DNA of 64,000 nucleotides, taken from the NCBI RefSeq assembly GCF_003148645.1, contig NZ_QGGP01000005.1, forward strand, positions 120,751 to 184,750, given 5' to 3'. The DNA comes from Xanthomarina spongicola. Its GTDB lineage: Bacteria > Bacteroidota > Bacteroidia > Flavobacteriales > Flavobacteriaceae. How positions within the stretch are numbered: position 1 is the stretch's first letter; every line of letters starts with the position of its first letter. Below the pieces are notes generated by a model, which saw nothing but the letters and a program-made list of their open reading frames with translations, was not told where the DNA came from and did not search any database. Below are positions 1 through 64,000 of this stretch, in pieces. Both the position numbers and the translations under genes were made by a program.

Positions 1-888
1 AGTTTCTTTTTCAACACGACCAATAAATTTGCTTCCAATAAAACTCTCATGAATAAAATCTTCCCCTACTTTCAATTTTCCTTTAGCATATAATTGTGCT
101 AATCTTGCTGAAGTTCCTGTACCACAAGGACTTCTGTCGATGGCTTTATCGCCATAAAAAACAGCATTTCTACCAGAAGATGTTGGATCGATAGGAGTTC
201 CTGTCCATAGCATATGCGTGACATCCTTTATGGTTTCGTTTTCTGGATGAATGAATAGATTAGGATATTTCTGGTTAATTCGTTCTCTAACCACCTGTGA
301 ATACTGAATAATTTTTGATGCTGAAAAATCTTGAACTCCAGAGAAATTTTCTTGAGGATCTACAATGGCGTAATAATTCCCACCATAAGACACATCGAAT
401 CTAATTTTTCCTAATTCTGGACAATCAACCTTCAATCCTTCAGCAGCTAAATAACTTTTTACATTGGTAAGTTTTACCCAATCGACTTTTGTTCCAGTTT
501 GTTGGTATTCAATTTCAACCAAACCAGCTGGAGCTTCCATTCTAATTTTTCCAGGAACTTTTGGAGTTACTAAGCCTTCCTCAATAGCAATAGTTATAGT
601 TCCTATAGTGCCATGCCCACACATTGGTAAACAACCGGAAGTTTCAATAAACAGAATGGCAAAATCGTTTTCAGGATTGTGTGGTGGGTATAAAATACTG
701 CCACTCATCATGTCGTGTCCACGAGGCTCGAACATGAGACCTTTCCGAATCCAATCGTATTCTTTCAAAAAATGCTGACGCTTTTCACTCATGGTTTTTC
801 CAACCAGTTCTGGACCACCTTGCTTTATCACTCTTACAGGATTTCCACAAGTATGTGCATCGATGCAAACAAAAGTGCTTTTACTCAT
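1..888 (-). CDS. 4-hydroxyproline 2-epimerase / proline racemase family (3' end cut by window)
   Basis: Cofactor-independent epimerase that would convert trans-4-hydroxy-L-proline to cis-4-hydroxy-D-proline in the cytoplasm, the first step of hydroxyproline catabolism. The reverse-strand frame is open from the ATG at 886-888 to the window edge, giving about 296 of roughly 333 residues. Both catalytic cysteine motifs of the family are visible: LPMCGHGTIG in the N half and DRSPCGTGTSA in the C half. The Cys/Cys pair fits hydroxyproline epimerase or proline racemase, and not the Cys/Thr dehydratase. The start overlaps the stop of the DUF885 peptidase gene by 8 bp (ATGAGTAA), so translation is probably coupled. 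Neighbouring deaminase-like and semialdehyde dehydrogenase genes favour hydroxyproline as substrate. The D-hydroxyproline oxidase needed between the steps is not in the window and may lie to the left. Confidence 0.88.
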   Translation of the reverse strand, partial: MSKSTFVCIDAHTCGNPVRVIKQGGPELVGKTMSEKRQHFLKEYDWIRKGLMFEPRGHDMMSGSILYPPHNPENDFAILFIETSGCLPMCGHGTIGTITIAIEEGLVTPKVPGKIRMEAPAGLVEIEYQQTGTKVDWVKLTNVKSYLAAEGLKVDCPELGKIRFDVSYGGNYYAIVDPQENFSGVQDFSASKIIQYSQVVRERINQKYPNLFIHPENETIKDVTHMLWTGTPIDPTSSGRNAVFYGDKAIDRSPCGTGTSARLAQLYAKGKLKVGEDFIHESFIGSKFIGRVEKET

Positions 889-2620
889 TATTAACAGCTT
901 GAATATAACTATTTACTCTCTCTTCCATAATAGATAAAGTCACTGTACCTTCGCCTAAAATGACTTCATGAAACTCGCGAATATCGAATTTATCTTGTAA
1001 TTCGGTTTCTGCTTTTTCACGTAATTCCCTAATTTTTATCTCTCCAATTTTATAGGAAATGGCTTGTGCTGGCCAGGAAATATATCTATCTGTTTCTGTA
1101 GTTACCTCATGAATAGATAAAGCTGTGTTTGAAGCTAAATAATCTAAAACTTCCTGTCTTGTCCAACCTAAAGCATGCACTCCAGTATCTACAACCAATC
1201 TGCAGGCTCGCCACATTTCGTAAGTTAGCTGACCAAATTTTTCGTAAGGTGTTGTGTAAATCCCCATTTCGTCTGCTAAATATTCGGAGTATAATCCCCA
1301 ACCTTCACCATAAGCTGAAAGATATAAGTCTCTTCTATATTGTGGAATAGAATCGCCAAGCTCATTGTTTAAGGAAATTTGCAAGTGATGTCCTGGAACA
1401 GCTTCGTGAGCAGTCAAAGCTGGTATAGTATATAAGGTTCTACTTGGCAAATTATACGTATTCACCCAATAAAATCCAGCTGTTTTATCATCGTAAGATC
1501 CTGAATATCTTCCTCCAGTATATTTTGGTGCAATTGCAGCAGGAACTGGAACGACACCATAAGGTTTTCTAGGCAAGGTTTTAAAATATTTTGGAAGTTC
1601 GCCATCAATCCGTTTGGAAATATCTCTAGCAAACATCATTAATTCTTTAGGTGTTTTGGCATAAAACTGCGAATCGGTTCTTAAGAATGCAAGAAAATCT
1701 GCAAAGCTTCCTTCAAAGCCTAACTCGTCAATAATTACTTGCATTTTGGCTTTAATCCTAACAACTTCCTTTAATCCTATTTGATGAATGTCTTCTGCAG
1801 TATATTGATTGCTTGTTGTAAAATAATTAATTCGGTTTTGATAGAATGCTTCCCCATTTGGTATGGATGTAATTCCTAATGCTTCACGGGAATTTGGGAA
1901 ATATTCAATTTCAAAAAAGTCTTTAATCTTTTGATATTGTGCAACCACATTGTTTTCAATACTGATTTTAGCTACAGATAAAACACTGTCCTTTTGCTTA
2001 CTAGTCAAACTTTGTGGTAAGGTATTAATGGGTTGGTAAAAGTCACTTTGCGTGTAATCTTCAACAAGATGTTTGTTGTAAGTAAAACTATAGTCGCCAA
2101 AAACAACTTTTGGTTGCACCATGCCTTCTTTGATACTCTCTCTTAAAAGTGCCAAGTTATAATCGACCGTTTTCGGCAATTCGTTCAACTTTTCTAAATA
2201 GGTCTTAACATCATTATAGTCTTCAAATTCTGTTTCAGCCATCTTGCTTAAATTCAAATGAAAAGCCCATTCTGACGTAATGGTATTTAGATAGGTTTTA
2301 AAAGTGTTCGCATCTATTTTTTCCTGAAGTACGAAACGCAATAATTCCAAAGAAATTTGTTCTGATTCTGTGAGATTTTCTTCATTTACTTTTGAAAGTT
2401 CCTGCTGAAGTTCCTCAGCAAAACCTGCTTCTTTTTGATAAAATTCAATGGTATTATCTAAAGATTCTTTTGGTTCAAAATCGTATTCTCTTTCAGTTTC
2501 ATAGGCTTTAATGACATCTTCTAATAAAACTTCTGAAGCAATTGTATTGCTAGCTTCGTCATTTTTACAAGTCATTAAACTAACCAATAAAAAGAATAAT
2601 ACACCTTTTGAAACCTTCAT
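881..2620 (-). CDS. DUF885 family lipoprotein, putative zinc metallopeptidase
   Basis: 579-residue protein of the DUF885 family. The N terminus has a lipoprotein signal (hydrophobic stretch ending SLMTC, Cys at about 18), so it is probably lipidated in the cell envelope. The HEAVPGHH motif at residues 405-412 is the family's HExxxGHH-like metal-binding signature, and the length is typical. It lies in the hydroxyproline operon, 4 bp after the semialdehyde dehydrogenase gene and overlapping the epimerase gene. A plausible job is releasing hydroxyproline from peptides, but substrate and activity are inferred from context only. Related proteins are often annotated simply as DUF885. Confidence 0.85.
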   Translation of the reverse strand: MKVSKGVLFFLLVSLMTCKNDEASNTIASEVLLEDVIKAYETEREYDFEPKESLDNTIEFYQKEAGFAEELQQELSKVNEENLTESEQISLELLRFVLQEKIDANTFKTYLNTITSEWAFHLNLSKMAETEFEDYNDVKTYLEKLNELPKTVDYNLALLRESIKEGMVQPKVVFGDYSFTYNKHLVEDYTQSDFYQPINTLPQSLTSKQKDSVLSVAKISIENNVVAQYQKIKDFFEIEYFPNSREALGITSIPNGEAFYQNRINYFTTSNQYTAEDIHQIGLKEVVRIKAKMQVIIDELGFEGSFADFLAFLRTDSQFYAKTPKELMMFARDISKRIDGELPKYFKTLPRKPYGVVPVPAAIAPKYTGGRYSGSYDDKTAGFYWVNTYNLPSRTLYTIPALTAHEAVPGHHLQISLNNELGDSIPQYRRDLYLSAYGEGWGLYSEYLADEMGIYTTPYEKFGQLTYEMWRACRLVVDTGVHALGWTRQEVLDYLASNTALSIHEVTTETDRYISWPAQAISYKIGEIKIRELREKAETELQDKFDIREFHEVILGEGTVTLSIMEERVNSYIQAVNNE

Positions 2621-2624
2621 AGAA

Positions 2625-4208
2625 TTAAATAGTATCTGTAGTTTGCTTGTTATTTACTAAACGTGAAATTTTTAATGGATTTTCATTTTTCAATGCATCT
2701 GGCAACAAATTATTTGGCCAATCTTGATAGCTAAAAGGTCTCACCCAACGTTTAATTGAATGAATTCCTACAGCTGTAAAACGACTATCTGTTGAAGCAG
2801 GATAAGGACCACCATGAACCATAGAAGGGCAAACCTCAACTCCAGTAGGCACACCATTAAAGATGATACGTCCTACGCGATTTTGTAGTGCATCGATAAC
2901 TTGAGAATATTGCGAAGCTTCGTCATTATCTGCTATTAAAGTGCCTGTTAATTGACCTTCTAGTTTTGAAATAATCTGTTCTAATTGTTCGGCATTTTCA
3001 CACTGAACAACCATAGAATAGGGTCCAAAAACTTCTTGATGTAAGGTTGTGTTTTTTATAAAAGTAGCTCCTTCAACTGTAGTTACCGTTTGTCTGGCAT
3101 AATTAGGTTTCACGTCAGAATTAAAATCTGCAACAACCGTTAATTCAGGTTGAGACAGTGCTTTTTGCTTGTTGTTTTCATAAGCTCCAATAATATTTGG
3201 ATGCAACATGCTTGATGGTTCAATTTTCACGATTTCATTTGATAACTTTTTAATGAAATTAGATAATTCTTCACCTTTAATTCCTAACAATAAACCTGGA
3301 TTGGTACAAAACTGACCTGTTCCTAAAGTAATGGAACCAGCATAGGTTTTAGCTAAAGCCTCTCCTCTATTTTTTAAGGCATTAGGCAATATAACCACAG
3401 GATTAATACTTCCCATTTCAGCAAAAACTGGAATTGGTTCTTCGCGTTTAGCAGCTAAATCGTACAAAGTACGACCACCACGAATACTACCTGTAAAACC
3501 AACAGCTTTCACACCAGGATGAGACACCAATTGTGTTCCTACTTCTATGCCACTACTATTTAAATTTGAAAATACACCATTTGGCATACCTGTTTTTTCA
3601 GCTGCTTTGATAATTGCCGAAGCAACTAATTCACCAGTTCCAGCATGCATAGGATGCGATTTTACGATTACTGGACAACCAGCTGCTAAAGCTGCTGCAG
3701 TATCTCCACCTGCTGTAGAATATGCTAACGGAAAATTGCTTGCTCCAAAAACAACTACTGGTCCTAAAGGCACCAACATTTTTCTAATATCGGATTTCGG
3801 CATAGGTTGTCTGTCTGGTTGAGGAGTATCAATGGCTGCTTCAACCCAAGAGCCTTCTTGGAGTAATTCAGCAAAGGTACGTAATTGTCCAACAGTTCTA
3901 CCTCTTTCTCCCATAGCTCTTCCTTCTGGTAAACCAGTTTCTGAGCAATAGGTTTCTATCAATTCTGAATCTAAAGCTAAAATTTCGTCTGCAATGGTAT
4001 TTAAAAATTCGGCTTTTCGCTTTCCTGATGTTTGTCTAAAAGATTTAAATGCTTTAGAAGCTAAAGTAACTGCTTCATCTATTTCTTCTTTTGTAGCTTC
4101 AGTATAAATAGGATTATTTTCTAGATTTAACTGTGGATTAAACGTTTTATACGTTTTAGTTCCTTTTGCTGAAAGTTGATTACCAATATAATTTTTTCCT
4201 GTTATCAT
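2625..4208 (-). CDS. 2,5-dioxovalerate (alpha-ketoglutarate semialdehyde) dehydrogenase
   Basis: 527-residue aldehyde dehydrogenase that would oxidise alpha-ketoglutarate semialdehyde to 2-oxoglutarate with NAD(P), the last step of hydroxyproline breakdown. The catalytic general base is visible as Glu264 in FAEMGSINP and the nucleophile as Cys301 in GTGQFCTNPG. The long form (over 500 residues) and the GQFCTNPG context match the KGSA dehydrogenase subgroup. Its ATG overlaps the stop of the upstream DUF1272 gene by 4 bp (ATGA). An alternative substrate within the aldehyde dehydrogenase superfamily is possible, but the adjacent deaminase-like and epimerase genes make this assignment strong. Confidence 0.9.
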   Translation of the reverse strand: MITGKNYIGNQLSAKGTKTYKTFNPQLNLENNPIYTEATKEEIDEAVTLASKAFKSFRQTSGKRKAEFLNTIADEILALDSELIETYCSETGLPEGRAMGERGRTVGQLRTFAELLQEGSWVEAAIDTPQPDRQPMPKSDIRKMLVPLGPVVVFGASNFPLAYSTAGGDTAAALAAGCPVIVKSHPMHAGTGELVASAIIKAAEKTGMPNGVFSNLNSSGIEVGTQLVSHPGVKAVGFTGSIRGGRTLYDLAAKREEPIPVFAEMGSINPVVILPNALKNRGEALAKTYAGSITLGTGQFCTNPGLLLGIKGEELSNFIKKLSNEIVKIEPSSMLHPNIIGAYENNKQKALSQPELTVVADFNSDVKPNYARQTVTTVEGATFIKNTTLHQEVFGPYSMVVQCENAEQLEQIISKLEGQLTGTLIADNDEASQYSQVIDALQNRVGRIIFNGVPTGVEVCPSMVHGGPYPASTDSRFTAVGIHSIKRWVRPFSYQDWPNNLLPDALKNENPLKISRLVNNKQTTDTI

Positions 4209-4471
4209 TTTTTATTTATTCTTTCTAAATGTTTTTCAATATCAACTGGTTTATAAACCACTTTTGTAGATACTGGGTATTTTTCTAATAATACTTTTGG
4301 TCTAATTGGACGCTTTTCAAAACCACCATTACAATTAGGACAAACATGCTGTAGCACTGTTTGAACGCAATCTTTACAAAAGGTGCATTCAAAGGTGCAA
4401 ATCATCGCTTCTTGAGAATCAAAAGGCAATGATTTGTTACAATGCTCACATGTAGGCCTTATTTCTAACAT
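4205..4471 (-). CDS. DUF1272 small zinc-binding protein
   Basis: 88-residue protein with a dense cysteine array: CEHC near residue 8, CTFECTFCKDC around 26-36 and CPNC near 45. This is the DUF1272 pattern and looks like a treble-clef or zinc-ribbon fold. It sits between the DHDPS-like deaminase gene (1-bp gap) and the aldehyde dehydrogenase gene (4-bp overlap), so it is translated as part of the hydroxyproline operon. The biochemical role of the family is not known to me. A regulatory or chaperone role in the operon is only an inference from position. Confidence 0.85.
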   Translation of the reverse strand: MLEIRPTCEHCNKSLPFDSQEAMICTFECTFCKDCVQTVLQHVCPNCNGGFEKRPIRPKVLLEKYPVSTKVVYKPVDIEKHLERINKK

Positions 4472-4472
4472 C

Positions 4473-5387
4473 TTATAAGTTCTTATAATTTGGAAGTGTT
4501 GGTCTGTTTTTTAATCCTTCTTCTATCACTTTTAATACGTGTTTACGCTCATCTCCTATAAGTGGTAATCGTGGTGCTCTAACATTATCAGTACCAATTC
4601 CTGTAGCAACTTCTGCTAATTTAATATTCTGTACTAATTTAGCGTTAATATCTAACTCTAGCAAAGGCATAAACCATCTGTAAATTTCTAGAGCTTCTTT
4701 TATTCTTCCTGCTTTTTGTAATTCGTAAATAGCAACTGTTTCTGCAGGGAAAGCACAAACTAATCCAGCAACCCAACCATCGGCACCTAATAACAAACTT
4801 TCAAGAGCAATGGTATCAACACCTGTCATAATCTTTAAACGGTCTCCAAAACGATTTTTTATACGTGTAATATTTGTTGTATCTCTTGTAGATTCTTTAA
4901 CAGCTTCAATATTGTTACATTTTAATAACTCTTCGAACATGTCTAATGAAACTTCAATTTTATAATCCACAGGATTATTGTAAATCATAATTGGTAACGA
5001 CGTATTATTTGCTACAGCTTTAAAATATTCTACAGTTTCTCTGTCTCCAGATTTATATCTCATTGGAGGTAACATCATTAAGCCTTGAGCTCCATCTTCT
5101 TCAGCCTTGTGAGCTGCTTGAATAGCCGCTTTAGTTGTTTGCTCTGCAACATTAATTAGCACAGGAACTTTTCCTTTAACAATGTCAACAGTAGTTGTAG
5201 TCAACATTCTTTTTTCTTCATCTAATAACGTACTGGCTTCACCTAAAGTACCACCTAGTACAATACCATGAACTCCTGCCTCTAATTGCGCTTTGATATT
5301 AACTTCGAACATTTTTAAATCTAGTTCATCTGCATCTGTGAACTTTGTTGTAACTGCTGGCATAACGCCTTTCCATTGAATACTCAT
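4473..5387 (-). CDS. DHDPS/NAL-family lyase, probable 1-pyrroline-4-hydroxy-2-carboxylate deaminase
   Basis: 304-residue TIM-barrel protein of the dihydrodipicolinate synthase/N-acetylneuraminate lyase family. Visible family marks are GGTLGE (45-50), the catalytic Tyr136 in IMIYNNP and the Schiff-base Lys164 in AVKESTRD. In hydroxyproline clusters this family deaminates 1-pyrroline-4-hydroxy-2-carboxylate to alpha-ketoglutarate semialdehyde, the substrate of the dehydrogenase encoded two genes downstream. It is the first gene of the minus-strand operon, with a -7 box 23 bp upstream of its start. True dihydrodipicolinate synthase is an alternative that the context makes unlikely. Confidence 0.87.
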   Translation of the reverse strand: MSIQWKGVMPAVTTKFTDADELDLKMFEVNIKAQLEAGVHGIVLGGTLGEASTLLDEEKRMLTTTTVDIVKGKVPVLINVAEQTTKAAIQAAHKAEEDGAQGLMMLPPMRYKSGDRETVEYFKAVANNTSLPIMIYNNPVDYKIEVSLDMFEELLKCNNIEAVKESTRDTTNITRIKNRFGDRLKIMTGVDTIALESLLLGADGWVAGLVCAFPAETVAIYELQKAGRIKEALEIYRWFMPLLELDINAKLVQNIKLAEVATGIGTDNVRAPRLPLIGDERKHVLKVIEEGLKNRPTLPNYKNL

Positions 5388-5409
5388 AATATATATGTTT
5401 TTAATGACA

Positions 5410-5417
5410 CAAAATTA
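5410..5417 (-). promoter_or_regulatory. -7 box of the hydroxyproline operon promoter
   Basis: On the minus strand this reads TAATTTTG, an exact match to the Bacteroidota -7 consensus TAnnTTTG. It would start transcription around 5403, about 16 bp before the deaminase ATG at 5387. The divergent AraC gene has an identical -7 octamer at 5506-5513. No clear -33 TTG was found. Confidence 0.55.
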
Positions 5418-5479
5418 GTTCAGACATCTATATAATAATAATCCATTTTTATCCATGTATTATACTATATTATCTTATT

Positions 5480-5501
5480 TTAATCGTTTTTTAATCGTTT
5501 T
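5480..5501. repeat. Perfect tandem 11-bp repeat in the divergent regulatory region
   Basis: TTAATCGTTTT occurs twice in immediate succession (5480-5490 and 5491-5501), placing two copies on the same face of the helix one turn apart. It lies just upstream of the araC -7 box, where an AraC-family regulator binding direct half-sites could act. The operator role is an inference. Confidence 0.5.
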
Positions 5502-5505
5502 TGCT

Positions 5506-5513
5506 TAATTTTG
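5506..5513 (+). promoter_or_regulatory. -7 box of the cupin-AraC gene, probably leaderless
   Basis: TAATTTTG matches TAnnTTTG exactly and lies 8 bp before the ATG at 5522. With the usual short distance from this box to the transcription start, the mRNA would begin at or within a base or two of the start codon. This decides the start at 5522 over the in-frame TTG at 5501, which lies upstream of the box. Confidence 0.55.
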
Positions 5514-5521
5514 TATTCAAT

Positions 5522-6376
5522 ATGAAAGTCCTTCCCTTTAAAATACCAAAACCAGAATCGGCTGCATTAATATTCCAAGAAGACTTAGAGCCTTTTTTTT
5601 ATGATAAACTCCATCAACATGAAGAAATTCAATTAAGTTATATTGTAAAAGGAGAAGGCACTTTAATTGTAGGAGACACTATTAATTATTATAAATCAGG
5701 AGATGTAATTGTAATAGGAAGTCAGTTACCACATGTGTTTAAAAGCGATCAAGAATTACATAAACAATCGCATATGATTTCTTTGTTTTTTACTGAAACT
5801 AGTTTTGGTAAAGACTTTTTCAGTTTGGACGAATTAGCAGAATCTCAAGCATTTTTTAAACGAGCGAAACACGGATTTAAAATCACATCTCATGAAACTA
5901 AGATTATATCTCTTTTCAAAAGGATTAAAACTGCAACAAAATCTGAAAGATTTATAATACTTCTACAATTACTAAACCTTTTTTCAATCAGTGATTATAA
6001 AAGTTTATCTTCTTTTATATATGAAAAAACATTTTCTGTTATTGAAGGCGAACGTATGCGTGATGTCTTTGAATACACTATGAACAATTATAATAAAGAC
6101 ATTTCCTTAGAATCTATAGCAAATGTTGCCAACATGACTAAAAATGCCTTCTGTAAGTATTTTAAAAAATACACCAATAAAACTTATGGGCAATTTTTAA
6201 ACGAACTACGTATCGAACATGCTTGTAAACTACTGTTGTCTAAAAAAAATCTCACTATCTCTGATATAGCATATAAAGTAGGTTTTAATAATATTTCAAA
6301 TTTTAATCGACAGTTTAAAAAAGTGAAACACTTAACTCCTTTAATTTATAAGAACGAATACTCTCATAACATGTAG
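5522..6376 (+). CDS. AraC-family regulator with N-terminal cupin domain
   Basis: 284-residue transcription factor. Residues about 10-90 form a cupin sensor (HQHEEIQLSYIVKGEGTL, then a GDVIVIGSQLPH turn), and the C-terminal 100 residues form two AraC helix-turn-helix motifs, the second being ISDIAYKVGFNNISNFNRQF. The ATG at 5522 is preferred to the in-frame TTG at 5501, because the TTG lies before the promoter box. The gene is divergent from the hydroxyproline operon and shares its -7 octamer, so it is probably the operon's regulator, with hydroxyproline or a derivative as the likely cupin ligand. Regulation of the operon is inferred from arrangement. Confidence 0.88.
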   Translation: MKVLPFKIPKPESAALIFQEDLEPFFYDKLHQHEEIQLSYIVKGEGTLIVGDTINYYKSGDVIVIGSQLPHVFKSDQELHKQSHMISLFFTETSFGKDFFSLDELAESQAFFKRAKHGFKITSHETKIISLFKRIKTATKSERFIILLQLLNLFSISDYKSLSSFIYEKTFSVIEGERMRDVFEYTMNNYNKDISLESIANVANMTKNAFCKYFKKYTNKTYGQFLNELRIEHACKLLLSKKNLTISDIAYKVGFNNISNFNRQFKKVKHLTPLIYKNEYSHNM

Positions 6377-6385
6377 AAATAAAAA

Positions 6386-6409
6386 AATCCACACTTAAAA
6401 GTGTGGATT
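6386..6409. terminator. Bidirectional terminator between araC and tRNA-Val
   Basis: Perfect inverted repeat AATCCACAC / GTGTGGATT with a six-base centre, preceded by an A-run and followed by TGTTTATTT. It would stop the forward araC transcript and any reverse transcript from the tRNA. Confidence 0.8.
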
Positions 6410-6421
6410 GTTTATTTAATG

Positions 6422-6496
6422 TGGGCGCGAAGGGATTCGAACCCCTGACCCCCTGGGTGTAAACCAGGTGCTCTGAACCAACTGAGCTACGCGCCC
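6422..6496 (-). tRNA. tRNA-Val(UAC)
   Basis: The reverse complement starts GGGCGCG and ends CGCGCCC plus discriminator A, giving a full 7-bp acceptor stem. It shows GTAGCTCAGTTGG in the D arm, the anticodon loop TTTACAC (anticodon TAC) closed by CCTGG/CCAGG, and GGTTCGAATCC in the T arm. CCA is not encoded. It stands alone between araC and folC. Confidence 0.97.
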
Positions 6497-6559
6497 TTTG
6501 TAATTGGACTGCAAATATAAATTAGTTTTCCATACTGCAAAAACTTTTTCATAAAAAAA

Positions 6560-7777
6560 TTAAATTATTTCTGCAACAACAAAAGTACTGCCACCAACAT
6601 AAATTAAATCCGAATCAGATGCTAGGTTTCTAGCATTTTTTAAAGCCTCATTTACACTCACATAGCTAGCACCTTTAAACCCTGCAGAGAGAAATTTCTT
6701 TTGCAACATATGTACTTCCATACCACGAGGAACATCTGGCTTACAGAAATAATATGTTGCTTTTTTTGGCATGATGTCTAAAATTGAGCTGAGATCTTTA
6801 TCATTTACCACTCCAAAAACTATGTGCAAGTGGCTATATACTTCTTCTTCTAACTGTTTAACTATGTAATTTAGTCCTTCTCTATTATGTGCTGTATCGC
6901 AAATTACCTTAGGCTGCTCTTGTAGTATTTGCCATCTACCTTGTAATCCAGTGTTTTTAACTACGTGAAGTAGTCCAGATTTGATTTGCTCATCTGAAAT
7001 TTTATATGAACTTGGTTTTAAAACTTTAATAGTTTGCAAAACGGTTTTTATATTTTTTTGCTGATACAAACCTCTTAAATCGCTAGGTAGAATTTCATTT
7101 ATCAAGGTGTCTGCAAAATAGATATCTGAATGATTCTTATTGGCAACATTTAAAAACACCTCTTTAGTCTCCTTTTGTGTTTCTCCTATAACCACAGGAA
7201 CTTGTGGTTTTATAATACCTGCTTTTTCAAAAGCAATGGCTTCTAAGGTATTTCCAAGAAACTGAGTATGATCGAATCCTATATTTGTAATAACTGAAAT
7301 TTCAGGAGTAATGATATTTGTAGAATCCAATCTACCTCCTAAACCTACTTCAATAATAGCAATATCGACTTTTTGTTTTGAAAAATAATCGAAAGCCATA
7401 CCTGAGGTCATTTCGAAAAACGACAAACTTTGTTCCTCTAAAAAGGCTTTGTTCCGTTTTATAAAACCATTTACAAAAACTTTACTTACAACTGTTCCAT
7501 TGATTTTTATCCGTTCCCTAAAATCTTTTAAATGTGGCGAAGTAAATAATCCGACTTTATATCCAGCTTCTTGTAAAATAGAAGATAGCATATGACTTGT
7601 AGAACCTTTTCCATTAGTTCCAGCCACATGAATAGTTTTTATTTTGTTTTGTGGGTTCTTTATGTGTTCAGCTAATAAAAGTGTGTTGTTTAAATCTGCT
7701 TTATAAGCAGATTTTCCTTGTCTTTGATACATTGGAAGCTGAGAGAACATCCAATTAATAGTATCTTGATATGTCAT
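6560..7777 (-). CDS. folC: Folylpolyglutamate synthase / dihydrofolate synthase
   Basis: 405-residue Mur-ligase-family enzyme that adds glutamate to folates (and possibly to dihydropteroate) in the cytoplasm. The ATP loop is GTNGKGS (53-59), followed by SHMLSSILQ and the FTSPHL signature. EVGLGGRLDSTN (middle) and CDTAHNREGL (C-terminal domain) are also typical. It is the last gene of the ExbB/ExbD/TonB-like cluster, 3 bp after the TonB-like gene, so it is cotranscribed with an envelope energy module. Its pathway partner folP lies at 57961. Confidence 0.94.
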   Translation of the reverse strand: MTYQDTINWMFSQLPMYQRQGKSAYKADLNNTLLLAEHIKNPQNKIKTIHVAGTNGKGSTSHMLSSILQEAGYKVGLFTSPHLKDFRERIKINGTVVSKVFVNGFIKRNKAFLEEQSLSFFEMTSGMAFDYFSKQKVDIAIIEVGLGGRLDSTNIITPEISVITNIGFDHTQFLGNTLEAIAFEKAGIIKPQVPVVIGETQKETKEVFLNVANKNHSDIYFADTLINEILPSDLRGLYQQKNIKTVLQTIKVLKPSSYKISDEQIKSGLLHVVKNTGLQGRWQILQEQPKVICDTAHNREGLNYIVKQLEEEVYSHLHIVFGVVNDKDLSSILDIMPKKATYYFCKPDVPRGMEVHMLQKKFLSAGFKGASYVSVNEALKNARNLASDSDLIYVGGSTFVVAEII

Positions 7778-7780
7778 GTT

Positions 7781-8674
7781 TTACTGACCTAAATTGAAGT
7801 TTACTTTAACAAAACCCATCTGCTTAATTGGTGCGTTGTTATCTGCTCGCCATTTATGCGATAAGGCAATTTTTTTTGCAGGTTCCATTAAACACTCGGC
7901 TGTATTGGTAGTCCCTTTTACGCCTGGTTCTGCCTCAATAACATCCCCATTTCTATTCACAACTATTTTCACGATAACCATTCCAGATTCGTTACAATCT
8001 TGTTTAAACACCTTTTTTGTTGGAGCACCTCTGCCTTTTAAACCATAACCTACGCCTCCATTTCCAGAACCTGGCTCTCCAAAATAACTTGCTGCATAAG
8101 GATCACCATCTAATTGTCCTTTATCTCCTGCTTTATTATCGTCTCCTTCTCCACCAGTTTCTTGTCCTTCAGATTTACTAACACCACCAATTAATGCATC
8201 TAATTTTTTCTTTTTAGCCTCTTTTTCAGCTTGTTCTTTTGCTAATTTGTCTGCTTCGGCTTTTGCTTTAGCATCTGCTTCAGCTTGGGCTTTTGCTTTG
8301 GCATCTGCAAGTTTTTTAGCTTTAGCTTCTGCTTCTTTTTGTTTTTTTATGGCAATAGCTTCTTCGTTGTTCTCTGTTAAAACATCTTCGGCTTTTGTTT
8401 TAGAAGCAGCAGCTTCTGGTTGTTTTTGTTCAGGTTTTACAACATCTTCTTTTGGTTGCTCTTTAACTTCTCTTGGTTCAGATTTAATAGGTTTTGTAGG
8501 TTGTACATCTCCACTACCAAAGTCTGTAGTACCAAAATTTACTGCAACTCCATATTCTTCAGGTGGATCCATATATTGAGTTCCAACAACAAACAGTAAC
8601 AAAATAATCAACACAGAAATAAGCGCTGTTATTCTTGCTGAATTTCGTTCATGTATGGTCTCAAAATATTTCAT
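7781..8674 (-). CDS. TonB/TolA-like energy transducer
   Basis: 297-residue periplasm-spanning protein. It has a short cytoplasmic N terminus, one membrane anchor (about residues 15-33) and then a proline/lysine region. A long Ala/Lys/Glu-rich stretch (about 90-155) is typical of TolA or TonB linkers. A Gly-rich segment and a C-terminal TonB-like domain (about 215-297) follow. It comes 2 bp after an ExbD-type gene and two genes after an ExbB-type gene, so it is the third part of a proton-motive-force-driven complex. Whether it serves TonB-dependent import or a Tol-like envelope role cannot be told from sequence. The low-complexity middle causes spurious antisense frames. Confidence 0.85.
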   Translation of the reverse strand: MKYFETIHERNSARITALISVLIILLLFVVGTQYMDPPEEYGVAVNFGTTDFGSGDVQPTKPIKSEPREVKEQPKEDVVKPEQKQPEAAASKTKAEDVLTENNEEAIAIKKQKEAEAKAKKLADAKAKAQAEADAKAKAEADKLAKEQAEKEAKKKKLDALIGGVSKSEGQETGGEGDDNKAGDKGQLDGDPYAASYFGEPGSGNGGVGYGLKGRGAPTKKVFKQDCNESGMVIVKIVVNRNGDVIEAEPGVKGTTNTAECLMEPAKKIALSHKWRADNNAPIKQMGFVKVNFNLGQ

Positions 8675-8676
8675 TA

Positions 8677-9069
8677 CTAATTAGGTTTCACAGCTAAAAT
8701 AACCTTAAACTTGTTTCTATTGGCAATATCCATGACTTTCACCACATGCTCAACAGGAACAGATTTCTCTGCTCTTAAAACTAAAGTGGGTTTTTCTTCG
8801 GTAGATAAGGCTGTAATCAATTCAGATTCTAACATACTTTCTCCAACTCGTTTCTGATCTATATAATAAGTCAAGTCTTTTTTAATACTTACTGCAACCG
8901 ATTTCTTGTTTTCAGTTTTACCACTGGCTTTAGGTAATAAAATATCTATCGCGTTAGTAGTAACTAAAGTAGATGCGAGCATAAAAAAGATTAACAACAG
9001 AAAGACAATATCTGTCATGGACGACATATTGAATTCTGGTGTTACTTTATTTCTTCCTCTTAAATTCAT
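8677..9069 (-). CDS. ExbD/TolR biopolymer transport protein
   Basis: 130-residue inner-membrane protein with a single transmembrane helix (about residues 15-38) beginning MTDIVFLLLIFFML. This contains the conserved membrane Asp needed for proton use. The periplasmic domain ends in the ALSTEEKPTLVLRAEKSVP and VMDIANRNKFKVILAVKP pattern. Its ATG overlaps the ExbB stop by one base (TAATG). It pairs with ExbB as the proton-driven stator for the TonB-like protein. Confidence 0.92.
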   Translation of the reverse strand: MNLRGRNKVTPEFNMSSMTDIVFLLLIFFMLASTLVTTNAIDILLPKASGKTENKKSVAVSIKKDLTYYIDQKRVGESMLESELITALSTEEKPTLVLRAEKSVPVEHVVKVMDIANRNKFKVILAVKPN

Positions 9070-9770
9070 TAAATAGGTTCGTTTAAGTGGTCTAAAAATT
9101 CTAATGAATTAGCCTCCATTTGGTACACTACTTTATCGGTTTTAACAACTAAATGATTGTAAGCTATATATCCAATAATACCAACTATTAAACCAGCAAC
9201 TGTAGTTGTCATGGCTGTATATAATCCATCGGCTAATAATTTAATATCTATTTGACCACCTGAGTTTGCAATTTCAAATATGGAAAGAATCATTCCAATA
9301 ACCGTTCCAAGAAATCCAATCATTGGAGCTGCTCCAGATATGGTTGCCAAAACACTCACGTTCTTTTCAAGGCCATAAACCTCTAAACGTCCTGCATTTT
9401 CTATAGCAGTATTTATATCTTCTAAAGGTTTTCCTATTCGAGAAATACCTTTACTTATAAGTCTAGATACAGGCGAATTTACTTGAGCACATAAAACTTG
9501 AGCAGAATCTATTTTACCATTTGTAACATGATCTTTTATTTGATTCATAAAATTAGCATCCATTTTTGAGGCAGCTTTAATTGCAAACAAGCGCTCAAAA
9601 TAGATGTACGTTGCAACAATTAATAGAACAAATAATAGCGTAATAATTACCATTCCAGCAGTTCCACCACTAGTTATTAACTCTATAATAGATAATGTTT
9701 TTTCTACAGATTCACCATCATTTAGCAACTCTGTACTTTCTTGTGCATCTTGTATTAAAGTATTTAGCAT
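9069..9770 (-). CDS. MotA/TolQ/ExbB proton channel family protein
   Basis: 233-residue inner-membrane protein with three transmembrane segments (about 37-60, 142-166 and 180-205). The segment ISGAAPMIGFLGTVIGMI is the conserved TolQ/ExbB core. It forms the proton channel with the ExbD protein encoded immediately downstream and energises the TonB-like transducer. It is the first gene of the cluster exbB-exbD-tonB-folC. No -7 box was seen in the 52-bp gap to nhaD, so the cluster may also be read from upstream. Confidence 0.92.
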   Translation of the reverse strand: MLNTLIQDAQESTELLNDGESVEKTLSIIELITSGGTAGMVIITLLFVLLIVATYIYFERLFAIKAASKMDANFMNQIKDHVTNGKIDSAQVLCAQVNSPVSRLISKGISRIGKPLEDINTAIENAGRLEVYGLEKNVSVLATISGAAPMIGFLGTVIGMILSIFEIANSGGQIDIKLLADGLYTAMTTTVAGLIVGIIGYIAYNHLVVKTDKVVYQMEANSLEFLDHLNEPI

Positions 9771-9822
9771 AAATAAATTTTATTATTACGTTTATAACGT
9801 GTGTTTAATAATTAAATTATAA

Positions 9823-11220
9823 TTAAAATATAGTTCTGGTAAACATAAAGGCAACTGCTCCAACCAAAAATCCAACTAACGCAAGCCATGCTATTTTTTT
9901 CAAATACCAGAAAAAATCTATTTTTTCCATTCCCATAGCAACAACTCCTGCAGCTGAACCAATTATTAACATGCTTCCTCCTGTTCCTGCAGAATATGCA
10001 ATAAAATGCCATAATTCATTATCAATAGGTTCAGAGAACATTCCTAAACTCGCAGCTACTAATGGCACGTTATCAATTACTGCAGATCCAACACCTAAAA
10101 GTAATACCACTAAATCCGACACACCTCCATGATGCAATTCTGTACCTAGCATTGGCATATTATCTTGTAAACTTGTAGCAAAACCGAATAAAATACCTAA
10201 AGATTCTAGTGCTGCTACTGCCATTAAAATTCCTAAGAAAAATAAAATACTTGGCATTTCAATTTTAGAAAGTGAACTATGTACTGGACTATGATGTCCT
10301 TGAGAATCTCCTCCTTGATGTTCGGAATGAGATAATGTGAATTTTGAACTACTATAGAGTTCTGCAAAAATAGCTACAACACCTAGCGCTAACATCATAC
10401 CAACATAAGGTGGTAAATGGGTTATTGTTTTAAAAATAGGTACAGATACAATACCTCCTAGTCCTAAGTACAGCATGATTGAACTAAATCTACTTTTAGG
10501 TTTATCTTCTTCATCTACATTCTCATTTTCAAATTCACCTTTAAAAATAGGTAAAAATGAAGCGATAAAAGTAGGTACTAACATACATAGTAGAGATGGA
10601 ATAAATAAATAGACAAATAAATGTCCTGTAGTAACCTTTTTACCAATCCATAACATAGTAGTTGTTACATCTCCAATTGGAGACCAAGCTCCTCCAGCGT
10701 TAGCTGCAATTACAATTAAACCAACATACCAAATTCTTATATTTCTATCACTAATCAGTTTTTGCAAAATTGAAATTAATACAATAGTTGCTGTTAAATT
10801 ATCTATGATAGCTGAAAGAAAAAACGCTAAAAACCCAAAAATCCATAAGATGCGTTTCTTACTTTTAGTCTTAACAAAGCTTTTTATAGTTGCAAACCCA
10901 TCGAAATAATCAATAATTTCTACGATGGTCATGGCTCCTAAAAGGAATACTAAAATTTCGGATGTTTTTCCTAGATGATGCAATAGAGTCTCCTCCATAA
11001 TATGCATCTTTTCTTCATGTCCTAGCATTCCAAAATTTTCTAATAAGGTATGTTTAGCAGAATCAAACCAAATTGGAAAATGTTCTAAACCCAAAGCTAT
11101 TAATGCCCAACAAACAGCCATCATTACTAAGGCAGGTATTAGCTTATCAATTTTTAAATTATGCTCTAATGTTATGGCTAAATAACCTATAACAAATACT
11201 AATATTATTATTGTTTCCAT
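9823..11220 (-). CDS. nhaD: Na+/H+ antiporter NhaD
   Basis: 465-residue polytopic membrane protein of the NhaD/ion-transporter family, exporting sodium in exchange for protons. Visible marks are the N-terminal helix with AITLEHNLKIDKL, the central SAIIDNLTATIVLISIL and VGLIVIAANAGGAWSPIGD segments, and the C-terminal repeat GSAVIDNVPLVAA with GTGGSMLIIGSAAGV. The two IDN motifs are the duplicated ion-site signature. A His-rich cytoplasmic loop (EHQGGDSQGHHSPVHS) lies in the middle. It starts 9 bp after the amino-acid dehydrogenase gene, so the two are probably cotranscribed. A second sodium antiporter, NhaA, is at 49034. Confidence 0.9.
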   Translation of the reverse strand: METIIILVFVIGYLAITLEHNLKIDKLIPALVMMAVCWALIALGLEHFPIWFDSAKHTLLENFGMLGHEEKMHIMEETLLHHLGKTSEILVFLLGAMTIVEIIDYFDGFATIKSFVKTKSKKRILWIFGFLAFFLSAIIDNLTATIVLISILQKLISDRNIRIWYVGLIVIAANAGGAWSPIGDVTTTMLWIGKKVTTGHLFVYLFIPSLLCMLVPTFIASFLPIFKGEFENENVDEEDKPKSRFSSIMLYLGLGGIVSVPIFKTITHLPPYVGMMLALGVVAIFAELYSSSKFTLSHSEHQGGDSQGHHSPVHSSLSKIEMPSILFFLGILMAVAALESLGILFGFATSLQDNMPMLGTELHHGGVSDLVVLLLGVGSAVIDNVPLVAASLGMFSEPIDNELWHFIAYSAGTGGSMLIIGSAAGVVAMGMEKIDFFWYLKKIAWLALVGFLVGAVAFMFTRTIF

Positions 11221-11229
11221 AAAATTTAA

Positions 11230-12456
11230 TTAAATAAGTTGAGTTAAAGCTATTTCAAAAGCTGTTTCACTTATACCTGTTTTTGATTGATTTTTATTAT
11301 ATACGTTTTGAATAGCTTTTCGAATTGTTTCTGAAGTGTCATTAAAAATAGCTTCATCAGTAACTTGAACTTTTCGTTCCATAAAATAAGCAAATACTCT
11401 TGCCATTCCACAATTAGAAATAAAGTCTGGAATTAAACTCACTCTATAATCTGTATGCTCCATAATAGAACCAAAGAAAATTTCTTTATCTGCAAAAGGC
11501 ACATTGGCACCACATGAAATAACCTCTAATCCAGTATCAATCATTTCATCTATTTGATGAAGTGTAACAAGCCTAGATGCTGCACATGGAGCAAATATTT
11601 CTGTTTCTAAAGACCATATGCGACGATTCATTTCTTCAAAAGGAATCAAATTGTCAGCAACTAGTGTATTACCATCTTTATTTAGAAATAATTCTGTAAT
11701 TTCTTCAAAAGTAAATCCATCTTCATTGATTAATCCTCCAGCACGATCAATTATTCCAACAATTTTAGCTCCCATTTGAGACAGATAAAATGCTGCTGCT
11801 GAACCTACATTCCCAAAACCTTGAACAATGGCTTTCTTTCCTTTTACAGAACCTCCATATATGGCGTAATATTGTTTTACAGCTTCAGCTACACCAAATC
11901 CTGTAATCATATCTGCAACCGTATATTTTCTGTCGACACTTGGAGAGAAATTCGGGTTTTCTATAACCTTAATAACACCTTGACGCAATTGGCCAATTCT
12001 ATTAATTTTATCTGCTTGAGTAGGTTTAAAATGTCCTTCAAAAACACCTTCTTGAGGATGCCAAACACCAGATTCTTCTGTAATAGGAATCACTTCATGA
12101 ATTTCATCTACATTTAAATCGCCACCTGTTCCATAATAACTTTTAAGCAATGGAGATACTGCTTTATACCAACGTTCTAAAACACCTTTTTTTCTAGGAT
12201 CTTTTGGATCGAAATTAATTCCAGATTTGGCTCCACCTATTGGTGGTCCAGATACTGTAAACTTAACTTCCATAGTTTTAGCTAGAGACAAAACCTCGTT
12301 CATATCAAGTCCTTCTCTCATTCTGGTTCCTCCACCAGCTGCTCCACCTCTGAGCGAATTAATAACTGTCCAGCCTTCAGCATCTGTTTCTGGATCTTTC
12401 CAATTAAATATAATTTCCGGCTCTTTGGCTTCGTACTTTTGAAGTAATTCTTTCAT
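11230..12456 (-). CDS. Glu/Leu/Phe/Val family amino-acid dehydrogenase
   Basis: 408-residue cytoplasmic enzyme for NAD(P)-dependent oxidative deamination of an amino acid. The N-terminal half has the GGAAGGGTRM motif and PIGGAKSGI with Lys77, then YYGTGGDLN carrying the catalytic Asp region. The C-terminal Rossmann domain has GFGNVGS (about 206-212). The GAKSGI and ERWYKAVSPLLKSYYG regions differ from classic glutamate dehydrogenases, so the substrate (glutamate, leucine or another) is left open. It is the first gene of a likely operon with nhaD, with a -7 box 27 bp upstream. Confidence 0.85.
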   Translation of the reverse strand: MKELLQKYEAKEPEIIFNWKDPETDAEGWTVINSLRGGAAGGGTRMREGLDMNEVLSLAKTMEVKFTVSGPPIGGAKSGINFDPKDPRKKGVLERWYKAVSPLLKSYYGTGGDLNVDEIHEVIPITEESGVWHPQEGVFEGHFKPTQADKINRIGQLRQGVIKVIENPNFSPSVDRKYTVADMITGFGVAEAVKQYYAIYGGSVKGKKAIVQGFGNVGSAAAFYLSQMGAKIVGIIDRAGGLINEDGFTFEEITELFLNKDGNTLVADNLIPFEEMNRRIWSLETEIFAPCAASRLVTLHQIDEMIDTGLEVISCGANVPFADKEIFFGSIMEHTDYRVSLIPDFISNCGMARVFAYFMERKVQVTDEAIFNDTSETIRKAIQNVYNKNQSKTGISETAFEIALTQLI

Positions 12457-12482
12457 TCAGTTGGTTGATTAAAAATGTGAAA

Positions 12483-12490
12483 CAAATATA
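12483..12490 (-). promoter_or_regulatory. -7 box for the amino-acid dehydrogenase-nhaD operon
   Basis: Reads TATATTTG on the minus strand, an exact TAnnTTTG match, 27 bp before the ATG at 12456. Confidence 0.5.
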
Positions 12491-12528
12491 AAAAACTAAA
12501 ACCCTTTCGTATTAAAATTATAATAATT

Positions 12529-13596
12529 TTAATGATTATAAATTATTCCTGAACTATGATTTTGTTTTGCTCCAGTAACACTGCTTAAACAGTTAACTTC
12601 TTCTCTTAATTTTAAAACTCCTAAAAACGCAAATACGATGGCTTCTTTAAAATTAATTAAATCTTTATCTGGAATGATTAATTGATTTATGTTTTTCTTT
12701 TTTAACTGATTTATTAAAAAAACATTGTATGCTCCACCTCCAGTAATTAAAACACTTGCTGAAGATTTTTTATTTATTTCATCTGATATTTGAATAGCTA
12801 CATGTTCTACAAAAGTTCTTAGAATAGTTTTAATTGATAATTTAAAACTATCAATTAAAGGAATAACTTCTTGATTAACCCATTCTAGACCTAAGGATTT
12901 TGGGTAACTTAATTTATAATAATCTAAATTGTTTAATTGGTCTAAAAGCTCTTGGTGAATCTCTCCTGTAGATGCTATATTGCCTTCATTATCAAAATCG
13001 AATCCTAAAGAAGACACGTAATAGTTTAACACAATGTTTACTGGGCAAATATCAAATGCAATTCTTTGACCCTTAATATCTGTTGAAATATTTGCAAATC
13101 CTCCCAAATTCAAGCAAAACTCATAATCAGAAAACAACAACTTATCTCCAATTGGCACCAATGGAGCTCCTTGACCTCCAAAAGCTACATCTTGAATTCT
13201 AAAATTACAAACAATGGTTGTTTTAAGTATTTGATACAAACTAGGCAAATTACCTATTTGATAAGTCAAACTATTTTCAGGTTGATGCAAAGCTGTATGT
13301 CCATGTGAAGAGATGGCATCTAAATTTTTTATTTGATGTTTATCTATAAACTGCTTTATAATATTTGCTAGATACAACGTATATTCTTCATCAATATTCT
13401 GTAAATCTTCATACGTTTTAGTAACAAGATCTTTAAGTATTGAATGCCATTTTTCGGAATAATCTATCGTTTCAGAAGCATGAATTTTAAAAGACCAATC
13501 ATCATCTTGTTTGTAAAAAGTTACAAACACCACATCTACGCCATCTAACGAGGTTCCAGACATCACTCCAACTATGCGATATTCACTTTTATTCAT
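12529..13596 (-). CDS. anmK: Anhydro-N-acetylmuramic acid kinase
   Basis: 355-residue cytoplasmic kinase that phosphorylates and opens 1,6-anhydro-MurNAc during cell-wall recycling. The N-terminal GVMSGTSLDGVD is the family signature, followed by SSHGHTALHQP, the FRIQDVAFGGQGAPLVP block and the ATP-domain ITGGGAYN. The ATG at 13594-13596 is chosen because a further in-frame GTG at 13656 would add 20 residues that look like untranslated leader. It is divergent from an acyl-CoA dehydrogenase gene with a 90-bp gap. Confidence 0.93.
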   Translation of the reverse strand: MNKSEYRIVGVMSGTSLDGVDVVFVTFYKQDDDWSFKIHASETIDYSEKWHSILKDLVTKTYEDLQNIDEEYTLYLANIIKQFIDKHQIKNLDAISSHGHTALHQPENSLTYQIGNLPSLYQILKTTIVCNFRIQDVAFGGQGAPLVPIGDKLLFSDYEFCLNLGGFANISTDIKGQRIAFDICPVNIVLNYYVSSLGFDFDNEGNIASTGEIHQELLDQLNNLDYYKLSYPKSLGLEWVNQEVIPLIDSFKLSIKTILRTFVEHVAIQISDEINKKSSASVLITGGGAYNVFLINQLKKKNINQLIIPDKDLINFKEAIVFAFLGVLKLREEVNCLSSVTGAKQNHSSGIIYNH

Positions 13597-13643
13597 ATCC
13601 TGTAAAAATAGCAATCCGTTTTGAAAAAATGCTAATAAAAAAG

Positions 13644-13651
13644 TATCTTTG
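13644..13651 (+). promoter_or_regulatory. -7 box for the acyl-CoA dehydrogenase gene
   Basis: TATCTTTG matches TAnnTTTG exactly and lies 35 bp before the ATG at 13687, in the gap between divergent genes. It also lies inside the discarded GTG extension of anmK, which supports the shorter anmK. Confidence 0.5.
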
Positions 13652-13686
13652 ATCACTTTTTAATAATTCTACAATTACAAGAAACT

Positions 13687-14829
13687 ATGGATTTTAATCT
13701 AACAGAAGAACACATAATGATTCGCGATGCTGCTCGCGATTTTGCACAAACCGAATTACTTCCTGGTGTTATTGAACGAGATAACGCTCAAACATTTCCA
13801 AACGAGATAGTTCGTAAAATGGGTGAGCTTGGTTTTATGGGCATCATGGTAGATCCTAAATATGGTGGATCTGGAATGGATGCTATTTCTTATGTGCTAA
13901 TAATGGAAGAGTTATCTAAAATAGATGCTTCTGCTTCAGTTATGGTTTCTGTAAACAACTCTTTGGTTTGTTATGGTTTAGAAGCTTATGGAAATGAAGA
14001 ACAAAAACAAAAATATCTAACAAAATTAGCCACAGGTGAAGTTATTGGTGCTTTTTGTTTAAGCGAACCAGAAGCAGGTAGTGATGCGACTTCGCAAAAA
14101 ACTACTGCTATAGACATGGGAGACCACTATGTTTTAAACGGAACCAAAAACTGGATAACCAATGGTGGACGTGCAGAAGTATACTTAGTAATTGCACAAA
14201 CTGATAAAGATAAAGGGCATAAAGGAATCAACGCTTTTATAGTTGAAAAAGGGATGCCTGGATTTGATGTTGGACCAAAAGAAGATAAATTAGGAATTAG
14301 AGGTAGCGATACACACACCTTACAATTTAACGATGTAAAAGTGCCTAAAGAAAATAGAATTGGTGAAGATGGTTTTGGATTTAAATTCGCTATGAAAACA
14401 CTTTCTGGTGGGCGTATTGGAATTGCAGCTCAAGCCTTAGGAATTGCTTCTGGAGCTTACGAACTGGCTTTAAAATATTCTAAAGAACGTAAAGCCTTTG
14501 GAACAGAAATTTGCAACCATCAAGCCATTGCTTTTAAAATAGCAGATATGGCAACTGAAATTGAAGCTGCTAGAATGTTAGTTATGAAAGCTGCTTGGGA
14601 TAAAGATCAAGGAAATAATTACGATATGTCTAGTGCAATGGCGAAACTTTATGCCTCTCAAGTAGCAATGACACATACTGTTGAAGCTGTACAAATTCAT
14701 GGTGGTAATGGATTTGTAAAAGAATACCATGTAGAGCGTTTAATGCGTGATGCAAAAATTACTCAGATTTACGAAGGCACTAGTGAAATTCAAAAAATTG
14801 TAATCTCGAGAGGTGTCTTGAGAGATTAA
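13687..14829 (+). CDS. Acyl-CoA dehydrogenase (short-chain type)
   Basis: 380-residue FAD flavoenzyme forming the alpha-beta double bond in acyl-CoA esters. It has the usual three domains. Visible features are AFCLSEPEAGSDATSQKTTA and YVLNGTKNWITNGG in the middle barrel, and ERKAFGTEICNHQAIAFKIADMA and VEAVQIHGGNGFVKEYHVER in the helical C domain. The catalytic base is Glu363 in IYEGTSEIQ, the position used by butyryl-CoA-type enzymes. The length is normal. It neighbours the convergent B12 mutase gene icmF, and both fit branched or short acyl-CoA metabolism. The last codons form part of a small palindrome that recurs just after the stop. Confidence 0.94.
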   Translation: MDFNLTEEHIMIRDAARDFAQTELLPGVIERDNAQTFPNEIVRKMGELGFMGIMVDPKYGGSGMDAISYVLIMEELSKIDASASVMVSVNNSLVCYGLEAYGNEEQKQKYLTKLATGEVIGAFCLSEPEAGSDATSQKTTAIDMGDHYVLNGTKNWITNGGRAEVYLVIAQTDKDKGHKGINAFIVEKGMPGFDVGPKEDKLGIRGSDTHTLQFNDVKVPKENRIGEDGFGFKFAMKTLSGGRIGIAAQALGIASGAYELALKYSKERKAFGTEICNHQAIAFKIADMATEIEAARMLVMKAAWDKDQGNNYDMSSAMAKLYASQVAMTHTVEAVQIHGGNGFVKEYHVERLMRDAKITQIYEGTSEIQKIVISRGVLRD

Positions 14830-14867
14830 CATTCTTATTTGTGAATCTCGAGGAGTTTTGAGAGATT
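14802..14867. repeat. Two tandem imperfect palindromes at the acyl-CoA dehydrogenase 3' end
   Basis: AATCTC...GAGATT occurs at 14802-14827, across the last codons, and again at 14844-14867, with very similar insides (cgagaggtgtctt versus cgaggagtttt). A third small hairpin, AATATC-gaaa-GATATT, lies at 14885-14900. The second copy looks like a duplication of the gene's 3' end. Function is unknown. Confidence 0.5.
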
Positions 14868-14926
14868 AGAATCCCTTTTTCAAGAATATCGAAAGATATT
14901 TTAAGAATAATACTTTTAGATAAAAA

Positions 14927-14950
14927 AATCCTGAGCGTATACTCAGGATT
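14927..14950. terminator. Bidirectional terminator between acyl-CoA dehydrogenase and icmF
   Basis: AATCCTGAG / CTCAGGATT with a six-base loop, flanked by an A-run on the left and T8 on the right. It is a textbook intrinsic terminator for both convergent genes. Confidence 0.85.
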
Positions 14951-15012
14951 TTTTTTATTAATAAGTAGTTCTCTAAGATCCCAAAACAAGTATAGGATAA
15001 GTGATTCACTGC

Positions 15013-18000
15013 TTACATATTTCGTCTGTACTGACCTCCAACTTCAAACAGAGCTGAAGTAATTTCACCTAAAGAACATACTTTACAAACATCCATTAAA
15101 GCTTCAAAAATATTTTCATTATGAATAGCTTTTTGCTGAAGTGCTTTTAATAAAGCTTTTGTATCATTTGCTTTATGAAGATTTTCTAACGTTTTTATTT
15201 GAAATTGTTTTTCTTCTTCAGTAGCTCTAATCACTTCTGCTGGTAAAACCGTTGGAGATCCTTTTGAGCTTAAAAATGTATTAACTCCAATAATAGGAAA
15301 CTTACCATTATGCTTTAAAGTTTCATAATACAAACTTTCTTCTTGTATTTTACTACGTTGATACATGGTTTCCATGGCTCCAAGAACACCACCTCTTTCA
15401 GTTATTCTGTCGAATTCTAAAAGCACTGCTTCCTCAACTAAATCTGTTAACTCTTCAATAATGAATGACCCTTGAATTGGATTTTCATTTTTAGCTAATC
15501 CTAACTCTTTATTGATAATTAATTGAATGGCCATAGCACGACGTACTGATTCTTCAGTTGGTGTTGTAATGGCTTCATCGTAGGCGTTTGTGTGTAATGA
15601 GTTACAGTTGTCGTAAATAGCGTAAAGTGCTTGAAGCGTAGTACGAATATCGTTAAAATCTATTTCCTGAGCATGTAAGCTTCGTCCAGATGTTTGAATA
15701 TGATATTTCAACATTTGAGCTCTGGAATTAGCCCCATATTTATGCTTCATAGCTTTTGCCCAAATCTTTCTAGCTACACGACCAATAACAGCATATTCTG
15801 GATCGATTCCATTCGAGAAGAAGAACGATAAGTTTGGTCCAAACTTATTGATATCCATTCCGCGACTTAAATAGTATTCCACGTAAGTGAATCCGTTTGA
15901 TAACGTTAATGCTAGTTGCGTAATTGGATTAGCTCCAGCTTCGGCAATATGGTATCCTGAAATTGAAACCGAATAGAAATTACGTACATTATTCTCAATA
16001 AAATATTCCTGAACATCTCCCATTAAACGCAATGCAAATTCTGTAGAGAAAATACACGTGTTTTGTGCTTGGTCTTCTTTTAAAATATCAGCTTGAACAG
16101 TTCCTCTAACTTGAGCAATGGTATTCTTTTTAATTTCAGCGTAAACGTCTGCTGGCAACACTTGATCTCCTGTAACACCTAAAAGCATTAAACCTAAACC
16201 ATTGTTTCCTTCTGGTAAATCGCCATTGTATTTTGGTCTTTCAATTCCTTTTTCTTTATAAATTTTAGCAATTTTTGCTTCAACGTCTTTCTCTAGACCA
16301 TTTTCTTTGATGTAAAATTCACATTGTTGGTCTATAGCTGCATTCATAAAAAAGCCTAACAACATTGGCGCAGGACCATTAATAGTCATACTTACCGAAG
16401 TCATGACGTTTGCTAAATCGAAACCTGAATATAGTTTCTTGGCATCATCCAAACAACAAATAGAAACTCCAGCATTTCCAATTTTTCCATAAATATCTGG
16501 TCGTAAATCTGGATCGTTTCCGTAAAGTGTCACACTATCAAAAGCAGTAGATAAACGTTTTGCTGGTAATCCTGCACTTACATAATGAAAACGTCTGTTA
16601 GTACGTTCTGGACCACCTTCACCTGCAAACATACGTGCTGGATCTTCACCAGTTCTTTTAAATGGATATAATCCTGAAGCATAAGGAAATTCACCTGGCA
16701 CATTTTCTTGTAAACACCATTTTAAAATATCTCCCCAAGCTTGATACTTTGGTAAAGCGACTCTTGGTATCTGTAAATGTGAAAGCGATTCTGTATGTGT
16801 TTCTATTTTTATTTCTTTATCTCTTACCTTGAAAGAATAAATTGGGTTTTTATATGTATTTACTTTTTCACTCCAACCAGTAATAACTTCCCAATTGTAA
16901 GGATCTAAATTTAGTTTTACTCGATCGAATTCTCCAACAAGCATTTTAATAAAATCTTTGTTCTCTTTAGATTCTATAGATTTTGAATCAATTCCTGCTT
17001 TGTCTAATTCTGGTGTTTTCCCAACAACAGATTCAATCGTTTTATAAATTCCAAATAGTTTTTGAGCAACTTCAACTTGCTCATTAGCCTTATTATCGTA
17101 AGCACGATTGTTTTCAGCAATTTCAGATAAATAACGAGTTCTTGAAGGTGGAATAACAAAAATCTTCTCACTCATTTCATCTGTAATTTGAAAAGTAGAT
17201 TTTAAGTCAGTATCTGTTTTTTCAACAAGTTTATCCATCACAGCTTTATAAAGCGTGTTCATTCCTGGATCGTTAAATTGAGATGCTATTGTTCCAAATA
17301 CAGGCAAATCGTCTTGATGTACATCCCAAAGGTTATTGTTACGCATGTATTGTTTCTTTACATCACGCAATGCATCAAGAGAACCTCGTTTATCAAATTT
17401 GTTTATTGCTACTAAATCGGCAAAATCGAGCATATCAATTTTCTCCAACTGTGTAGCTGCACCAAATTCTGGTGTCATAACATATAATGATACGTCTGAA
17501 TGTTCTATAATTTCGGTATCAGATTGTCCTATTCCAGACGTTTCAAGAATAATTAAATCGTATTCAGCAGCTTTTAAAACCTCAACAGCTTCATGAACAT
17601 ATTTAGACAAGGCTAAATTAGACTGACGAGTTGCCAAGCTACGCATATAAACTCTAGAATTGTTAATCGAATTCATTCGAATACGATCTCCTAGTAAAGC
17701 GCCTCCTGTTTTTCGTTTTGAAGGATCTACAGAAACTAAACCAACTGTCTTTTTTGGAAAATCGATTAAAAAGCGTCTAACCAATTCATCTACCAAAGAA
17801 GATTTTCCTGCTCCACCAGTACCTGTAATTCCTAAAACTGGCGTTTTAGAGTTCTTGTTTTTTTTATGAATTTTATCTAAAGTGTCTTTTGCTACTTCTG
17901 GAAAGTTTTCTGCAGAAGAAATGATACGTGCAATAGATTTTGAGTTTTTCTTAGGAAGTAAATCTATTTCTCCATTTAAAGAATCTCCAATAGCAAAGTC

Positions 18001-18429
18001 CGATTGCTCTACCAAATCGTTTATCATACCTTGAAGGCCAAGCTCTCTACCATCGTCTGGAGAATAGATTCTAGATATTCCATAATCCATCAATTCCTTA
18101 ATTTCTGAAGGTAAGATAACACCTCCACCTCCACCAAAAATCTTGATGTGTTCTGCTCCTTTTTCCTTTAACAAGTCGTACATATACTTAAAGTACTCGT
18201 TATGACCTCCTTGATAAGACGTTAAACAAATAGCATTTGCATCTTCCTGAATGGCTGTATTTACAACCTCTTCAACACTTCTATCGTGACCTAAATGGAT
18301 TACCTCAACACCTGTTGCTTGAATAATTCGGCGCATGATATTTATAGACGCATCATGACCATCAAATAAAGATGCAGCTGTAACTATACGAACTTTGTGT
18401 TTTGGTTTATATGGAGTAACTTGTTTCAT
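15013..18429 (-). CDS. icmF: Fused isobutyryl-CoA mutase (B12 domain, G3E GTPase, mutase)
   Basis: 1138-residue fused mutase interconverting isobutyryl-CoA and n-butyryl-CoA (or related branched acyl-CoAs) with adenosylcobalamin. Domain order is an N-terminal B12-binding Rossmann domain (1-140) with DGHDASI and base-off His25, a MeaB-like GTPase domain with P-loop [13 protein letters not shown] (Lys209), a linker, and a mutase TIM barrel from about 560 to the end. The barrel has [20 protein letters not shown] and [20 protein letters not shown]. At the QNTCIF site (Gln789) methylmalonyl-CoA mutases have Arg, and the Tyr of their RQYAG motif is Phe here (RMFAG). Both changes fit the isobutyryl-type pocket. 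Together with nrdJ it shows B12 dependence. Confidence 0.92.
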
Positions 18430-18484
18430 AGTATATTTCGCTTTAACGAAAATAATATTAATTAAACTTCAATTTTTCGTGAGG

Positions 18485-18492
18485 CAAATTTA
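18485..18492 (-). promoter_or_regulatory. -7 box for icmF
   Basis: TAAATTTG on the minus strand, an exact TAnnTTTG match, 56 bp before the icmF ATG. Confidence 0.45.
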
Positions 18493-18632
18493 AGGAATAT
18501 TGAAAGATTTTTTGGCATTTTAAGCACATTATAAGAATCTACAAATCAAAACAGCACTTACATTTGATTAGAGCTAAAGAATCCAAAACAAAATAATAGG
18601 CATAATAATTGAAATGTTCTTATTTGTAAAAT

Positions 18633-18640
18633 TATCTTTG
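18633..18640 (+). promoter_or_regulatory. -7 box for the DUF4197 gene
   Basis: TATCTTTG, an exact TAnnTTTG match, 22 bp before the ATG at 18663. Confidence 0.5.
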
Positions 18641-18662
18641 CTGAAAATTTTAAACCCAAAAC

Positions 18663-19370
18663 ATGTTACGACAATTTATAGGATTCATTTTAATACTTAA
18701 TATAACTGCTTGTGCAGAATTACAGGAGGTAGTTAATCAATTACCAGAAGGAACCACAAGCATAAGTAATACAGAAATTGCTGCAGGTTTGCGTGAAGCC
18801 CTTGATTATGGTATTGATAAGCAAGTTACTAAACTAACTCAAACAGATGGATTTTATAAAAATGATTTAGTTAAAATATTGCTTCCAGAAGAACTACAAA
18901 AAGTTGATAAAGCACTTCGTGATATTGGATTAGGAAGTCTTGCAGATGAAGGTTTAAAAGTGCTTAATAGAGCTGCAGAAGATGCTGTTGGCACTGCCAC
19001 ACCAATATTTGTAAACGCTGTAAAAGATATTACATTTAGTGATGCAAAAGGCATTTTACTTGGAGCTGATGATGCAGCTACTCGCTATTTAGCTGGTAAA
19101 ACGGAAAGTTCTTTATACTCTGAATTTCATCCGATAATAAATAGTTCTTTTCAGAAAGTTGGAGCAGACCAAATTTGGTCTAATTTAATTAACAAATACA
19201 ACTCCATTCCTTTTACTACAAATGTGAATCCAAATTTAACAGATTATGTTACTGAAGAGGCTCTTAAAGGTGTTTATAAAATGATTGCTGTTGAAGAAAA
19301 AGATATTAGAACCAAATATTCGTCCAGAACAACCAATTTGTTAAAACAAGTATTTGCTTTGCAAGATTAA
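18663..19370 (+). CDS. DUF4197 family lipoprotein
   Basis: 235-residue protein matching the DUF4197 family: an N-terminal signal with lipobox ITAC (Cys about 17), then a helical domain. Typical segments are SNTEIAAGLREALDYGID, LLPEELQKVDKALRDIGLG, KDITFSDAKGILLG, AATRYLAGKT and the C-terminal ALKGVYKMIAVEEKDIR. It is probably lipidated in the envelope. Its function is not established. It is a single gene with its own -7 box and a strong terminator at 19458-19482. Confidence 0.88.
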   Translation: MLRQFIGFILILNITACAELQEVVNQLPEGTTSISNTEIAAGLREALDYGIDKQVTKLTQTDGFYKNDLVKILLPEELQKVDKALRDIGLGSLADEGLKVLNRAAEDAVGTATPIFVNAVKDITFSDAKGILLGADDAATRYLAGKTESSLYSEFHPIINSSFQKVGADQIWSNLINKYNSIPFTTNVNPNLTDYVTEEALKGVYKMIAVEEKDIRTKYSSRTTNLLKQVFALQD

Positions 19371-19457
19371 AGAGCATTATGTTTTATACTCATTAAAAAA
19401 CAAAACACTTTTGTATCTCCAAAAAAGTATAAAATAAGTAAATTAATTCTTAATATT

Positions 19458-19482
19458 AAATCGATTATAGCTTAATCGATTT
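19458..19482 (+). terminator. Intrinsic terminator after the DUF4197 gene
   Basis: AAATCGATTA / TAATCGATTT with a five-base loop, followed by T8. Confidence 0.85.
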
Positions 19483-19561
19483 TTTTTTATTAACAAACTA
19501 ATGATTTAACTTGCTGAATTCTATTAATTTAGATATATTTATTATTCAAAAGGTATGAGTA

Positions 19562-19762
19562 ATGGAAAATTTATCTGAATTAAAAGCAAACCAAATCAGG
19601 TTACAACAACGCTACAAACAACTTATAGAACAGGCATATAACTTGCGACAAACAGATTGTGCTATGAGTGATATTTCAGAGTTTAGAGCTATTAAGCTTT
19701 TAAACAAACTGAACAGATTAAAATACTTAAGTAGAGAACCTGCAAAGCCATCTACTATTTAA
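19562..19762 (+). CDS. Small helical protein of unknown function
   Basis: 66-residue reading frame starting ATG, convergent with the BtuF-like gene and separated from the DUF4197 gene by a terminator. The sequence is rich in Gln, Leu, Lys and Arg (ENLSELKANQIRLQQRYK) and is probably one or two amphipathic helices or a short coiled coil. It has no signal peptide, and its single Cys is in QTDCAMS. I do not recognise a family. The composition looks like real coding sequence, not a shadow frame, and nothing is coded opposite it. Confidence 0.55.
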   Translation: MENLSELKANQIRLQQRYKQLIEQAYNLRQTDCAMSDISEFRAIKLLNKLNRLKYLSREPAKPSTI

Positions 19763-19764
19763 TT

Positions 19765-20556
19765 TTAGACTAATGTCTCTCGTAGTAATTTAAAATATTG
19801 AAAAGATTTGGTTAGTCTAGAACCATACCAAGAAAACAATTCTCCATCAACCAACAATATTTTTGCTTGTTGAAATTTTAATTTAAGAGCTTTAACATGT
19901 TCTTCTTTAAATGGAAACGGTTCTGTTGAAAGCATGATAACTTCTACTTGATTATCCATATCATTTTCTAAATCAATTTCAGGATATCTCTCTAAATTTT
20001 CAAAGTAATTATCAAATTTCCCTATTGACATTAATGCATTTATAAACGTATTATTTCCAGCAATCATCCAGGGATTTTTCCAAATAAAATAAACAGTTTT
20101 TAATTGAGGTTGATCTTTAATAAAAACTTGAAATTCTTGCTGTTCCTTTTTAATTTTTGAAATTATATTTTCAGCCTTATCTTTTACTAAAAACAGACTT
20201 CCATACATTTTAATTAATTCTAAACAATCTTCAATATTGTAAATGTCACTTAAATGAACTGGAGCTATGTTCTCTAACTCCTCAATCATAGCTTTTGTAT
20301 TTTCTTCTTTATTACACAAAATAATATCTGGATTAAGTGATATTATTTTATCTAAGTGAACTTGTTTTGTTCCACCAACTACTGTAACATTTGTGATAAG
20401 ATGATGAGGATGCACACAGAATTTTGTAATTCCAACAAGTAATGATTCTAAACCTAAATCGTAAAGCAATTCTGTTTGTGAAGGTACTAAAGAGACAATA
20501 CGTTTAGGAATATAATCTATCTGTATACTTCTATTTAGTTGGTCTACTATAGTCAT
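19765..20556 (-). CDS. BtuF-like helical-backbone metal/cobalamin receptor without signal peptide
   Basis: 263-residue protein of the periplasmic-binding-protein-like II family (BtuF/FepB type): DQLNRSIQIDYIPKRIVSLVPSQTELLYDLGL at the start, then LLVGITKFCVHP, a VGGTKQVHLDKIISLNPDIIL segment, and WMIAGNNTFINALMSIG in the second lobe. Such proteins normally bind B12, heme or siderophore and carry a signal peptide. None is visible here, and the binding domain begins within five residues of the start. It lies between two B12-dependent enzyme genes (icmF and nrdJ), so cobalamin is a reasonable guess, but ligand and location are uncertain. Confidence 0.78.
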   Translation of the reverse strand: MTIVDQLNRSIQIDYIPKRIVSLVPSQTELLYDLGLESLLVGITKFCVHPHHLITNVTVVGGTKQVHLDKIISLNPDIILCNKEENTKAMIEELENIAPVHLSDIYNIEDCLELIKMYGSLFLVKDKAENIISKIKKEQQEFQVFIKDQPQLKTVYFIWKNPWMIAGNNTFINALMSIGKFDNYFENLERYPEIDLENDMDNQVEVIMLSTEPFPFKEEHVKALKLKFQQAKILLVDGELFSWYGSRLTKSFQYFKLLRETLV

Positions 20557-20642
20557 TATGAAGAAAATTTATAATTAAAGAAAAAGATTGCCACATTTGG
20601 ACTGCGCTCAATACTGGCTTGTTATTATTCCTCGAAATGAAA

Positions 20643-21458
20643 TTACTTATCTAAAATAAATTCCATTTCCTGCTGAAGTTCTTTTGCTTCTCTTGCTGCT
20701 GCTTGCGCAAAATCTTCTTGATTAGACGCATAAATAATGCCTCTTGAAGAATTGATAAGTAAGCCCACATTTTTGTTCATTCCGTATTTACAGACATCTT
20801 GCAAATTTCCACCTTGTGCACCAACTCCTGGCACTAATAAAAAACTATCTGGCACAAACTTTCTAATGTCAGCAAAGTATTCTGCTTTGGTTGCTCCAAC
20901 AACATACATTAAGTTCTCTGAATTTTTCCAAGTTTTAGATGTTTCTAAAACCTGTTTGTATAATTCTTTTCCATCCACTTTTTTTGTCTGAAAATCGAAA
21001 GCACCTTCATTTGACGTTAAAGCCAACATAATAGTATGTTTATTCTCGAAAGCCAAAAAAGGCTCTACAGAATCCTTTCCCATATAAGGTGCGACAGTCA
21101 CACTATCAAAAGCCAAATCTTCGAAAAAAGCTTTTGCATACATGCTACTTGTGTTTCCAATATCTCCACGTTTGGCATCAGCTATGGTAAAGATTTCTGG
21201 ATGGGTTTCATTAAGATAGTTAATAGTTTTTTCTAAAGATTTCCATCCATTTATACCATAGGCTTCATAAAAAGCCGTATTTGGTTTATAAGCGATACAT
21301 AAGTGGTGTGTTGCATCTATTATGGCTTTATTAAATGAAAAAATTGGATCTTCTTCATTTAATAAGTGTTGTGGGATTTTATTTTTATCGACATCTAATC
21401 CAATACATAGAAAGGATTTCTTTTTTTTGATTTCTGAAATAAGTTGTAGTGTCGTCAT
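20643..21458 (-). CDS. pyrF: Orotidine 5'-phosphate decarboxylase (type 2)
   Basis: 271-residue cytoplasmic enzyme for the last step of UMP synthesis. The catalytic DAKRGDI motif (Asp94, Lys96, Asp99) is intact, preceded by FLCIGLDVD and followed by [11 protein letters not shown] and the phosphate-binding [11 protein letters not shown]. The longer form with [14 protein letters not shown] is the type 2 variant. It lies between prfA and the BtuF-like gene, each with its own gap. No clear promoter box was seen. Confidence 0.94.
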
Positions 21459-21553
21459 ACTCTATTTGCCACAAATTCACGAACGTTTAACTAATTCTTA
21501 CTTAAACGAAATTCATTAAATAAAAATATTCGTGTATTAGTAGCTATTTTTTT

Positions 21554-22630
21554 TTAAATCACGTCAGTATTTGCTTTTAATTTCTCCGTATTTTCAGCTA
21601 ACTGAAGTTCGTCAATAATTCGTTGTATATCGCCATTTACAATATTACTTAAATCGTATAAAGTAAGTCCAATTCTATGATCTGTTACACGACCTTGAGG
21701 ATAGTTATACGTTCTAATTTTAGCACTTCTATCTCCAGAACTTACCATGGAACCACGTTTTTCGGCATCTTCAGCATTCTTCTTAGCCAATTCAATATCA
21801 TACAAACGTGAACGTAATACTTTAAAAGCTTTCTCTTTATTTTTATGTTGCGATTTTTGATCTTGACATTGGGCTACTAAACCTGTAGGAACGTGAGTTA
21901 AACGCACTGCAGAATAGGTTGTGTTTACCGATTGACCACCAGGACCAGACGAACAGAAAAAATCGATACGAACATCTTTAGGGTTAATCTCTACATCAAA
22001 TTCTTCAGCTTCTGGAAACACCATAACTGTTGCTGCACTTGTATGTACACGTCCTTGAGTCTCGGTTTGTGGTACACGTTGTACACGATGTACTCCTGCT
22101 TCAAATTTTAGAGTTCCATAAACATCTTCACCAGTGACTTCAAATTGAATTTCTTTAAAACCACCATTTGTTCCTTCACTATAATCTACAGTATCTACTT
22201 TCCATCCTCTGCTTTCGCAATATTTGGTGTACATTCTAAATAAATCTCCTGCAAAAATACTAGCTTCATCTCCACCAGTTCCTGCACGTAATTCTACCAC
22301 AGCATTTTTAGAGTCTTCAGGATCTTTAGGGATTAATAAAAATTTAATCTCATCTTCTAATTTTGGAATACCTTCTTTAGCTTCATCGTATTGCATTTTA
22401 GCCATATCTACCATTTCGGCATCGCTTCCATCTGCAATAATTTCTTCGGCTTCTTTAAGGTTTTCTGTAAGTTCTATATATTGCTCACGTTTATCCATTA
22501 ATAAACGTAAATCTTTATATTCTTTGTTTAATTCTACATAGCGTTTTTGATCTGTAATAATATCTGGTTGGATTATTAAATCGCTAACCTCATCAAAACG
22601 CTGCTTTACTATTTGTAATTTATCTAACAT
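21554..22630 (-). CDS. prfA: Peptide chain release factor 1
   Basis: 358-residue release factor for UAA/UAG stop codons. The catalytic GGQ is at 231-233 in [12 protein letters not shown]. The codon-recognition tripeptide, PAT in E. coli, is PQT here (187-189, in [10 protein letters not shown]). The first and last residues are kept, and RF1 rather than RF2 is supported by the surrounding RVHTSAATV. The N-terminal coiled domain and length are normal. A -7 box lies 22 bp upstream. Confidence 0.95.
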
Positions 22631-22651
22631 GTATCATTCTAAATTGTGTGT

Positions 22652-22659
22652 CAAAAATA
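22652..22659 (-). promoter_or_regulatory. -7 box for prfA
   Basis: TATTTTTG on the minus strand, an exact TAnnTTTG match, 22 bp before the prfA ATG. Confidence 0.45.
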
Positions 22660-22754
22660 CGATAATTTATGGATTTTAGAATTTTTTAGATTCTTCTATT
22701 TAAACCTAAATCAATTAACTAGAAATATTTTGTTAAAAAAGTCGTTTTCATACT

Positions 22755-23045
22755 ATGAAGCAGCATTTTGGAGCCATATTATTATTTTATAAGCCTTACG
22801 TTATTTGGTCGTTTATAATTAATATTGTGATTACTTTTGTGAATCCACAAATAATTCCTGCTATAATTACAAAACTTTTTTTAACCATTTTATTATGGTA
22901 TTTTCTAAACGAGTCTCATGCAAAACGGAAGCTTAATTTTTATAGAAATTTGGGCATTTCTTCTTTAAGACTTTTCTCTTCAATTTTTATAATTGATGTT
23001 TTACTAATGATAATTTATCTTTCTTTCATAAAAGTGTTTATATAA
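22755..23045 (+). CDS. Small integral membrane protein of unknown function
   Basis: 96-residue protein with about three hydrophobic segments (roughly 15-30, 33-50 and 70-95) and a short basic cytoplasmic-looking loop ESHAKRKLNFYRN. I do not recognise a family. It lies alone between divergent prfA and convergent nrdJ and ends at a shared terminator. The hydrophobic pattern and the lack of any gene opposite support it as real. Confidence 0.6.
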   Translation: MKQHFGAILLFYKPYVIWSFIINIVITFVNPQIIPAIITKLFLTILLWYFLNESHAKRKLNFYRNLGISSLRLFSSIFIIDVLLMIIYLSFIKVFI

Positions 23046-23049
23046 AAAA

Positions 23050-23073
23050 AGGGAAGCTGTTACCAACTTCCCT
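23050..23073. terminator. Bidirectional terminator between the small membrane gene and nrdJ
   Basis: AGGGAAG / CTTCCCT stem with a ten-base loop, an A-run on the left and TATT on the right. It sits between convergent genes. Confidence 0.7.
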
Positions 23074-23096
23074 ATTAAAATTAATTCTACAAAATA

Positions 23097-25655
23097 TTAT
23101 CCACACTTAGAAGAACCACAATCTTTACAAGTTAAACATCCTTCTTGGTATATTAAGTTTTCTGAACTACAATTAGTGCAGGATTGTCCTTTAGCTTTAG
23201 TTCCATCTTCCACATAACGTTTAAGTGCGCGAACCACTCCATTTTTCCATGTGTTAATAGATTCGCTATCTAATTGTAAACTATTAATTAAATCAACAAT
23301 TTTATCTATTGGCATACCATGACGTAACGTACTAGAAATTAATTTGGCATAGTTCCAGAATTCAGGATTAAATTTATGAGATAAGCCTTCTATTGTTGTT
23401 TTATAACCTCTTTTATTTTGATACTGAAAATCGTAACGCGAAGTTCCATCTTCATTTCTATTTTTAATAATCACTCCATTGTTTGCCCAACGTGGTATTA
23501 AGATACCATCTTCATCATCAGCTAAACCAGTAAATACTTCGTAAGGTTTTCCATCTATTAACCCAATAAATGCAATCCACTTTTCTTTATTATTCTGAAA
23601 ACGAACCACATCTGCTTCTAAAACCTGAGGACGTTTTGTTGGAAAAGCTGTTAATAATTCTTGTGTATCGTCTTCAGTTTTTTCTTCGTTAGAGATTAAG
23701 ACTCCAGAACGAGAACCGTCTCTATAAACTGTAACACCTTTACAACCTGCTTCCCAGGCTTCCAAGTATAGTTGCCCTACCAATTCTTCGGTAGCATCGT
23801 TTGGCAAATTGATTGTAACACTTATAGAATGATCCACCCATTTTTGAACAGCTCCTTGCATGCTTACTTTGCTCATCCAATCCACATCGTTAGAAGTGGC
23901 TTTGTAATAAGGCGATTTCTTAACCATAGCATCCAATTCTTTCTGGTCGTAATTATCTGAAACCTCAAAACCGTTTACTTCCATCCATTGTTTGAATCTA
24001 TGGTGAAAAACCACATACTCTTCCCAAGAATCTCCAACTTCATCCACAAAATCTACACGTACGTTTTTATCGTTTGGATTAACTTTTCTTCTACGTTTGT
24101 AAACAGGCATAAAAACAGGTTCTATTCCAGAAGATGTTTGCGTCATTAAACTAGTTGTTCCTGTTGGAGCAATTGTTAATAAAGCTATATTTCTTCTACC
24201 ATGTTCCAGCATTTCATAATACAACTTGTCGTCTGCTTCTTTTAAACGTTGGATAAATGGATTATTTTTTTCACGTTCTGAATCGAAAATTTCGAAAGCA
24301 CCTCTATCTTTTGCAGCATAAACAGATGCTCTATAAGCTTCAATACCTAATGTTTTATGAACTTTGACAGAAAAAGCATTTCCTTTTTTGCTTCCATATT
24401 TAATACCTAAAGCTGCCAACATATCTCCTTCTGCAGTTATGCCAATTCCTGTTCTACGTCCTTCTCCTGCTTTCTTTTGAATATTTAACCACAGATTTCT
24501 TTCGGTTGCTTTTACTTCATCAACTTCTGGATCTGCATCAATTTTAGCAATAATTGCGTCTATTTTTTCAAGCTCTAAATCAATAATATCGTCCATGATG
24601 CGTTGTGCTACATGAATGTGTTTTTTAAATAACTCGAAATTAAATGAGGCTTTGTCTGTAAAGGGATTTTCTACATAAGAAAACAAGTTCATTGCTAATA
24701 AACGACAAGAATCGTAAGGACAAAGTGGTATTTCGCCACAAGGGTTTGTTGAAACTGTTTTATAACCTAAATCTGCATAGCAATCTGGAACAGATTCGTT
24801 TATAATGGTATCCCAAAACAAGATTCCTGGTTCTGCCGATTTCCATGCATTATGAACAATTTTTTTCCAAATTTTATTGGCTTCAATAGTTTTTGAAAAC
24901 TTAGGGTTTTGACTGAATATTGGATATTTCTGAGTGTAAGTTGTATTTTCCTTTACAGCTTTCATGAACTGATCGTCAATTCTTACTGAGACATTTGCTC
25001 CAGTGACTTTACCTTGCTCTAATTTAGCATCAATAAAATCTTCTGAATCTGGATGATTGATAGAAACTGATAGCATCAATGCTCCACGACGACCATCTTG
25101 CGCTACTTCGCGAGTAGAATTAGAATAACGTTCCATAAATGGAACAATTCCTGTGGAAGTTAAAGCAGAATTCTTTACAGGAGATCCTTTAGGACGAATG
25201 TGAGACAAATCGTGACCAACACCTCCACGACGTTTCATAAGTTGCACCTGCTCTTGGTCTATTTTCATGATACCTCCATAGGAATCTGAATCACCATCGT
25301 TACCAATTACAAAACAGTTTGAAAGCGATGCAATTTGATATGGGTTACCAATTCCAGCCATCGGACTTCCTTGAGGTACGATATATTTAAAATCTTTGAT
25401 TAGGTCGAAAATTTCTTTTTCAGATAATGGATTTGGATATCGCGATTCTACTCTTGCAATTTCTTTTGCAATACGTGAATGCATATCGTTTGGTGTTAAC
25501 TCGTATAAATTGCCTTCAGAATCTTTTAAAGCATATTTATTTATCCATACGCGAGCAGCTAAATCGTCGCCTTTAAAATATTTTACAGAAGCTTCAAAGG
25601 CTTCATCTTGAGTGTAAGTAGGAGGAAGTACTTTTGGTTGGGTTTGTATTGACAT
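23097..25655 (-). CDS. nrdJ: Adenosylcobalamin-dependent (class II) ribonucleotide reductase
   Basis: 852-residue reductase making deoxyribonucleotides with a B12-derived radical. The core shows ASLSNCFV (Cys114), KRRGGVGHDLSHIRPKG, the catalytic NPCGEIPL (Cys306, Glu308) and the substrate loop APTGTTSLM. A C-terminal CTNC...CLTCKDCGSSKCG segment gives the zinc ribbon and redox cysteines. No second subunit is needed. Oxygen-independent DNA precursor synthesis is implied, given B12. The 180-bp upstream region is rich in TTTACAA-type dyads that may bind a regulator. Convergent with a small membrane protein gene. Confidence 0.94.
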   Translation of the reverse strand: MSIQTQPKVLPPTYTQDEAFEASVKYFKGDDLAARVWINKYALKDSEGNLYELTPNDMHSRIAKEIARVESRYPNPLSEKEIFDLIKDFKYIVPQGSPMAGIGNPYQIASLSNCFVIGNDGDSDSYGGIMKIDQEQVQLMKRRGGVGHDLSHIRPKGSPVKNSALTSTGIVPFMERYSNSTREVAQDGRRGALMLSVSINHPDSEDFIDAKLEQGKVTGANVSVRIDDQFMKAVKENTTYTQKYPIFSQNPKFSKTIEANKIWKKIVHNAWKSAEPGILFWDTIINESVPDCYADLGYKTVSTNPCGEIPLCPYDSCRLLAMNLFSYVENPFTDKASFNFELFKKHIHVAQRIMDDIIDLELEKIDAIIAKIDADPEVDEVKATERNLWLNIQKKAGEGRRTGIGITAEGDMLAALGIKYGSKKGNAFSVKVHKTLGIEAYRASVYAAKDRGAFEIFDSEREKNNPFIQRLKEADDKLYYEMLEHGRRNIALLTIAPTGTTSLMTQTSSGIEPVFMPVYKRRRKVNPNDKNVRVDFVDEVGDSWEEYVVFHHRFKQWMEVNGFEVSDNYDQKELDAMVKKSPYYKATSNDVDWMSKVSMQGAVQKWVDHSISVTINLPNDATEELVGQLYLEAWEAGCKGVTVYRDGSRSGVLISNEEKTEDDTQELLTAFPTKRPQVLEADVVRFQNNKEKWIAFIGLIDGKPYEVFTGLADDEDGILIPRWANNGVIIKNRNEDGTSRYDFQYQNKRGYKTTIEGLSHKFNPEFWNYAKLISSTLRHGMPIDKIVDLINSLQLDSESINTWKNGVVRALKRYVEDGTKAKGQSCTNCSSENLIYQEGCLTCKDCGSSKCG

Positions 25656-25690
25656 GTCTTAGGATTAATTTAAAAAATTTTACATTCTAT

Positions 25691-25756
25691 TTTACAATTG
25701 TAAATAACGTAAAAATTTTAAACTTGTAACATGATAAAAATCATAAAGTTTACAAG
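25691..25756. promoter_or_regulatory. Cluster of TTTACAA/TTGTAAA dyads upstream of nrdJ
   Basis: A perfect 14-bp palindrome TTTACAATTGTAAA (25691-25704) is followed by CTTGTAA (25723-25729) and TTACAAG (25750-25756), which enclose a nested ATGAT-aaaa-ATCAT hairpin (25731-25744). The half-site TTTACAA recurs four times within 66 bp, 36-101 bp before the nrdJ start. The operator role is inferred; the repeats do not match the NrdR box known from other phyla. Confidence 0.4.
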
Positions 25757-25835
25757 AAAAAATCGTAAATATCTGTTTTTTAGACTTTTAAAAATTTATT
25801 AACAATAAAAAGTTAACAAATATTTTATTTTTTTT

Positions 25836-26789
25836 TTAAAAGTCAACAACTACACCTAAACCTAGTATTTGCTTCCATTGTACCTTAGCTCCTTCATATT
25901 CATATGTATTTTCAACATCTGTTTCTGCAATTGTTTTTACATCATTATCATACTTAAGATGTGATCCAAAATTAGCTTTTATAAAACTATTTATTTTAAA
26001 ATCGAAATTTATTTGCCAATCAACATCAATATTTCCAAAATCGTTTAAATAATCTGTATAAAAACTTACATAATTAAAAAGCATCACATTTTCGAAAATT
26101 TGAGCTTCAAAAGTACTTGTTAAAAGAATTCCCACTTCATTTCTAACTCGCTCACCTTTTTCCACAATATTCCCTTCTTCATCGTAAACAGCAGGAGTTA
26201 CTCCAAATGAGCCAGCATTTGCTAATTCATCATCTAAAACAAACGTAGTTTTCAATGTTAATGGAGAAAAATAAATTGAGAACCGATCTATATTTTTTCC
26301 ATATTCCATACCTCCTCCTATAAATAAATATCCAGGAGCCATGAATTTTGACAACACATTAGTTTCATCTGGATAATTATAACCTTCAGTAAATTGGGTT
26401 TTAAAATTAAACCTAGAAGAAAAATACCAATTAGTAAGTTCATCTTTTCTAAAACCTAAAGTAGAACTGATATCAATAATATCATCTGTTTTTCTTAAAC
26501 CCTTACCCTCTTGTTTATTAACACCATAACGTGATATTAAAACATTATTCCAGATAAGATATTTATAACGATACTTTAAAATACTTTCGAAATTAAATAA
26601 TGCCGAAATGGAATTACTTCCACCTGCATTCCAATTAACAAAGGCAACTTCGCTTAAAAGAAGACTTGCCGTGTTTTTCTGGGTCCACTTTGGAATATTA
26701 ATATTTTCTGTCTTAAAATATAAAGAGTCTGGTTGTGCAATTACAAATTGAAAACTAATAAAAGATATAATGAATATAATTTTCTTCAT
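25836..26789 (-). CDS. DUF3078 outer-membrane beta-barrel-like protein
   Basis: 317-residue secreted protein with a cleavable signal peptide (about 1-18, ending FQFVIAQ). The DUF3078 pattern follows: WTQKNTASLLLSEVAFVNWNAGG, then alternating aromatic strands to a C-terminal QILGLGVVVDF. The last residue is Phe, as in many outer-membrane barrels. It lies 22 bp downstream of purM on the same strand and is probably cotranscribed with it. The function of the family is unknown. Confidence 0.85.
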   Translation of the reverse strand: MKKIIFIISFISFQFVIAQPDSLYFKTENINIPKWTQKNTASLLLSEVAFVNWNAGGSNSISALFNFESILKYRYKYLIWNNVLISRYGVNKQEGKGLRKTDDIIDISSTLGFRKDELTNWYFSSRFNFKTQFTEGYNYPDETNVLSKFMAPGYLFIGGGMEYGKNIDRFSIYFSPLTLKTTFVLDDELANAGSFGVTPAVYDEEGNIVEKGERVRNEVGILLTSTFEAQIFENVMLFNYVSFYTDYLNDFGNIDVDWQINFDFKINSFIKANFGSHLKYDNDVKTIAETDVENTYEYEGAKVQWKQILGLGVVVDF

Positions 26790-26811
26790 TAAACCGAAAT
26801 TTAAAAAATAA

Positions 26812-27990
26812 CTAATAAATAAACTCTCCGAATTCGCTTGAGATGGTTAATTGTTTCTCTTTTGAAGCTTCAACTCTACCAATTATTTTAGCATCTACAT
26901 GAAAAGATTTAGAGATAGTAATAATGTCTTGAGCGACTTCTGGAGACACATATAACTCCATTCTATGACCACAATTAAACACTTGATACATTTCCTTCCA
27001 GTCTGTCTTAGATTGCTCTTGAATAAGTTTAAACAATGGAGGCACTGAGAACATATTATCTTTTATAATATGAAGATTATCTATAAAATGAAGTATTTTG
27101 GTTTGAGCTCCACCACTACAATGGATCATTCCATGAATGGTATTGCTATTGTATTTTGATAATATCTTTTTAATAATTGGTGCATAAGTTCTGGTAGGAG
27201 ATAACACCAATTTACCAGCATCTAAAGGAGCATTTTCAACCGAATCTGTAAGTTTCATTTGACCAGAATACACCAATTCTTCAGGAACTGAATCATCAAA
27301 ACTTTCAGGATATTTATCAGCTAAGTATTTATGAAACACATCGTGTCTTGCAGAAGTTAACCCATTAGAACCCATTCCACCATTATACTCTTTTTCATAA
27401 GATGCTTGTCCAAATGATTCTAATCCAACAATAACATCTCCAGCTTGTATATTAGCATTATCAATAACTTCACTACGTTTTATTCTAGCTGTAACCGTAG
27501 AATCTACAATAATGGTACGAACTAAATCGCCAACGTCGGCAGTTTCACCACCTGTTGAGTGAATAGTTACACCATACGATTTAAGGTCTGAAATAAGCTC
27601 TTCTGTTCCATTAATAATAGCAGCAATAACCTCACCAGGAATTAGATTTTTATTTCTACCGATTGTTGAAGACAGCATAATATTATCTGTAGCACCAACG
27701 CAAAGTAAATCGTCAATATTCATAATTAGAGCATCTTGAGCTATGCCTTTCCAAACTGAAAGATCTCCTGTTTCTTTCCAGTACATATAAGCTAACGCAC
27801 TTTTTGTACCTGCTCCATCTGCATGCATAACCAAACAATAATCTAAATTATTTGATAAATAATCTGGCACTATTTTACAAAAGGCTTTAGGAAAAAGCCC
27901 TTTATCGATATCTTTTATGGCATTATGAACATCTTCTTTTGAAGCTGAAACTCCTCTTTGGGAATACCTTTTGCTTATTTCTTCACTCAT
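26812..27990 (-). CDS. purM: Phosphoribosylformylglycinamidine cyclo-ligase (AIR synthase)
   Basis: 392-residue ATP-dependent enzyme of purine synthesis, closing the imidazole ring of AIR. Features are YSQRGVSASKEDV at the start, MHADGAGTKSALAY, the dimer-interface MNIDDLLCVGA, STGGETADVGD and VIVGLESFGQASYE, with the C-domain motif MIHCSGGAQTK. It is about 45 residues longer than the E. coli protein, like other Bacteroidota forms. It is followed by the DUF3078 gene. A -7 box is 18 bp upstream. Confidence 0.92.
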   Translation of the reverse strand: MSEEISKRYSQRGVSASKEDVHNAIKDIDKGLFPKAFCKIVPDYLSNNLDYCLVMHADGAGTKSALAYMYWKETGDLSVWKGIAQDALIMNIDDLLCVGATDNIMLSSTIGRNKNLIPGEVIAAIINGTEELISDLKSYGVTIHSTGGETADVGDLVRTIIVDSTVTARIKRSEVIDNANIQAGDVIVGLESFGQASYEKEYNGGMGSNGLTSARHDVFHKYLADKYPESFDDSVPEELVYSGQMKLTDSVENAPLDAGKLVLSPTRTYAPIIKKILSKYNSNTIHGMIHCSGGAQTKILHFIDNLHIIKDNMFSVPPLFKLIQEQSKTDWKEMYQVFNCGHRMELYVSPEVAQDIITISKSFHVDAKIIGRVEASKEKQLTISSEFGEFIY

Positions 27991-28007
27991 GAAATTGAAT
28001 TGAAATG

Positions 28008-28015
28008 CAAAAGTA
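28008..28015 (-). promoter_or_regulatory. -7 box for purM
   Basis: TACTTTTG on the minus strand, an exact TAnnTTTG match, 18 bp before the purM ATG. Confidence 0.5.
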
Positions 28016-28030
28016 AGAATTGTAATTTAC

Positions 28031-28684
28031 TTAATTGTTAATTATAGGATTGGAATTGATAATGGTTGGTTCGTTTTCGTTAGTTTTAACTTTTCTTTTA
28101 GAACCTCCAAAATAGAAATTAAAACCTATTGCCATTCTCCAGTACACATCATTAGCGTCGCCAAAAACTTTACCATCTAGATTGTCGCTAAAAATATAAT
28201 TATAGTCTGAAAATAATGTTACTCCAATATTATCAGTAAATATATATTCAACCCCTACTCCTCCTTGAATTTTTGCATCTGACTGTTCAAAATAATTAGC
28301 AGCATTTAATCCTCCTCCCACATATGCAAAAGGCGAAAATCTTTTATGTGGAAAAATAAGCCCCTCAAAATTGACATCAAAAGACATGAAGCCATCGTTT
28401 GTTACATCTTTGTAGGCTAAATTAAACTTATTGTAACTTACATTTATATTCAAATGAGGAGTTATGTATCTTTTATAACCCAAATGCATGTAAAATTCGA
28501 ACATTGGATCTGAATAATCTCCATTTGGCACTGCAGTTCCAAAAACTACATCTACAACATTATCACCTCTGTATAAATAGAAATCTGATTTGGAATATTT
28601 GTGTTTTTGAGCAAAACCATTAAGAGCTATAAGCCCCATTATAATTGAAACAAAAAATTTGATATAAGTATTTTTTTTTACCAT
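28031..28684 (-). CDS. Outer-membrane beta-barrel protein
   Basis: 217-residue protein with a signal peptide (about 1-25, ending NGFAQ). An eight-strand OmpW/OmpX-like pattern follows: alternating hydrophobic strands, FAYVGGGLNAANYFEQSD, GGVGVEYIFTDNIGVTLFSDYNYIF and a terminal RMAIGFNFYFGG. A 20-residue Asn-rich tail (KVKTNENEPTIINSNPIINN) follows the barrel, which is unusual. The role is unknown. It is a single gene 40 bp upstream of purM on the same strand. Confidence 0.75.
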   Translation of the reverse strand: MVKKNTYIKFFVSIIMGLIALNGFAQKHKYSKSDFYLYRGDNVVDVVFGTAVPNGDYSDPMFEFYMHLGYKRYITPHLNINVSYNKFNLAYKDVTNDGFMSFDVNFEGLIFPHKRFSPFAYVGGGLNAANYFEQSDAKIQGGVGVEYIFTDNIGVTLFSDYNYIFSDNLDGKVFGDANDVYWRMAIGFNFYFGGSKRKVKTNENEPTIINSNPIINN

Positions 28685-28898
28685 TTTTAAATATAAACTC
28701 TATAAATATTCTTAATTATATTTTTTTTGAAATTTAACAATTAATCAATATCCTACACTTATCAATTCTATATTTATAGATAGATATATGTATAAAAAAA
28801 CACTAAATATATAGAATATTAAATTCATATAAATAGTGTTTAAATTACTTCTTAAATATAAAGAATCAACTTAATTTAAATAATTTCTAACTTTAAAA

Positions 28899-29033
28899 TT
28901 ATTTCTGTAAAATTGTTTGTTCCAATACAACCAAGTCTTGTTGTGTTTCATCTTTAACATCCTCATTATTTTTCTGAGAAAATATTAAAGTTGCAGCCAT
29001 AAGCATAAGAACACTTATTATGAGCCTTTTCAT
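28899..29033 (-). CDS. Tiny secreted peptide, unrecognised
   Basis: A 44-codon frame with an ATG at 29031-29033 and TAA at 28899-28901. It begins MKRLIISVLMLMAATLIFSQ, a classic signal peptide with a likely cut after SQ, then a 24-residue acidic mature part (KNNEDVKDETQQDLVVLEQT). It lies between glnA and the barrel gene in an otherwise empty stretch (28685-29160). No family is recognised and no promoter box was found. The good signal peptide and acidic remainder argue it is real. Confidence 0.5.
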   Translation of the reverse strand: MKRLIISVLMLMAATLIFSQKNNEDVKDETQQDLVVLEQTILQK

Positions 29034-29166
29034 GATAAATAAAATAATTGATTAATAGCAATGCTAAAATACTAAAAAGCCACCTGATTAATTAATCAAA
29101 AATTACTTTTTCGTTGATTTACAAATTAAATCAGATAAACGACATTCTACTTTATTTAAGATAAAA

Positions 29167-29189
29167 AAGTCCTGTTTAAAACAGGACTT
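29167..29189 (-). terminator. Intrinsic terminator after glnA
   Basis: AAGTCCTGT / ACAGGACTT with a five-base loop. On the minus strand it is followed by a T-run (TTTTTTAT), just after the glnA stop. Confidence 0.85.
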
Positions 29190-29214
29190 AAAAATTATTT
29201 AATTACAGATAAAT

Positions 29215-31401
29215 TTATTTAGTAAAAAGTAGTTCTCTGTATTTTGTTAAAGGCCATAGCTCATCGTCAACCAATAACTCCAATTTATCACAATGGTATC
29301 TAATCTCGTCGAAAAATGGTTTTACTAAATTACAATACGCATGTGCTTTTAATTCAAGATCGCTTAAATTATTGGCTTTTTTTCTTTCGTTAGTCATTTT
29401 GGTTACATTCGAATTTATAGACTCAATATGACCTGAAATTTCTTCAATTAAAGCCATTTGTTCTTTTGCTAATTTCTTAAATCCAGTACCATAAATTTCT
29501 TTTAAACCTTTAACATTTTCTATTAATATATTTTGATATCTCACAGCTGTAGGAACTATGTGATTTCTAGCAATATCGCCCAATACACGACCTTCAATTT
29601 GAATGTGCAGCACATACTCTTCCACTTCAATTTCGTAACGTGAAACAGATTCTACTTTATTCATAACGTTCATATCTTCAAATAGCTTAATAGCCTTTTT
29701 AGATACTTTTGCCTTTAATGCTTCAGGCGTAGTTTTAAAGTTACTTAAACCACGTTTTTTGGCTTCAATTTCCCATGCTTGTCCATAACCATTCCCTTCA
29801 AATAAAATATTTTTGGATTTTTTAATATACTCTCTTAATATATTAAAAATCGCTTCGTCTTTCTTTAAACTTTTATTATCAATTAAAACATCAACTTCCT
29901 TCTTAAACTCAATTAACTGATTTGCAACTATGGTGTTTAAAACCGTCATAGGATTTGCACAGTTTGCTGTAGATCCAACTGCTCTAAATTCGAATTTATT
30001 ACCTGTAAAGGCAAAAGGAGACGTTCTGTTTCTATCTGTATTATCTAATAAAATTTCAGGTATTTTACCAACAACGTTTAACTTAAGGTCTGTTTTTTCT
30101 TCTGGAGATAATTTTCCGTTTGTAACGTTTTGTAACTCGTCCAAAACACTTGTTAGTTGCTCACCAATAAATACCGAAATGATAGCTGGAGGCGCTTCGT
30201 TTGCTCCTAATCGATGATCGTTACTAGCAGAAGCAATAGATGCTCTTACCAATTCTTCATTATCGTGAACAGCTTTGATTGTATTTATGAAAAAAGTTAA
30301 AAACTGCAGATTACTCATTGGTGTTTTTCCAGGACCTAATAAATTAACTCCTGTATTAGTACTTAAACTCCAGTTGTTATGTTTTCCAGAACCATTTACC
30401 CCTTTAAAAGGCTTCTCATGAAATAATACTTTAAAATCATGACGTTCTGCTACTTTATCCATAACATCCATTAATAAGGAGTTGTGGTCTACTGCTAAAT
30501 TAGCTTCATCATAAACTGGAGCCAACTCAAATTGATTTGGAGCTACTTCATTATGTCTAGTTTTTACTGGAATACCTAGCAACATACATTCTGTTTCTAA
30601 ATCACGCATATATTGCATGGCTCTATTTGGAATAGTTCCAAAATAATGATCGTCTAATTGCTGTCCTTTAGCAGAAGAATGACCCAATAAAGTTCTTCCT
30701 GTTAATTGAATATCTGGCCTTGAAGCTGCCAAGCCTCTATCTATTAAAAAATATTCTTGCTCCCAACCTAAAGAAGCGTTTACTTTCTTAACATTTTTAT
30801 CAAAATACTTACATACATCCACAGCAGCAGTATCTATGGCTTGCAATGCACGCAATAAAGGCGTTTTGTAATCTAAAGCCTCACCTGTATAAGACACAAA
30901 AACTGTTGGAATACATAAAGTCGTGCCATAAACAAAGGCAGGAGAAGTAGGATCCCAAGCTGTATAACCACGAGCTTCAAAAGTATTTCTAATACCACCA
31001 TTTGGAAAACTAGAAGCATCAGGTTCTTGTTGCACTAATTGTCCACCACCAAATTTCTCTATTGCTCGACCATTACCTATTGGCTCAAAAAACGCATCAT
31101 GCTTTTCGGCAGTAGAGCCAGTTAATGGCTGAAACCAATGTGTATAATGTGTAACTCCTTTAGAAATAGCCCATTCTTTCATTCCTGTTGAAATATGATC
31201 TGCTACTCCTCTATCTATTTTCGACCCATTTTGAATAGCATCCATAACACTATTAAATGCTTCTTTTGTTAAATACTGACGCATTTCATCTTCGTTAAAA
31301 ACATTTCTTCCGAAAATAGCTGAACGACGTTCTTTTTCTTCTATTTTAATGGGCTTTCTATTAAGCGATTTCTTAATAGCGTAAAATCTTAAAGTTGACA
31401 T
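29215..31401 (-). CDS. glnA: Type III glutamine synthetase
   Basis: 728-residue GSIII making glutamine from glutamate and ammonia with ATP. The N-terminal RSAIFGRNVFNEDEMRQYL and THWFQPLTGSTAEKHDAFFE blocks, GWEQEYFLID, VKTRHNEVAPNQFELAP and KGVNGSGKHNNWSL are type III marks, and the length fits this class and not GSI/GSII. It is the main nitrogen-assimilation enzyme here; no glutamate synthase is in the window. It is monocistronic, with a -7 box upstream and a terminator downstream. Confidence 0.95.
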   Translation of the reverse strand: MSTLRFYAIKKSLNRKPIKIEEKERRSAIFGRNVFNEDEMRQYLTKEAFNSVMDAIQNGSKIDRGVADHISTGMKEWAISKGVTHYTHWFQPLTGSTAEKHDAFFEPIGNGRAIEKFGGGQLVQQEPDASSFPNGGIRNTFEARGYTAWDPTSPAFVYGTTLCIPTVFVSYTGEALDYKTPLLRALQAIDTAAVDVCKYFDKNVKKVNASLGWEQEYFLIDRGLAASRPDIQLTGRTLLGHSSAKGQQLDDHYFGTIPNRAMQYMRDLETECMLLGIPVKTRHNEVAPNQFELAPVYDEANLAVDHNSLLMDVMDKVAERHDFKVLFHEKPFKGVNGSGKHNNWSLSTNTGVNLLGPGKTPMSNLQFLTFFINTIKAVHDNEELVRASIASASNDHRLGANEAPPAIISVFIGEQLTSVLDELQNVTNGKLSPEEKTDLKLNVVGKIPEILLDNTDRNRTSPFAFTGNKFEFRAVGSTANCANPMTVLNTIVANQLIEFKKEVDVLIDNKSLKKDEAIFNILREYIKKSKNILFEGNGYGQAWEIEAKKRGLSNFKTTPEALKAKVSKKAIKLFEDMNVMNKVESVSRYEIEVEEYVLHIQIEGRVLGDIARNHIVPTAVRYQNILIENVKGLKEIYGTGFKKLAKEQMALIEEISGHIESINSNVTKMTNERKKANNLSDLELKAHAYCNLVKPFFDEIRYHCDKLELLVDDELWPLTKYRELLFTK

Positions 31402-31432
31402 AATTTGCTTGTTAGTTGTAAATATTTTAGGG

Positions 31433-31440
31433 CAAATTTA
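31433..31440 (-). promoter_or_regulatory. -7 box for glnA
   Basis: TAAATTTG on the minus strand, an exact TAnnTTTG match, 32 bp before the glnA ATG. Confidence 0.5.
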
Positions 31441-31466
31441 TAAAAATTATTAATTAAGACATAAAT

Positions 31467-31488
31467 AACCCCTATTTTTTTAGGGGTC
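31467..31488 (-). terminator. Probable terminator after the Ca/Na exchanger gene
   Basis: ACCCCTA / TAGGGGT around a T6 centre, 36 bp after the exchanger stop. The tail on the minus strand is TATTTATG, so it is moderate in strength. Confidence 0.45.
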
Positions 31489-31523
31489 AGCTATAAAAAA
31501 ATAATATTTAATTATCTTATACC

Positions 31524-32477
31524 CTACTTTTCACTAAGAAATGCAAAAATAATAAACATTGAATAAGCTGTAAGAATCACAAATCCTTTAAGTCTACCTA
31601 TTTCGAATTTTTTTGGCAACAACATAAATGGAATAAGAATAAAAGCAAAACCTAACATCCAGAAGATATCATTTGATAAAATTTGAGGATTATCTAGTTT
31701 TATAGGATGCACCATTGCAGTAAGCCCCAAAACAGAAGCAATATTGAAAATATTTGAACCTATTAAATTTCCTAAGGAAATTGCTTTTTCCTGTTTCAAA
31801 GCTGCAATAACTGAAGCAGCCAATTCTGGAACACTTGTACCAATAGCTACCATAGTTACAGAAATAACACGTTCGCTAACACCAAATGATGTAGCCATTT
31901 CTTTTGCTCCTTGAACTAACCATTCACTTCCAAAATAAAGCGAAAAACCTCCTATTAGCAACCAAAGAATTAGTTTAAAATTTGATGTTTTTTGTAAGGA
32001 ATCATCTACTTCTTCAATAGACTCTACATTTTTGTTTTTCGATCTCTTTATTAAAACATATAAGAAAACTATAAGTGATAGAAATAAAAGTAATCCCTCT
32101 TTAAAATCTAGAATATTACCACTTTTTAGAAGAAAGTATAATGCTATAGACAAAAGCATCATCATTGGCCAATTAAGTTTATAAAAGTCTTCACTAATAG
32201 TTAAAGGCGTAATAATAGCTGTTAATCCTAATACCAAACCAATATTAGCAATATTAGACCCAATAACATTTCCTAAGGCTATATCTGGAGAGCCATCTAA
32301 TGCAGCTTGTAAACTAACTAAAAGTTCTGGAGCAGAAGTTGCAAAAGACACAACTGTCATTCCTATAACTAGCTTTGAGATGTTAAATTTAAAAGACAAA
32401 GAAACTGAAGCTCGAACTAAAAACTCTCCTCCAACAACTAATAAGATTAATCCTAAAACAACCCAAATCAAACTCAT
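31524..32477 (-). CDS. CaCA-family calcium/sodium antiporter (YrbG-like)
   Basis: 317-residue inner-membrane exchanger with about ten transmembrane segments built from two inverted halves. Each half has an alpha-repeat: SAPELLVSLQAAL with GNVIGSNIANIGLVLGLTA in the first, and SVPELAASVIAAL with GNLIGSNIFNIASVLGLTA in the second. These carry the ion-binding acidic residues. A basic and acidic cytoplasmic loop (KRSKNKNVESIEEVDDS) links the halves. It is divergent from blaI, and two palindromic operator candidates lie in the shared region, so calcium or sodium handling may be under BlaI control. Confidence 0.9.
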   Translation of the reverse strand: MSLIWVVLGLILLVVGGEFLVRASVSLSFKFNISKLVIGMTVVSFATSAPELLVSLQAALDGSPDIALGNVIGSNIANIGLVLGLTAIITPLTISEDFYKLNWPMMMLLSIALYFLLKSGNILDFKEGLLLFLSLIVFLYVLIKRSKNKNVESIEEVDDSLQKTSNFKLILWLLIGGFSLYFGSEWLVQGAKEMATSFGVSERVISVTMVAIGTSVPELAASVIAALKQEKAISLGNLIGSNIFNIASVLGLTAMVHPIKLDNPQILSNDIFWMLGFAFILIPFMLLPKKFEIGRLKGFVILTAYSMFIIFAFLSEK

Positions 32478-32545
32478 AAACTAAATTTTTGGCGAAGATA
32501 ACATTTCCTATGAAAAGTTAACGAAAACTAAAAATTTCGTTAAAT

Positions 32546-32561
32546 AACTATATTGATAGTT
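32546..32561. promoter_or_regulatory. Palindrome 1, candidate BlaI operator
   Basis: Perfect dyad AACTAT-ATTG-ATAGTT between the divergent exchanger and blaI genes. BlaI/MecI dimers bind short dyads of this kind in their own promoters. It contains the same core ACTA/TAGT as palindrome 2. Confidence 0.5.
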
Positions 32562-32563
32562 GT

Positions 32564-32583
32564 ATAACTACAAAAATAGTTAT
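32564..32583. promoter_or_regulatory. Palindrome 2, candidate BlaI operator
   Basis: Perfect dyad ATAACTA-N6-TAGTTAT. It overlaps a minus-strand -7 box (32571-32578) and abuts the plus-strand -7 box (32583-32590), so a bound repressor would block both divergent promoters. Confidence 0.55.
32571..32578 (-). promoter_or_regulatory. -7 box reading toward the exchanger gene
   Basis: TATTTTTG on the minus strand, an exact TAnnTTTG match inside palindrome 2, 94 bp before the exchanger ATG. Confidence 0.4.
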
Positions 32584-32590
32584 ATGTTTG
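32583..32590 (+). promoter_or_regulatory. -7 box for blaI-M56
   Basis: TATGTTTG, an exact TAnnTTTG match, 20 bp before the blaI ATG and directly adjacent to palindrome 2. Confidence 0.5.
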
Positions 32591-32609
32591 AATTATAAAA
32601 AAAATTATC

Positions 32610-32969
32610 ATGCAAAAGCTAACAAATAAGGAAGAAGAAATTATGCATATTTTATGGAAGCTAGAAAAAGCATTTGTTAAAGATGTGCTTGCTGAAATAA
32701 GAGAAGACAAACCACACTATAATACACTTTCAACTATTATTAGAAATCTGGAAGAAAAGGGCTATGTTGGTTACCATGCATATGGTAAAACGCATCAATA
32801 TTTTCCAATTATTACAAAAGAAGCTTATAAAGAACGCTTTATGAATAGAGCAATAGACAACTATTTTAATAGCTCTTATAAAAATGTTGTTTCCTTTTTT
32901 GCTAAAGAAGAAAAGATAAGTGTTGAAGATTTAAAAGAAATAATAGCTCTAATTGAAAACAAAAAATAA
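32610..32969 (+). CDS. BlaI/MecI/CopY-family repressor
   Basis: 119-residue winged-helix repressor. LTNKEEEIMHILWKLEKAFV and YNTLSTIIRNLEEKGYVGY form the DNA-binding domain, and the C-terminal helices (SYKNVVSFFAKEEKISVEDL) would dimerise. It is followed after 2 bp by an M56 receptor-protease gene, the usual BlaI-BlaR1 pairing. It is likely autoregulated through the two palindromes upstream. No beta-lactamase gene is nearby, so the regulated process is probably envelope or ion stress and not drug resistance. Confidence 0.93.
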   Translation: MQKLTNKEEEIMHILWKLEKAFVKDVLAEIREDKPHYNTLSTIIRNLEEKGYVGYHAYGKTHQYFPIITKEAYKERFMNRAIDNYFNSSYKNVVSFFAKEEKISVEDLKEIIALIENKK

Positions 32970-32971
32970 TT

Positions 32972-34783
32972 ATGGAATATTTTATTAAAGCTTCAGCTGT
33001 ATTAGGTATATTTTATATTTGTTACAAGCTTTTTTTACAAAGAGAAACATTTTTTAATTCGAATAGATGGTTTTTATTAGCTGGTTTGACAATTGCTTCT
33101 GTACTTCCCTTATTGGTTATTCCTATATATGTTGAATATTCTGCTATTGCAATACCAAACACCTTATTAACGGATAGTACATTAACCCAGAGTACAAATA
33201 GCGAAATTTCATTTTTACAGATAGCAACATGGATATACACCATTGGTTTCATTTTCTTTTTAGGAAAGTTATCTATTGAATTTACTTCCTTATTTACATT
33301 ATTAAAGAATAATAATTATAAGAAAGAAGATGGTTTTATATATATAGAAACTAACAACAATGTACCTCCGTTTTCTTTCTTTAATTGGATAGTATATAAC
33401 CCAACACAATTTCATGAACAGGAATTAATTCATATTATCAATCATGAAAAAGTACACGCTAGACAATATCATTCTATAGATGTCATTTTCTCTCAAATTA
33501 GTTGTGTTGTGTTTTGGTTTAATCCGTTTTGCTGGTTGTATAAAAAAGAATTACAACAAAATCTAGAGTTTATTGCAGATTACAAAGCTCAAAATATCTC
33601 TAATTGTGAAAAAAGCTACCAACGCTTATTGCTTAAAGCAAGCATACCAAATCATCAATTGCTGATAACAAATAATTTTTATAATTCATTAATCAAAAAA
33701 CGAATCGTTATGTTACACAAATCAAAATCGAACAAATTAAATGCATGGAAGTTTACTTTAGTCCTTCCATTATTAGGGCTGTTTTTAATGAGCTTTAACA
33801 CTAAAGAAGTATATATCAATACTTCAAACCCTATAAATACTGATACTTCTGAAAATATTATCACTAACAATTTAACTGACATTGAAGTAGTAATTATTAC
33901 AAAAGATTTTAGTGATGCAGAATTAGAGAAAGTAAAAAACAACCTTTTAAAAGATGGGTTAACTATTAAATTTAATGGTGTTAAACGAAATGCTTCTGGC
34001 GAAATAATTGCCATAAAAATAGATGTAGAATCTAAAGAATCTAGTGCTAATTATAACACAAATGGAGACGAGCCTATCTCACCAATAAAAATCAGCTTCA
34101 ATAAAGATGGAAACAATATTTCCATTGGAAGTGCTTCAATTGCATCTAGCAAACATGCTATGACATTTATTTCGGAAGATGGTCATCCTCATAAAATAAA
34201 ATCTCACGGAAATAATAAACATGTTTATGTTATTTCTTCTGATGACCATAACTCAGATGAAGATATTGAAATAGAATCTGATGGAGAAATGATTTTTATT
34301 AGTGAAGATGGTGAAGTACATACGATAACTGATGGAGATCAAAATATTGAAATTATTACTATTTCTGAAGGTGAAGATGGAGAAGAGTTAATTTATAAAA
34401 CTAAGGGTAACGCTAAATCTAAAAATGTTTGGGTTACTAAAGAAGACATCTCAGATGGTCAAAAAGAAAAGACTTATGAAGTGAAAATTATTTCTTCAGA
34501 TGGAAATGATGAAGACATTCATTTTACAACAAACGATTCAGATACGAAGCACAAAATAAATGTTTTTAAAATGAATAAAAATGGAGGAAGTTCTACTTTT
34601 TCTAGTGATGCTTCAGGAAACGCTTTAATTTATATAGATGGAAAAGAGGCTACAAAAGAGCAAATGGATAAATTAAATGCAGATTTAATTGCAGCAGTTG
34701 AAGTTTTTAAAGGCGAAAAAGCTGTAAAAAAATATGGCGAAAAAGCTAAAGATGGTGTAATAGTTATTACTACCAAAAAGTAA
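32972..34783 (+). CDS. M56 (BlaR1-like) membrane metallopeptidase with acidic repeats and TonB-plug-like tail
   Basis: 603-residue sensor/antirepressor. Three N-terminal membrane segments (about 3-22, 33-54 and 81-102) precede the zinc-protease motif HEKVH (158-162), and a further membrane segment is at about 258-276. Beyond it is a large extracytoplasmic part. Residues about 398-540 repeat a motif like ISEDG-x-H-x-I and are rich in Asp and Glu. The last 50 residues (LIYIDGKEATKEQMD..., ending GVIVITTKK) resemble a TonB-receptor plug fragment, as seen in many Bacteroidota M56 proteins. It is paired with BlaI, which it would cleave on sensing a signal. The acidic repeats could bind cations, notable beside the divergent Ca/Na exchanger; this is inference. 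Confidence 0.88.
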   Translation: MEYFIKASAVLGIFYICYKLFLQRETFFNSNRWFLLAGLTIASVLPLLVIPIYVEYSAIAIPNTLLTDSTLTQSTNSEISFLQIATWIYTIGFIFFLGKLSIEFTSLFTLLKNNNYKKEDGFIYIETNNNVPPFSFFNWIVYNPTQFHEQELIHIINHEKVHARQYHSIDVIFSQISCVVFWFNPFCWLYKKELQQNLEFIADYKAQNISNCEKSYQRLLLKASIPNHQLLITNNFYNSLIKKRIVMLHKSKSNKLNAWKFTLVLPLLGLFLMSFNTKEVYINTSNPINTDTSENIITNNLTDIEVVIITKDFSDAELEKVKNNLLKDGLTIKFNGVKRNASGEIIAIKIDVESKESSANYNTNGDEPISPIKISFNKDGNNISIGSASIASSKHAMTFISEDGHPHKIKSHGNNKHVYVISSDDHNSDEDIEIESDGEMIFISEDGEVHTITDGDQNIEIITISEGEDGEELIYKTKGNAKSKNVWVTKEDISDGQKEKTYEVKIISSDGNDEDIHFTTNDSDTKHKINVFKMNKNGGSSTFSSDASGNALIYIDGKEATKEQMDKLNADLIAAVEVFKGEKAVKKYGEKAKDGVIVITTKK

Positions 34784-34804
34784 ACATTATATTAAAAAAA
34801 AGAG

Positions 34805-34930
34805 GCTGTCTAAAAAGTAATATTTAAAATCGTCATTCTGAATTTATTTCAGAATCTCTAAAACTATTTATAGTTTATTATAAGAACCTGAAACAAGTTT
34901 AGGTTGACGAAAGTTTACTTTTTAGACAGC
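34805..34930. repeat. 126-bp long-inverted-repeat element, also a likely terminator
   Basis: Perfect 16-bp terminal arms GCTGTCTAAAAAGTAA and TTACTTTTTAGACAGC enclose smaller nested hairpins: TTCTGAA/TTCAGAA near 34836-34852, CCTGAAAC/GTTTAGG near 34887-34904, and CGTCA/TGACG. It is flanked by an A-run and a T-run. It lies between convergent M56 and nuclease genes. The structure resembles intergenic palindromic repeat units common in flavobacterial genomes; no transposase is present. Confidence 0.65.
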
Positions 34931-34950
34931 TTTTTATATTCTTTTAACTC

Positions 34951-36900
34951 TTAATTAATCAAAATCTTTTTAATTACTGACCTGTTCTCAGAGGTAATTT
35001 TTACAAGATATAATCCACTAGTATAATTTAAATCTATAAACGAATTACTGTCAATTACTTGAGACATCAACTGTCTACCATCAACTGAAAAAACTTCTAT
35101 TTTGGTTTCTGTATTAATGCCTTTAATAAAAAGTCTACCACTTGTTGGATTTGGATACAGACTCACTCTTAATTCCTGAGCTTCTTCAACACTAAGATTC
35201 TGTTCCCAAGTTTCACCTACCATATCTCCCCAAATATATTCAATTAAATCTGGCTGATCGATAAACGGATTTCTATTAAACTGCCAATTGTAAATAATGT
35301 TATTTCTGTTCATTTCATAATCGTCTGGTGGATCATTTCTATGCCAATCAAGTAAGGTTTGTAAATCTCCAAACTGTCCAACCATCCCATCAGGAAAACC
35401 GTTTACAATTTCTAATCCATTATATCTTACAGCTAAATAAAATACACCTCTTGCTACATCTCCTTTAAAACCACCTAAAGTCCCTGAAGGCCCATTATAC
35501 TCACCATAAAACTGATTACCACGACTACTGTTTTCTGGTCCATCTACAGCTCTTAACGCATGTGCATCGGAATTTCCATGGCGTAAAGAATCTGCTTTAG
35601 TTGTCCAAAACACATCTACACCATCTGCAATTTCGTCTTCTTCAATACTATAATATCCAGCACGTGATCTAGGAAAAGTATGTTCTCTATTCCAAGTTCC
35701 AGTATTTACAGAAGTTGTTTGGAAATCTAATTTAGCACGACCTTGTTCTAAATACACCAACCAGACTTGATTGCTATTTTCAGGATTCTGGTCTGCTTCT
35801 TTTAAAATTTCGATACAATCTGTATATGTTTGAGCTCTTACCACATTTGGATCTGCTATAATATTTTGCAAAGCTTGACGCAAAGCTACATCTGCAAAAC
35901 CATCCAAGCTATTATAATATCCATCTGGTTGCGTGCTAGACACTATACCAAAAGTTGAATTTATTGGTGTACCGAAAGCAGCCATTGTAAAATCGTTATC
36001 AACCACTCGAAGTTTTAAGAAGTTATTATTTGGCACAAAAGGCCATTGTAAATTAGAAAACTTAATAAGTGGCTCCTCATCCCCTTCATCTAAAGTATCA
36101 TCTATTAAAGTAATGGTTGTAGAAACGGTATTTTGACCTGATGGAATTGTAATAGTTGTATTTCCAGTAAAATCGTCTGTTGTAAAACCATAATTATCTA
36201 ATGTAAAACTAAATTCGAAATCGGAAGTAACATTTTGTTGTGCTGTAAAAACGATATCAAAAATAGCATCTTCATTATATTGGGTTTGCGAAGTAGAAAT
36301 AGTAATAGCATTAAAAATATCTCCACTACCATCATTCAATAATCTTGGTGTTGGCGTTCCAACAAAATAGCTACCATCGTTATTACGTTGAATAGAATTA
36401 ATATTATTACTGGAGCCTTCATTAATTTGTTCAGTAACACCTAGAAGAGCCATAAGTTCAGTATCATCTGCATCACTCGTATCATAAACTAAAGCATCAA
36501 TTAAATTTGTTTGAGTTGCTAATGTTCCTTCAGAAAAATCTGTTTCATCACCTAAATATATAGCTACTGCATCTGCTCCATTTTGAATCACGTTAGCTGC
36601 AATTAAATATTGTGGAAATGGCTCAACAGAATCGCTTCCAATTAAAAGTAACCCATTAGCATCTGTAGTAAAACCATCTAAATCTAAAGTAAAATAACTT
36701 GAATCTGCACCTGAGGTTGAACCATTAAAAAACACTAAAACATAGCCATTTAATGATGTGTTTGGCGTATCGGATTTTAACTCTACAAACTCTTTATCAT
36801 CAATACCTGGTGAATCGCAGTCTAGCTCATTAATAACAATTTGACCAATACATTGCCAAGACAAAGCTATTAGCATGATGCTAAAAATATATTTTTTCAT
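34951..36900 (-). CDS. Secreted endonuclease I family nuclease with lamin-tail-like, Calx-beta-like and T9SS sorting domains
   Basis: 649-residue exported nuclease. A signal peptide (about 1-20) is followed by a lamin-tail-like domain (20-190: IVINELDCDSPGIDDKEFVEL). Next come a Calx-beta-like domain (about 195-305, with DTLDEGDEEPLIKFS) and the endonuclease I domain (about 325-560), with the catalytic WNREHTFPRS (His407) and NSDAHALRAVDGPENSSRGN. It ends in a type A type IX secretion sorting tail (LYPNPTSGRLFIKG ... LVKITSENRSVIKKILIN). It would be secreted or attached to the cell surface and degrade extracellular DNA or RNA for nutrients or biofilm turnover. Single gene with its own -7 box. 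Confidence 0.92.
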   Translation of the reverse strand: MKKYIFSIMLIALSWQCIGQIVINELDCDSPGIDDKEFVELKSDTPNTSLNGYVLVFFNGSTSGADSSYFTLDLDGFTTDANGLLLIGSDSVEPFPQYLIAANVIQNGADAVAIYLGDETDFSEGTLATQTNLIDALVYDTSDADDTELMALLGVTEQINEGSSNNINSIQRNNDGSYFVGTPTPRLLNDGSGDIFNAITISTSQTQYNEDAIFDIVFTAQQNVTSDFEFSFTLDNYGFTTDDFTGNTTITIPSGQNTVSTTITLIDDTLDEGDEEPLIKFSNLQWPFVPNNNFLKLRVVDNDFTMAAFGTPINSTFGIVSSTQPDGYYNSLDGFADVALRQALQNIIADPNVVRAQTYTDCIEILKEADQNPENSNQVWLVYLEQGRAKLDFQTTSVNTGTWNREHTFPRSRAGYYSIEEDEIADGVDVFWTTKADSLRHGNSDAHALRAVDGPENSSRGNQFYGEYNGPSGTLGGFKGDVARGVFYLAVRYNGLEIVNGFPDGMVGQFGDLQTLLDWHRNDPPDDYEMNRNNIIYNWQFNRNPFIDQPDLIEYIWGDMVGETWEQNLSVEEAQELRVSLYPNPTSGRLFIKGINTETKIEVFSVDGRQLMSQVIDSNSFIDLNYTSGLYLVKITSENRSVIKKILIN

Positions 36901-36917
36901 TTTTAGGAGAATTTATG

Positions 36918-36925
36918 CAAATGTA
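36918..36925 (-). promoter_or_regulatory. -7 box for the endonuclease I gene
   Basis: TACATTTG on the minus strand, an exact TAnnTTTG match, 18 bp before the ATG. An identical octamer serves the divergent 50-residue gene at 36991. Confidence 0.5.
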
Positions 36926-36990
36926 AACATCTGTTTGTCAAAAAATTATTTTATGGTTTATTAAATTATTAATTTTAACATTAATAAAAC

Positions 36991-36998
36991 TACATTTG
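36991..36998 (+). promoter_or_regulatory. -7 box of the 50-residue gene, leaderless arrangement
   Basis: TACATTTG ends only 4 bp before the ATG at 37003, so transcription would begin at or about the start codon. Confidence 0.5.
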
Positions 36999-37002
36999 CA
37001 AA

Positions 37003-37155
37003 ATGAAGAAAACAGTCTTTAAAACATTAGCAAAATTGAATAAAGCTCTATTACCAAGCTTTACCAAACAGCGTCTGGACCTAAGCAAAGCTAGTAAACT
37101 ACAAATGGCAATTTTTGGTTGGAAATTGTATGTGACTAAAAATGCTTTAGATTAA
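37003..37155 (+). CDS. 50-residue basic conserved-looking small protein
   Basis: A 50-codon frame with ATG at 37003 and TAA at 37153-37155. The product (starts MKKTVFKTLAKLNKALLPSF, ends LYVTKNALD) is basic, with a hydrophobic patch MAIFGWKLYV. It resembles a short flavobacterial family I recall being loosely labelled SsrA-binding protein; it is far too short to be SmpB and I would not use that name. A perfect -7 box just before the ATG suggests a leaderless mRNA. It lies directly upstream of tRNA-Arg. Confidence 0.65.
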   Translation: MKKTVFKTLAKLNKALLPSFTKQRLDLSKASKLQMAIFGWKLYVTKNALD

Positions 37156-37211
37156 TTTGAATATTATTTTGATGATAAACTAAAAAAGGAATATATTTGC
37201 ATCCTTAAAAT

Positions 37212-37285
37212 GGCCTCGTGGCGCAACTGAATAGCGCACTTGATTACGGCTCAAGAGGTTACAGGTTTGAATCCTGTCGAGGTCA
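37212..37285 (+). tRNA. tRNA-Arg(ACG)
   Basis: Acceptor stem GGCCTCG / CGAGGTC (one G-T pair) with discriminator A, the anticodon stem-loop CTTGA-TTACGGC-TCAAG (anticodon ACG) and the T arm ACAGGTTTGAATCCTGT. The D arm is GTGGCGCAACTGAATAGCGC. CCA is not encoded. Confidence 0.96.
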
Positions 37286-37290
37286 CAATA

Positions 37291-37328
37291 AAACCAGTAT
37301 GTTACAACGTTTTTGTAATTGCTGGTTT
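37291..37328 (+). terminator. Terminator after tRNA-Arg
   Basis: AAACCAG / CTGGTTT outer stem with an inner TTACAA / TTGTAA stem, followed by TTTTTATTTT. Confidence 0.75.
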
Positions 37329-37436
37329 TTTTATTTTCAAACTATTTGCAGAAAAATAGAAAGTTTAGATTCTAAGAAATTACTTTATTAAAATTATATA
37401 TTATTTTATATATTATTCACTTCAACTCTTTTATAA

Positions 37437-39557
37437 TTAGCTCTTTTTAAATTTAGACATCATTTTCAGCATTTTTTCGCTTAATGAATATAACCAAAAC
37501 AATTGCTCCCAAACTAAATGTGCTTCCTTATGAGCACGCACATTATCTGTTTGTGAAATGGCATCACTTGTTAGGCGATCTACTGAGAATTTAAGTGTTT
37601 CAGATCTATTTTCAAATTCTAAAGAATTAGAATTAGATTGGGAAACTTCAAAGTCAATAGTCTTTAATTGCATACAAACTGCATCGAGATTATCTTGAAT
37701 TTTTTTTGATATTATTTTAAATTCATTAGAAGCCTCAGAGGTAGTGTGATTTTGAATATAAGCACTCAATGATGCTAAGGATGCTAAAAATCGATGATTA
37801 ATTTCTACCAGTTCGTAAATATCGTTTATATGGTTTTGTTTCGACTTTGGTTCTTGAGCCATACGCTGAAAAGCAGAACTTAAGTTAGACGTTTGTAAAA
37901 AGGCTTCTTTTCTGTTTACTTTTAGACTAGTAGGCACTTTACCTTTTTGTTGGTAATAATTACTTAGAGATTTAAAAAAGGCAGTATTTGCTTTTAAGCT
38001 ATCTTTTATATTATTTCCAATTTCCATAAACGACCAAGCTGGCCACAACCAACGCATTGCTAAATAAGATATTGTTGCACCAATTATTGTATCAATAACT
38101 CTATATTGAATGACCTTTAAGATATCTGGTTGTATAATGGCATAAATAAAAATAACACTCAGCGTAATAAATGTTGCAGATGCTCTATAATTTTTCTGTA
38201 CCATTGAAAACGCAATAACCAAAGACAACACACCTAAAGCACCATAAACATAAGGATGATTTATTAAAAAGACCATTCCACTCGCCACAACTGCACCAAT
38301 GAGTGTACCAACAATACGGTCTTTTGAGCGAGTTTTAGTAAGCCCATAACTAGGTCGCATAATAACAATTACTGTAAGAATTATCCAATATGGATTCTGC
38401 AAATCGAAAAATACACCAATCCCATAACCCAACATTACTGTAACCGCTAATCGTAAAGAATGTTTAAATATTGTGGACCTATAGCTGAGATTTCTAAGTA
38501 TTAATTTTGGATTGTAATCTTGTTCGTCAATAAAACGTCTTAGGTTATCTTGGCTAACAAAATCGTCAGAAGTTAATTCAGGATTACCCAACAACCATTT
38601 AATTCTTTTAATTTTTCCGAATTGTTTTTTCTGGTAATCCAAGAAATTCTGAAGCATTAAATAGCGTTCATAATCTTCGGTATGAAATTCGCTTTTCAAT
38701 TTTAAAATATCTGTTTCAAGCATTTTAAAAATATTAGAAAGCTCCTTGTTGGAAGAAAATTGATTCGCCCTATTTATATTGTTTGCAATAATTCGTAATT
38801 GACTAGACAATTCTGAAATTAATTTTTGAAAACCTGTCTTAAATTCAGGATGTGTTTCAAAAAGCGCATCCATTTTATCGTAATTTACAGGATTTGCAAT
38901 GGCAGTTTCCAATAATTCTACCAACTGGACAAATACTAATAAACGCTTGCCTTGATAATTGGATTTACCTGAAGTTTTCCGGTAAGAAATTAACATCTCG
39001 CGAAAAGTCTCATGGAGTTCAGTTAATTCAGTTTGCAGAGACATTAATTGCTTTTGCAAATCAGCTCTATTAGGTTGTTCGCCTATAAGTTGACGTCTAA
39101 CATCAATAAAATCTGCTGTTTGTAAAAAGATGTCGTATAAAGTTTCTTCTGTTTGTGCTTTAGGGTTGAGATAGAACCATAAAGTAGATAATAGTAAATA
39201 CCACAAACCACCAACACCAATCAATAATGCGTATTGATAGACTTCCAAATCTTCTGAAGTTTGAGCAAAACTCAATACTAAGGCCAATAATCCCGAAAAG
39301 CTAATTAGTGATGCTCTAAATCCGTATATGGAAATAAATGCAATACTAAATGTTAACAAGCCTAAAAGAGGAAATAGAAATACATTTGAAATATGAAAAT
39401 AACCACCAATAAAACTGATAATTACAACTAAAAATGCTGAAAAAAGAATCCCAATTTGTTTATGAATTAAACTGCCATTTACATCACTAGGTGAGCACCA
39501 AAATGCACCAAAACAAATGGCAAGCCCAATATCAAAATGATTGGTTACAATACCCAA
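37437..39557 (-). CDS. FUSC-family (YccS/YhfK-like) inner-membrane protein
   Basis: 706 residues from the first usable start, TTG at 39557. It has two sets of membrane helices (about 10-115 and 365-480) separated by a long helical cytoplasmic domain, and the central FUSC-like block LRLAVTVMLGYGIGVFFDLQNPYWIILTVIVIMRPSYG. Related proteins are thought to be membrane transporters; the substrate is unknown. The frame stays open for 43 more codons to a TAG at 39687-39689 and encodes a good N-terminal extension (KEFLEFLKSTSFSKAVLIG) with no ATG, GTG or TTG. The true start is therefore probably upstream and unusual. The first 80 bp of that extension recur at 50388-50467. Confidence 0.85.
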   Translation of the reverse strand: MGIVTNHFDIGLAICFGAFWCSPSDVNGSLIHKQIGILFSAFLVVIISFIGGYFHISNVFLFPLLGLLTFSIAFISIYGFRASLISFSGLLALVLSFAQTSEDLEVYQYALLIGVGGLWYLLLSTLWFYLNPKAQTEETLYDIFLQTADFIDVRRQLIGEQPNRADLQKQLMSLQTELTELHETFREMLISYRKTSGKSNYQGKRLLVFVQLVELLETAIANPVNYDKMDALFETHPEFKTGFQKLISELSSQLRIIANNINRANQFSSNKELSNIFKMLETDILKLKSEFHTEDYERYLMLQNFLDYQKKQFGKIKRIKWLLGNPELTSDDFVSQDNLRRFIDEQDYNPKLILRNLSYRSTIFKHSLRLAVTVMLGYGIGVFFDLQNPYWIILTVIVIMRPSYGLTKTRSKDRIVGTLIGAVVASGMVFLINHPYVYGALGVLSLVIAFSMVQKNYRASATFITLSVIFIYAIIQPDILKVIQYRVIDTIIGATISYLAMRWLWPAWSFMEIGNNIKDSLKANTAFFKSLSNYYQQKGKVPTSLKVNRKEAFLQTSNLSSAFQRMAQEPKSKQNHINDIYELVEINHRFLASLASLSAYIQNHTTSEASNEFKIISKKIQDNLDAVCMQLKTIDFEVSQSNSNSLEFENRSETLKFSVDRLTSDAISQTDNVRAHKEAHLVWEQLFWLYSLSEKMLKMMSKFKKS

Positions 39558-39577
39558 AACAACTGGTACAGTAATAG

Positions 39578-39657
39578 CAATACCAATTAAAACAGCTTTT
39601 GAAAAACTTGTACTTTTTAAGAATTCTAAAAACTCCTTGGCGTGATTTGTTATGAAA
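39578..39657. repeat. 80-bp direct repeat, copy 1 (5' region of the FUSC gene)
   Basis: Identical over all 80 positions to 50388-50467 in the same orientation. It starts CAATACCAATTAAAACAGCT and ends GTTATGAAA. Weaker similarity continues to the right through the -7 box and a shared 14-bp CAAAGATACAACAT. The copies flank the stress-gene block. Confidence 0.9.
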
Positions 39658-39690
39658 CTTAAAATGAGAGTTGCGTTTATTTTTACCTAC

Positions 39691-39698
39691 CAAAGATA
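39691..39698 (-). promoter_or_regulatory. -7 box for the FUSC gene
   Basis: TATCTTTG on the minus strand. It lies just upstream of the open N-terminal extension and is conserved in repeat copy 2 (50502-50509). Confidence 0.5.
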
Positions 39699-40154
39699 CA
39701 ACATGAATTATAATACTTGTTTTATTATCTAATATAAACTGAAAAATAAAAACTTCTTGTTTTCAACAAAAAAATTGGGTAATAATTACTCGATTGAGTA
39801 ATAATTACCCAACTTGAAATTATTGACATATTTTAAATTACACACTAATAGATTGACTAACACGTGATTATCTTCCATACTAGTGTCTCCTTATGTTTTA
39901 GGCACGCCTTTGGCTATTAGTATAATAATTATATAAGTCAGTTATTAACTGCCATTAGTGATATAAAAAATATGAACTACTAGCTGATTAAAATAATTAA
40001 ATATAAGTACAACATTAAAAAAATATAAGTTCTGTAAATTTTATTACCTTTAAAGTATTCCCACAGAACGAAACCTTATTAACTTAATACTAATTAGCAA
40101 ATTTTATGGCTTTGAGCCATAATAAGCTATTAATAAATGTAAAATAGGAATAAA
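39699..40154. other. Non-coding stretch upstream of the stress-gene block
   Basis: About 450 bp without a credible gene. It holds a perfect 17-bp dyad (39775-39812) and a small hairpin TTATGGCT-ttg-AGCCATAA (40104-40122) that would sit in the leader of the SDR mRNA. No TAnnTTTG box was found before the SDR gene, so its promoter is unidentified. Confidence 0.5.
39775..39812. repeat. Perfect 17-bp inverted repeat with four-base loop
   Basis: TTGGGTAATAATTACTC-gatt-GAGTAATAATTACCCAA. On the minus strand it is followed by a T-run, so it could be a terminator for leftward transcripts, but no leftward gene ends here. It could instead be an operator or a recombination site at the edge of the island. 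Confidence 0.6.
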
Positions 40155-40967
40155 ATGAAAGCACAAAAAAAATTTATAGTAATTACAGGAGGAGCAGGAG
40201 GAATTGGTCAAGCTTGTGCAAGAGTTTTTAAAAACCAACCAATAATTTTAACAGACTATTCGCAACAAAAAGTGGATGAAACTGTAGAAAAATTATCAAA
40301 ACAAGGATTTGATGTTTCTGGATTCGCATGTGATATTACAGATAAAAAAGATATAGAAAAACTTACAAAATTTGTAGCAGAAAAGGGGTCGTTAAAAGCC
40401 TTTATCCATACAGCTGGAGTGAGTGGTACTGTAAAAGACTTGCATAAAGTGTATACCATAGATTTAGTGGCAACAGAACTTTTAGTAGATGCATTTTATA
40501 AACTAGCCGAAAAAGATACTGTTGCTATATTATTATCGTCTATGATGGCACATACAGTGCCTTCAAATAAAGATTATGATGACGCTCTCGTAAATCCGCA
40601 AGCTTTAGGTTCGTTTGAGACTGTGAGTAAATTTGTAAATAAAGATTCGGACCTTATGTACAACTTTGCAAAACGAGGTGTACAATTGCTAACCATTAAA
40701 AATGCCAATAAATGGGGAGAAAAAGGAGCAAGAATTGTATCTGTTTCACCAGGAGTTATTGAAACTCCTATGGCATTAAAAGCTATGGAAGAGCATCCAG
40801 AACGCATGGAGTTGATTAAAAACGCAACACCTTTAAAACGAAATGGACAACCAGAAGACGTAGCACAATTGATACACTTTTTAACAACAGATGCTGCACG
40901 TTTTATAAACAGTACAGATATTTTGGTTGATGGAGGCGTGATACACAATATCAAGAAAATGGGATAA
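40155..40967 (+). CDS. SDR-family NAD(P)-dependent oxidoreductase
   Basis: 270-residue short-chain dehydrogenase. The cofactor motif is TGGAGGIG (about 10-17), followed by the CDITDKKDIE acidic strand, the SSMMAH catalytic Ser region and Tyr169-x3-Lys173 (YNFAK). The SPGVIETPMA and C-terminal FINSTDILVDGG motifs are standard. Substrate is unknown; a sugar, steroid or alcohol is possible. It is the first gene of the forward stress block and is followed after 62 bp by a butanediol dehydrogenase-like gene, suggesting linked redox chemistry. Confidence 0.88.
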   Translation: MKAQKKFIVITGGAGGIGQACARVFKNQPIILTDYSQQKVDETVEKLSKQGFDVSGFACDITDKKDIEKLTKFVAEKGSLKAFIHTAGVSGTVKDLHKVYTIDLVATELLVDAFYKLAEKDTVAILLSSMMAHTVPSNKDYDDALVNPQALGSFETVSKFVNKDSDLMYNFAKRGVQLLTIKNANKWGEKGARIVSVSPGVIETPMALKAMEEHPERMELIKNATPLKRNGQPEDVAQLIHFLTTDAARFINSTDILVDGGVIHNIKKMG

Positions 40968-41029
40968 ATATTTTTTAACAATAAGAGACAAAAAAATTGT
41001 CTGTAACTAAAACTTTAAAATGTAATATT

Positions 41030-42091
41030 ATGGAAACAATGAAGGCGGCTCGCTGGTATGCAGCCAAAGATATTAGAGTTGAGGAGACAAACATTCCTAA
41101 ACCAAATGACAATCAAGTAAAAATAGAAGTAAAATTTGCAGGAATCTGTGGTTCAGATTTACACGAATATAATCATGGTCCACAATTAATTCCTGTTGAT
41201 AAACCATATCCTTTAAATGGACATCAAGGTGTAACCACACTTGGTCACGAATTTTCTGGCGTAGTAGTAGAAACAGGTAAAAATGTCACTAAAATAAAAA
41301 AAGGAGATCGCGTTACCGTTGAGCCTATTTTTAGAAATCCAGAAAGCCCATTCGTACCTAAAGGCGAATATAACCTTTCAGAACCATTAGGCTTTGTAGG
41401 TCTTACTGCAAATGGTGCTTTTGCAAAATATGTGGTTGTAGAAGAATATATGGCACACAAAATGCCAGACAAAATGACTTTTGAGCAAGGTGCTATTGTT
41501 GAACCTGCTGCTGTAGCAGCATACGGAATACAACAAAGTGGAATGAAAATGGGAGATACAGTTTTAATTACTGGAGCTGGACCTATTGGTTTACTTACAC
41601 TTCAAGTAGCTTTAGCTAGTGGTGCTTCGCAAGTTTATATTACAGATATCTCTGAAAGTAGATTAGCAAAAGCAAAAGAAATTGGAGCAACACAAACTTT
41701 TGATGCTAGAGATAAAAACATTCCTGAAAAAATTAAGGAATTAACAAATGTTGGTGTGGATGTATTTATCGATGCTGCAGGAGTGCAAGCCTCTTTTGAT
41801 ACTGGAATAGCAAGCCTTCGTAATGGAGGAACAGCAGTAATAGTAGCGCTTTTTTCAAAAGACATAACACATGATGCTCTAGACCATGCTTTAAGAGAAT
41901 TAACCATAAAGGGTATTATTGGTTATCGTAATATTTTCCCAGAAGTGATTGCATTAATTAATAGTGGAAGATTACCAGTAGAAAAATTAATTACAAATAT
42001 TATATCTTTAGAGGAAATTGTAGAAAACGGGTTTGATGCCTTGATAAAAGATCCATCTGAAGTAAAAATATTAGTAGATATTAGTAAATAA
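41030..42091 (+). CDS. Zinc-dependent alcohol dehydrogenase, (R,R)-butanediol dehydrogenase-like
   Basis: 353-residue medium-chain dehydrogenase. The ATG at 41030 is preferred over an in-frame TTG at 40997. The catalytic zinc site is visible as GICGSDLHEYNHGP and LGHEFSG, with IVEPAAVA further on; the Rossmann loop is TGAGPIGLL. The HEYNHGPQLIP and VEPIFRNP...GEYNLSEPLGFVG segments match bacterial butanediol dehydrogenases. Like the Bacillus enzyme it lacks the four structural-zinc cysteines. It would interconvert acetoin and 2,3-butanediol with NAD(H), though sorbitol-like substrates are possible. Confidence 0.85.
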   Translation: METMKAARWYAAKDIRVEETNIPKPNDNQVKIEVKFAGICGSDLHEYNHGPQLIPVDKPYPLNGHQGVTTLGHEFSGVVVETGKNVTKIKKGDRVTVEPIFRNPESPFVPKGEYNLSEPLGFVGLTANGAFAKYVVVEEYMAHKMPDKMTFEQGAIVEPAAVAAYGIQQSGMKMGDTVLITGAGPIGLLTLQVALASGASQVYITDISESRLAKAKEIGATQTFDARDKNIPEKIKELTNVGVDVFIDAAGVQASFDTGIASLRNGGTAVIVALFSKDITHDALDHALRELTIKGIIGYRNIFPEVIALINSGRLPVEKLITNIISLEEIVENGFDALIKDPSEVKILVDISK

Positions 42092-42123
42092 CAGAATAAT
42101 AAACATTTAAAATTTATATAAAA

Positions 42124-42597
42124 ATGACACAATTAAATTCAATCGGACTTAATGTAAGAAAATCTGAAGTCTTAGCAGAAAAACTAAACGAACTTTTAGC
42201 AGACTATTCTATATTTTATCAAAATGTAAGAGGATACCATTGGAATATTAAAGGAGATAAATTCTTTGAATTACACGATAAATTCCAAGAACTTTATGAA
42301 AATCTATTTATAAAAATTGATGATGTAGCAGAGCGAATTAGAACGCTAGGTCACACACCAAACCACCAGTTTTCGGTATATCAAAAAGAAGCAAAAATTA
42401 AAGAAAGTAACGAAGTGTCAGACGGAGTAAAAGATGTTAAAGACATATTAGAATCGTTAAAAATTATAATTATTCTACAACGTGAAATCCTTGATTTATC
42501 AGCAGATGCAGATGACGAAGGTACAAACGCTTTAATGAGTGATTATATCAGCGAACAAGAAAAATTAGTTTGGATGTACACGGCTTATCTTAAATAA
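42124..42597 (+). CDS. dps: Dps-family DNA-protecting ferritin-like protein
   Basis: 157-residue four-helix protein forming 12-mers that oxidise iron with peroxide and shield DNA. The intersubunit ferroxidase residues are visible: His39 (RGYHWN), His51 (FFELHDKF), Asp66 and Glu70 (DDVAERI). The length is typical. It is followed by hpf and precedes usp, all forward. With the catalase at 44705 it gives complementary peroxide defence. Confidence 0.93.
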   Translation: MTQLNSIGLNVRKSEVLAEKLNELLADYSIFYQNVRGYHWNIKGDKFFELHDKFQELYENLFIKIDDVAERIRTLGHTPNHQFSVYQKEAKIKESNEVSDGVKDVKDILESLKIIIILQREILDLSADADDEGTNALMSDYISEQEKLVWMYTAYLK

Positions 42598-42620
42598 AAA
42601 CTAACTTAAAATTATTAGTT

Positions 42621-42926
42621 ATGGATTACACAGAAAACATTACAGGCATAAAAATTAACGTGCAAGCTGTTGATTTAACTTTGGGTGAAGATGTAAAAGA
42701 TACAATACGCAAAGCTATTTCTCGTCTACACAGATATTATGATAGAATAGAATGGGCAGACGTATATTTTGAAGATAAAGCAGAAAAGAAAACCCAACAA
42801 AAACAAGTAAGTATTCGCCTTGGTGTACCTGGAAAAGACCCATTTGCTTCAGAATATGGAGATAACTTCCATGCGCTATTGGCAAATGTTGAAGAAAAAC
42901 TTCGCAAGCAGTTAGAAAAACTTTAA
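42621..42926 (+). CDS. hpf: Ribosome hibernation promoting factor (short HPF/YfiA family)
   Basis: 101-residue protein of the HPF/RaiA family that binds idle 30S subunits in stationary phase. The beta-alpha-beta pattern is seen with INVQAVDLTLGEDVKDTIRK at the start, YYDRIEWADVYFED in the middle and FHALLANVEEKLRKQLEKL as the last helix. It lacks the long C-terminal dimerisation domain. It sits 23 bp after dps and is followed by a long stem-loop. Confidence 0.87.
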   Translation: MDYTENITGIKINVQAVDLTLGEDVKDTIRKAISRLHRYYDRIEWADVYFEDKAEKKTQQKQVSIRLGVPGKDPFASEYGDNFHALLANVEEKLRKQLEKL

Positions 42927-42939
42927 TATATTATAAAGT

Positions 42940-42991
42940 GATGCTTCATGGTCTACAAATAATTCAATGTTTAGTAGATCATGAAGTCATC
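42940..42991 (+). terminator. Long stem-loop between hpf and usp
   Basis: Arms gatgcTTCATGgTCTAC and GTAGAtCATGAAgtcatc pair with two interruptions around a 17-base loop. There is no strong T-run, so it may be an mRNA-stability or attenuation element rather than a full terminator. Confidence 0.45.
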
Positions 42992-43056
42992 TTAATCATT
43001 TAAAATATTATTAATTAAAAAACAGAACACAATTAAAAATTATTAAAAACAAAACC

Positions 43057-43875
43057 ATGAAAAACATAATCATACCAGTTGATTTTTCACAACAATCAGA
43101 ATTTGCTTTGCAAACAGGTGCTATATTAGCTAAAAAACACAATGCAACCCTACATGTATTGCATATGTTAGAGTTGTCTGATGCTTTAATTTCCATTTCA
43201 AGCAATGAGAGCAAAAATGAAATGTTTTTTATGCTTTCCCTAGCAAAAAAAAGATTCGAAACTTTTTTGGAAAAAGATTATCTGGATGGCGTTAATGTAA
43301 TACCAGTTATAAAAAAGCATAAAGTTTATAAAGAAGTTGATACTGTAGCTAAAGAATTAAATGCAGATTTAATTATTATGGGTTCTCAAGGCATTACGCT
43401 TCAAGATGGCATTTTTGCAGGATCCAATGCAGAAAAAATGGTACGAAACAGTAGCACACCTGTTCTAATTGTTAAAACCGAACCTAAAGGTTTCGACCTC
43501 AACAATGTGGTACTGGCAACAGATATGAGTTTAGAAAGCGTTGAAGCTTATAAGAAAGCTAACCAGTTACTTTCAAAATTAGGAAGTAAAGTTCATCCTG
43601 TATATGTTAACAGACCAAATAATGGTTTCTTAAGTTCCAAAGAGTTCAAAAGAAAAGCAGAAGAATTTAAAATGGTTGGTGGATCGAACAAAGTAGATTT
43701 CATAGCTGGATATACTATTGAAGATGGTGTGATTCAATTTGCAGACGAAACAAACGCTGATGCTTTGGTTGTGTTAACAAATGCCAGAAAAGGTTTAAAT
43801 CATTTAATCAAAGGCAGTATTTCAGAAAATCTCGCAAATCATTCAAAACGTCCAGTTTTGAGTTTTAAACTATAA
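43057..43875 (+). CDS. Universal stress protein, tandem UspA domains
   Basis: 272-residue cytoplasmic protein with two Usp domains. The first (1-145) starts MKNIIIPVDFSQQSEFALQ and carries the ATP-type loop IIMGSQGITLQDGIFAGSNAEKMV with STPVLIVK. The second (about 150-272) is more diverged but ends GLNHLIKGSISENLANHSKRPVL. The double-domain form is common in Bacteroidota. It belongs to the forward stress block and probably acts as a stress-survival signal protein. Confidence 0.9.
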   Translation: MKNIIIPVDFSQQSEFALQTGAILAKKHNATLHVLHMLELSDALISISSNESKNEMFFMLSLAKKRFETFLEKDYLDGVNVIPVIKKHKVYKEVDTVAKELNADLIIMGSQGITLQDGIFAGSNAEKMVRNSSTPVLIVKTEPKGFDLNNVVLATDMSLESVEAYKKANQLLSKLGSKVHPVYVNRPNNGFLSSKEFKRKAEEFKMVGGSNKVDFIAGYTIEDGVIQFADETNADALVVLTNARKGLNHLIKGSISENLANHSKRPVLSFKL

Positions 43876-43921
43876 ACATTGACTGTTAACCTAGTAATAT
43901 AAACCACTAAAACATATAACC

Positions 43922-44563
43922 ATGGAAACATCATTTTTAAAAGCAATTAAAAATACCATAAAGCATTGGTACATTCCTTTATTTGTAGGTGTTTTCTTTG
44001 TTGTTATAAGTATTGTAGTGTTTAGTTCGCCAGAAGGTTCGTTGAGAGCCTTATCGTTGCTATTTGCTTTGTCATTTTTGATAAGTGGAGTTTCAGAAAG
44101 TGTTTTTTCATTTATAAATAAAGACAGGTTAGATAATTGGGGCTGGTCTTTAGCATTTGGTATAATAACTTCAATAGTAGGAGTATTATTATTACTAAAA
44201 CCTAATTTATCCTTAACTGCTTTAGCGTTTTATATTGGCTTTGTAATTTTATTTCGTTCTATTTCAACAATTGGTTTTGCATTAGATGTTAAAAAATACG
44301 GAAGTAAACAATGGAGTGGTCTTTTAATACTTGGTATTATTGGTACAATCGTATCATTCATCCTTATTTGGAATCCGCTTTTTGCTGGATTAAGTATTGT
44401 AGTATTGGTAGCTTTAAACTTCTTGTTTGCTGGACTTTTTAGCATTTTTCTTTCGCTTCAATTCCGAAAATTACATAAGTCATCAAAAAAAATATCAGCA
44501 GATTTAGTAAAACGCTACGATGATCTTATGATAGAAATTCGTAAAGAATGGGATGATGAATAG
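43922..44563 (+). CDS. HdeD-family (DUF308) membrane protein
   Basis: 213-residue inner-membrane protein with six hydrophobic segments in three pairs (WYIPLFVGVFFVVISIVVF, LRALSLLFALSFLISGV, GIITSIVGVLLLLKP and so on). This is the HdeD acid-resistance pattern. A charged C-terminal tail of about 30 residues (KKISADLVKRYDDLMIEIRKEWDDE) follows. It lies between usp and the catalase gene; a role in acid or general envelope stress is inferred from the family. Confidence 0.85.
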   Translation: METSFLKAIKNTIKHWYIPLFVGVFFVVISIVVFSSPEGSLRALSLLFALSFLISGVSESVFSFINKDRLDNWGWSLAFGIITSIVGVLLLLKPNLSLTALAFYIGFVILFRSISTIGFALDVKKYGSKQWSGLLILGIIGTIVSFILIWNPLFAGLSIVVLVALNFLFAGLFSIFLSLQFRKLHKSSKKISADLVKRYDDLMIEIRKEWDDE

Positions 44564-44704
44564 AAGAAAAAAAATGACAATAAGTTAAGTATAAATTAAA
44601 TCAGTACAAATGAAGAATTAAACCTATAGATTAATAACTATTTAATTCAATATATTTTTTTGCTCCAGTATTATTCATATAATTCACTTTAAAACCAATT
44701 AAAA

Positions 44705-46216
44705 ATGAAAGACAAAAAATCAAAACTCACAAGACAAACTGGAGCACCAGTTGGAGATAATCAAAACGTACAAACTGCAGGGCCAAGAGGACCAATGTTA
44801 ATGCAAGATGCTTGGTTTCTTGAAAAAATGGCAAACTTTGACAGAGAGGTTATTCCAGAAAGAAGAATGCATGCAAAAGGCTCAGGTGCTTTCGGAACTT
44901 TTACAGTTACTCACGACATTACTAAATACACAAAAGCCAAATTTTTTAACGAAGTTGGAAAAAAGACTGAAATGTTTAGCCGATTTTCTACTGTTGCTGG
45001 AGAAAGAGGTGCTGCTGATGCCGAAAGAGATATTAGAGGTTTCGCATTAAAATTTTATACCGAAGAAGGTATTTGGGATTTGGTAGGAAATAACACACCA
45101 GTATTTTTCTTTCGAGACCCAATGAAATTTCCAGACTTAAATCGTGCTGTAAAACGCGACCCTAAAACCAATTTAAGAAGTGCCAATAACAACTGGGATT
45201 TTTGGACCTTGCTTCCTGAATCACTACATCAGGTTACCATAACCATGAGTGATCGTGGTATACCAAAAGGATATAGACACATGCACGGTTTTGGAAGCCA
45301 TACCTTTAGTTTTATCAATAAAGACAACGTTAGGCATTGGGTAAAGTTTCATTTTGTGTCGCAACAAGGTATTAAAAACTTGTCTGATGAAGAAGCTATG
45401 AAAATAGTTGGAATGGACAGAGAATCATCTCAAAGAGATCTTTTTGATGCCATTGAAGGAAAAGATTTCCCTAAATGGAAAATGTTTGTTCAGGTAATGA
45501 CAGAAGATGAAGCAAAAACATATCGTTTTCATCCTTTCGATTTAACCAAAGTGTGGTCTAAAAAAGATTTTCCACTTATTCCTGTTGGCGAATTTGAACT
45601 GAACAGAAATCCAGAAAACTATTTTCAAGATGTAGAACAAGCTGCTTTTAATCCGTTAAATGTAGTGCCTGGTATTGGCTTTTCACCAGATAAAATGCTA
45701 CAAGGACGTTTGTTTTCTTATGGTGATGCGCAACGCTATAGATTGGGCGTAAATCATTATCAAATTCCTGTAAACAAACCAACTTGTCCTTATCATTCAA
45801 ATCATAGAGATGGAACCATGCGTGTCGACGGAAATCATGGAGGCACCTTACATTACGAGCCAAATAGTTATGGTGAATGGCAAGAACAACCAGATGCAAA
45901 AGAACCACCTTTAGAGTTAGATGGTAGTGCTTATGCTCACAATTTTAGGGATGATGATGAAGATTACTTCACACAACCAGGAGACTTGTTCCGCATTATT
46001 AAAGCCGATGGTAAAGCAGATGTATTATTTAAAAATACAGCAGCACAAGTAGGTGGAGCAGAGAAATTTATTCAGATCCGCCATATTAGAAACTGTTTTA
46101 AAGCAGATCCAGAATATGGACAAGGTGTGGCAAAAGCACTAGGTTTAACGATGGATGAAGTTAATAATTTCGATATGACACCTTTTGATAAATGGGCACC
46201 AAGACCAAGTAATTGA
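44705..46216 (+). CDS. katA: Heme catalase (small-subunit, clade 3 type)
   Basis: 503-residue monofunctional catalase breaking hydrogen peroxide into water and oxygen. The catalytic His56 is in [12 protein letters not shown], Asn129 in [11 protein letters not shown], and the proximal heme ligand Tyr339 in [14 protein letters not shown]. The length matches small-subunit catalases. No signal peptide, so it is cytoplasmic. It is in the forward stress block with dps. A 141-bp gap precedes it, but no TAnnTTTG box was found there. Confidence 0.96.
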
Positions 46217-46279
46217 TGGGATAAGAAATTTATATAGAATTTGTAATGGATTTTATCACAAAAATTAAATTTTATAAAC

Positions 46280-46663
46280 ATGAAAAATTCAGCAAAAAAG
46301 GTAGTAGAGAATATGTTCGCTGCATTTAGCAGTGGCGATGCAGATAAATTTGTAGCATCAGTTTCAGACGATACTGTTTGGATTTATCATGGCACACAAA
46401 TTATCCCAAAAGGAAAGTTTGAAAAAAAAGAAGGTGTAAGAGCTTTTTATAATAATATTATGGAAAGAACTGAAATCATCAACTTTGAACCACTACAATA
46501 TATCGTTGAAGGTAATATGGTTGTAGTCTTAGGACGTGAACATCAAAAAATAAAACGATCTGGAAGAGAATTGAAACAAGATTGGGTTCAAATCTATACA
46601 GTTGAAAATGATTTAATTAAAAAAATGGAGGAATTTGCAAGTTCAGAAGAAGTAACGCAATAA
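46280..46663 (+). CDS. NTF2-like (SnoaL/ketosteroid isomerase fold) protein
   Basis: 127-residue protein with the NTF2-like layout: an N-terminal helix VVENMFAAFSSGDADKFVAS, then DDTVWIYHGTQ, a short helix around GVRAFYNNIM, and a strand-rich C half (VVVLGREHQKIKRSGRELKQDWVQIYTVEND). Catalytic or binding activity cannot be told. It follows the catalase gene by 63 bp in the stress block. Confidence 0.82.
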   Translation: MKNSAKKVVENMFAAFSSGDADKFVASVSDDTVWIYHGTQIIPKGKFEKKEGVRAFYNNIMERTEIINFEPLQYIVEGNMVVVLGREHQKIKRSGRELKQDWVQIYTVENDLIKKMEEFASSEEVTQ

Positions 46664-46674
46664 AATTAGGGAAT

Positions 46675-47601
46675 ATGAAGAATGAAACAACAAATAATAA
46701 TCCGCTTTTATGCGATATAGAAACAGGAATGTGTGAAACTACAGATGAAGCAACAAATATTGCATCTCAAAGTTTAGAACAATCCACAGAGAAATCAGTA
46801 AAACTCATATATTATACAGACCCTATTTGCTCATCGTGTTGGGGAATTGAACCACAATTACGAAAATTGAAACTAGAATATGGCAATGTTGTTGAGATAG
46901 AATATAGAATGGGAGGTTTATTACCAGATTGGAGTTACAATAGTGGTGGGATTGGCAAACCTTCGGACGTGGCTTCTCATTGGGACGAAGTGAGTTTACA
47001 TTACGATATGCCAATTGATGGAGATCTTTGGTTAGAAGATCCTTTAGACTCTTCGTATCCACCATCTATTGCGTTTAAAGCTGCTCAAATTCAAGATGAA
47101 GAAAAAGCTCTTTTGTTTATGCGAGAAATAAGAGAATTAGTGTTCTTAAAAAAGAAAAATATCGCAAAGTGGGAACATTTAGCAACTGCAGCAAAAACTG
47201 TTGGACTAAATGTCGAACAATTAAAAACCGATTTTGAAGATAAAGCAAAGGCATTGTTTCAAGACGATTTAAAATTAGGAAGAGAGCTTGGAGTAAGAGG
47301 GTTTCCAACGATTTTCTTTATTGACAATTCTGGAAATAAAGAAATAGTATATGGTACAAGGCCTTATGCATTTTATGAAATGGCAATTCTAAAACTGAAT
47401 CCTAATGCTACAAAAAGTGAATACAGTAAAAATTGGGAAATACTCTTCTCAAAATATAATTCGCTCACAGCTAAAGAGTATTCTGAACTCTCTGGAACAC
47501 CAAGAAATGAAAGTGAAACTATTTTGAATGAACTTTCAAAAAATGGTAAATTGCAAATACTAACCACAAAAAACGGTTCTATTTGGACGATTAAAAAATA
47601 A
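46675..47601 (+). CDS. DsbA-family (SpxH/FrnE-like) protein with winged-helix-like C terminus
   Basis: 308-residue cytoplasmic thioredoxin-fold protein without a signal peptide. An N-terminal tail of about 40 residues precedes the active site DPICSSCWGIEPQ (CxxC), a pattern shared with SpxH/YjbH ClpXP adaptors and FrnE. The cis-Pro loop is RGFPTIFFID. The last 50 residues (TAKEYSELSGTPRNESETIL ... IWTIKK) look like a winged-helix DNA-binding fold. This pairing could couple redox state to proteolysis or transcription. It starts 11 bp after the NTF2-like gene. Confidence 0.8.
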   Translation: MKNETTNNNPLLCDIETGMCETTDEATNIASQSLEQSTEKSVKLIYYTDPICSSCWGIEPQLRKLKLEYGNVVEIEYRMGGLLPDWSYNSGGIGKPSDVASHWDEVSLHYDMPIDGDLWLEDPLDSSYPPSIAFKAAQIQDEEKALLFMREIRELVFLKKKNIAKWEHLATAAKTVGLNVEQLKTDFEDKAKALFQDDLKLGRELGVRGFPTIFFIDNSGNKEIVYGTRPYAFYEMAILKLNPNATKSEYSKNWEILFSKYNSLTAKEYSELSGTPRNESETILNELSKNGKLQILTTKNGSIWTIKK

Positions 47602-47621
47602 TCAATTAAAACTTTTATACA

Positions 47622-47930
47622 ATGGGAAAATATACAAGCTTATCTGAAGCCATAAACGACCTCACAAAAAAAGGTTACACCTATAATTTTAATATGAAAG
47701 AAGAGTTCATAGAATGTGCTGAACAAAATTGTCAATTACAACCAGACGAGTTTAATATAGATGAAAAACATCGTTTTCAAGAAATGTCAGATGTCGACAA
47801 TGAAAGTGTTTTATACGCCATTTCATCAAAAGATGGAAAAATAAAAGGGTTATTAGTAAATGCTTACGGAATTTATGCAGATTATGCATCCTTTAAACTA
47901 GTTCAAAAATTAAACAGACCAGAACGATAA
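47622..47930 (+). CDS. Conserved small protein of unknown function
   Basis: 102-residue cytoplasmic protein: SLSEAINDLTKKGYTYNFN, then LQPDEFNIDEKHRFQEMSD and YAISSKDGKIKGLLVNAYGIYAD. I recall similar short Bacteroidota proteins carrying the label phosphoribosylpyrophosphate synthetase, but it is far too small and shows no PRPP or ATP motif, so I give no enzyme name. Two Cys in ECAEQNCQ. It sits 20 bp after the DsbA-like gene and 7 bp before the pirin gene, so it is in the same operon. Confidence 0.78.
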   Translation: MGKYTSLSEAINDLTKKGYTYNFNMKEEFIECAEQNCQLQPDEFNIDEKHRFQEMSDVDNESVLYAISSKDGKIKGLLVNAYGIYADYASFKLVQKLNRPER

Positions 47931-47937
47931 TATTATT

Positions 47938-48822
47938 ATGTCTAACATCAAACTTATCATAGAAGAAAGAGCTGCCAATATTGGAAAATTTATGGTAGGT
48001 AGATTATTACCGTTTCGTCAAAAGCGAATGGTTGGTCCTTTTATTTACATAGACCACATGGGACCTGTTAAATTAAATGAGCGTCAAAATTTTGATGTAT
48101 TACCACATCCTCATATAGGCTTATCAACCCTTACATTTTTATTTGAAGGTAGCATTATGCATCGTGACACGTTGGGTAATGAAATAGAAATAAAACCTGG
48201 AGCTGTTAACTGGATGACAGCAGGAAAAGGCATTGTACATTCTGAACGAACACCAGAATATTTGCGAGACTCGCCCTTATATATGCATGGTTTACAAATT
48301 TGGGTAGCATTGCCAAAATATTTGGAACAAATGGATCCGCAATTTTCTCATATTGAAGAAAAAGATATTCCTAGTTGGGAAGAAGGAGACTTACAATTCA
48401 AATTAGTTGCTGGCGAAGCATTTGGTAAAAAATCACCAGTTCCTGTTTTTAGCAAACTATTTATGCTTGAAATAAAAAGCAAAACAAAACAAGTTGTAAA
48501 TATTGGCAACGAACTTTATGGTGAAGCTGGTTTGTATATTCTTAATGGTGCCATTGAAAGCGAAGGCAATATTTATGAACCAAAACAATTATTAGTGGCA
48601 AAAGACAGCTCACTTTGTGAGTTTACCATTCAGGAAAATAGCACCATTTATATTTTTGGAGGCGAACCTTTTCCTGAAGAACGTTTTATCGATTGGAATT
48701 TTGTGTCTTCAGATAAAGAGTTAATTGGCCAAGCCAAACAAAAATGGAAAGACCAAGCATTCGATAAAATAAAAGGAGACGAAACTGAGTATATCCCTTA
48801 TCCAACTTTCAACAGAAAGTAA
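47938..48822 (+). CDS. Pirin family protein
   Basis: 294-residue bicupin. The N-terminal cupin shows the pirin metal-site pattern DVLPHPHIGLSTLTFLFEG and MHRDTLGNEIEIKPGAVNWMTAGKGIVHSE, which supplies three His and one Glu. The C-terminal cupin is shorter and ends with IFGGEPFPEERFIDWNFVSS. Pirins act as quercetinases or redox-sensitive regulators; the role here is unknown. Last close-packed gene of the stress block before nhaA. Confidence 0.92.
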   Translation: MSNIKLIIEERAANIGKFMVGRLLPFRQKRMVGPFIYIDHMGPVKLNERQNFDVLPHPHIGLSTLTFLFEGSIMHRDTLGNEIEIKPGAVNWMTAGKGIVHSERTPEYLRDSPLYMHGLQIWVALPKYLEQMDPQFSHIEEKDIPSWEEGDLQFKLVAGEAFGKKSPVPVFSKLFMLEIKSKTKQVVNIGNELYGEAGLYILNGAIESEGNIYEPKQLLVAKDSSLCEFTIQENSTIYIFGGEPFPEERFIDWNFVSSDKELIGQAKQKWKDQAFDKIKGDETEYIPYPTFNRK

Positions 48823-49033
48823 AACAAGCATATTTGCGTATTGAATTAATAAATAGACCAGTAGCACATAATAAATATGCTATTCTTGAAGAGGTTACAT
48901 TTAAACTTATCAAAGTTATTCGTTTATTAATAAAACAGGTTAGTTTATTATCATCATTTTTGTAATATTGATTTAAATTTGAGCTTTAGACCTTTTATTT
49001 AAAAACAAACTTATGCTAAACTAACTAACTTAG

Positions 49034-50347
49034 ATGATAAAAAAAGTATTCCTCACACCTTTTCAGAAATTCGTAAAAATTCAAAGCCTTAGTGGTATCT
49101 TGTTGCTGCTAACTACAATTATTGCTTTAGTTTGGGCAAATTCATCATTTGGTAATATATATAGAGAACTTTGGCAGTATGATATTGGCATTGTAACCGA
49201 TAGCTTCGAATTTAAAAAACCTTTAATTCTATGGATTAATGATGGATTAATGGCAGTTTTCTTTTTTCTTATAGGTTTAGAAATTAAAAGAGAGTTGATG
49301 ATTGGCGAACTCAATTCCATGAAAAAAATTGCCTTTCCATTAGTTGGTGCATTAGGAGGCATGTTGGTTCCTGTGGTATTATTTTTAGTCTTGAATCAAA
49401 ATCCTGAAACGACAAAAGGTTGGGGAATTCCTATGGCGACTGATATTGCCTTTTCCTTGGCCGTTTTAAATGTATTAGGAAAACGTGTACCATTGAGCCT
49501 CAAAATATTTTTAACAGCTTTTGCAATTGTAGATGATATTGGCGCAGTATTGGTAATCGCTTTATTTTATAGTGGAACTATTAATATTAGTATGTTATTT
49601 ATTGCTATATGTATGCTTGCTGTATTATACTTATTTTCTTTTAAAGGCTTTTACTCAAAATATGTGTTTTTCTTTTTTGGGACAGTTATTTGGTTTTTAT
49701 TCTTAAATTCTGGAATTCATCCAACTGTGGCTGGTATTCTAATGGCATTTTCTGTTCCAATTAGACAAAAAATTGATACAACAACATTTTTAGAACAACT
49801 AGAAAATGTCTATAAGGATATTAAGAATACTAGTATTCTTCAAAAACCAATTTTATCTAAAGAGCAAATTATACTTGTTGACGATTTAGAAGACTGGGCT
49901 TCCCAATTCCAGTCGCCTTTACAGAGGTTAGAACATGATCTACATGGCTGGGTTGCTTATTTTATTATTCCAATATTTGCACTCGCAAATGCTGGAGTAC
50001 TGATTGATAGCTCAGCGTATTTAGACACTGCTTTAGTAACCAATATTATAATTTGTTTAGTATTGGGCAAAGGCATCGGAATTACATCAATTGTTTTGCT
50101 AGCAAAAAAAATAAAACTGATAGCTATTCCAAGCGATATAGGTGTCAAACAAATTATAGGTGTTTCTTTTTTAGCAGGAATTGGTTTTACTATGGCAATT
50201 TTTATTGCGAGTTTAGCTTTTGCATCTACACCAGAATTTATAGATTCAGCTAAAATAGGCATCCTTATTGGGTCTTTTATTTCTGCAATAATTGGTTATT
50301 TGATTTTGAGGATTAGTTCAAATAAAACTGAGAGTTTTAACGATTAA
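49034..50347 (+). CDS. nhaA: Na+/H+ antiporter NhaA
   Basis: 437-residue inner-membrane antiporter exchanging sodium for two protons, important at alkaline pH. FLIGLEIKREL, PMATDIAFSLAVL and the catalytic double Asp in AIVDDIGAVLVIALFYS are visible, as is the C-terminal LAGIGFTMAIFIASLAF. Its length is slightly above E. coli NhaA because of a cytoplasmic loop near 250-300 (ENVYKDIKNTSILQK). It is the last gene inside the repeat-flanked block; the stop is 40 bp before repeat copy 2. Convergent with the leftward promoter of that repeat. Confidence 0.94.
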   Translation: MIKKVFLTPFQKFVKIQSLSGILLLLTTIIALVWANSSFGNIYRELWQYDIGIVTDSFEFKKPLILWINDGLMAVFFFLIGLEIKRELMIGELNSMKKIAFPLVGALGGMLVPVVLFLVLNQNPETTKGWGIPMATDIAFSLAVLNVLGKRVPLSLKIFLTAFAIVDDIGAVLVIALFYSGTINISMLFIAICMLAVLYLFSFKGFYSKYVFFFFGTVIWFLFLNSGIHPTVAGILMAFSVPIRQKIDTTTFLEQLENVYKDIKNTSILQKPILSKEQIILVDDLEDWASQFQSPLQRLEHDLHGWVAYFIIPIFALANAGVLIDSSAYLDTALVTNIIICLVLGKGIGITSIVLLAKKIKLIAIPSDIGVKQIIGVSFLAGIGFTMAIFIASLAFASTPEFIDSAKIGILIGSFISAIIGYLILRISSNKTESFND

Positions 50348-50387
50348 AAAATAAAAGCTGGTAAGATTACATTTTTCTTAAATTTAA

Positions 50388-50467
50388 CAATACCAATTAA
50401 AACAGCTTTTGAAAAACTTGTACTTTTTAAGAATTCTAAAAACTCCTTGGCGTGATTTGTTATGAAA
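50388..50467. repeat. 80-bp direct repeat, copy 2 (orphan FUSC 5' fragment)
   Basis: Identical to 39578-39657. Here the FUSC reading frame runs on the minus strand for about 25 family-like codons and then diverges into 14 unrelated codons and a TAA within nhaA's downstream region. It is a stranded piece of the FUSC 5' end, complete with a -7 box. Confidence 0.9.
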
Positions 50468-50501
50468 TTTGAAATAAGATTTATTTTTTTAATAGTTGAT
50501 T

Positions 50502-50509
50502 CAAAGATA
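50502..50509 (-). promoter_or_regulatory. Orphan leftward -7 box of repeat copy 2
   Basis: TATCTTTG on the minus strand, part of a 14-bp stretch shared with the FUSC promoter. Transcription from it would cover the 80-bp fragment and run antisense into the nhaA 3' end. Confidence 0.4.
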
Positions 50510-50586
50510 CAACATCATTAACGAAGCTTATTTATTATTTGGAGCACAATCAAAAAGTGTTTTTAAACAGTAAACATATTAAGAAA

Positions 50587-50621
50587 AAACCCTGTCTTCA
50601 ATGGCACTTGAAACAGGGTTT
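50587..50621 (-). terminator. Terminator after the 35-residue basic peptide gene
   Basis: AAACCCTGT / ACAGGGTTT stem with a 17-base loop; on the minus strand it is followed by TTTTCTT. Confidence 0.65.
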
Positions 50622-50669
50622 TAACATTAAACATAACTAAATTAAACAATTACTTAAAGCACAAATATT

Positions 50670-50777
50670 TTATCTGCGTTTTCTAGTTTGTTTTGCTTCT
50701 AATTTCATTAAAATCTTTTCTTGTCTTTTTTCTTTCAAATCAACTTTAGGAGCTTTTAAATTTTTATTTCTTGCCAT
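50670..50777 (-). CDS. 35-residue highly basic peptide
   Basis: ATG at 50775-50777, TAA at 50670-50672. The product starts MARNKNLKAPKVDLKEKRQE and ends QTRKRR, with 15 Lys/Arg residues. It is followed by a good terminator on the same strand, which supports an expressed unit. No family is recognised; a nucleic-acid- or ribosome-binding peptide is possible. It lies just outside the repeat-flanked block. Confidence 0.5.
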   Translation of the reverse strand: MARNKNLKAPKVDLKEKRQEKILMKLEAKQTRKRR

Positions 50778-51368
50778 GATTTCTAAATTTTAATTGTGAA
50801 TTATTAGTATTTATCATAACTACAATCCTAAGTAATTTGCTAAAACTTTTAATTACGAGATACCATCAACTGCAATACAATAGAAAAATTGAAATGGTGA
50901 ATTTTAGCGGATTGTTTTAAGCACACTCGTCGTGCTTATAAAGTCGGGAAGATAATTTTCAACTTAAGAGTATTTATCCTTGTTTGTACTGGTACATAAA
51001 CATGAAAATAAGTTGCTTTCAACAAAAAATTGATATGTGTAAACTTACTAAACATTACAAGTATATAAACTTTTAATAACTAGACAAATATAGGCCTTAT
51101 TATTGATCTTTTCAAGTTAAATAATTCTTAAAATCAGGCTTTTATTTTTCTTTGAAGGTTATAAAAACTTAGAAGTGGTTATTCAATATATATTTGTCAA
51201 ATTAGACCATTTTAATGTAGATATTGACACTTAATCTAACACCCAAAATATATCTGAAGTTTACAAACAGTCTCAATTATATATTGCCAAAATTTATTAT
51301 TTATTAGGTGCCAAACTATTTACAATTCGGTATATTTATATAAAAAATATAGATAGAGAATTATTAAT
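50778..51368. other. Non-coding stretch before mscS
   Basis: About 590 bp with no credible gene. The only clear structure is a hairpin TAAGCAC-actcgtc-GTGCTTA at 50918-50938. No -7 box was found near the mscS start. Confidence 0.5.
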
Positions 51369-52457
51369 ATGATTGAATTTTTAGAAATACACAAACAAGA
51401 TATAGTATACAGTATAATTGTAATTGCTTTGATATTCGCATTACGAAGTTTAACTAATAGATTGCATAAATGGCTGGTAAAAGAAAAGAATAGAAAATTT
51501 CCAAACGAGCCACCAAGAGCATCTAATATGTTAAAACGAATTTTAAATACACTATGGTTTGTTTTAGGTATTATTGCTTTAAGTTATCTTTTTGTAGAAA
51601 AGCAAAACAAAGGTGTTATAATAGACAACTTTAAATCTGTTCTTTACATAGGCATAGTTTTAGCAATAACCATTATTGTTGCAACATCTGCTAATTTGTG
51701 GTTCAGGATCGATATCCAAAAAAAGATTGAAAACCAACATGATCCAACAAGCTTTAAGTTTTTAAGATATGTAGTATTGGTTAGTATTTATTTTATAGGA
51801 ATTCTTTTATGTCTCTTAGCTTTTCCATCGTTAAAAGGTGTTGCACATACTGCTTTAGGTGGAGCTGGAGTAATTACACTTATAGTTGGTATTTCTTCGC
51901 AAGAAGCACTATCTAATATAGTAGGAGGTTTGTTTATTATATCCTTCAAACCTTTTAAAATTGGAGATCGTGTAAAAGTAACAGATACTATGGTAGGTAC
52001 AGTAACAGATATTACGTTACGGCATACAGTTATTAGAAATTTTGAGAATAAGATGATTGTAATCCCTAACTCTATTATTAATAAAGAAAAGTTGATTAAT
52101 TATGATTTAGGTGAGTTAAAATGTTGTGAGCGTATAGAGATAGGAATCTCATACGATAGTGATATTGATTTAGCAAAAAAAATCATGCAAGAAGAATGTG
52201 AAAATCACCCGCTAATTTTAGATAATCGTACAGAATTAGAAATACAGGAAGGGAAACCAATAGTTAAAACTGCTTTGATACAACTAAATGAATCTTCAAT
52301 AACCATACGAGCTTGGACTTGGGGAAGAGACTATAACGATAGTTTTCAACTAAAAATTGATGTATTAGAAAGTATTAAAAAACGATTTGATAAAGAAGGT
52401 ATTGAAATCCCATTTCCTTATAGAAACATTGTCATGAAATCCCAAAATGTAAAATAG
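51369..52457 (+). CDS. MscS-family mechanosensitive channel
   Basis: 362-residue membrane channel releasing solutes on osmotic downshift. It has about four N-terminal membrane segments, then the pore helix and beta-domain signature GGAGVITLIVGISSQEALSNIVGGLFIISFKPFKIGDRVKV split over residues about 165-205. TLRHTVIRNFENKMIVIPNS and a C-terminal alpha/beta domain ending FDKEGIEIPFPYRN follow. It stands alone after a long non-coding stretch. Confidence 0.92.
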   Translation: MIEFLEIHKQDIVYSIIVIALIFALRSLTNRLHKWLVKEKNRKFPNEPPRASNMLKRILNTLWFVLGIIALSYLFVEKQNKGVIIDNFKSVLYIGIVLAITIIVATSANLWFRIDIQKKIENQHDPTSFKFLRYVVLVSIYFIGILLCLLAFPSLKGVAHTALGGAGVITLIVGISSQEALSNIVGGLFIISFKPFKIGDRVKVTDTMVGTVTDITLRHTVIRNFENKMIVIPNSIINKEKLINYDLGELKCCERIEIGISYDSDIDLAKKIMQEECENHPLILDNRTELEIQEGKPIVKTALIQLNESSITIRAWTWGRDYNDSFQLKIDVLESIKKRFDKEGIEIPFPYRNIVMKSQNVK

Positions 52458-52714
52458 AAATCTCAACTTGTTTATAAATGGATGTTAAATTCTTAATTGG
52501 TAATAATTAACAACTAGTTAAACACTTATTTAAGACTCTAGTGATTATATATTACCTAGTCGAAGTCATTAAACATTATACACTTCAAGAAATTTAAAAT
52601 CGTTTTTTCTCTTATGACTGATAAAAATCATAGGATATTAATTTTGGATTTTAGATATTTATAATGCTATTAATCGAAGAGACAATCTAAACAGGTTGGT
52701 TTCTTAAAAAAGGA

Positions 52715-52740
52715 AAGCATCTACTACTTAGTAGGTGCTT
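52715..52740. terminator. Bidirectional terminator between mscS and clpS
   Basis: AAGCATCTAC / GTAGGTGCTT (one G-T pair) with a six-base loop. T8 follows on the plus strand and an A/T-rich tail on the minus strand, 5 bp from the clpS stop. Confidence 0.75.
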
Positions 52741-52744
52741 TTTT

Positions 52745-53020
52745 TTATACAATTTCTGCACTCAAACCTGCTTCTAAGAGCATGGAACATCTTGGTTCCA
52801 GCTCGTCGTAAACTCCCGTTTTAACAGTACATTTACCTTTATAATGAACAATAATAGAACATTGTTCTGCCTGTTCTGGTGTGTGCTCGCAAGCAAAAAC
52901 AAGTGTATTTATAACATGATCGAACGTATTTACATCATCGTTATACAATACAATTTCATTAAGATTTTGCTCTTTTGTTTCAACTTCTATTTGTTCTTGT
53001 ATTTTTTCTTTAGTACTCAT
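52745..53020 (-). CDS. clpS: ATP-dependent Clp protease adaptor ClpS
   Basis: 91-residue adaptor delivering N-degron substrates to the Clp protease. The core LYNDDVNTFDHVI (N-degron pocket Asn-Asp-Asp) is intact, and TGVYDELEPRCSMLLEAGLSAEIV closes the domain. It is the last gene of a minus-strand run after prmA (18-bp gap) and tpiA. Confidence 0.94.
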   Translation of the reverse strand: MSTKEKIQEQIEVETKEQNLNEIVLYNDDVNTFDHVINTLVFACEHTPEQAEQCSIIVHYKGKCTVKTGVYDELEPRCSMLLEAGLSAEIV

Positions 53021-53038
53021 TTTTAAAACTTTACTCTA

Positions 53039-53875
53039 CTAATTTAAAAATTTTAATGCAACCCATTGGTTTTTTTCTATGGATTCAACGAGGTTTAACT
53101 GAAACTTATTGCATTCGGCTTCAATAATTGGAATATCGTCTACATAAAATCCACTTAAAAACAAGACACCATTTGGGTTTAAACATTTGGTATATTGCTC
53201 CATATCGTTTAGCAATATGTTTCTATTTATGTTAGCGATAATTACATCGTATTTTCTATCTACAAGTAAATTAGCATCACCTTCTAAAACTGTTATATGC
53301 TTGCAGTTATTACGGGCTACATTTTCTAAAGAATTAAGATAGCACCAATTATCATAATCTATAGCATCAACTGGATTTGCTCCTTTCATTTCGGCTAGAA
53401 TAGCTAAAACTCCAGTACCACAACCCATATCCAAAACCGATTTTCCTTCAAAATCATTTTTTAATATATACTGAATCATCATATGTGTGGTTTCATGATG
53501 ACCTGTTCCAAAACTCATTTTTGGTTCAATTACAATATCATATTTAGTTGTTGGTTTTTCATGAAAAGGCGCTCGAACAGAACATAAGTTTTCAACAACA
53601 ATCGGATTAAAATTCTTTTCCCATTCCTGGTTCCAATTGACTTGTTCTATTTCGTTGAACGTAAAACTTATTTCAAATTCATCTGAGTCCAAAATTTGAA
53701 TATCTTCTAATATGGCATCATGCCATTCGTCTTTTTGAATATAAGCAGTAACTCCTTCGTCAGTTTCTACAAAACTTTCGAAACCAGCATAACCTAATTC
53801 AGCAATTAAAATTTCGGTTGCAGGTTGTAAAGGTGACACCTTAAATTCGTAACCAATATAAATCGTGTTCGACAT
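53039..53875 (-). CDS. prmA: Ribosomal protein L11 methyltransferase
   Basis: 278-residue SAM-dependent methyltransferase. The N-terminal substrate domain is followed by PKMSFGTGHHETTHMM and the SAM-binding VLDMGCGTGVLAILA, then VIANINRNILL in the catalytic region. It starts 3 bp after tpiA and precedes clpS, an order I recall as common in flavobacteria. Confidence 0.93.
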   Translation of the reverse strand: MSNTIYIGYEFKVSPLQPATEILIAELGYAGFESFVETDEGVTAYIQKDEWHDAILEDIQILDSDEFEISFTFNEIEQVNWNQEWEKNFNPIVVENLCSVRAPFHEKPTTKYDIVIEPKMSFGTGHHETTHMMIQYILKNDFEGKSVLDMGCGTGVLAILAEMKGANPVDAIDYDNWCYLNSLENVARNNCKHITVLEGDANLLVDRKYDVIIANINRNILLNDMEQYTKCLNPNGVLFLSGFYVDDIPIIEAECNKFQLNLVESIEKNQWVALKFLN

Positions 53876-53878
53876 AAT

Positions 53879-54628
53879 TTAAAAAGCGTTTACAATGGCA
53901 TAAAAGTCTTCAGCATTAAGTGCAGCTCCACCTATTAATCCACCATCGACATCTGGTTTAGAAAAAATTTCTTTAGCGTTTGAAGGTTTTACACTTCCTC
54001 CATATAAAATAGAAACGGAATTTGCCACTTCATTCCCATAAGTATCAGCCAAAGTTTTTCTAATAAAAGCATGCATATCTTGAGCTTGCTCTGGACTTGC
54101 AGTTTCGCCTGTTCCAATTGCCCAAACGGGTTCGTAAGCTAAAACAATGTTTTTAAACGCTGAAGCGTCTAGATGAAACAATCCATTTCTTATTTGATTT
54201 TCTACAACTCTTTCGTGATTATTTGCTTTTCTATCAGTTAATTCTTCACCGAAACAAAAGATAATTCTCATGTTATATTTTAAAGCAGCATCTACTTTTT
54301 TAGCTAAAGAACTATCCGTTTCATTAAAATAGGCACGACGTTCGCTATGTCCTAAAATAACAGTTTTTACACCAACACTTTTAAGCATTTCTGCACTTAC
54401 TTCTCCTGTGTAAGCCCCAGATTCTGCATAGTGCATGTTTTGTGCAATAACTTCTATTTTGGAAGTTTTTAAGGCTTCAAAAGCATGCCAGAGATTCGTA
54501 AATGTTGGCGCTATCATAACCTCTGCATTAGACGTTTGATGCTGTTTTTTTAGTTCTGTAATTAATGATTCTGTCATTGCTAAATCATTATTCATTTTCC
54601 AGTTTCCTGCAACGATATTTTTTCTCAT
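53879..54628 (-). CDS. tpiA: Triose-phosphate isomerase
   Basis: 249-residue glycolytic enzyme. AGNWKMN (Lys11), VILGHSERRAYF (catalytic His) and LAYEPVWAIGTG (catalytic Glu) are intact, and the phosphate loop is LYGGSVKPSN. A -7 box 100 bp upstream would give a leader containing a CCTGC/GCAGG hairpin. First gene of tpiA-prmA-clpS. Confidence 0.96.
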   Translation of the reverse strand: MRKNIVAGNWKMNNDLAMTESLITELKKQHQTSNAEVMIAPTFTNLWHAFEALKTSKIEVIAQNMHYAESGAYTGEVSAEMLKSVGVKTVILGHSERRAYFNETDSSLAKKVDAALKYNMRIIFCFGEELTDRKANNHERVVENQIRNGLFHLDASAFKNIVLAYEPVWAIGTGETASPEQAQDMHAFIRKTLADTYGNEVANSVSILYGGSVKPSNAKEIFSKPDVDGGLIGGAALNAEDFYAIVNAF

Positions 54629-54635
54629 ACTTATG

Positions 54636-54649
54636 CCTGCGAAAGCAGG
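54636..54649. repeat. Small GAAA-loop palindrome in the tpiA leader
   Basis: CCTGC-gaaa-GCAGG. A similar hairpin (TTCCCAC-gaaa-GTGGAA) lies at 62824-62840, also immediately upstream of a minus-strand gene. Looks like a short intergenic palindromic repeat family. Confidence 0.5.
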
Positions 54650-54727
54650 TATCTTTTAATTATAAATTTATTTTTTTACTAAACCCTATCTAAATCCACA
54701 AGCTTTATAAAAAACTTGCAAGAGATA

Positions 54728-54735
54728 CAAAAGTA
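54728..54735 (-). promoter_or_regulatory. -7 box for tpiA-prmA-clpS
   Basis: TACTTTTG on the minus strand, an exact TAnnTTTG match, 100 bp before the tpiA ATG. Confidence 0.4.
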
Positions 54736-54831
54736 ATTATTTTAATCAAGTTTGTTTTTTGAATACTTTCTAGTCAACAAAACTAAAGTAGCACAAATTG
54801 CATTTAAAAGATTCCAGTGTCTACAGGAATA

Positions 54832-55908
54832 TTATTCTAATGTTACTTTAGGGTCTAACCAAGCATATATAATATCTACAAAAATATTGATTATTATAAA
54901 AAGTAAGGCAATTATTAAAACCGAACCCATTATAACTGGTAAATCCAACGTGTTTAATGCGTTAACTATTTCTTTTCCAAGTCCATTCCATCCAAAAATA
55001 TATTCTACAAAAACAGCTCCAGCCAACATGGATGCAAACCATCCAGAAATTGCTGTAACTACTGGGTTTAAAGCATTTTTAATAGCATGTTTTTTTATGA
55101 TTTGAAATTCGCTTAACCCTTTTGCTCTTGCTGTTCGAATATAATCTTGATTAAAAACTTCCAATAATGAATTCCTCATTAACTGAATAACTACAGCTAA
55201 TGGACGAATACCTAAAACAATTGCTGGTAGGATTAAATTTTTCCATTGAATGTGCATGGCTTCGCCATAATCGTCTAATTCGTATAAACTTCCAGTCATT
55301 TCCAAATTGGTATACTCATGAAGCACAAAACCAAACAACCAAGCAAATAGAATAGCACTAAAAAATGAAGGCACACTCATACCAACTGTACTTACAATCT
55401 GAATTAATTTATCTAACCACGTATCTTTATATAATGCCGAAACAACGCCTAAAATCAATCCAATTAAAAGCGCTAAACAAATAGCACTTACTGCTAAAAC
55501 AAAAGTATTAGGTAATGTTTCTGCTAAAACCTGACTTACATTTTTTCCTTGTTTTGTAAAAGATTCTCTTAAATATGGAAATTTAAATACTGTAGTGGTA
55601 TTGCCAATTGTAAACAAACTTGTAGCTGTATATTTTCCTTCTCTTAAAAAGGTATAGTCTGTTGGTTGATTTGAATGAAATGAGATTGGCGATAAATCGT
55701 TTAAATAATAAAAATATTGCGTGCTTATGGGTTTATCGAAACCATATTTCTGTTTTACTATTGCCAATTGCTTGCTATCTTCATTTTGACCAAGCATCAT
55801 TTGTGCTGGATCTCCTGGAAGGACATTAAATAAAAAGAATATAACAGTAACTACTCCAAATAAAGTGAGTAAGGCGTAAAATATTTTATTTAATAGATAG
55901 CTAAACAG
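54832..55908 (-). CDS. Orphan ABC transporter permease (DppB/OppB-like), probable CTG start
   Basis: Inner-membrane permease of the peptide/nickel importer family. The C-terminal half shows the DIIYAWLDPKV end, the EAA-type loop around ARAKGLSEFQIIKKHAIKNALNPVVTAISGW and YIFGWNGLGKEI. The first ATG in frame (55800) would remove the first membrane helix. The frame continues upstream with FSYLLNKIFYALLTLFGVVT and FNVLPGDPAQ, standard family N-terminal sequence, and its first possible start is CTG at 55906-55908, a few bases after the previous gene's stop. I therefore extend it to CTG (358 residues). No ATPase, second permease or binding protein is nearby. Confidence 0.82.
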   Translation of the reverse strand: MFSYLLNKIFYALLTLFGVVTVIFFLFNVLPGDPAQMMLGQNEDSKQLAIVKQKYGFDKPISTQYFYYLNDLSPISFHSNQPTDYTFLREGKYTATSLFTIGNTTTVFKFPYLRESFTKQGKNVSQVLAETLPNTFVLAVSAICLALLIGLILGVVSALYKDTWLDKLIQIVSTVGMSVPSFFSAILFAWLFGFVLHEYTNLEMTGSLYELDDYGEAMHIQWKNLILPAIVLGIRPLAVVIQLMRNSLLEVFNQDYIRTARAKGLSEFQIIKKHAIKNALNPVVTAISGWFASMLAGAVFVEYIFGWNGLGKEIVNALNTLDLPVIMGSVLIIALLFIIINIFVDIIYAWLDPKVTLE

Positions 55909-55912
55909 ATTA

Positions 55913-57220
55913 TTATTTCTTTAATTTAATTTCAATTATTGAATCAAAATCTACAATTCCCATTTCTCTTATAACAAGAGTATCTTTAATAATATTAACA
56001 GATTCAATTATTTCTGGGTCGATTTGATCTACATAAGATTTCTCATATTGAACACCATCAATAACATAAAGCAATTGCTCTTCAGCAACAGTTTCTTCTT
56101 TTGGTATTGGCTTGTGTTCTACTTCAGGTAAATCTATATCTTCCAAATCGTTCCAATGTACTTTTTGCATAACTGTTCCTTTATTTAATTTTAAAATTCC
56201 AGGACTAGAACGCACAACTGTTTTTAATGCTTTTTCATCAGAAAGGAAAAAGTCAAAATTTAGTTTGTACATCTCTTTCATGCGTTGCTTGGCTTCTTCT
56301 CCTGAAGCTGTCATGCCTATAACTGTATATCCATTTTTTATAGCTTGATCTGAAAATGCTTTCAATTTGACTACTCCTTCTTTTTCAGCTGTATCTAAAT
56401 TATACATGATAATCATAATGAGATTGTCTTCGCTTAAATAATATTCAGTAAAATCTTCATCCATCGTTTCTATTGAAAAATCTTTCACTGGAGGATCATA
56501 ACCTTCCTCAATAATTTTTGTTTCAACACCTACATATTCACCATCAACTTCAGGATAACTTCCGTTAGTTACATACTCTTTATCCTCTCCATTTACTTTA
56601 AATGTCCATGTAAATTCTTGAACAGGTTTTGGTGCATCTTCTGGTACAATCATTCCTTCCATAATATTTTTACCAACAGCATATGCTCTAAAATCTATTG
56701 ATGGCAAATGCATTAAGACATGATATCCAAACCATAAACAACCAATAAAACTTAATAAGGCTACAACGGTTAATCCTAACTTATTAAAAATTGGTTTGAT
56801 GTGTTTTACACCAAAAAATAGAATTAAAATAAGGACAGAGAGAATAACATCTTTATAAAAACTTTCCCAAGGAGTTAAAGGAATAGCATCACCAAAACAA
56901 CCACAATCTTTAACCTTTTCGAAGTATGCTGAATAAAATGTTAGGAAGGTAAAAAACACAATCATTCCCAATAAACTCCAAACAGTAAATTTTGATTTAT
57001 AACCTATAAGCAAGAAGACTCCTAAGATGACTTCAAAAATTACCACGAAAATAGAAATTGCTAAAGCATAAGGCTCCAAAAATGTAATATTAAGTACATC
57101 TGCACTAAAATATTCTTGCAATTTATACGAAAATCCAAGAGGATCGTTTAGCTTAATTAATCCAGAGATAATAAATAAAATGCCTACTAAAATTCTACTA
57201 ATGTTTACTATGTATTTCAT
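55913..57220 (-). CDS. BT_3928-type protein: DoxX membrane domain, thioredoxin-like domain and plug-like tail
   Basis: 435 residues from the ATG at 57218-57220; an upstream in-frame ATG at 57256 only reads through a palindromic repeat. The N-terminal 140 residues are a four-helix DoxX-like membrane domain with the KVKDCGCFGDAIPL loop. The middle (about 245-350) is a thioredoxin-like fold whose resolving CxxC is absent. The end (about 382-435: LLYVIDGVQYEKSYVDQIDP ... IIEIKLKK) resembles the TonB-plug-like tail of the M56 protein at 32972. It lies between DUF1599 and the orphan permease genes. Probably an envelope redox protein; the role is unknown. Confidence 0.82.
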   Translation of the reverse strand: MKYIVNISRILVGILFIISGLIKLNDPLGFSYKLQEYFSADVLNITFLEPYALAISIFVVIFEVILGVFLLIGYKSKFTVWSLLGMIVFFTFLTFYSAYFEKVKDCGCFGDAIPLTPWESFYKDVILSVLILILFFGVKHIKPIFNKLGLTVVALLSFIGCLWFGYHVLMHLPSIDFRAYAVGKNIMEGMIVPEDAPKPVQEFTWTFKVNGEDKEYVTNGSYPEVDGEYVGVETKIIEEGYDPPVKDFSIETMDEDFTEYYLSEDNLIMIIMYNLDTAEKEGVVKLKAFSDQAIKNGYTVIGMTASGEEAKQRMKEMYKLNFDFFLSDEKALKTVVRSSPGILKLNKGTVMQKVHWNDLEDIDLPEVEHKPIPKEETVAEEQLLYVIDGVQYEKSYVDQIDPEIIESVNIIKDTLVIREMGIVDFDSIIEIKLKK

Positions 57221-57235
57221 GTTTATATATTTGAG

Positions 57236-57256
57236 ATGCTTCGACAAGCTCAGCAT
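57236..57256. repeat. Palindromic repeat ahead of the BT_3928 gene
   Basis: ATGCT...AGCAT with an inner GCTT-cgac-AAGC. On the minus strand it reads as MLSLSKH-type spurious codons, a frequent artefact of this kind of intergenic repeat in Bacteroidota. Confidence 0.55.
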
Positions 57257-57271
57257 GACATTAATCTATTT

Positions 57272-57811
57272 TTATTTATCGTTTAAATGAATTAAAGCAA
57301 AAACGGCATAATTAATCATGTCTTGATAATTAGCATCTATGCCTTCGCTTACTAAAGTTTTTCCTTGATTGTCTTCTATTTGTTTAACTCTCAATAACTT
57401 TTGCAAAATTAAATCTGTTAAACTACTTACACGCATATCTCGCCAAGCCTCACCATAATCATGGTTTTTATCCATCATAAGTTGCTTTGTAATGGCTACT
57501 TTTTCATCGTATAATTCTATGGCTTCATCTACAGATAAATCTGGCTGTTCAACAATGCCTCTTTCAATTTGAACCAATGCCATAACACAGTAATTAATAA
57601 TTCCTACAAACTCACTCTCTTGGCCTTCATCTACTTTTTGAACTTCGTTTTGTTGTAAACCTCTAATACGTTGTGCTTTTATAAAAATTTGATCTGTAAG
57701 AGATGGCAAACGTAAAATACGCCAAGCACTTCCATAATCTTTCATTTTTTTAATAAATAAATCTCTACATGTTTTTATTACAGCGTCGTATTGTTTTGAA
57801 GTATCTTGCAT
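57272..57811 (-). CDS. DUF1599 protein (duplicated nucleotide-modification-associated domain)
   Basis: 179-residue cytoplasmic protein made of two copies of one unit: KKMKDYGSAWRILRLPSLTD in the first half and KNHDYGEAWRDMRVSSLTD in the second. Each is followed by an I(F/L)-x-K-x2-R helix and an INYxVxALIxLE/N ending. It matches DUF1599, which belongs to a family linked with modified-nucleotide metabolism; the actual activity is not known to me. It is the first gene of the minus-strand run that includes the BT_3928 gene (15-bp gap) and is divergent from folP. Confidence 0.87.
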   Translation of the reverse strand: MQDTSKQYDAVIKTCRDLFIKKMKDYGSAWRILRLPSLTDQIFIKAQRIRGLQQNEVQKVDEGQESEFVGIINYCVMALVQIERGIVEQPDLSVDEAIELYDEKVAITKQLMMDKNHDYGEAWRDMRVSSLTDLILQKLLRVKQIEDNQGKTLVSEGIDANYQDMINYAVFALIHLNDK

Positions 57812-57922
57812 GGATTAAAATGAATTTTGCGTAAATTTCGCTTAAATAATTCAGAGTTCAAAGTCCCATGCTGAATGTTTTTATTTTACCATGAATACAC
57901 GAATGTTTTATTGTGATTATAT

Positions 57923-57944
57923 TAATTTTGCTTTATTAATTTTG
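57923..57944 (+). promoter_or_regulatory. Two tandem -7 boxes for folP
   Basis: TAATTTTG occurs at 57923-57930 and again at 57937-57944, 14 bp apart and both exact TAnnTTTG matches. The second lies 16 bp before the folP ATG. Confidence 0.45.
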
Positions 57945-57960
57945 AACTTGAAATACTTAT

Positions 57961-58785
57961 ATGACGATTAACTGCAAAGGCAACCTTATTGATTTATCAT
58001 CTCCCAAAGTCATGGGGATTTTAAACCTGACACCAGATTCTTTTTTTGATGGTGGCAAATACAAAAACGATAGCGAAATTCTCTCTCAGGTTTATATGAT
58101 GTTGAAAAATGAAGCCACTTTTATAGATATTGGAGCTTACAGTTCTAGACCAAATGCAGAACATATTAGTGAAGAAGTTGAGTTAAAACGTTTACTCCCT
58201 ATAATTACTCTAATAATAAAAGAATTTCCAGAAATTATTATTTCAATTGATACGTTTAGAAGCCAGGTTGCTAAACAAGGCATTGAAGCTGGAGCTGCTT
58301 TAATTAATGATATTTCTGCAGGACATTTAGATGAGAATATGTTGAAGACTGTAGGTAAATTGCATGTGCCATATATTATGATGCACATGAAAGGCACTCC
58401 ACAAACTATGCAGCTACAGACTAATTACGAGAATCTATTAAAAGATGTATTGTTTTATTTTTCTGAAAGGATTGCTAAGGCTAAAGCACTTGGAATAATA
58501 GATGTTATTATAGATCTAGGATTTGGATTTGCAAAAACTAGCGAACAAAACTTTGAAATTTTAAACAAGCTTGAACTTTTTAATATTCTGGATAAGCCTA
58601 TTTTAGTTGGACTTTCCAGAAAGTCTATGATATACAAAACATTAGAGAATTCAGCAAAAGAAGCTCTAAATGGCACAAGTATTTTAAACACTATTGCGCT
58701 TCAAAAAAGTGCATCTATTTTACGTGTACATGATGTTAAAGAAGCAGTGGAATGCGTTAAACTATTAGAACAATTAAACTCTTAA
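57961..58785 (+). CDS. folP: Dihydropteroate synthase
   Basis: 274-residue folate enzyme joining pterin pyrophosphate to p-aminobenzoate; the target of sulfonamides. VMGILNLTPDSFFDGGKY (pterin/phosphate loop), IDIGAYSSRPNA, the ISIDTFRSQVA and LINDISAG strands, MHMKGTP and GLSRKSM are all intact. It starts a forward run (folP, lipoprotein, dacA, DUF3667) divergent from DUF1599. Its pathway partner folC lies at 6560. Confidence 0.95.
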   Translation: MTINCKGNLIDLSSPKVMGILNLTPDSFFDGGKYKNDSEILSQVYMMLKNEATFIDIGAYSSRPNAEHISEEVELKRLLPIITLIIKEFPEIIISIDTFRSQVAKQGIEAGAALINDISAGHLDENMLKTVGKLHVPYIMMHMKGTPQTMQLQTNYENLLKDVLFYFSERIAKAKALGIIDVIIDLGFGFAKTSEQNFEILNKLELFNILDKPILVGLSRKSMIYKTLENSAKEALNGTSILNTIALQKSASILRVHDVKEAVECVKLLEQLNS

Positions 58786-58787
58786 AA

Positions 58788-59453
58788 ATGAAATATTTTC
58801 AAATAACAATACTTCTGTTATTATTGTCTTGTGGCAATGAAAAAATTGTTCAGCTTCCTGAAATATCAAATTCAGAGATTACTGAAATTTTAGATGTTTC
58901 TCCTGCTTATCTTTTTTACGATGAAACAAAGGAAGATAGCATAGAGCTTAATAGAAAAACATTAATTAGTACAACTAACTGGCTTGTTAATGTAGATAAA
59001 CGCTTGACCTTAAAACAAGCCATTCCAAAAATTATATATCTCCAAGACAAAAAACGAAATGCCGAAGTACATAAAAACGAGTCTGCCAGAAACTATTTTA
59101 CTTGTCATGATACTAGCATAAACAACTTAGGTTTTATTGATTTTACTGATGTTTTTTACATAGATAAAAAACCAAGTGATATTACTATTAAACCTAACGA
59201 GTTACATATTATAATTAACGAAGTTTCTAATATTGAAATAATCTCTACTCATGATACAGTTTTAATAACTTCTGAATCGTCTTTCTTAGAAGACCTTAAA
59301 AATCTTGCCATTGAAAACAATGAAGCCAAAACCATATATTTATTTATAAACAAAGACCTAAATTTTCAAAATTATATTACTTTCAAATCACTTTTAAATA
59401 AAGCAAAAACAGAAAATGTTATTTTAGCTAACGAAGAGTTCGTTTTTAATTAA
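58788..59453 (+). CDS. Lipoprotein of unknown function with ExbD-like C-terminal pattern
   Basis: 221-residue protein starting 2 bp after folP. The signal peptide ends in lipobox LLSC (Cys about 15), so it is probably lipidated. The last 50 residues (KTIYLFINKDLNFQNYITFK ... NVILANEEFVFN) recall the periplasmic beta-alpha-beta domain of ExbD/TolR. No family is recognised with confidence. It lies directly upstream of dacA, so an envelope role connected with c-di-AMP is possible but unproven. Confidence 0.7.
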   Translation: MKYFQITILLLLLSCGNEKIVQLPEISNSEITEILDVSPAYLFYDETKEDSIELNRKTLISTTNWLVNVDKRLTLKQAIPKIIYLQDKKRNAEVHKNESARNYFTCHDTSINNLGFIDFTDVFYIDKKPSDITIKPNELHIIINEVSNIEIISTHDTVLITSESSFLEDLKNLAIENNEAKTIYLFINKDLNFQNYITFKSLLNKAKTENVILANEEFVFN

Positions 59454-59482
59454 CTATATTTTGTTAAATTTACCAAAACACC

Positions 59483-60274
59483 TTGCACTTGGAAATCTTT
59501 AATGACCTTTTAAAATTTACTGTTATAGACATTATAGATGTTATTCTAGTTGCACTACTACTCTATTATGTTTATAAACTTGTAAAAGGTACTGTAGCCA
59601 TAAATATCTTTATTGGAATTGTAATTATCTATTTTATCTATTTACTTACAGATGCGCTTCAAATGAAGATGCTTAGCAAGATTCTTGGTGGATTTATGAG
59701 TGTTGGTTTGATAGCCTTAATTGTTGTTTTTCAACAAGAAATCAGAAAATTCTTATTGATGGTTGGTTCAACAAACTTTAGTAAAAGGCGAAAATTTTTT
59801 AAACAGTTTAACTTTTTAAAAACTGAAGCAGACAACAAAACAGATGTTGATGCTATTATAGCTGCCTGTAATAAAATGGCATCAACAAAAACAGGTGCTT
59901 TAATTGTTTTTGAATGTAATAATAATCTAGATTTTCTTGCAAATACTGGAGACGAAATGAGAATAAAAGTAACTCAACCTATAATAGAAAGTATCTTTTT
60001 TAAAAACAGTCCCTTGCATGATGGAGCAATAATAATTGCTAATAATATTGTTAAGGCAACTAGAGTTATTCTTCCATTAAATAACGAAAAAACCTTGCCT
60101 CAACGTTTTGGTTTAAGACATAGAGCAGCAGTAGGAATTACAGAGAAAACTGATGCTTTAGCTATTGTTGTTAGTGAAGAAACTGGGCAAATATCTTTTT
60201 TTAAAGATGGCGATTTTATTATGTTTAAAGACATACAAGAATTGTCTCAATTAATAAAAAATAATTTAGTTTAA
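59483..60274 (+). CDS. dacA: Diadenylate cyclase (CdaA/DacA type)
   Basis: 263-residue membrane enzyme making cyclic di-AMP from two ATP. Three N-terminal membrane helices (about 15-85) precede the DAC domain, with the DGA motif in SPLHDGAIIIANN and the RHR motif in FGLRHRAAVG. No ATG is available; TTG at 59483 or TTG at 59489 (giving EIFNDLLK) must start it, and the family's usual N terminus does not choose between them. It follows the lipoprotein gene by 29 bp. c-di-AMP controls osmotic and cell-wall balance. Confidence 0.93.
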   Translation: MHLEIFNDLLKFTVIDIIDVILVALLLYYVYKLVKGTVAINIFIGIVIIYFIYLLTDALQMKMLSKILGGFMSVGLIALIVVFQQEIRKFLLMVGSTNFSKRRKFFKQFNFLKTEADNKTDVDAIIAACNKMASTKTGALIVFECNNNLDFLANTGDEMRIKVTQPIIESIFFKNSPLHDGAIIIANNIVKATRVILPLNNEKTLPQRFGLRHRAAVGITEKTDALAIVVSEETGQISFFKDGDFIMFKDIQELSQLIKNNLV

Positions 60275-60275
60275 T

Positions 60276-61061
60276 TTGAATTGTAAGAACTGTCATACTA
60301 GCATATCTGACACAGATTTATTTTGTAAAAACTGTGGTGGCAAAATAATTCGCAACAGACTAACTTTTAGAAATCTGTTTGAAAATTTCAGTGAACAGTT
60401 CTTAAATTATGACAACAAATTTCTACAAACCTTTATTTGCTTATTAACAAAACCAGAAGAGGTTATTGGAAGTTATGTAGATGGCGTTAGAAAAAAATAT
60501 GTAAACCCAATTAGCTTCTTTGCTATTTCTATTACTTTAGCAGGATTGCAAATGTTTCTTATCTCTAAATTCTTTCCCGAAAGTTTAGACCTTTCTGCTA
60601 TAGTTGTTGAAGATCAAGCTAAAATGTCCAATGATTTTATGAATAGCATGATTGAATATCAATCTCTAATGCTCATGTCATTCGTTCCTCTTTACGCATT
60701 AATATCTAAAATTGTATTTTTCAATAAAAAGAAATACAACTACACAGAACATTTAGTAATGTTTCTATATATACTTTCCCAATTAACACTTTTAATGATT
60801 TTACCTACTCTTATAAGTCTTGCATTAGGATATGACATGGGGAATATAGCTATCTTTACTATGTTATTACAAGTTGGCTTTTCTGCTTATAGTTTAAAGC
60901 GTGTTTTTAATTTAAGTCTAAAAGGAATTATTTTAAAAACCTTATTGTTTTTTGTTGTAGGTATCGTATTCTACTTAATCTTCATTATACTATTTGTTAT
61001 TATAATGATTATTTATTATGGTGGAATTGTGGAGTTTTCTAAAGCTATGAAACCTACATAA
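60276..61061 (+). CDS. DUF3667 membrane protein with N-terminal zinc ribbon
   Basis: 261-residue protein starting TTG 1 bp after the dacA stop. Residues 1-22 form a zinc ribbon (CKNCHTSISDTDLFCKNC), then LTFRNLFENFSEQFLNYDNKFLQTFICLLTKP, a block typical of DUF3667, and about five membrane helices. The function of the family is unknown. Its tight spacing to dacA suggests cotranscription and maybe a link to c-di-AMP output. The 3' end overlaps the convergent ABC exporter gene by 8 bp. Confidence 0.85.
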   Translation: MNCKNCHTSISDTDLFCKNCGGKIIRNRLTFRNLFENFSEQFLNYDNKFLQTFICLLTKPEEVIGSYVDGVRKKYVNPISFFAISITLAGLQMFLISKFFPESLDLSAIVVEDQAKMSNDFMNSMIEYQSLMLMSFVPLYALISKIVFFNKKKYNYTEHLVMFLYILSQLTLLMILPTLISLALGYDMGNIAIFTMLLQVGFSAYSLKRVFNLSLKGIILKTLLFFVVGIVFYLIFIILFVIIMIIYYGGIVEFSKAMKPT

Positions 61062-62817
61062 CTTCTTCTTTTAAGAACTGGACTTCGTATAGATTTTTGT
61101 AATAACCATTTTGTTTTTTAAGAAGTGCTTTATGTGTACCAATTTCAACAATTTGTCCTTGATCCATAACAATTATTTTATCGGCTTTTTTTATGGTTGC
61201 TAATCTATGAGCAATAACAATAGATGTTCTTCCTTTGGTTATTTTATAGGTTGCATTTTGGATAAGCTGTTCTGAATAAGAATCTACAGATGATGTTGCC
61301 TCGTCTAAAACCAAGATGCTTGGATTTGTAACGTATGCTCTTAAAAATGAAATTAATTGTCTTTGTCCTGATGATAACATGGCTCCACGTTCCTTAACAT
61401 TATAATGGTAACCATTTGGAAGACTCATAATAAAATCGTGAATCCCAATATCTTTAGCAGCTTGTTCAACATCTTTTATTGTAATATCTGGATTGTTTAA
61501 AGTAATATTATTTAAAATAGTATCAGCAAATAAAAACACATCTTGCAATACGATTGCAATTTGGGCTCGTAAAGACCTTAAAGTTAGCTTCTTGATATTA
61601 ATATTATCGATGCAAATTGTTCCTTTGTTTATATCGTAAAACCGATTTAATAAATTAATAATGGTCGATTTTCCTGCTCCAGTGGCACCAACAATGGCAA
61701 CTGTTTCCCCAACATTAACTTCAAAAGAAATACCTTTTAAAACTTCTTCGTCTTCAACATAACTAAAGTGAACATCTTTAAATGAAATATGTCCATTAAA
61801 ATGTGAAGCTACCTGAGTACCTGTATCATCTATTTGAGACGTTGTATCTAAAACTCTAAACACTCTTTTTGCAGCAATCATTCCCATTTGTAGTGTGTTA
61901 AATTTATCTGCAATTTGACGAAGAGGTCTAAACAACATAGGAATCATCATGATAAAAGCTGTTAAATCTCCAAGGGAAGCTGTTTGATCAATAACTGTAT
62001 TTAAACCTCCATACCAAGCAATAAGACCAATAGTTATAGATGAAGATAATTCGGCAATTGGGAAAAAAATCGAGTTATACCAAACTGTTTTCAACCAAGC
62101 TTTTTTATGACGTTGATTAATTTCTTTAAATTTCTTGTATTCGGTTTCTTCTCTTGTAAACAATTGAAGAATTTTCATTCCAGTAATTCGTTCTTGCACA
62201 AACGAATTTAGATTTGAGACTTCAGTTCTAACTTCTTCGAAAGCAAGTTTCATATACTTCTGAAAAATACGTGTGGCATATAGAACCAATGGCAACATTA
62301 AAAATACAATGATGCTTAATTCCCAATTCATATAAAGCATGACTAATGAAACTACAAGCATTGTAAGCAAATCTCTAAATATCATAAAAAGACCTTCGCC
62401 AAAAACATCTGCAATACGTTCCATATCTGTTACTGCTCTGGTAATTAAAACGCCTACCGAAGAGTTATCGAAGTATTTCATTCTAAAACGAATCATGTGA
62501 TCAAAAAGTTTCACACGAATGTCTTTAACCACACTTTGACCAAGATATCCTGAATAATAAATAAATAGTAATTGACAAATTACTTCAGAAAGAAGAACTC
62601 CTGCCATAATAAAAATATAAGGCAAAAAGCCTTCAACTGTTTTAGTTGCAATATTATTATCTATGGCTTGTTGTAAAATATATGGTCTTACAGCTCCAAA
62701 AATAGCCAATAAAATAACAGCTAAAAGCACTCCAATAAATACAAGCTTGTATGGCTTAATAAATATTAAAAGTTTTTTAAATAAGTTTATTTCTAATATG
62801 GACTCTATTTTACTCAT
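61054..62817 (-). CDS. ABC exporter, fused membrane and ATPase domains (MsbA/MdlB-like)
   Basis: 587-residue half-transporter. Six membrane helices (about 20-310) are followed by the ATPase domain with Walker A GATGAGKST, the Q-loop in IAIVLQDVFLF, signature LSSGQRQL, Walker B SILVLDEATSSVD and the H-loop in IAHRL. It may export lipid or drug-like molecules as a homodimer or heterodimer; the substrate is not clear. It follows truA by 36 bp on the same strand. Confidence 0.92.
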   Translation of the reverse strand: MSKIESILEINLFKKLLIFIKPYKLVFIGVLLAVILLAIFGAVRPYILQQAIDNNIATKTVEGFLPYIFIMAGVLLSEVICQLLFIYYSGYLGQSVVKDIRVKLFDHMIRFRMKYFDNSSVGVLITRAVTDMERIADVFGEGLFMIFRDLLTMLVVSLVMLYMNWELSIIVFLMLPLVLYATRIFQKYMKLAFEEVRTEVSNLNSFVQERITGMKILQLFTREETEYKKFKEINQRHKKAWLKTVWYNSIFFPIAELSSSITIGLIAWYGGLNTVIDQTASLGDLTAFIMMIPMLFRPLRQIADKFNTLQMGMIAAKRVFRVLDTTSQIDDTGTQVASHFNGHISFKDVHFSYVEDEEVLKGISFEVNVGETVAIVGATGAGKSTIINLLNRFYDINKGTICIDNINIKKLTLRSLRAQIAIVLQDVFLFADTILNNITLNNPDITIKDVEQAAKDIGIHDFIMSLPNGYHYNVKERGAMLSSGQRQLISFLRAYVTNPSILVLDEATSSVDSYSEQLIQNATYKITKGRTSIVIAHRLATIKKADKIIVMDQGQIVEIGTHKALLKKQNGYYKNLYEVQFLKEEVM

Positions 62818-62823
62818 GTTTAC

Positions 62824-62840
62824 TTCCCACGAAAGTGGAA
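62824..62840. repeat. Small GAAA-loop palindrome between truA and the ABC exporter gene
   Basis: TTCCCAC-gaaa-GTGGAA with one bulged C, the same style as the hairpin at 54636. Confidence 0.5.
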
Positions 62841-62853
62841 ATCCCCTTTTATT

Positions 62854-63603
62854 TTATTCAGTTAATTTAATTGATTCTGGATATTTTACCTCTATTAAAT
62901 ACAAGCCATGAGCTGGAACCGAAAAACCTGCTTCACTTCTATTTTTAGATTTAATAATTGTGTGCAAGTCTTCTACTTCTAGTTTTCCTAGACCAACATT
63001 AATTAATGTTCCAACAATAGCTCGAACCATATTTCGTAAAAACCTATCTGCTGTAACAGTAAAATGCAATTCGTTATTTACTAATTCTAATTCCGTTTGC
63101 ATAATGTTGCAATTATAGGTGTTTACATCTGTATTGCTTTTAGAAAAACATTGAAAATCTTTATAGTGTAATAGTATTTTTGATGCTTCTTTCATTTTAT
63201 CAATGTCTAAATCTTGTTTTAAATAAAAAGCACCATCATTATTAAACACATCCTTACTTAAGGAAATTCTGTATAGATAAGCTCGACTTAAAGCATGAAA
63301 TCTTGCATGAGTATCTGGTTTTACTTTAAAAATATCTAGTATGGCAATGTCTTTTGGCAAAAATGAATTGAGTTTATAAACTAAATCTTCATCTAAAAAA
63401 TCAACCTCTGTATCGAAATGAGCGAACATTTGTTTGGCATGAACACCAGCATCTGTTCGTCCTGCACCAAAAATAGAAATAGTTTCGTTTAGAAGTGTTG
63501 ATAAAGACTTTTCAATGACTTCTTGTACAGAAATAGCGTTAGGCTGATTTTGCCAGCCATGATAGTCTTTTCCATTATATGTAAGTTCTAAAAAATATCT
63601 CAA
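62854..63603 (-). CDS. truA: tRNA pseudouridine(38-40) synthase
   Basis: 249-residue enzyme that isomerises uridines 38-40 of tRNA anticodon arms. The catalytic Asp51 lies in FGAGRTDAGVHA, and YNGKDYHGWQNQP, RFHALSRAYLYRI and DRFLRNMVRAIVGTLI are intact. A -7 box is 26 bp upstream. It is the first gene of truA-ABC exporter. Confidence 0.95.
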   Translation of the reverse strand: MRYFLELTYNGKDYHGWQNQPNAISVQEVIEKSLSTLLNETISIFGAGRTDAGVHAKQMFAHFDTEVDFLDEDLVYKLNSFLPKDIAILDIFKVKPDTHARFHALSRAYLYRISLSKDVFNNDGAFYLKQDLDIDKMKEASKILLHYKDFQCFSKSNTDVNTYNCNIMQTELELVNNELHFTVTADRFLRNMVRAIVGTLINVGLGKLEVEDLHTIIKSKNRSEAGFSVPAHGLYLIEVKYPESIKLTE

Positions 63604-63613
63604 GCTAAAGTGC

Positions 63614-63621
63614 TATTTTTG
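63614..63621 (+). promoter_or_regulatory. -7 box reading toward the phosphoesterase gene
   Basis: TATTTTTG, an exact TAnnTTTG match, 97 bp before the ATG at 63718; the long leader makes it uncertain. Confidence 0.3.
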
Positions 63622-63628
63622 TGAAAAG

Positions 63629-63636
63629 CAAAGATA
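63629..63636 (-). promoter_or_regulatory. -7 box for truA
   Basis: TATCTTTG on the minus strand, an exact TAnnTTTG match, 26 bp before the truA ATG. Confidence 0.5.
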
Positions 63637-63717
63637 GAATTTTAATCTTTCTTGAAATTTCAAATAAACGTTAAATAAAATTATTCCGAATCTCCGGAAC
63701 CCTTCCAAGGATATAAT

Positions 63718-64000
63718 ATGAAGAAAATTCTTCTCCTTTCAGACACTCACAGCTATATAGATGATGCTATTTTAAAACATGTAAAGCAAGCTGACGAAGT
63801 TTGGCATGCAGGAGATATTGGCGATTTAAACGTAACAAACCAGATAAAGAAACTAAAACCCTTAAAAGCTGTTTTTGGAAATATTGATGGCCATGAAGCT
63901 CGAACAGAGTTTCCAGAGAACAATCGGTTTATGTGTGAAGGTGTTGATGTCTGGATAACACATATAGGAGGTTATCCAAATAGATACGACATTAGGATTA
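63718..64000 (+). CDS. YfcE/MJ0936-family metallophosphoesterase (cut by window edge)
   Basis: The frame is open from the ATG at 63718 to the right edge, about 94 residues. It begins MKKILLLSDTHSYID, the first metal-binding motif (Asp9, His11) of calcineurin-like phosphoesterases, followed by WHAGDIGD (metal-bridging Asp) and FGNIDGHE, then WITHIGGYP. This is the small YfcE-like subfamily; about half of the protein is missing to the right. Divergent from truA. Confidence 0.9.
   Translation, partial: MKKILLLSDTHSYIDDAILKHVKQADEVWHAGDIGDLNVTNQIKKLKPLKAVFGNIDGHEARTEFPENNRFMCEGVDVWITHIGGYPNRYDIRI

Follow-up and report, generated by a model that had tools for sequence, protein, structure and literature searches.

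In the genome of Xanthomarina spongicola, two identical copies of the 5' end of one membrane-protein gene (FUSC) stand on either side of a row of twelve genes, and the locus raises the question of how the second copy came to lie there. We analyzed a 64-kb stretch of DNA containing it (hereafter, the window) and examined the same interval in the seven other members of a set of eight Xanthomarina genomes, designated G001-G007 (G001, Flavobacteriaceae bacterium LYZ1037; G002, X. gelatinilytica AK20; G003, Xanthomarina sp. F2636L; G005, Xanthomarina sp. F1114). An earlier note on this DNA had proposed either an element that integrates into the 5' end of FUSC and rebuilds it, or duplication/recombination. 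The reading preferred here is that the 80-bp repeat is probably a recombination scar inside a mosaic, tRNA-linked island of stress genes. The features of the locus are the following.

37212-37286, plus strand: tRNA-Arg(ACG), intact, bounding the variable interval on the left (ARAGORN; Rfam RF00005)
37437-39665, minus strand: gene for a FUSC/YccS-type membrane protein (Pfam FUSC-like, FUSC_2, FUSC; start by comparison)
39578-39657, minus strand: repeat copy 1, approximately codons 4-30 of FUSC
39691-39698, minus strand: promoter-like box TAnnTTTG of copy 1, TATCTTTG (from the sequence)
40155-48822, plus strand: eleven genes, for SDR, ADH, Dps, HPF, USP, HdeD-like protein (DUF308), catalase, SnoaL-like protein, DsbA-like protein, a 102-aa protein and pirin (Pfam; the 102-aa protein without a Pfam match)
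49034-50347, plus strand: the twelfth gene, Na+/H+ antiporter NhaA (Pfam, NCBIfam)
50388-50467, minus strand: repeat copy 2, orphan FUSC 5' fragment (sequence comparison)
ATT at 50475-50473 to a stop ending at 50344, minus strand: frame of copy 2, a putative ORF of 43 aa
50502-50509, minus strand: promoter-like box TAnnTTTG of copy 2 (aligned with related FUSC leaders)
50670-50959, minus strand: small ORF of 35 aa with its upstream region (elsewhere on the chromosome in G001-G004)
51369-52457, plus strand: gene for an MscS-type channel (Pfam; adjoins clpS also in G002 and G005)
about 52523-52572, plus strand: decayed 3' part of a tRNA-Arg, right edge of the interval (collinear alignment with the tRNA-clpS stretch of G007)
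52745-53020, minus strand: clpS, conserved right neighbour (synteny comparison)

Two copies of a FUSC 5' end

Comparison of positions 39578-39657 and 50388-50467 confirmed that they are identical at 80 of 80 bases in direct orientation. Within the window, no exact direct repeat is longer than this pair, the runner-up has 20 bp, and a search for exact inverted repeats of at least 20 bp found none. At 95% identity, the match covers 98 bp, and another motif, CAAAGATACAACAT, is common to both copies farther upstream of the 80-bp repeat. The Pfam matches of the minus-strand gene bear out the earlier assignment of copy 1 to the FUSC 5' region. The description of copy 2 as an orphan fragment also holds: it encodes query residues 1-27 at 96% and then diverges from FUSC, and the stop of its frame at 50344 overlaps the final four bases of nhaA. 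When the FUSC 5' region was used as a query against the whole X. spongicola genome, it had these two matches, and a third FUSC 5' end was not seen. The repeat is unlikely to be an assembly error, because the flanks of the two copies differ and both copies lie within one 203-kb contig.

For comparison, we examined 53 other FUSC loci, 22 of which belong to a Winogradskyella-like clade and were aligned with both copies. The leaders of copies 1 and 2 are identical at 18 of 34 positions (~53%), and leader identity in the 231 pairs of the 22 related loci has a median of 0.59 (range 0.24-1.0). In the coding part, the two copies agree at 80/80 positions, whereas in the same 231 pairs the median is 0.76 and no pair exceeds 0.96. 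Because the leaders have diverged as between species and the 80 coding bases are identical, we conclude that both copies are genuine FUSC 5' ends of different sources, their identical part having been made by recombination or conversion.

The likeness of the two copies to G001 is split, which speaks against a simple story. The region upstream of copy 1 matches the FUSC-SDR intergenic region of G001 at either end, with 80.7% over 88 at the promoter of FUSC and 76.5% over 81 towards SDR; the region upstream of copy 2 matches the G001 FUSC leader (76.7% over 90), as well as many Winogradskyella leaders. Thus, copy 1 is the closer one around the promoter and copy 2 is the closer one at codons 2-3, which in copy 2 (TCA AAT) are those of G001 and in copy 1 differ. 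In the FUSC tree (30 of the 53 loci, the window and G004), the window and G001 group with Olleya, Psychroserpens, and Winogradskyella, apart from four further FUSC proteins of Xanthomarina. The tree is consistent with transfer or differential loss and gives no date for the repeat.

A comparable second copy of the FUSC 5' end was absent from all 53 other loci within up to 10 kb on each side; the sole match had 35 bp at 83% (matches covering less than 40% of the query were dropped in the neighbour search, and short fragments were sought separately). NhaA is divergent to FUSC within a few kb in 12 of the 53 loci (L083-L087, L089, L091, L095, L096, L098, L099, and L130), and so it is in the window, with the block between them. 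A glutamate synthase-like gene of 529 aa or near, its family assigned through the G001 homologue, directly precedes FUSC in eight of the nine loci with listed ORFs, the exception being L088.

The start of FUSC was placed by comparison at an ATT codon (39665-39663, minus strand). Among the 23 rows of the clade (the window, L081-L100, L122, and L130; rows L003-L007 were not counted), the conserved FUSC N-terminus starts at ATT in 22, window included, and at ATC in one (L094). In 19 of these rows, the stretch from the upstream in-frame stop to residue 18 is free of ATG, GTG, and TTG, and L086, L090, L097, and L122 have such a codon farther upstream. FUSC rows of other clades mostly have TTG or GTG about 6-7 codons ahead of the aligned start. 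Genes that start with ATT are known, for example, infC of E. coli, and FUSC of the Winogradskyella-like clade appears to be another case. Such a conserved ATT start in a transporter family, possible as it is, is missed by searches restricted to ATG, GTG, and TTG.

An exact TAnnTTTG, which we take to be the -7 box of Bacteroidota, is found upstream in 16 of 23 rows of the Winogradskyella-like FUSC clade, window included. The promoter-like box of the copy 2 stub is intact and would point antisense into nhaA. Farther upstream of FUSC, a 44-bp stretch (39772-39815) is self-complementary at 86% and single in the X. spongicola genome. It has a counterpart upstream of FUSC in the Psychroserpens locus L088 (about 9850-9905; 82% over 56 bp), and is a possible operator.

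The interval between tRNA-Arg and clpS

The variable unit of this locus extends from tRNA-Arg (37212-37286) to clpS (52745), covers about 15.2 kb, and includes FUSC, whose ORF ends at 37437, so that the tRNA lies directly beside the island. We define the island as this whole stretch; its cargo comprises FUSC, the stress block, NhaA, and MscS. The tRNA-Arg adjoins endoI likewise in all seven relatives. An empty site, endoI - tRNA-Arg - clpS with no gene between the tRNA and clpS, was found in two of them, G007 and G006, the latter on a 1.8-kb piece with partial clpS and endoI from a genome that is 75% complete. The interval is filled in the other five, with clearly differing gene sets in G001, G002, and G004 and overlapping sets in G003 and G005:

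G001: DUF488, Omp85-like, and glutamate synthase-like genes
G002: DUF488, SDR, USP, HdeD-like, catalase, SnoaL-like, DsbA-like, 102-aa protein, pirin, and MscS
G003: DUF488, DUF2141, HdeD-like, another SDR, FMO, EamA, MscS, and glutamate synthase-like
G004: pyridoxal-dependent decarboxylase, a gene without a Pfam match, Omp85-like, MscS, two further genes, and glutamate synthase-like
G005: DUF488, HdeD-like, SDR, apparently the FMO and EamA of G003, MscS, and three further genes

FUSC occurs in this interval in none of the seven genomes, and no FUSC match was found anywhere in G007 or in the 75% complete G006. G002 has a related SDR-to-pirin block in place and lacks ADH, Dps, HPF, NhaA, and FUSC there. 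These observations do not support the proposed integration of an element at the 5' end of FUSC, since FUSC itself is variable cargo and the empty site consists of tRNA-Arg and clpS without FUSC.

In G001, a series of FUSC, baeRF-like, SDR, USP, HdeD-like, catalase, SnoaL-like, DsbA-like, 102-aa protein, pirin, and NhaA genes lies, in this order, about 150 kb from clpS, and the block genes shared with the window have the same order. The ADH, Dps, and HPF genes of the window are found together in G005 on a separate contig. Because G001 keeps the block far from clpS and G005 has these three genes together elsewhere, the cargo of the island is modular. No sign of a recent foreign origin of the block was observed: its G+C (0.329) is inside the range of the left flank, and its identities to G001/G002 (catalase 95/96, pirin 90/95, USP 86/94) are at about the level of core genes. 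An unrooted tree of 8 core proteins from 10 genomes (without G006, and with fewer columns for G002) placed the window and G007 together against the rest with 100% support, and the mean core identities to the window, calculated over differing column numbers, are 0.891 for G007 and 0.889 for G002. Thus, one near relative is empty (G007) and another is filled with a similar block (G002).

All twelve genes between the copies are in forward orientation, as the earlier note had stated; its description of all of them as stress-related goes slightly too far. A stress role fits Dps, HPF, USP, the HdeD-like protein, catalase, the DsbA-like protein, pirin, and NhaA, and is not clear for SDR, ADH, the SnoaL-like protein, and the 102-aa protein. 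The Pfam scan of 15 window proteins agreed with the note in revealing no integrase or transposase among them, and the PHROGs matches of nine window proteins were limited to general enzymes and USP. We therefore refer to a tRNA-linked variable locus and not to an active integrative element, as no integrase was found among the 15 scanned proteins.

An intact tRNA at one side of an insert and a tRNA 3' part at the other are a mark of insertion at a tRNA gene. A collinear alignment (72.6% over 208 columns) pairs the window segment 52523-52723 with a stretch of G007 running from inside tRNA-Arg towards clpS. The score of the tRNA remnant, 27, was reached by 4 of 2000 base shuffles, and among 836 scores from other window segments a single one exceeded it, that of a real tRNA-Val site. 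This score alone is not decisive, since the shuffles reached up to 33, and it is the collinear alignment that carries the assignment of a tRNA remnant. The decayed copy is visible only through alignment with the empty site. Together, the intact left tRNA and the decayed right 3' part give the picture expected of an insertion that took place at this tRNA long ago. An exact att repeat of the tRNA was also sought: there is no same-strand exact 12-base match between 37321 and 60000, and one match lies on the other strand at 57905. The remnant was not seen at the interval in G001, G002, G003, G004, and G005, and G003 retains part of the clpS-side stretch beside MscS. Beside clpS, the noncoding stretch 52617-52744 is 72-78% conserved in G003, G006, and G007; it has a terminator-like hairpin and perhaps holds something besides it.

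Between NhaA and MscS, the segment 50670-50777 (minus strand) encodes a 35-aa small ORF rich in Lys/Arg. The ORF was observed in 4 of 120 sampled family genomes (its own, G139 at 80%, G002 at 83%, and G020 at 71%), and its counterparts in G001-G004 have 80-86% identity and a different chromosomal place, near a putative Rrf2-type regulator. The whole unit of about 290 bp (50670-50959) has a single occurrence in the X. spongicola genome, here. As a unit with another location in G001-G004, it suggests that the NhaA-MscS junction took up further small pieces. The Rfam scan of 36900-53100 gave two matches up to E 0.1, of which the tRNA alone passes its cut-off; the other, FuFi-1 at 50517-50622, was taken as chance (score 25.5 versus a cut-off of 59.6).

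How the repeat may have arisen

If the repeat is a recombination scar, the incoming DNA would have carried a FUSC 5' end together with the SDR block and NhaA, as ordered in G001, and would have encountered another FUSC 5' end already resident upstream of MscS. Two routes can be envisaged: (i) after its FUSC end was trimmed to about 80 bp, a molecule would circularize and integrate through one crossover, so that the whole FUSC came to lie at the left and a stub retaining the old promoter at the right, or (ii) two FUSC copies would flank the block, gene conversion would equalize them, and the right copy would later be shortened. The exact route of recombination or conversion is one that we infer, and the second, conversion and then truncation, would fit as well as the first. 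A site-specific recombinase acting on FUSC would not be required.

As in a single crossover, the insert is flanked by a partial direct copy of the homologous gene, and the flanks of the two copies are from two diverged sources, as is evident from their leaders. Against a plain crossover, diverged alleles would not yield 80 identical bp without conversion or gap repair. The earlier note had suggested searching for a relative whose FUSC gene runs on directly into the sequence to the right of 50467; neither this nor the presumed arrangement before the event, FUSC upstream of MscS, was found among the candidates scored in 60 relatives or the fetched loci. In the passages of PMC3240628 on E. coli conjugation used here, 60 clones were tested for one-sided illegitimate integration and 56 of them instead yielded a PCR product diagnostic of partial duplication, 14 sequenced clones had duplications of 109-950 bp of the homologous locus, and the explanation given is a trimmed, recircularized molecule integrating via one crossover. 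For Vibrio, the corresponding passages of PMC5361080 propose that one-sided homologous insertion leaves orphan genes. By analogy, the layout observed here would be that of a trimmed-circle crossover product with an 80-bp stub.

A site-specific element that integrated in the FUSC 5' end, brought a replacement 5' end, and left the old one at its far side would produce the same layout, with the whole FUSC and one leader at the left and the stub and the other leader at the right, and codons 2-3 of copy 1 are unlike those of copy 2, as in a rebuilt 5' end. However, no recombinase is present among the proteins scanned, the 53 other FUSC loci have no comparable second copy, FUSC is outside the interval in 7/7 relatives, G002 carries its related block at the same place without FUSC, and 80 bp is long for an att core. 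On synteny and the absence of second copies elsewhere, FUSC was rejected as the integration target, and we consider such an element very unlikely. Had the FUSC 5' region undergone a simple tandem duplication recently, followed by loss of the remainder, this would account for a coding part that is identical and in the same orientation; however, a recent simple copy would bring its leader along, whereas identity drops sharply from 100% to about 53% in the adjoining leaders, unless one leader was replaced separately. Of the second proposal of the note, simple recent duplication was thus rejected on leader divergence and has a low probability, and recombination is retained, given the diverged leaders beside the identical 80 bp.

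Capture of fragments during the joining of broken ends is rather unlikely as well. In this view, filler between NhaA and MscS would have come first from the FUSC 5' end and next from the 35-aa ORF unit, in agreement with the placement of this unit elsewhere in G001-G004 and only here in X. spongicola, and with the composition of 50348-51368, which has a G+C of 0.242 and no long ORF. On the other hand, no third FUSC 5' end was seen in the genome, so the leader of copy 2 would need foreign DNA or a lost gene.

The recombination scar in a mosaic island thus remains the preferred reading. A far more speculative extension of it, to which we give very little credence, is that the 80-bp copies stay identical as a working handle: the ten-kb SDR-to-NhaA block would leave and return as a circle, switching FUSC between two promoters and making stress tolerance present/absent or dose-variable without a recombinase of its own, with the stub promoter firing antisense into nhaA.

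Relation to known systems

The kind of locus is ordinary, a mosaic tRNA-linked hotspot plus a scar. It resembles genomic islands at tRNA genes in several features: (i) an intact tRNA at one edge and a tRNA 3' remnant at the other, (ii) empty sites, and (iii) differing cargo. It differs from them in that no integrase was found, the right remnant is strongly decayed, and the cargo is metabolic as well as stress-related. The transmissible locus of stress tolerance of Proteobacteria comprises an Hsp20/ClpK/FtsH core, an HdeD-type protein, and a cation/proton antiporter. The likeness lies in a stress block with the latter two components that is present or absent among relatives; the locus described here has no Hsp20/ClpK/FtsH core, belongs to another phylum, and has no known tolerance phenotype.

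With the interval so delimited, the puzzling repeat becomes a readable history, in which a tRNA-linked hotspot of marine Flavobacteriaceae gathers differing sets of stress genes and one exchange has left a scar. Lying next to direct repeats does not in itself make a gene the target of an element; the supposed target, FUSC, is cargo here.

Closest to the scar itself are trimmed-circle single crossover and homology-facilitated illegitimate recombination, where, in the passages of PMC3240628 and PMC5361080 on these processes, the insert is likewise flanked by a partial direct duplication. Unlike in those systems, the event is inferred here from one genome, and the leaders of diverged alleles would require conversion or gap repair in addition. 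The orphan FUSC fragment is comparable with the Vibrio type VI clusters, for which the same passages of PMC5361080 propose that orphan immunity genes are genes left behind.
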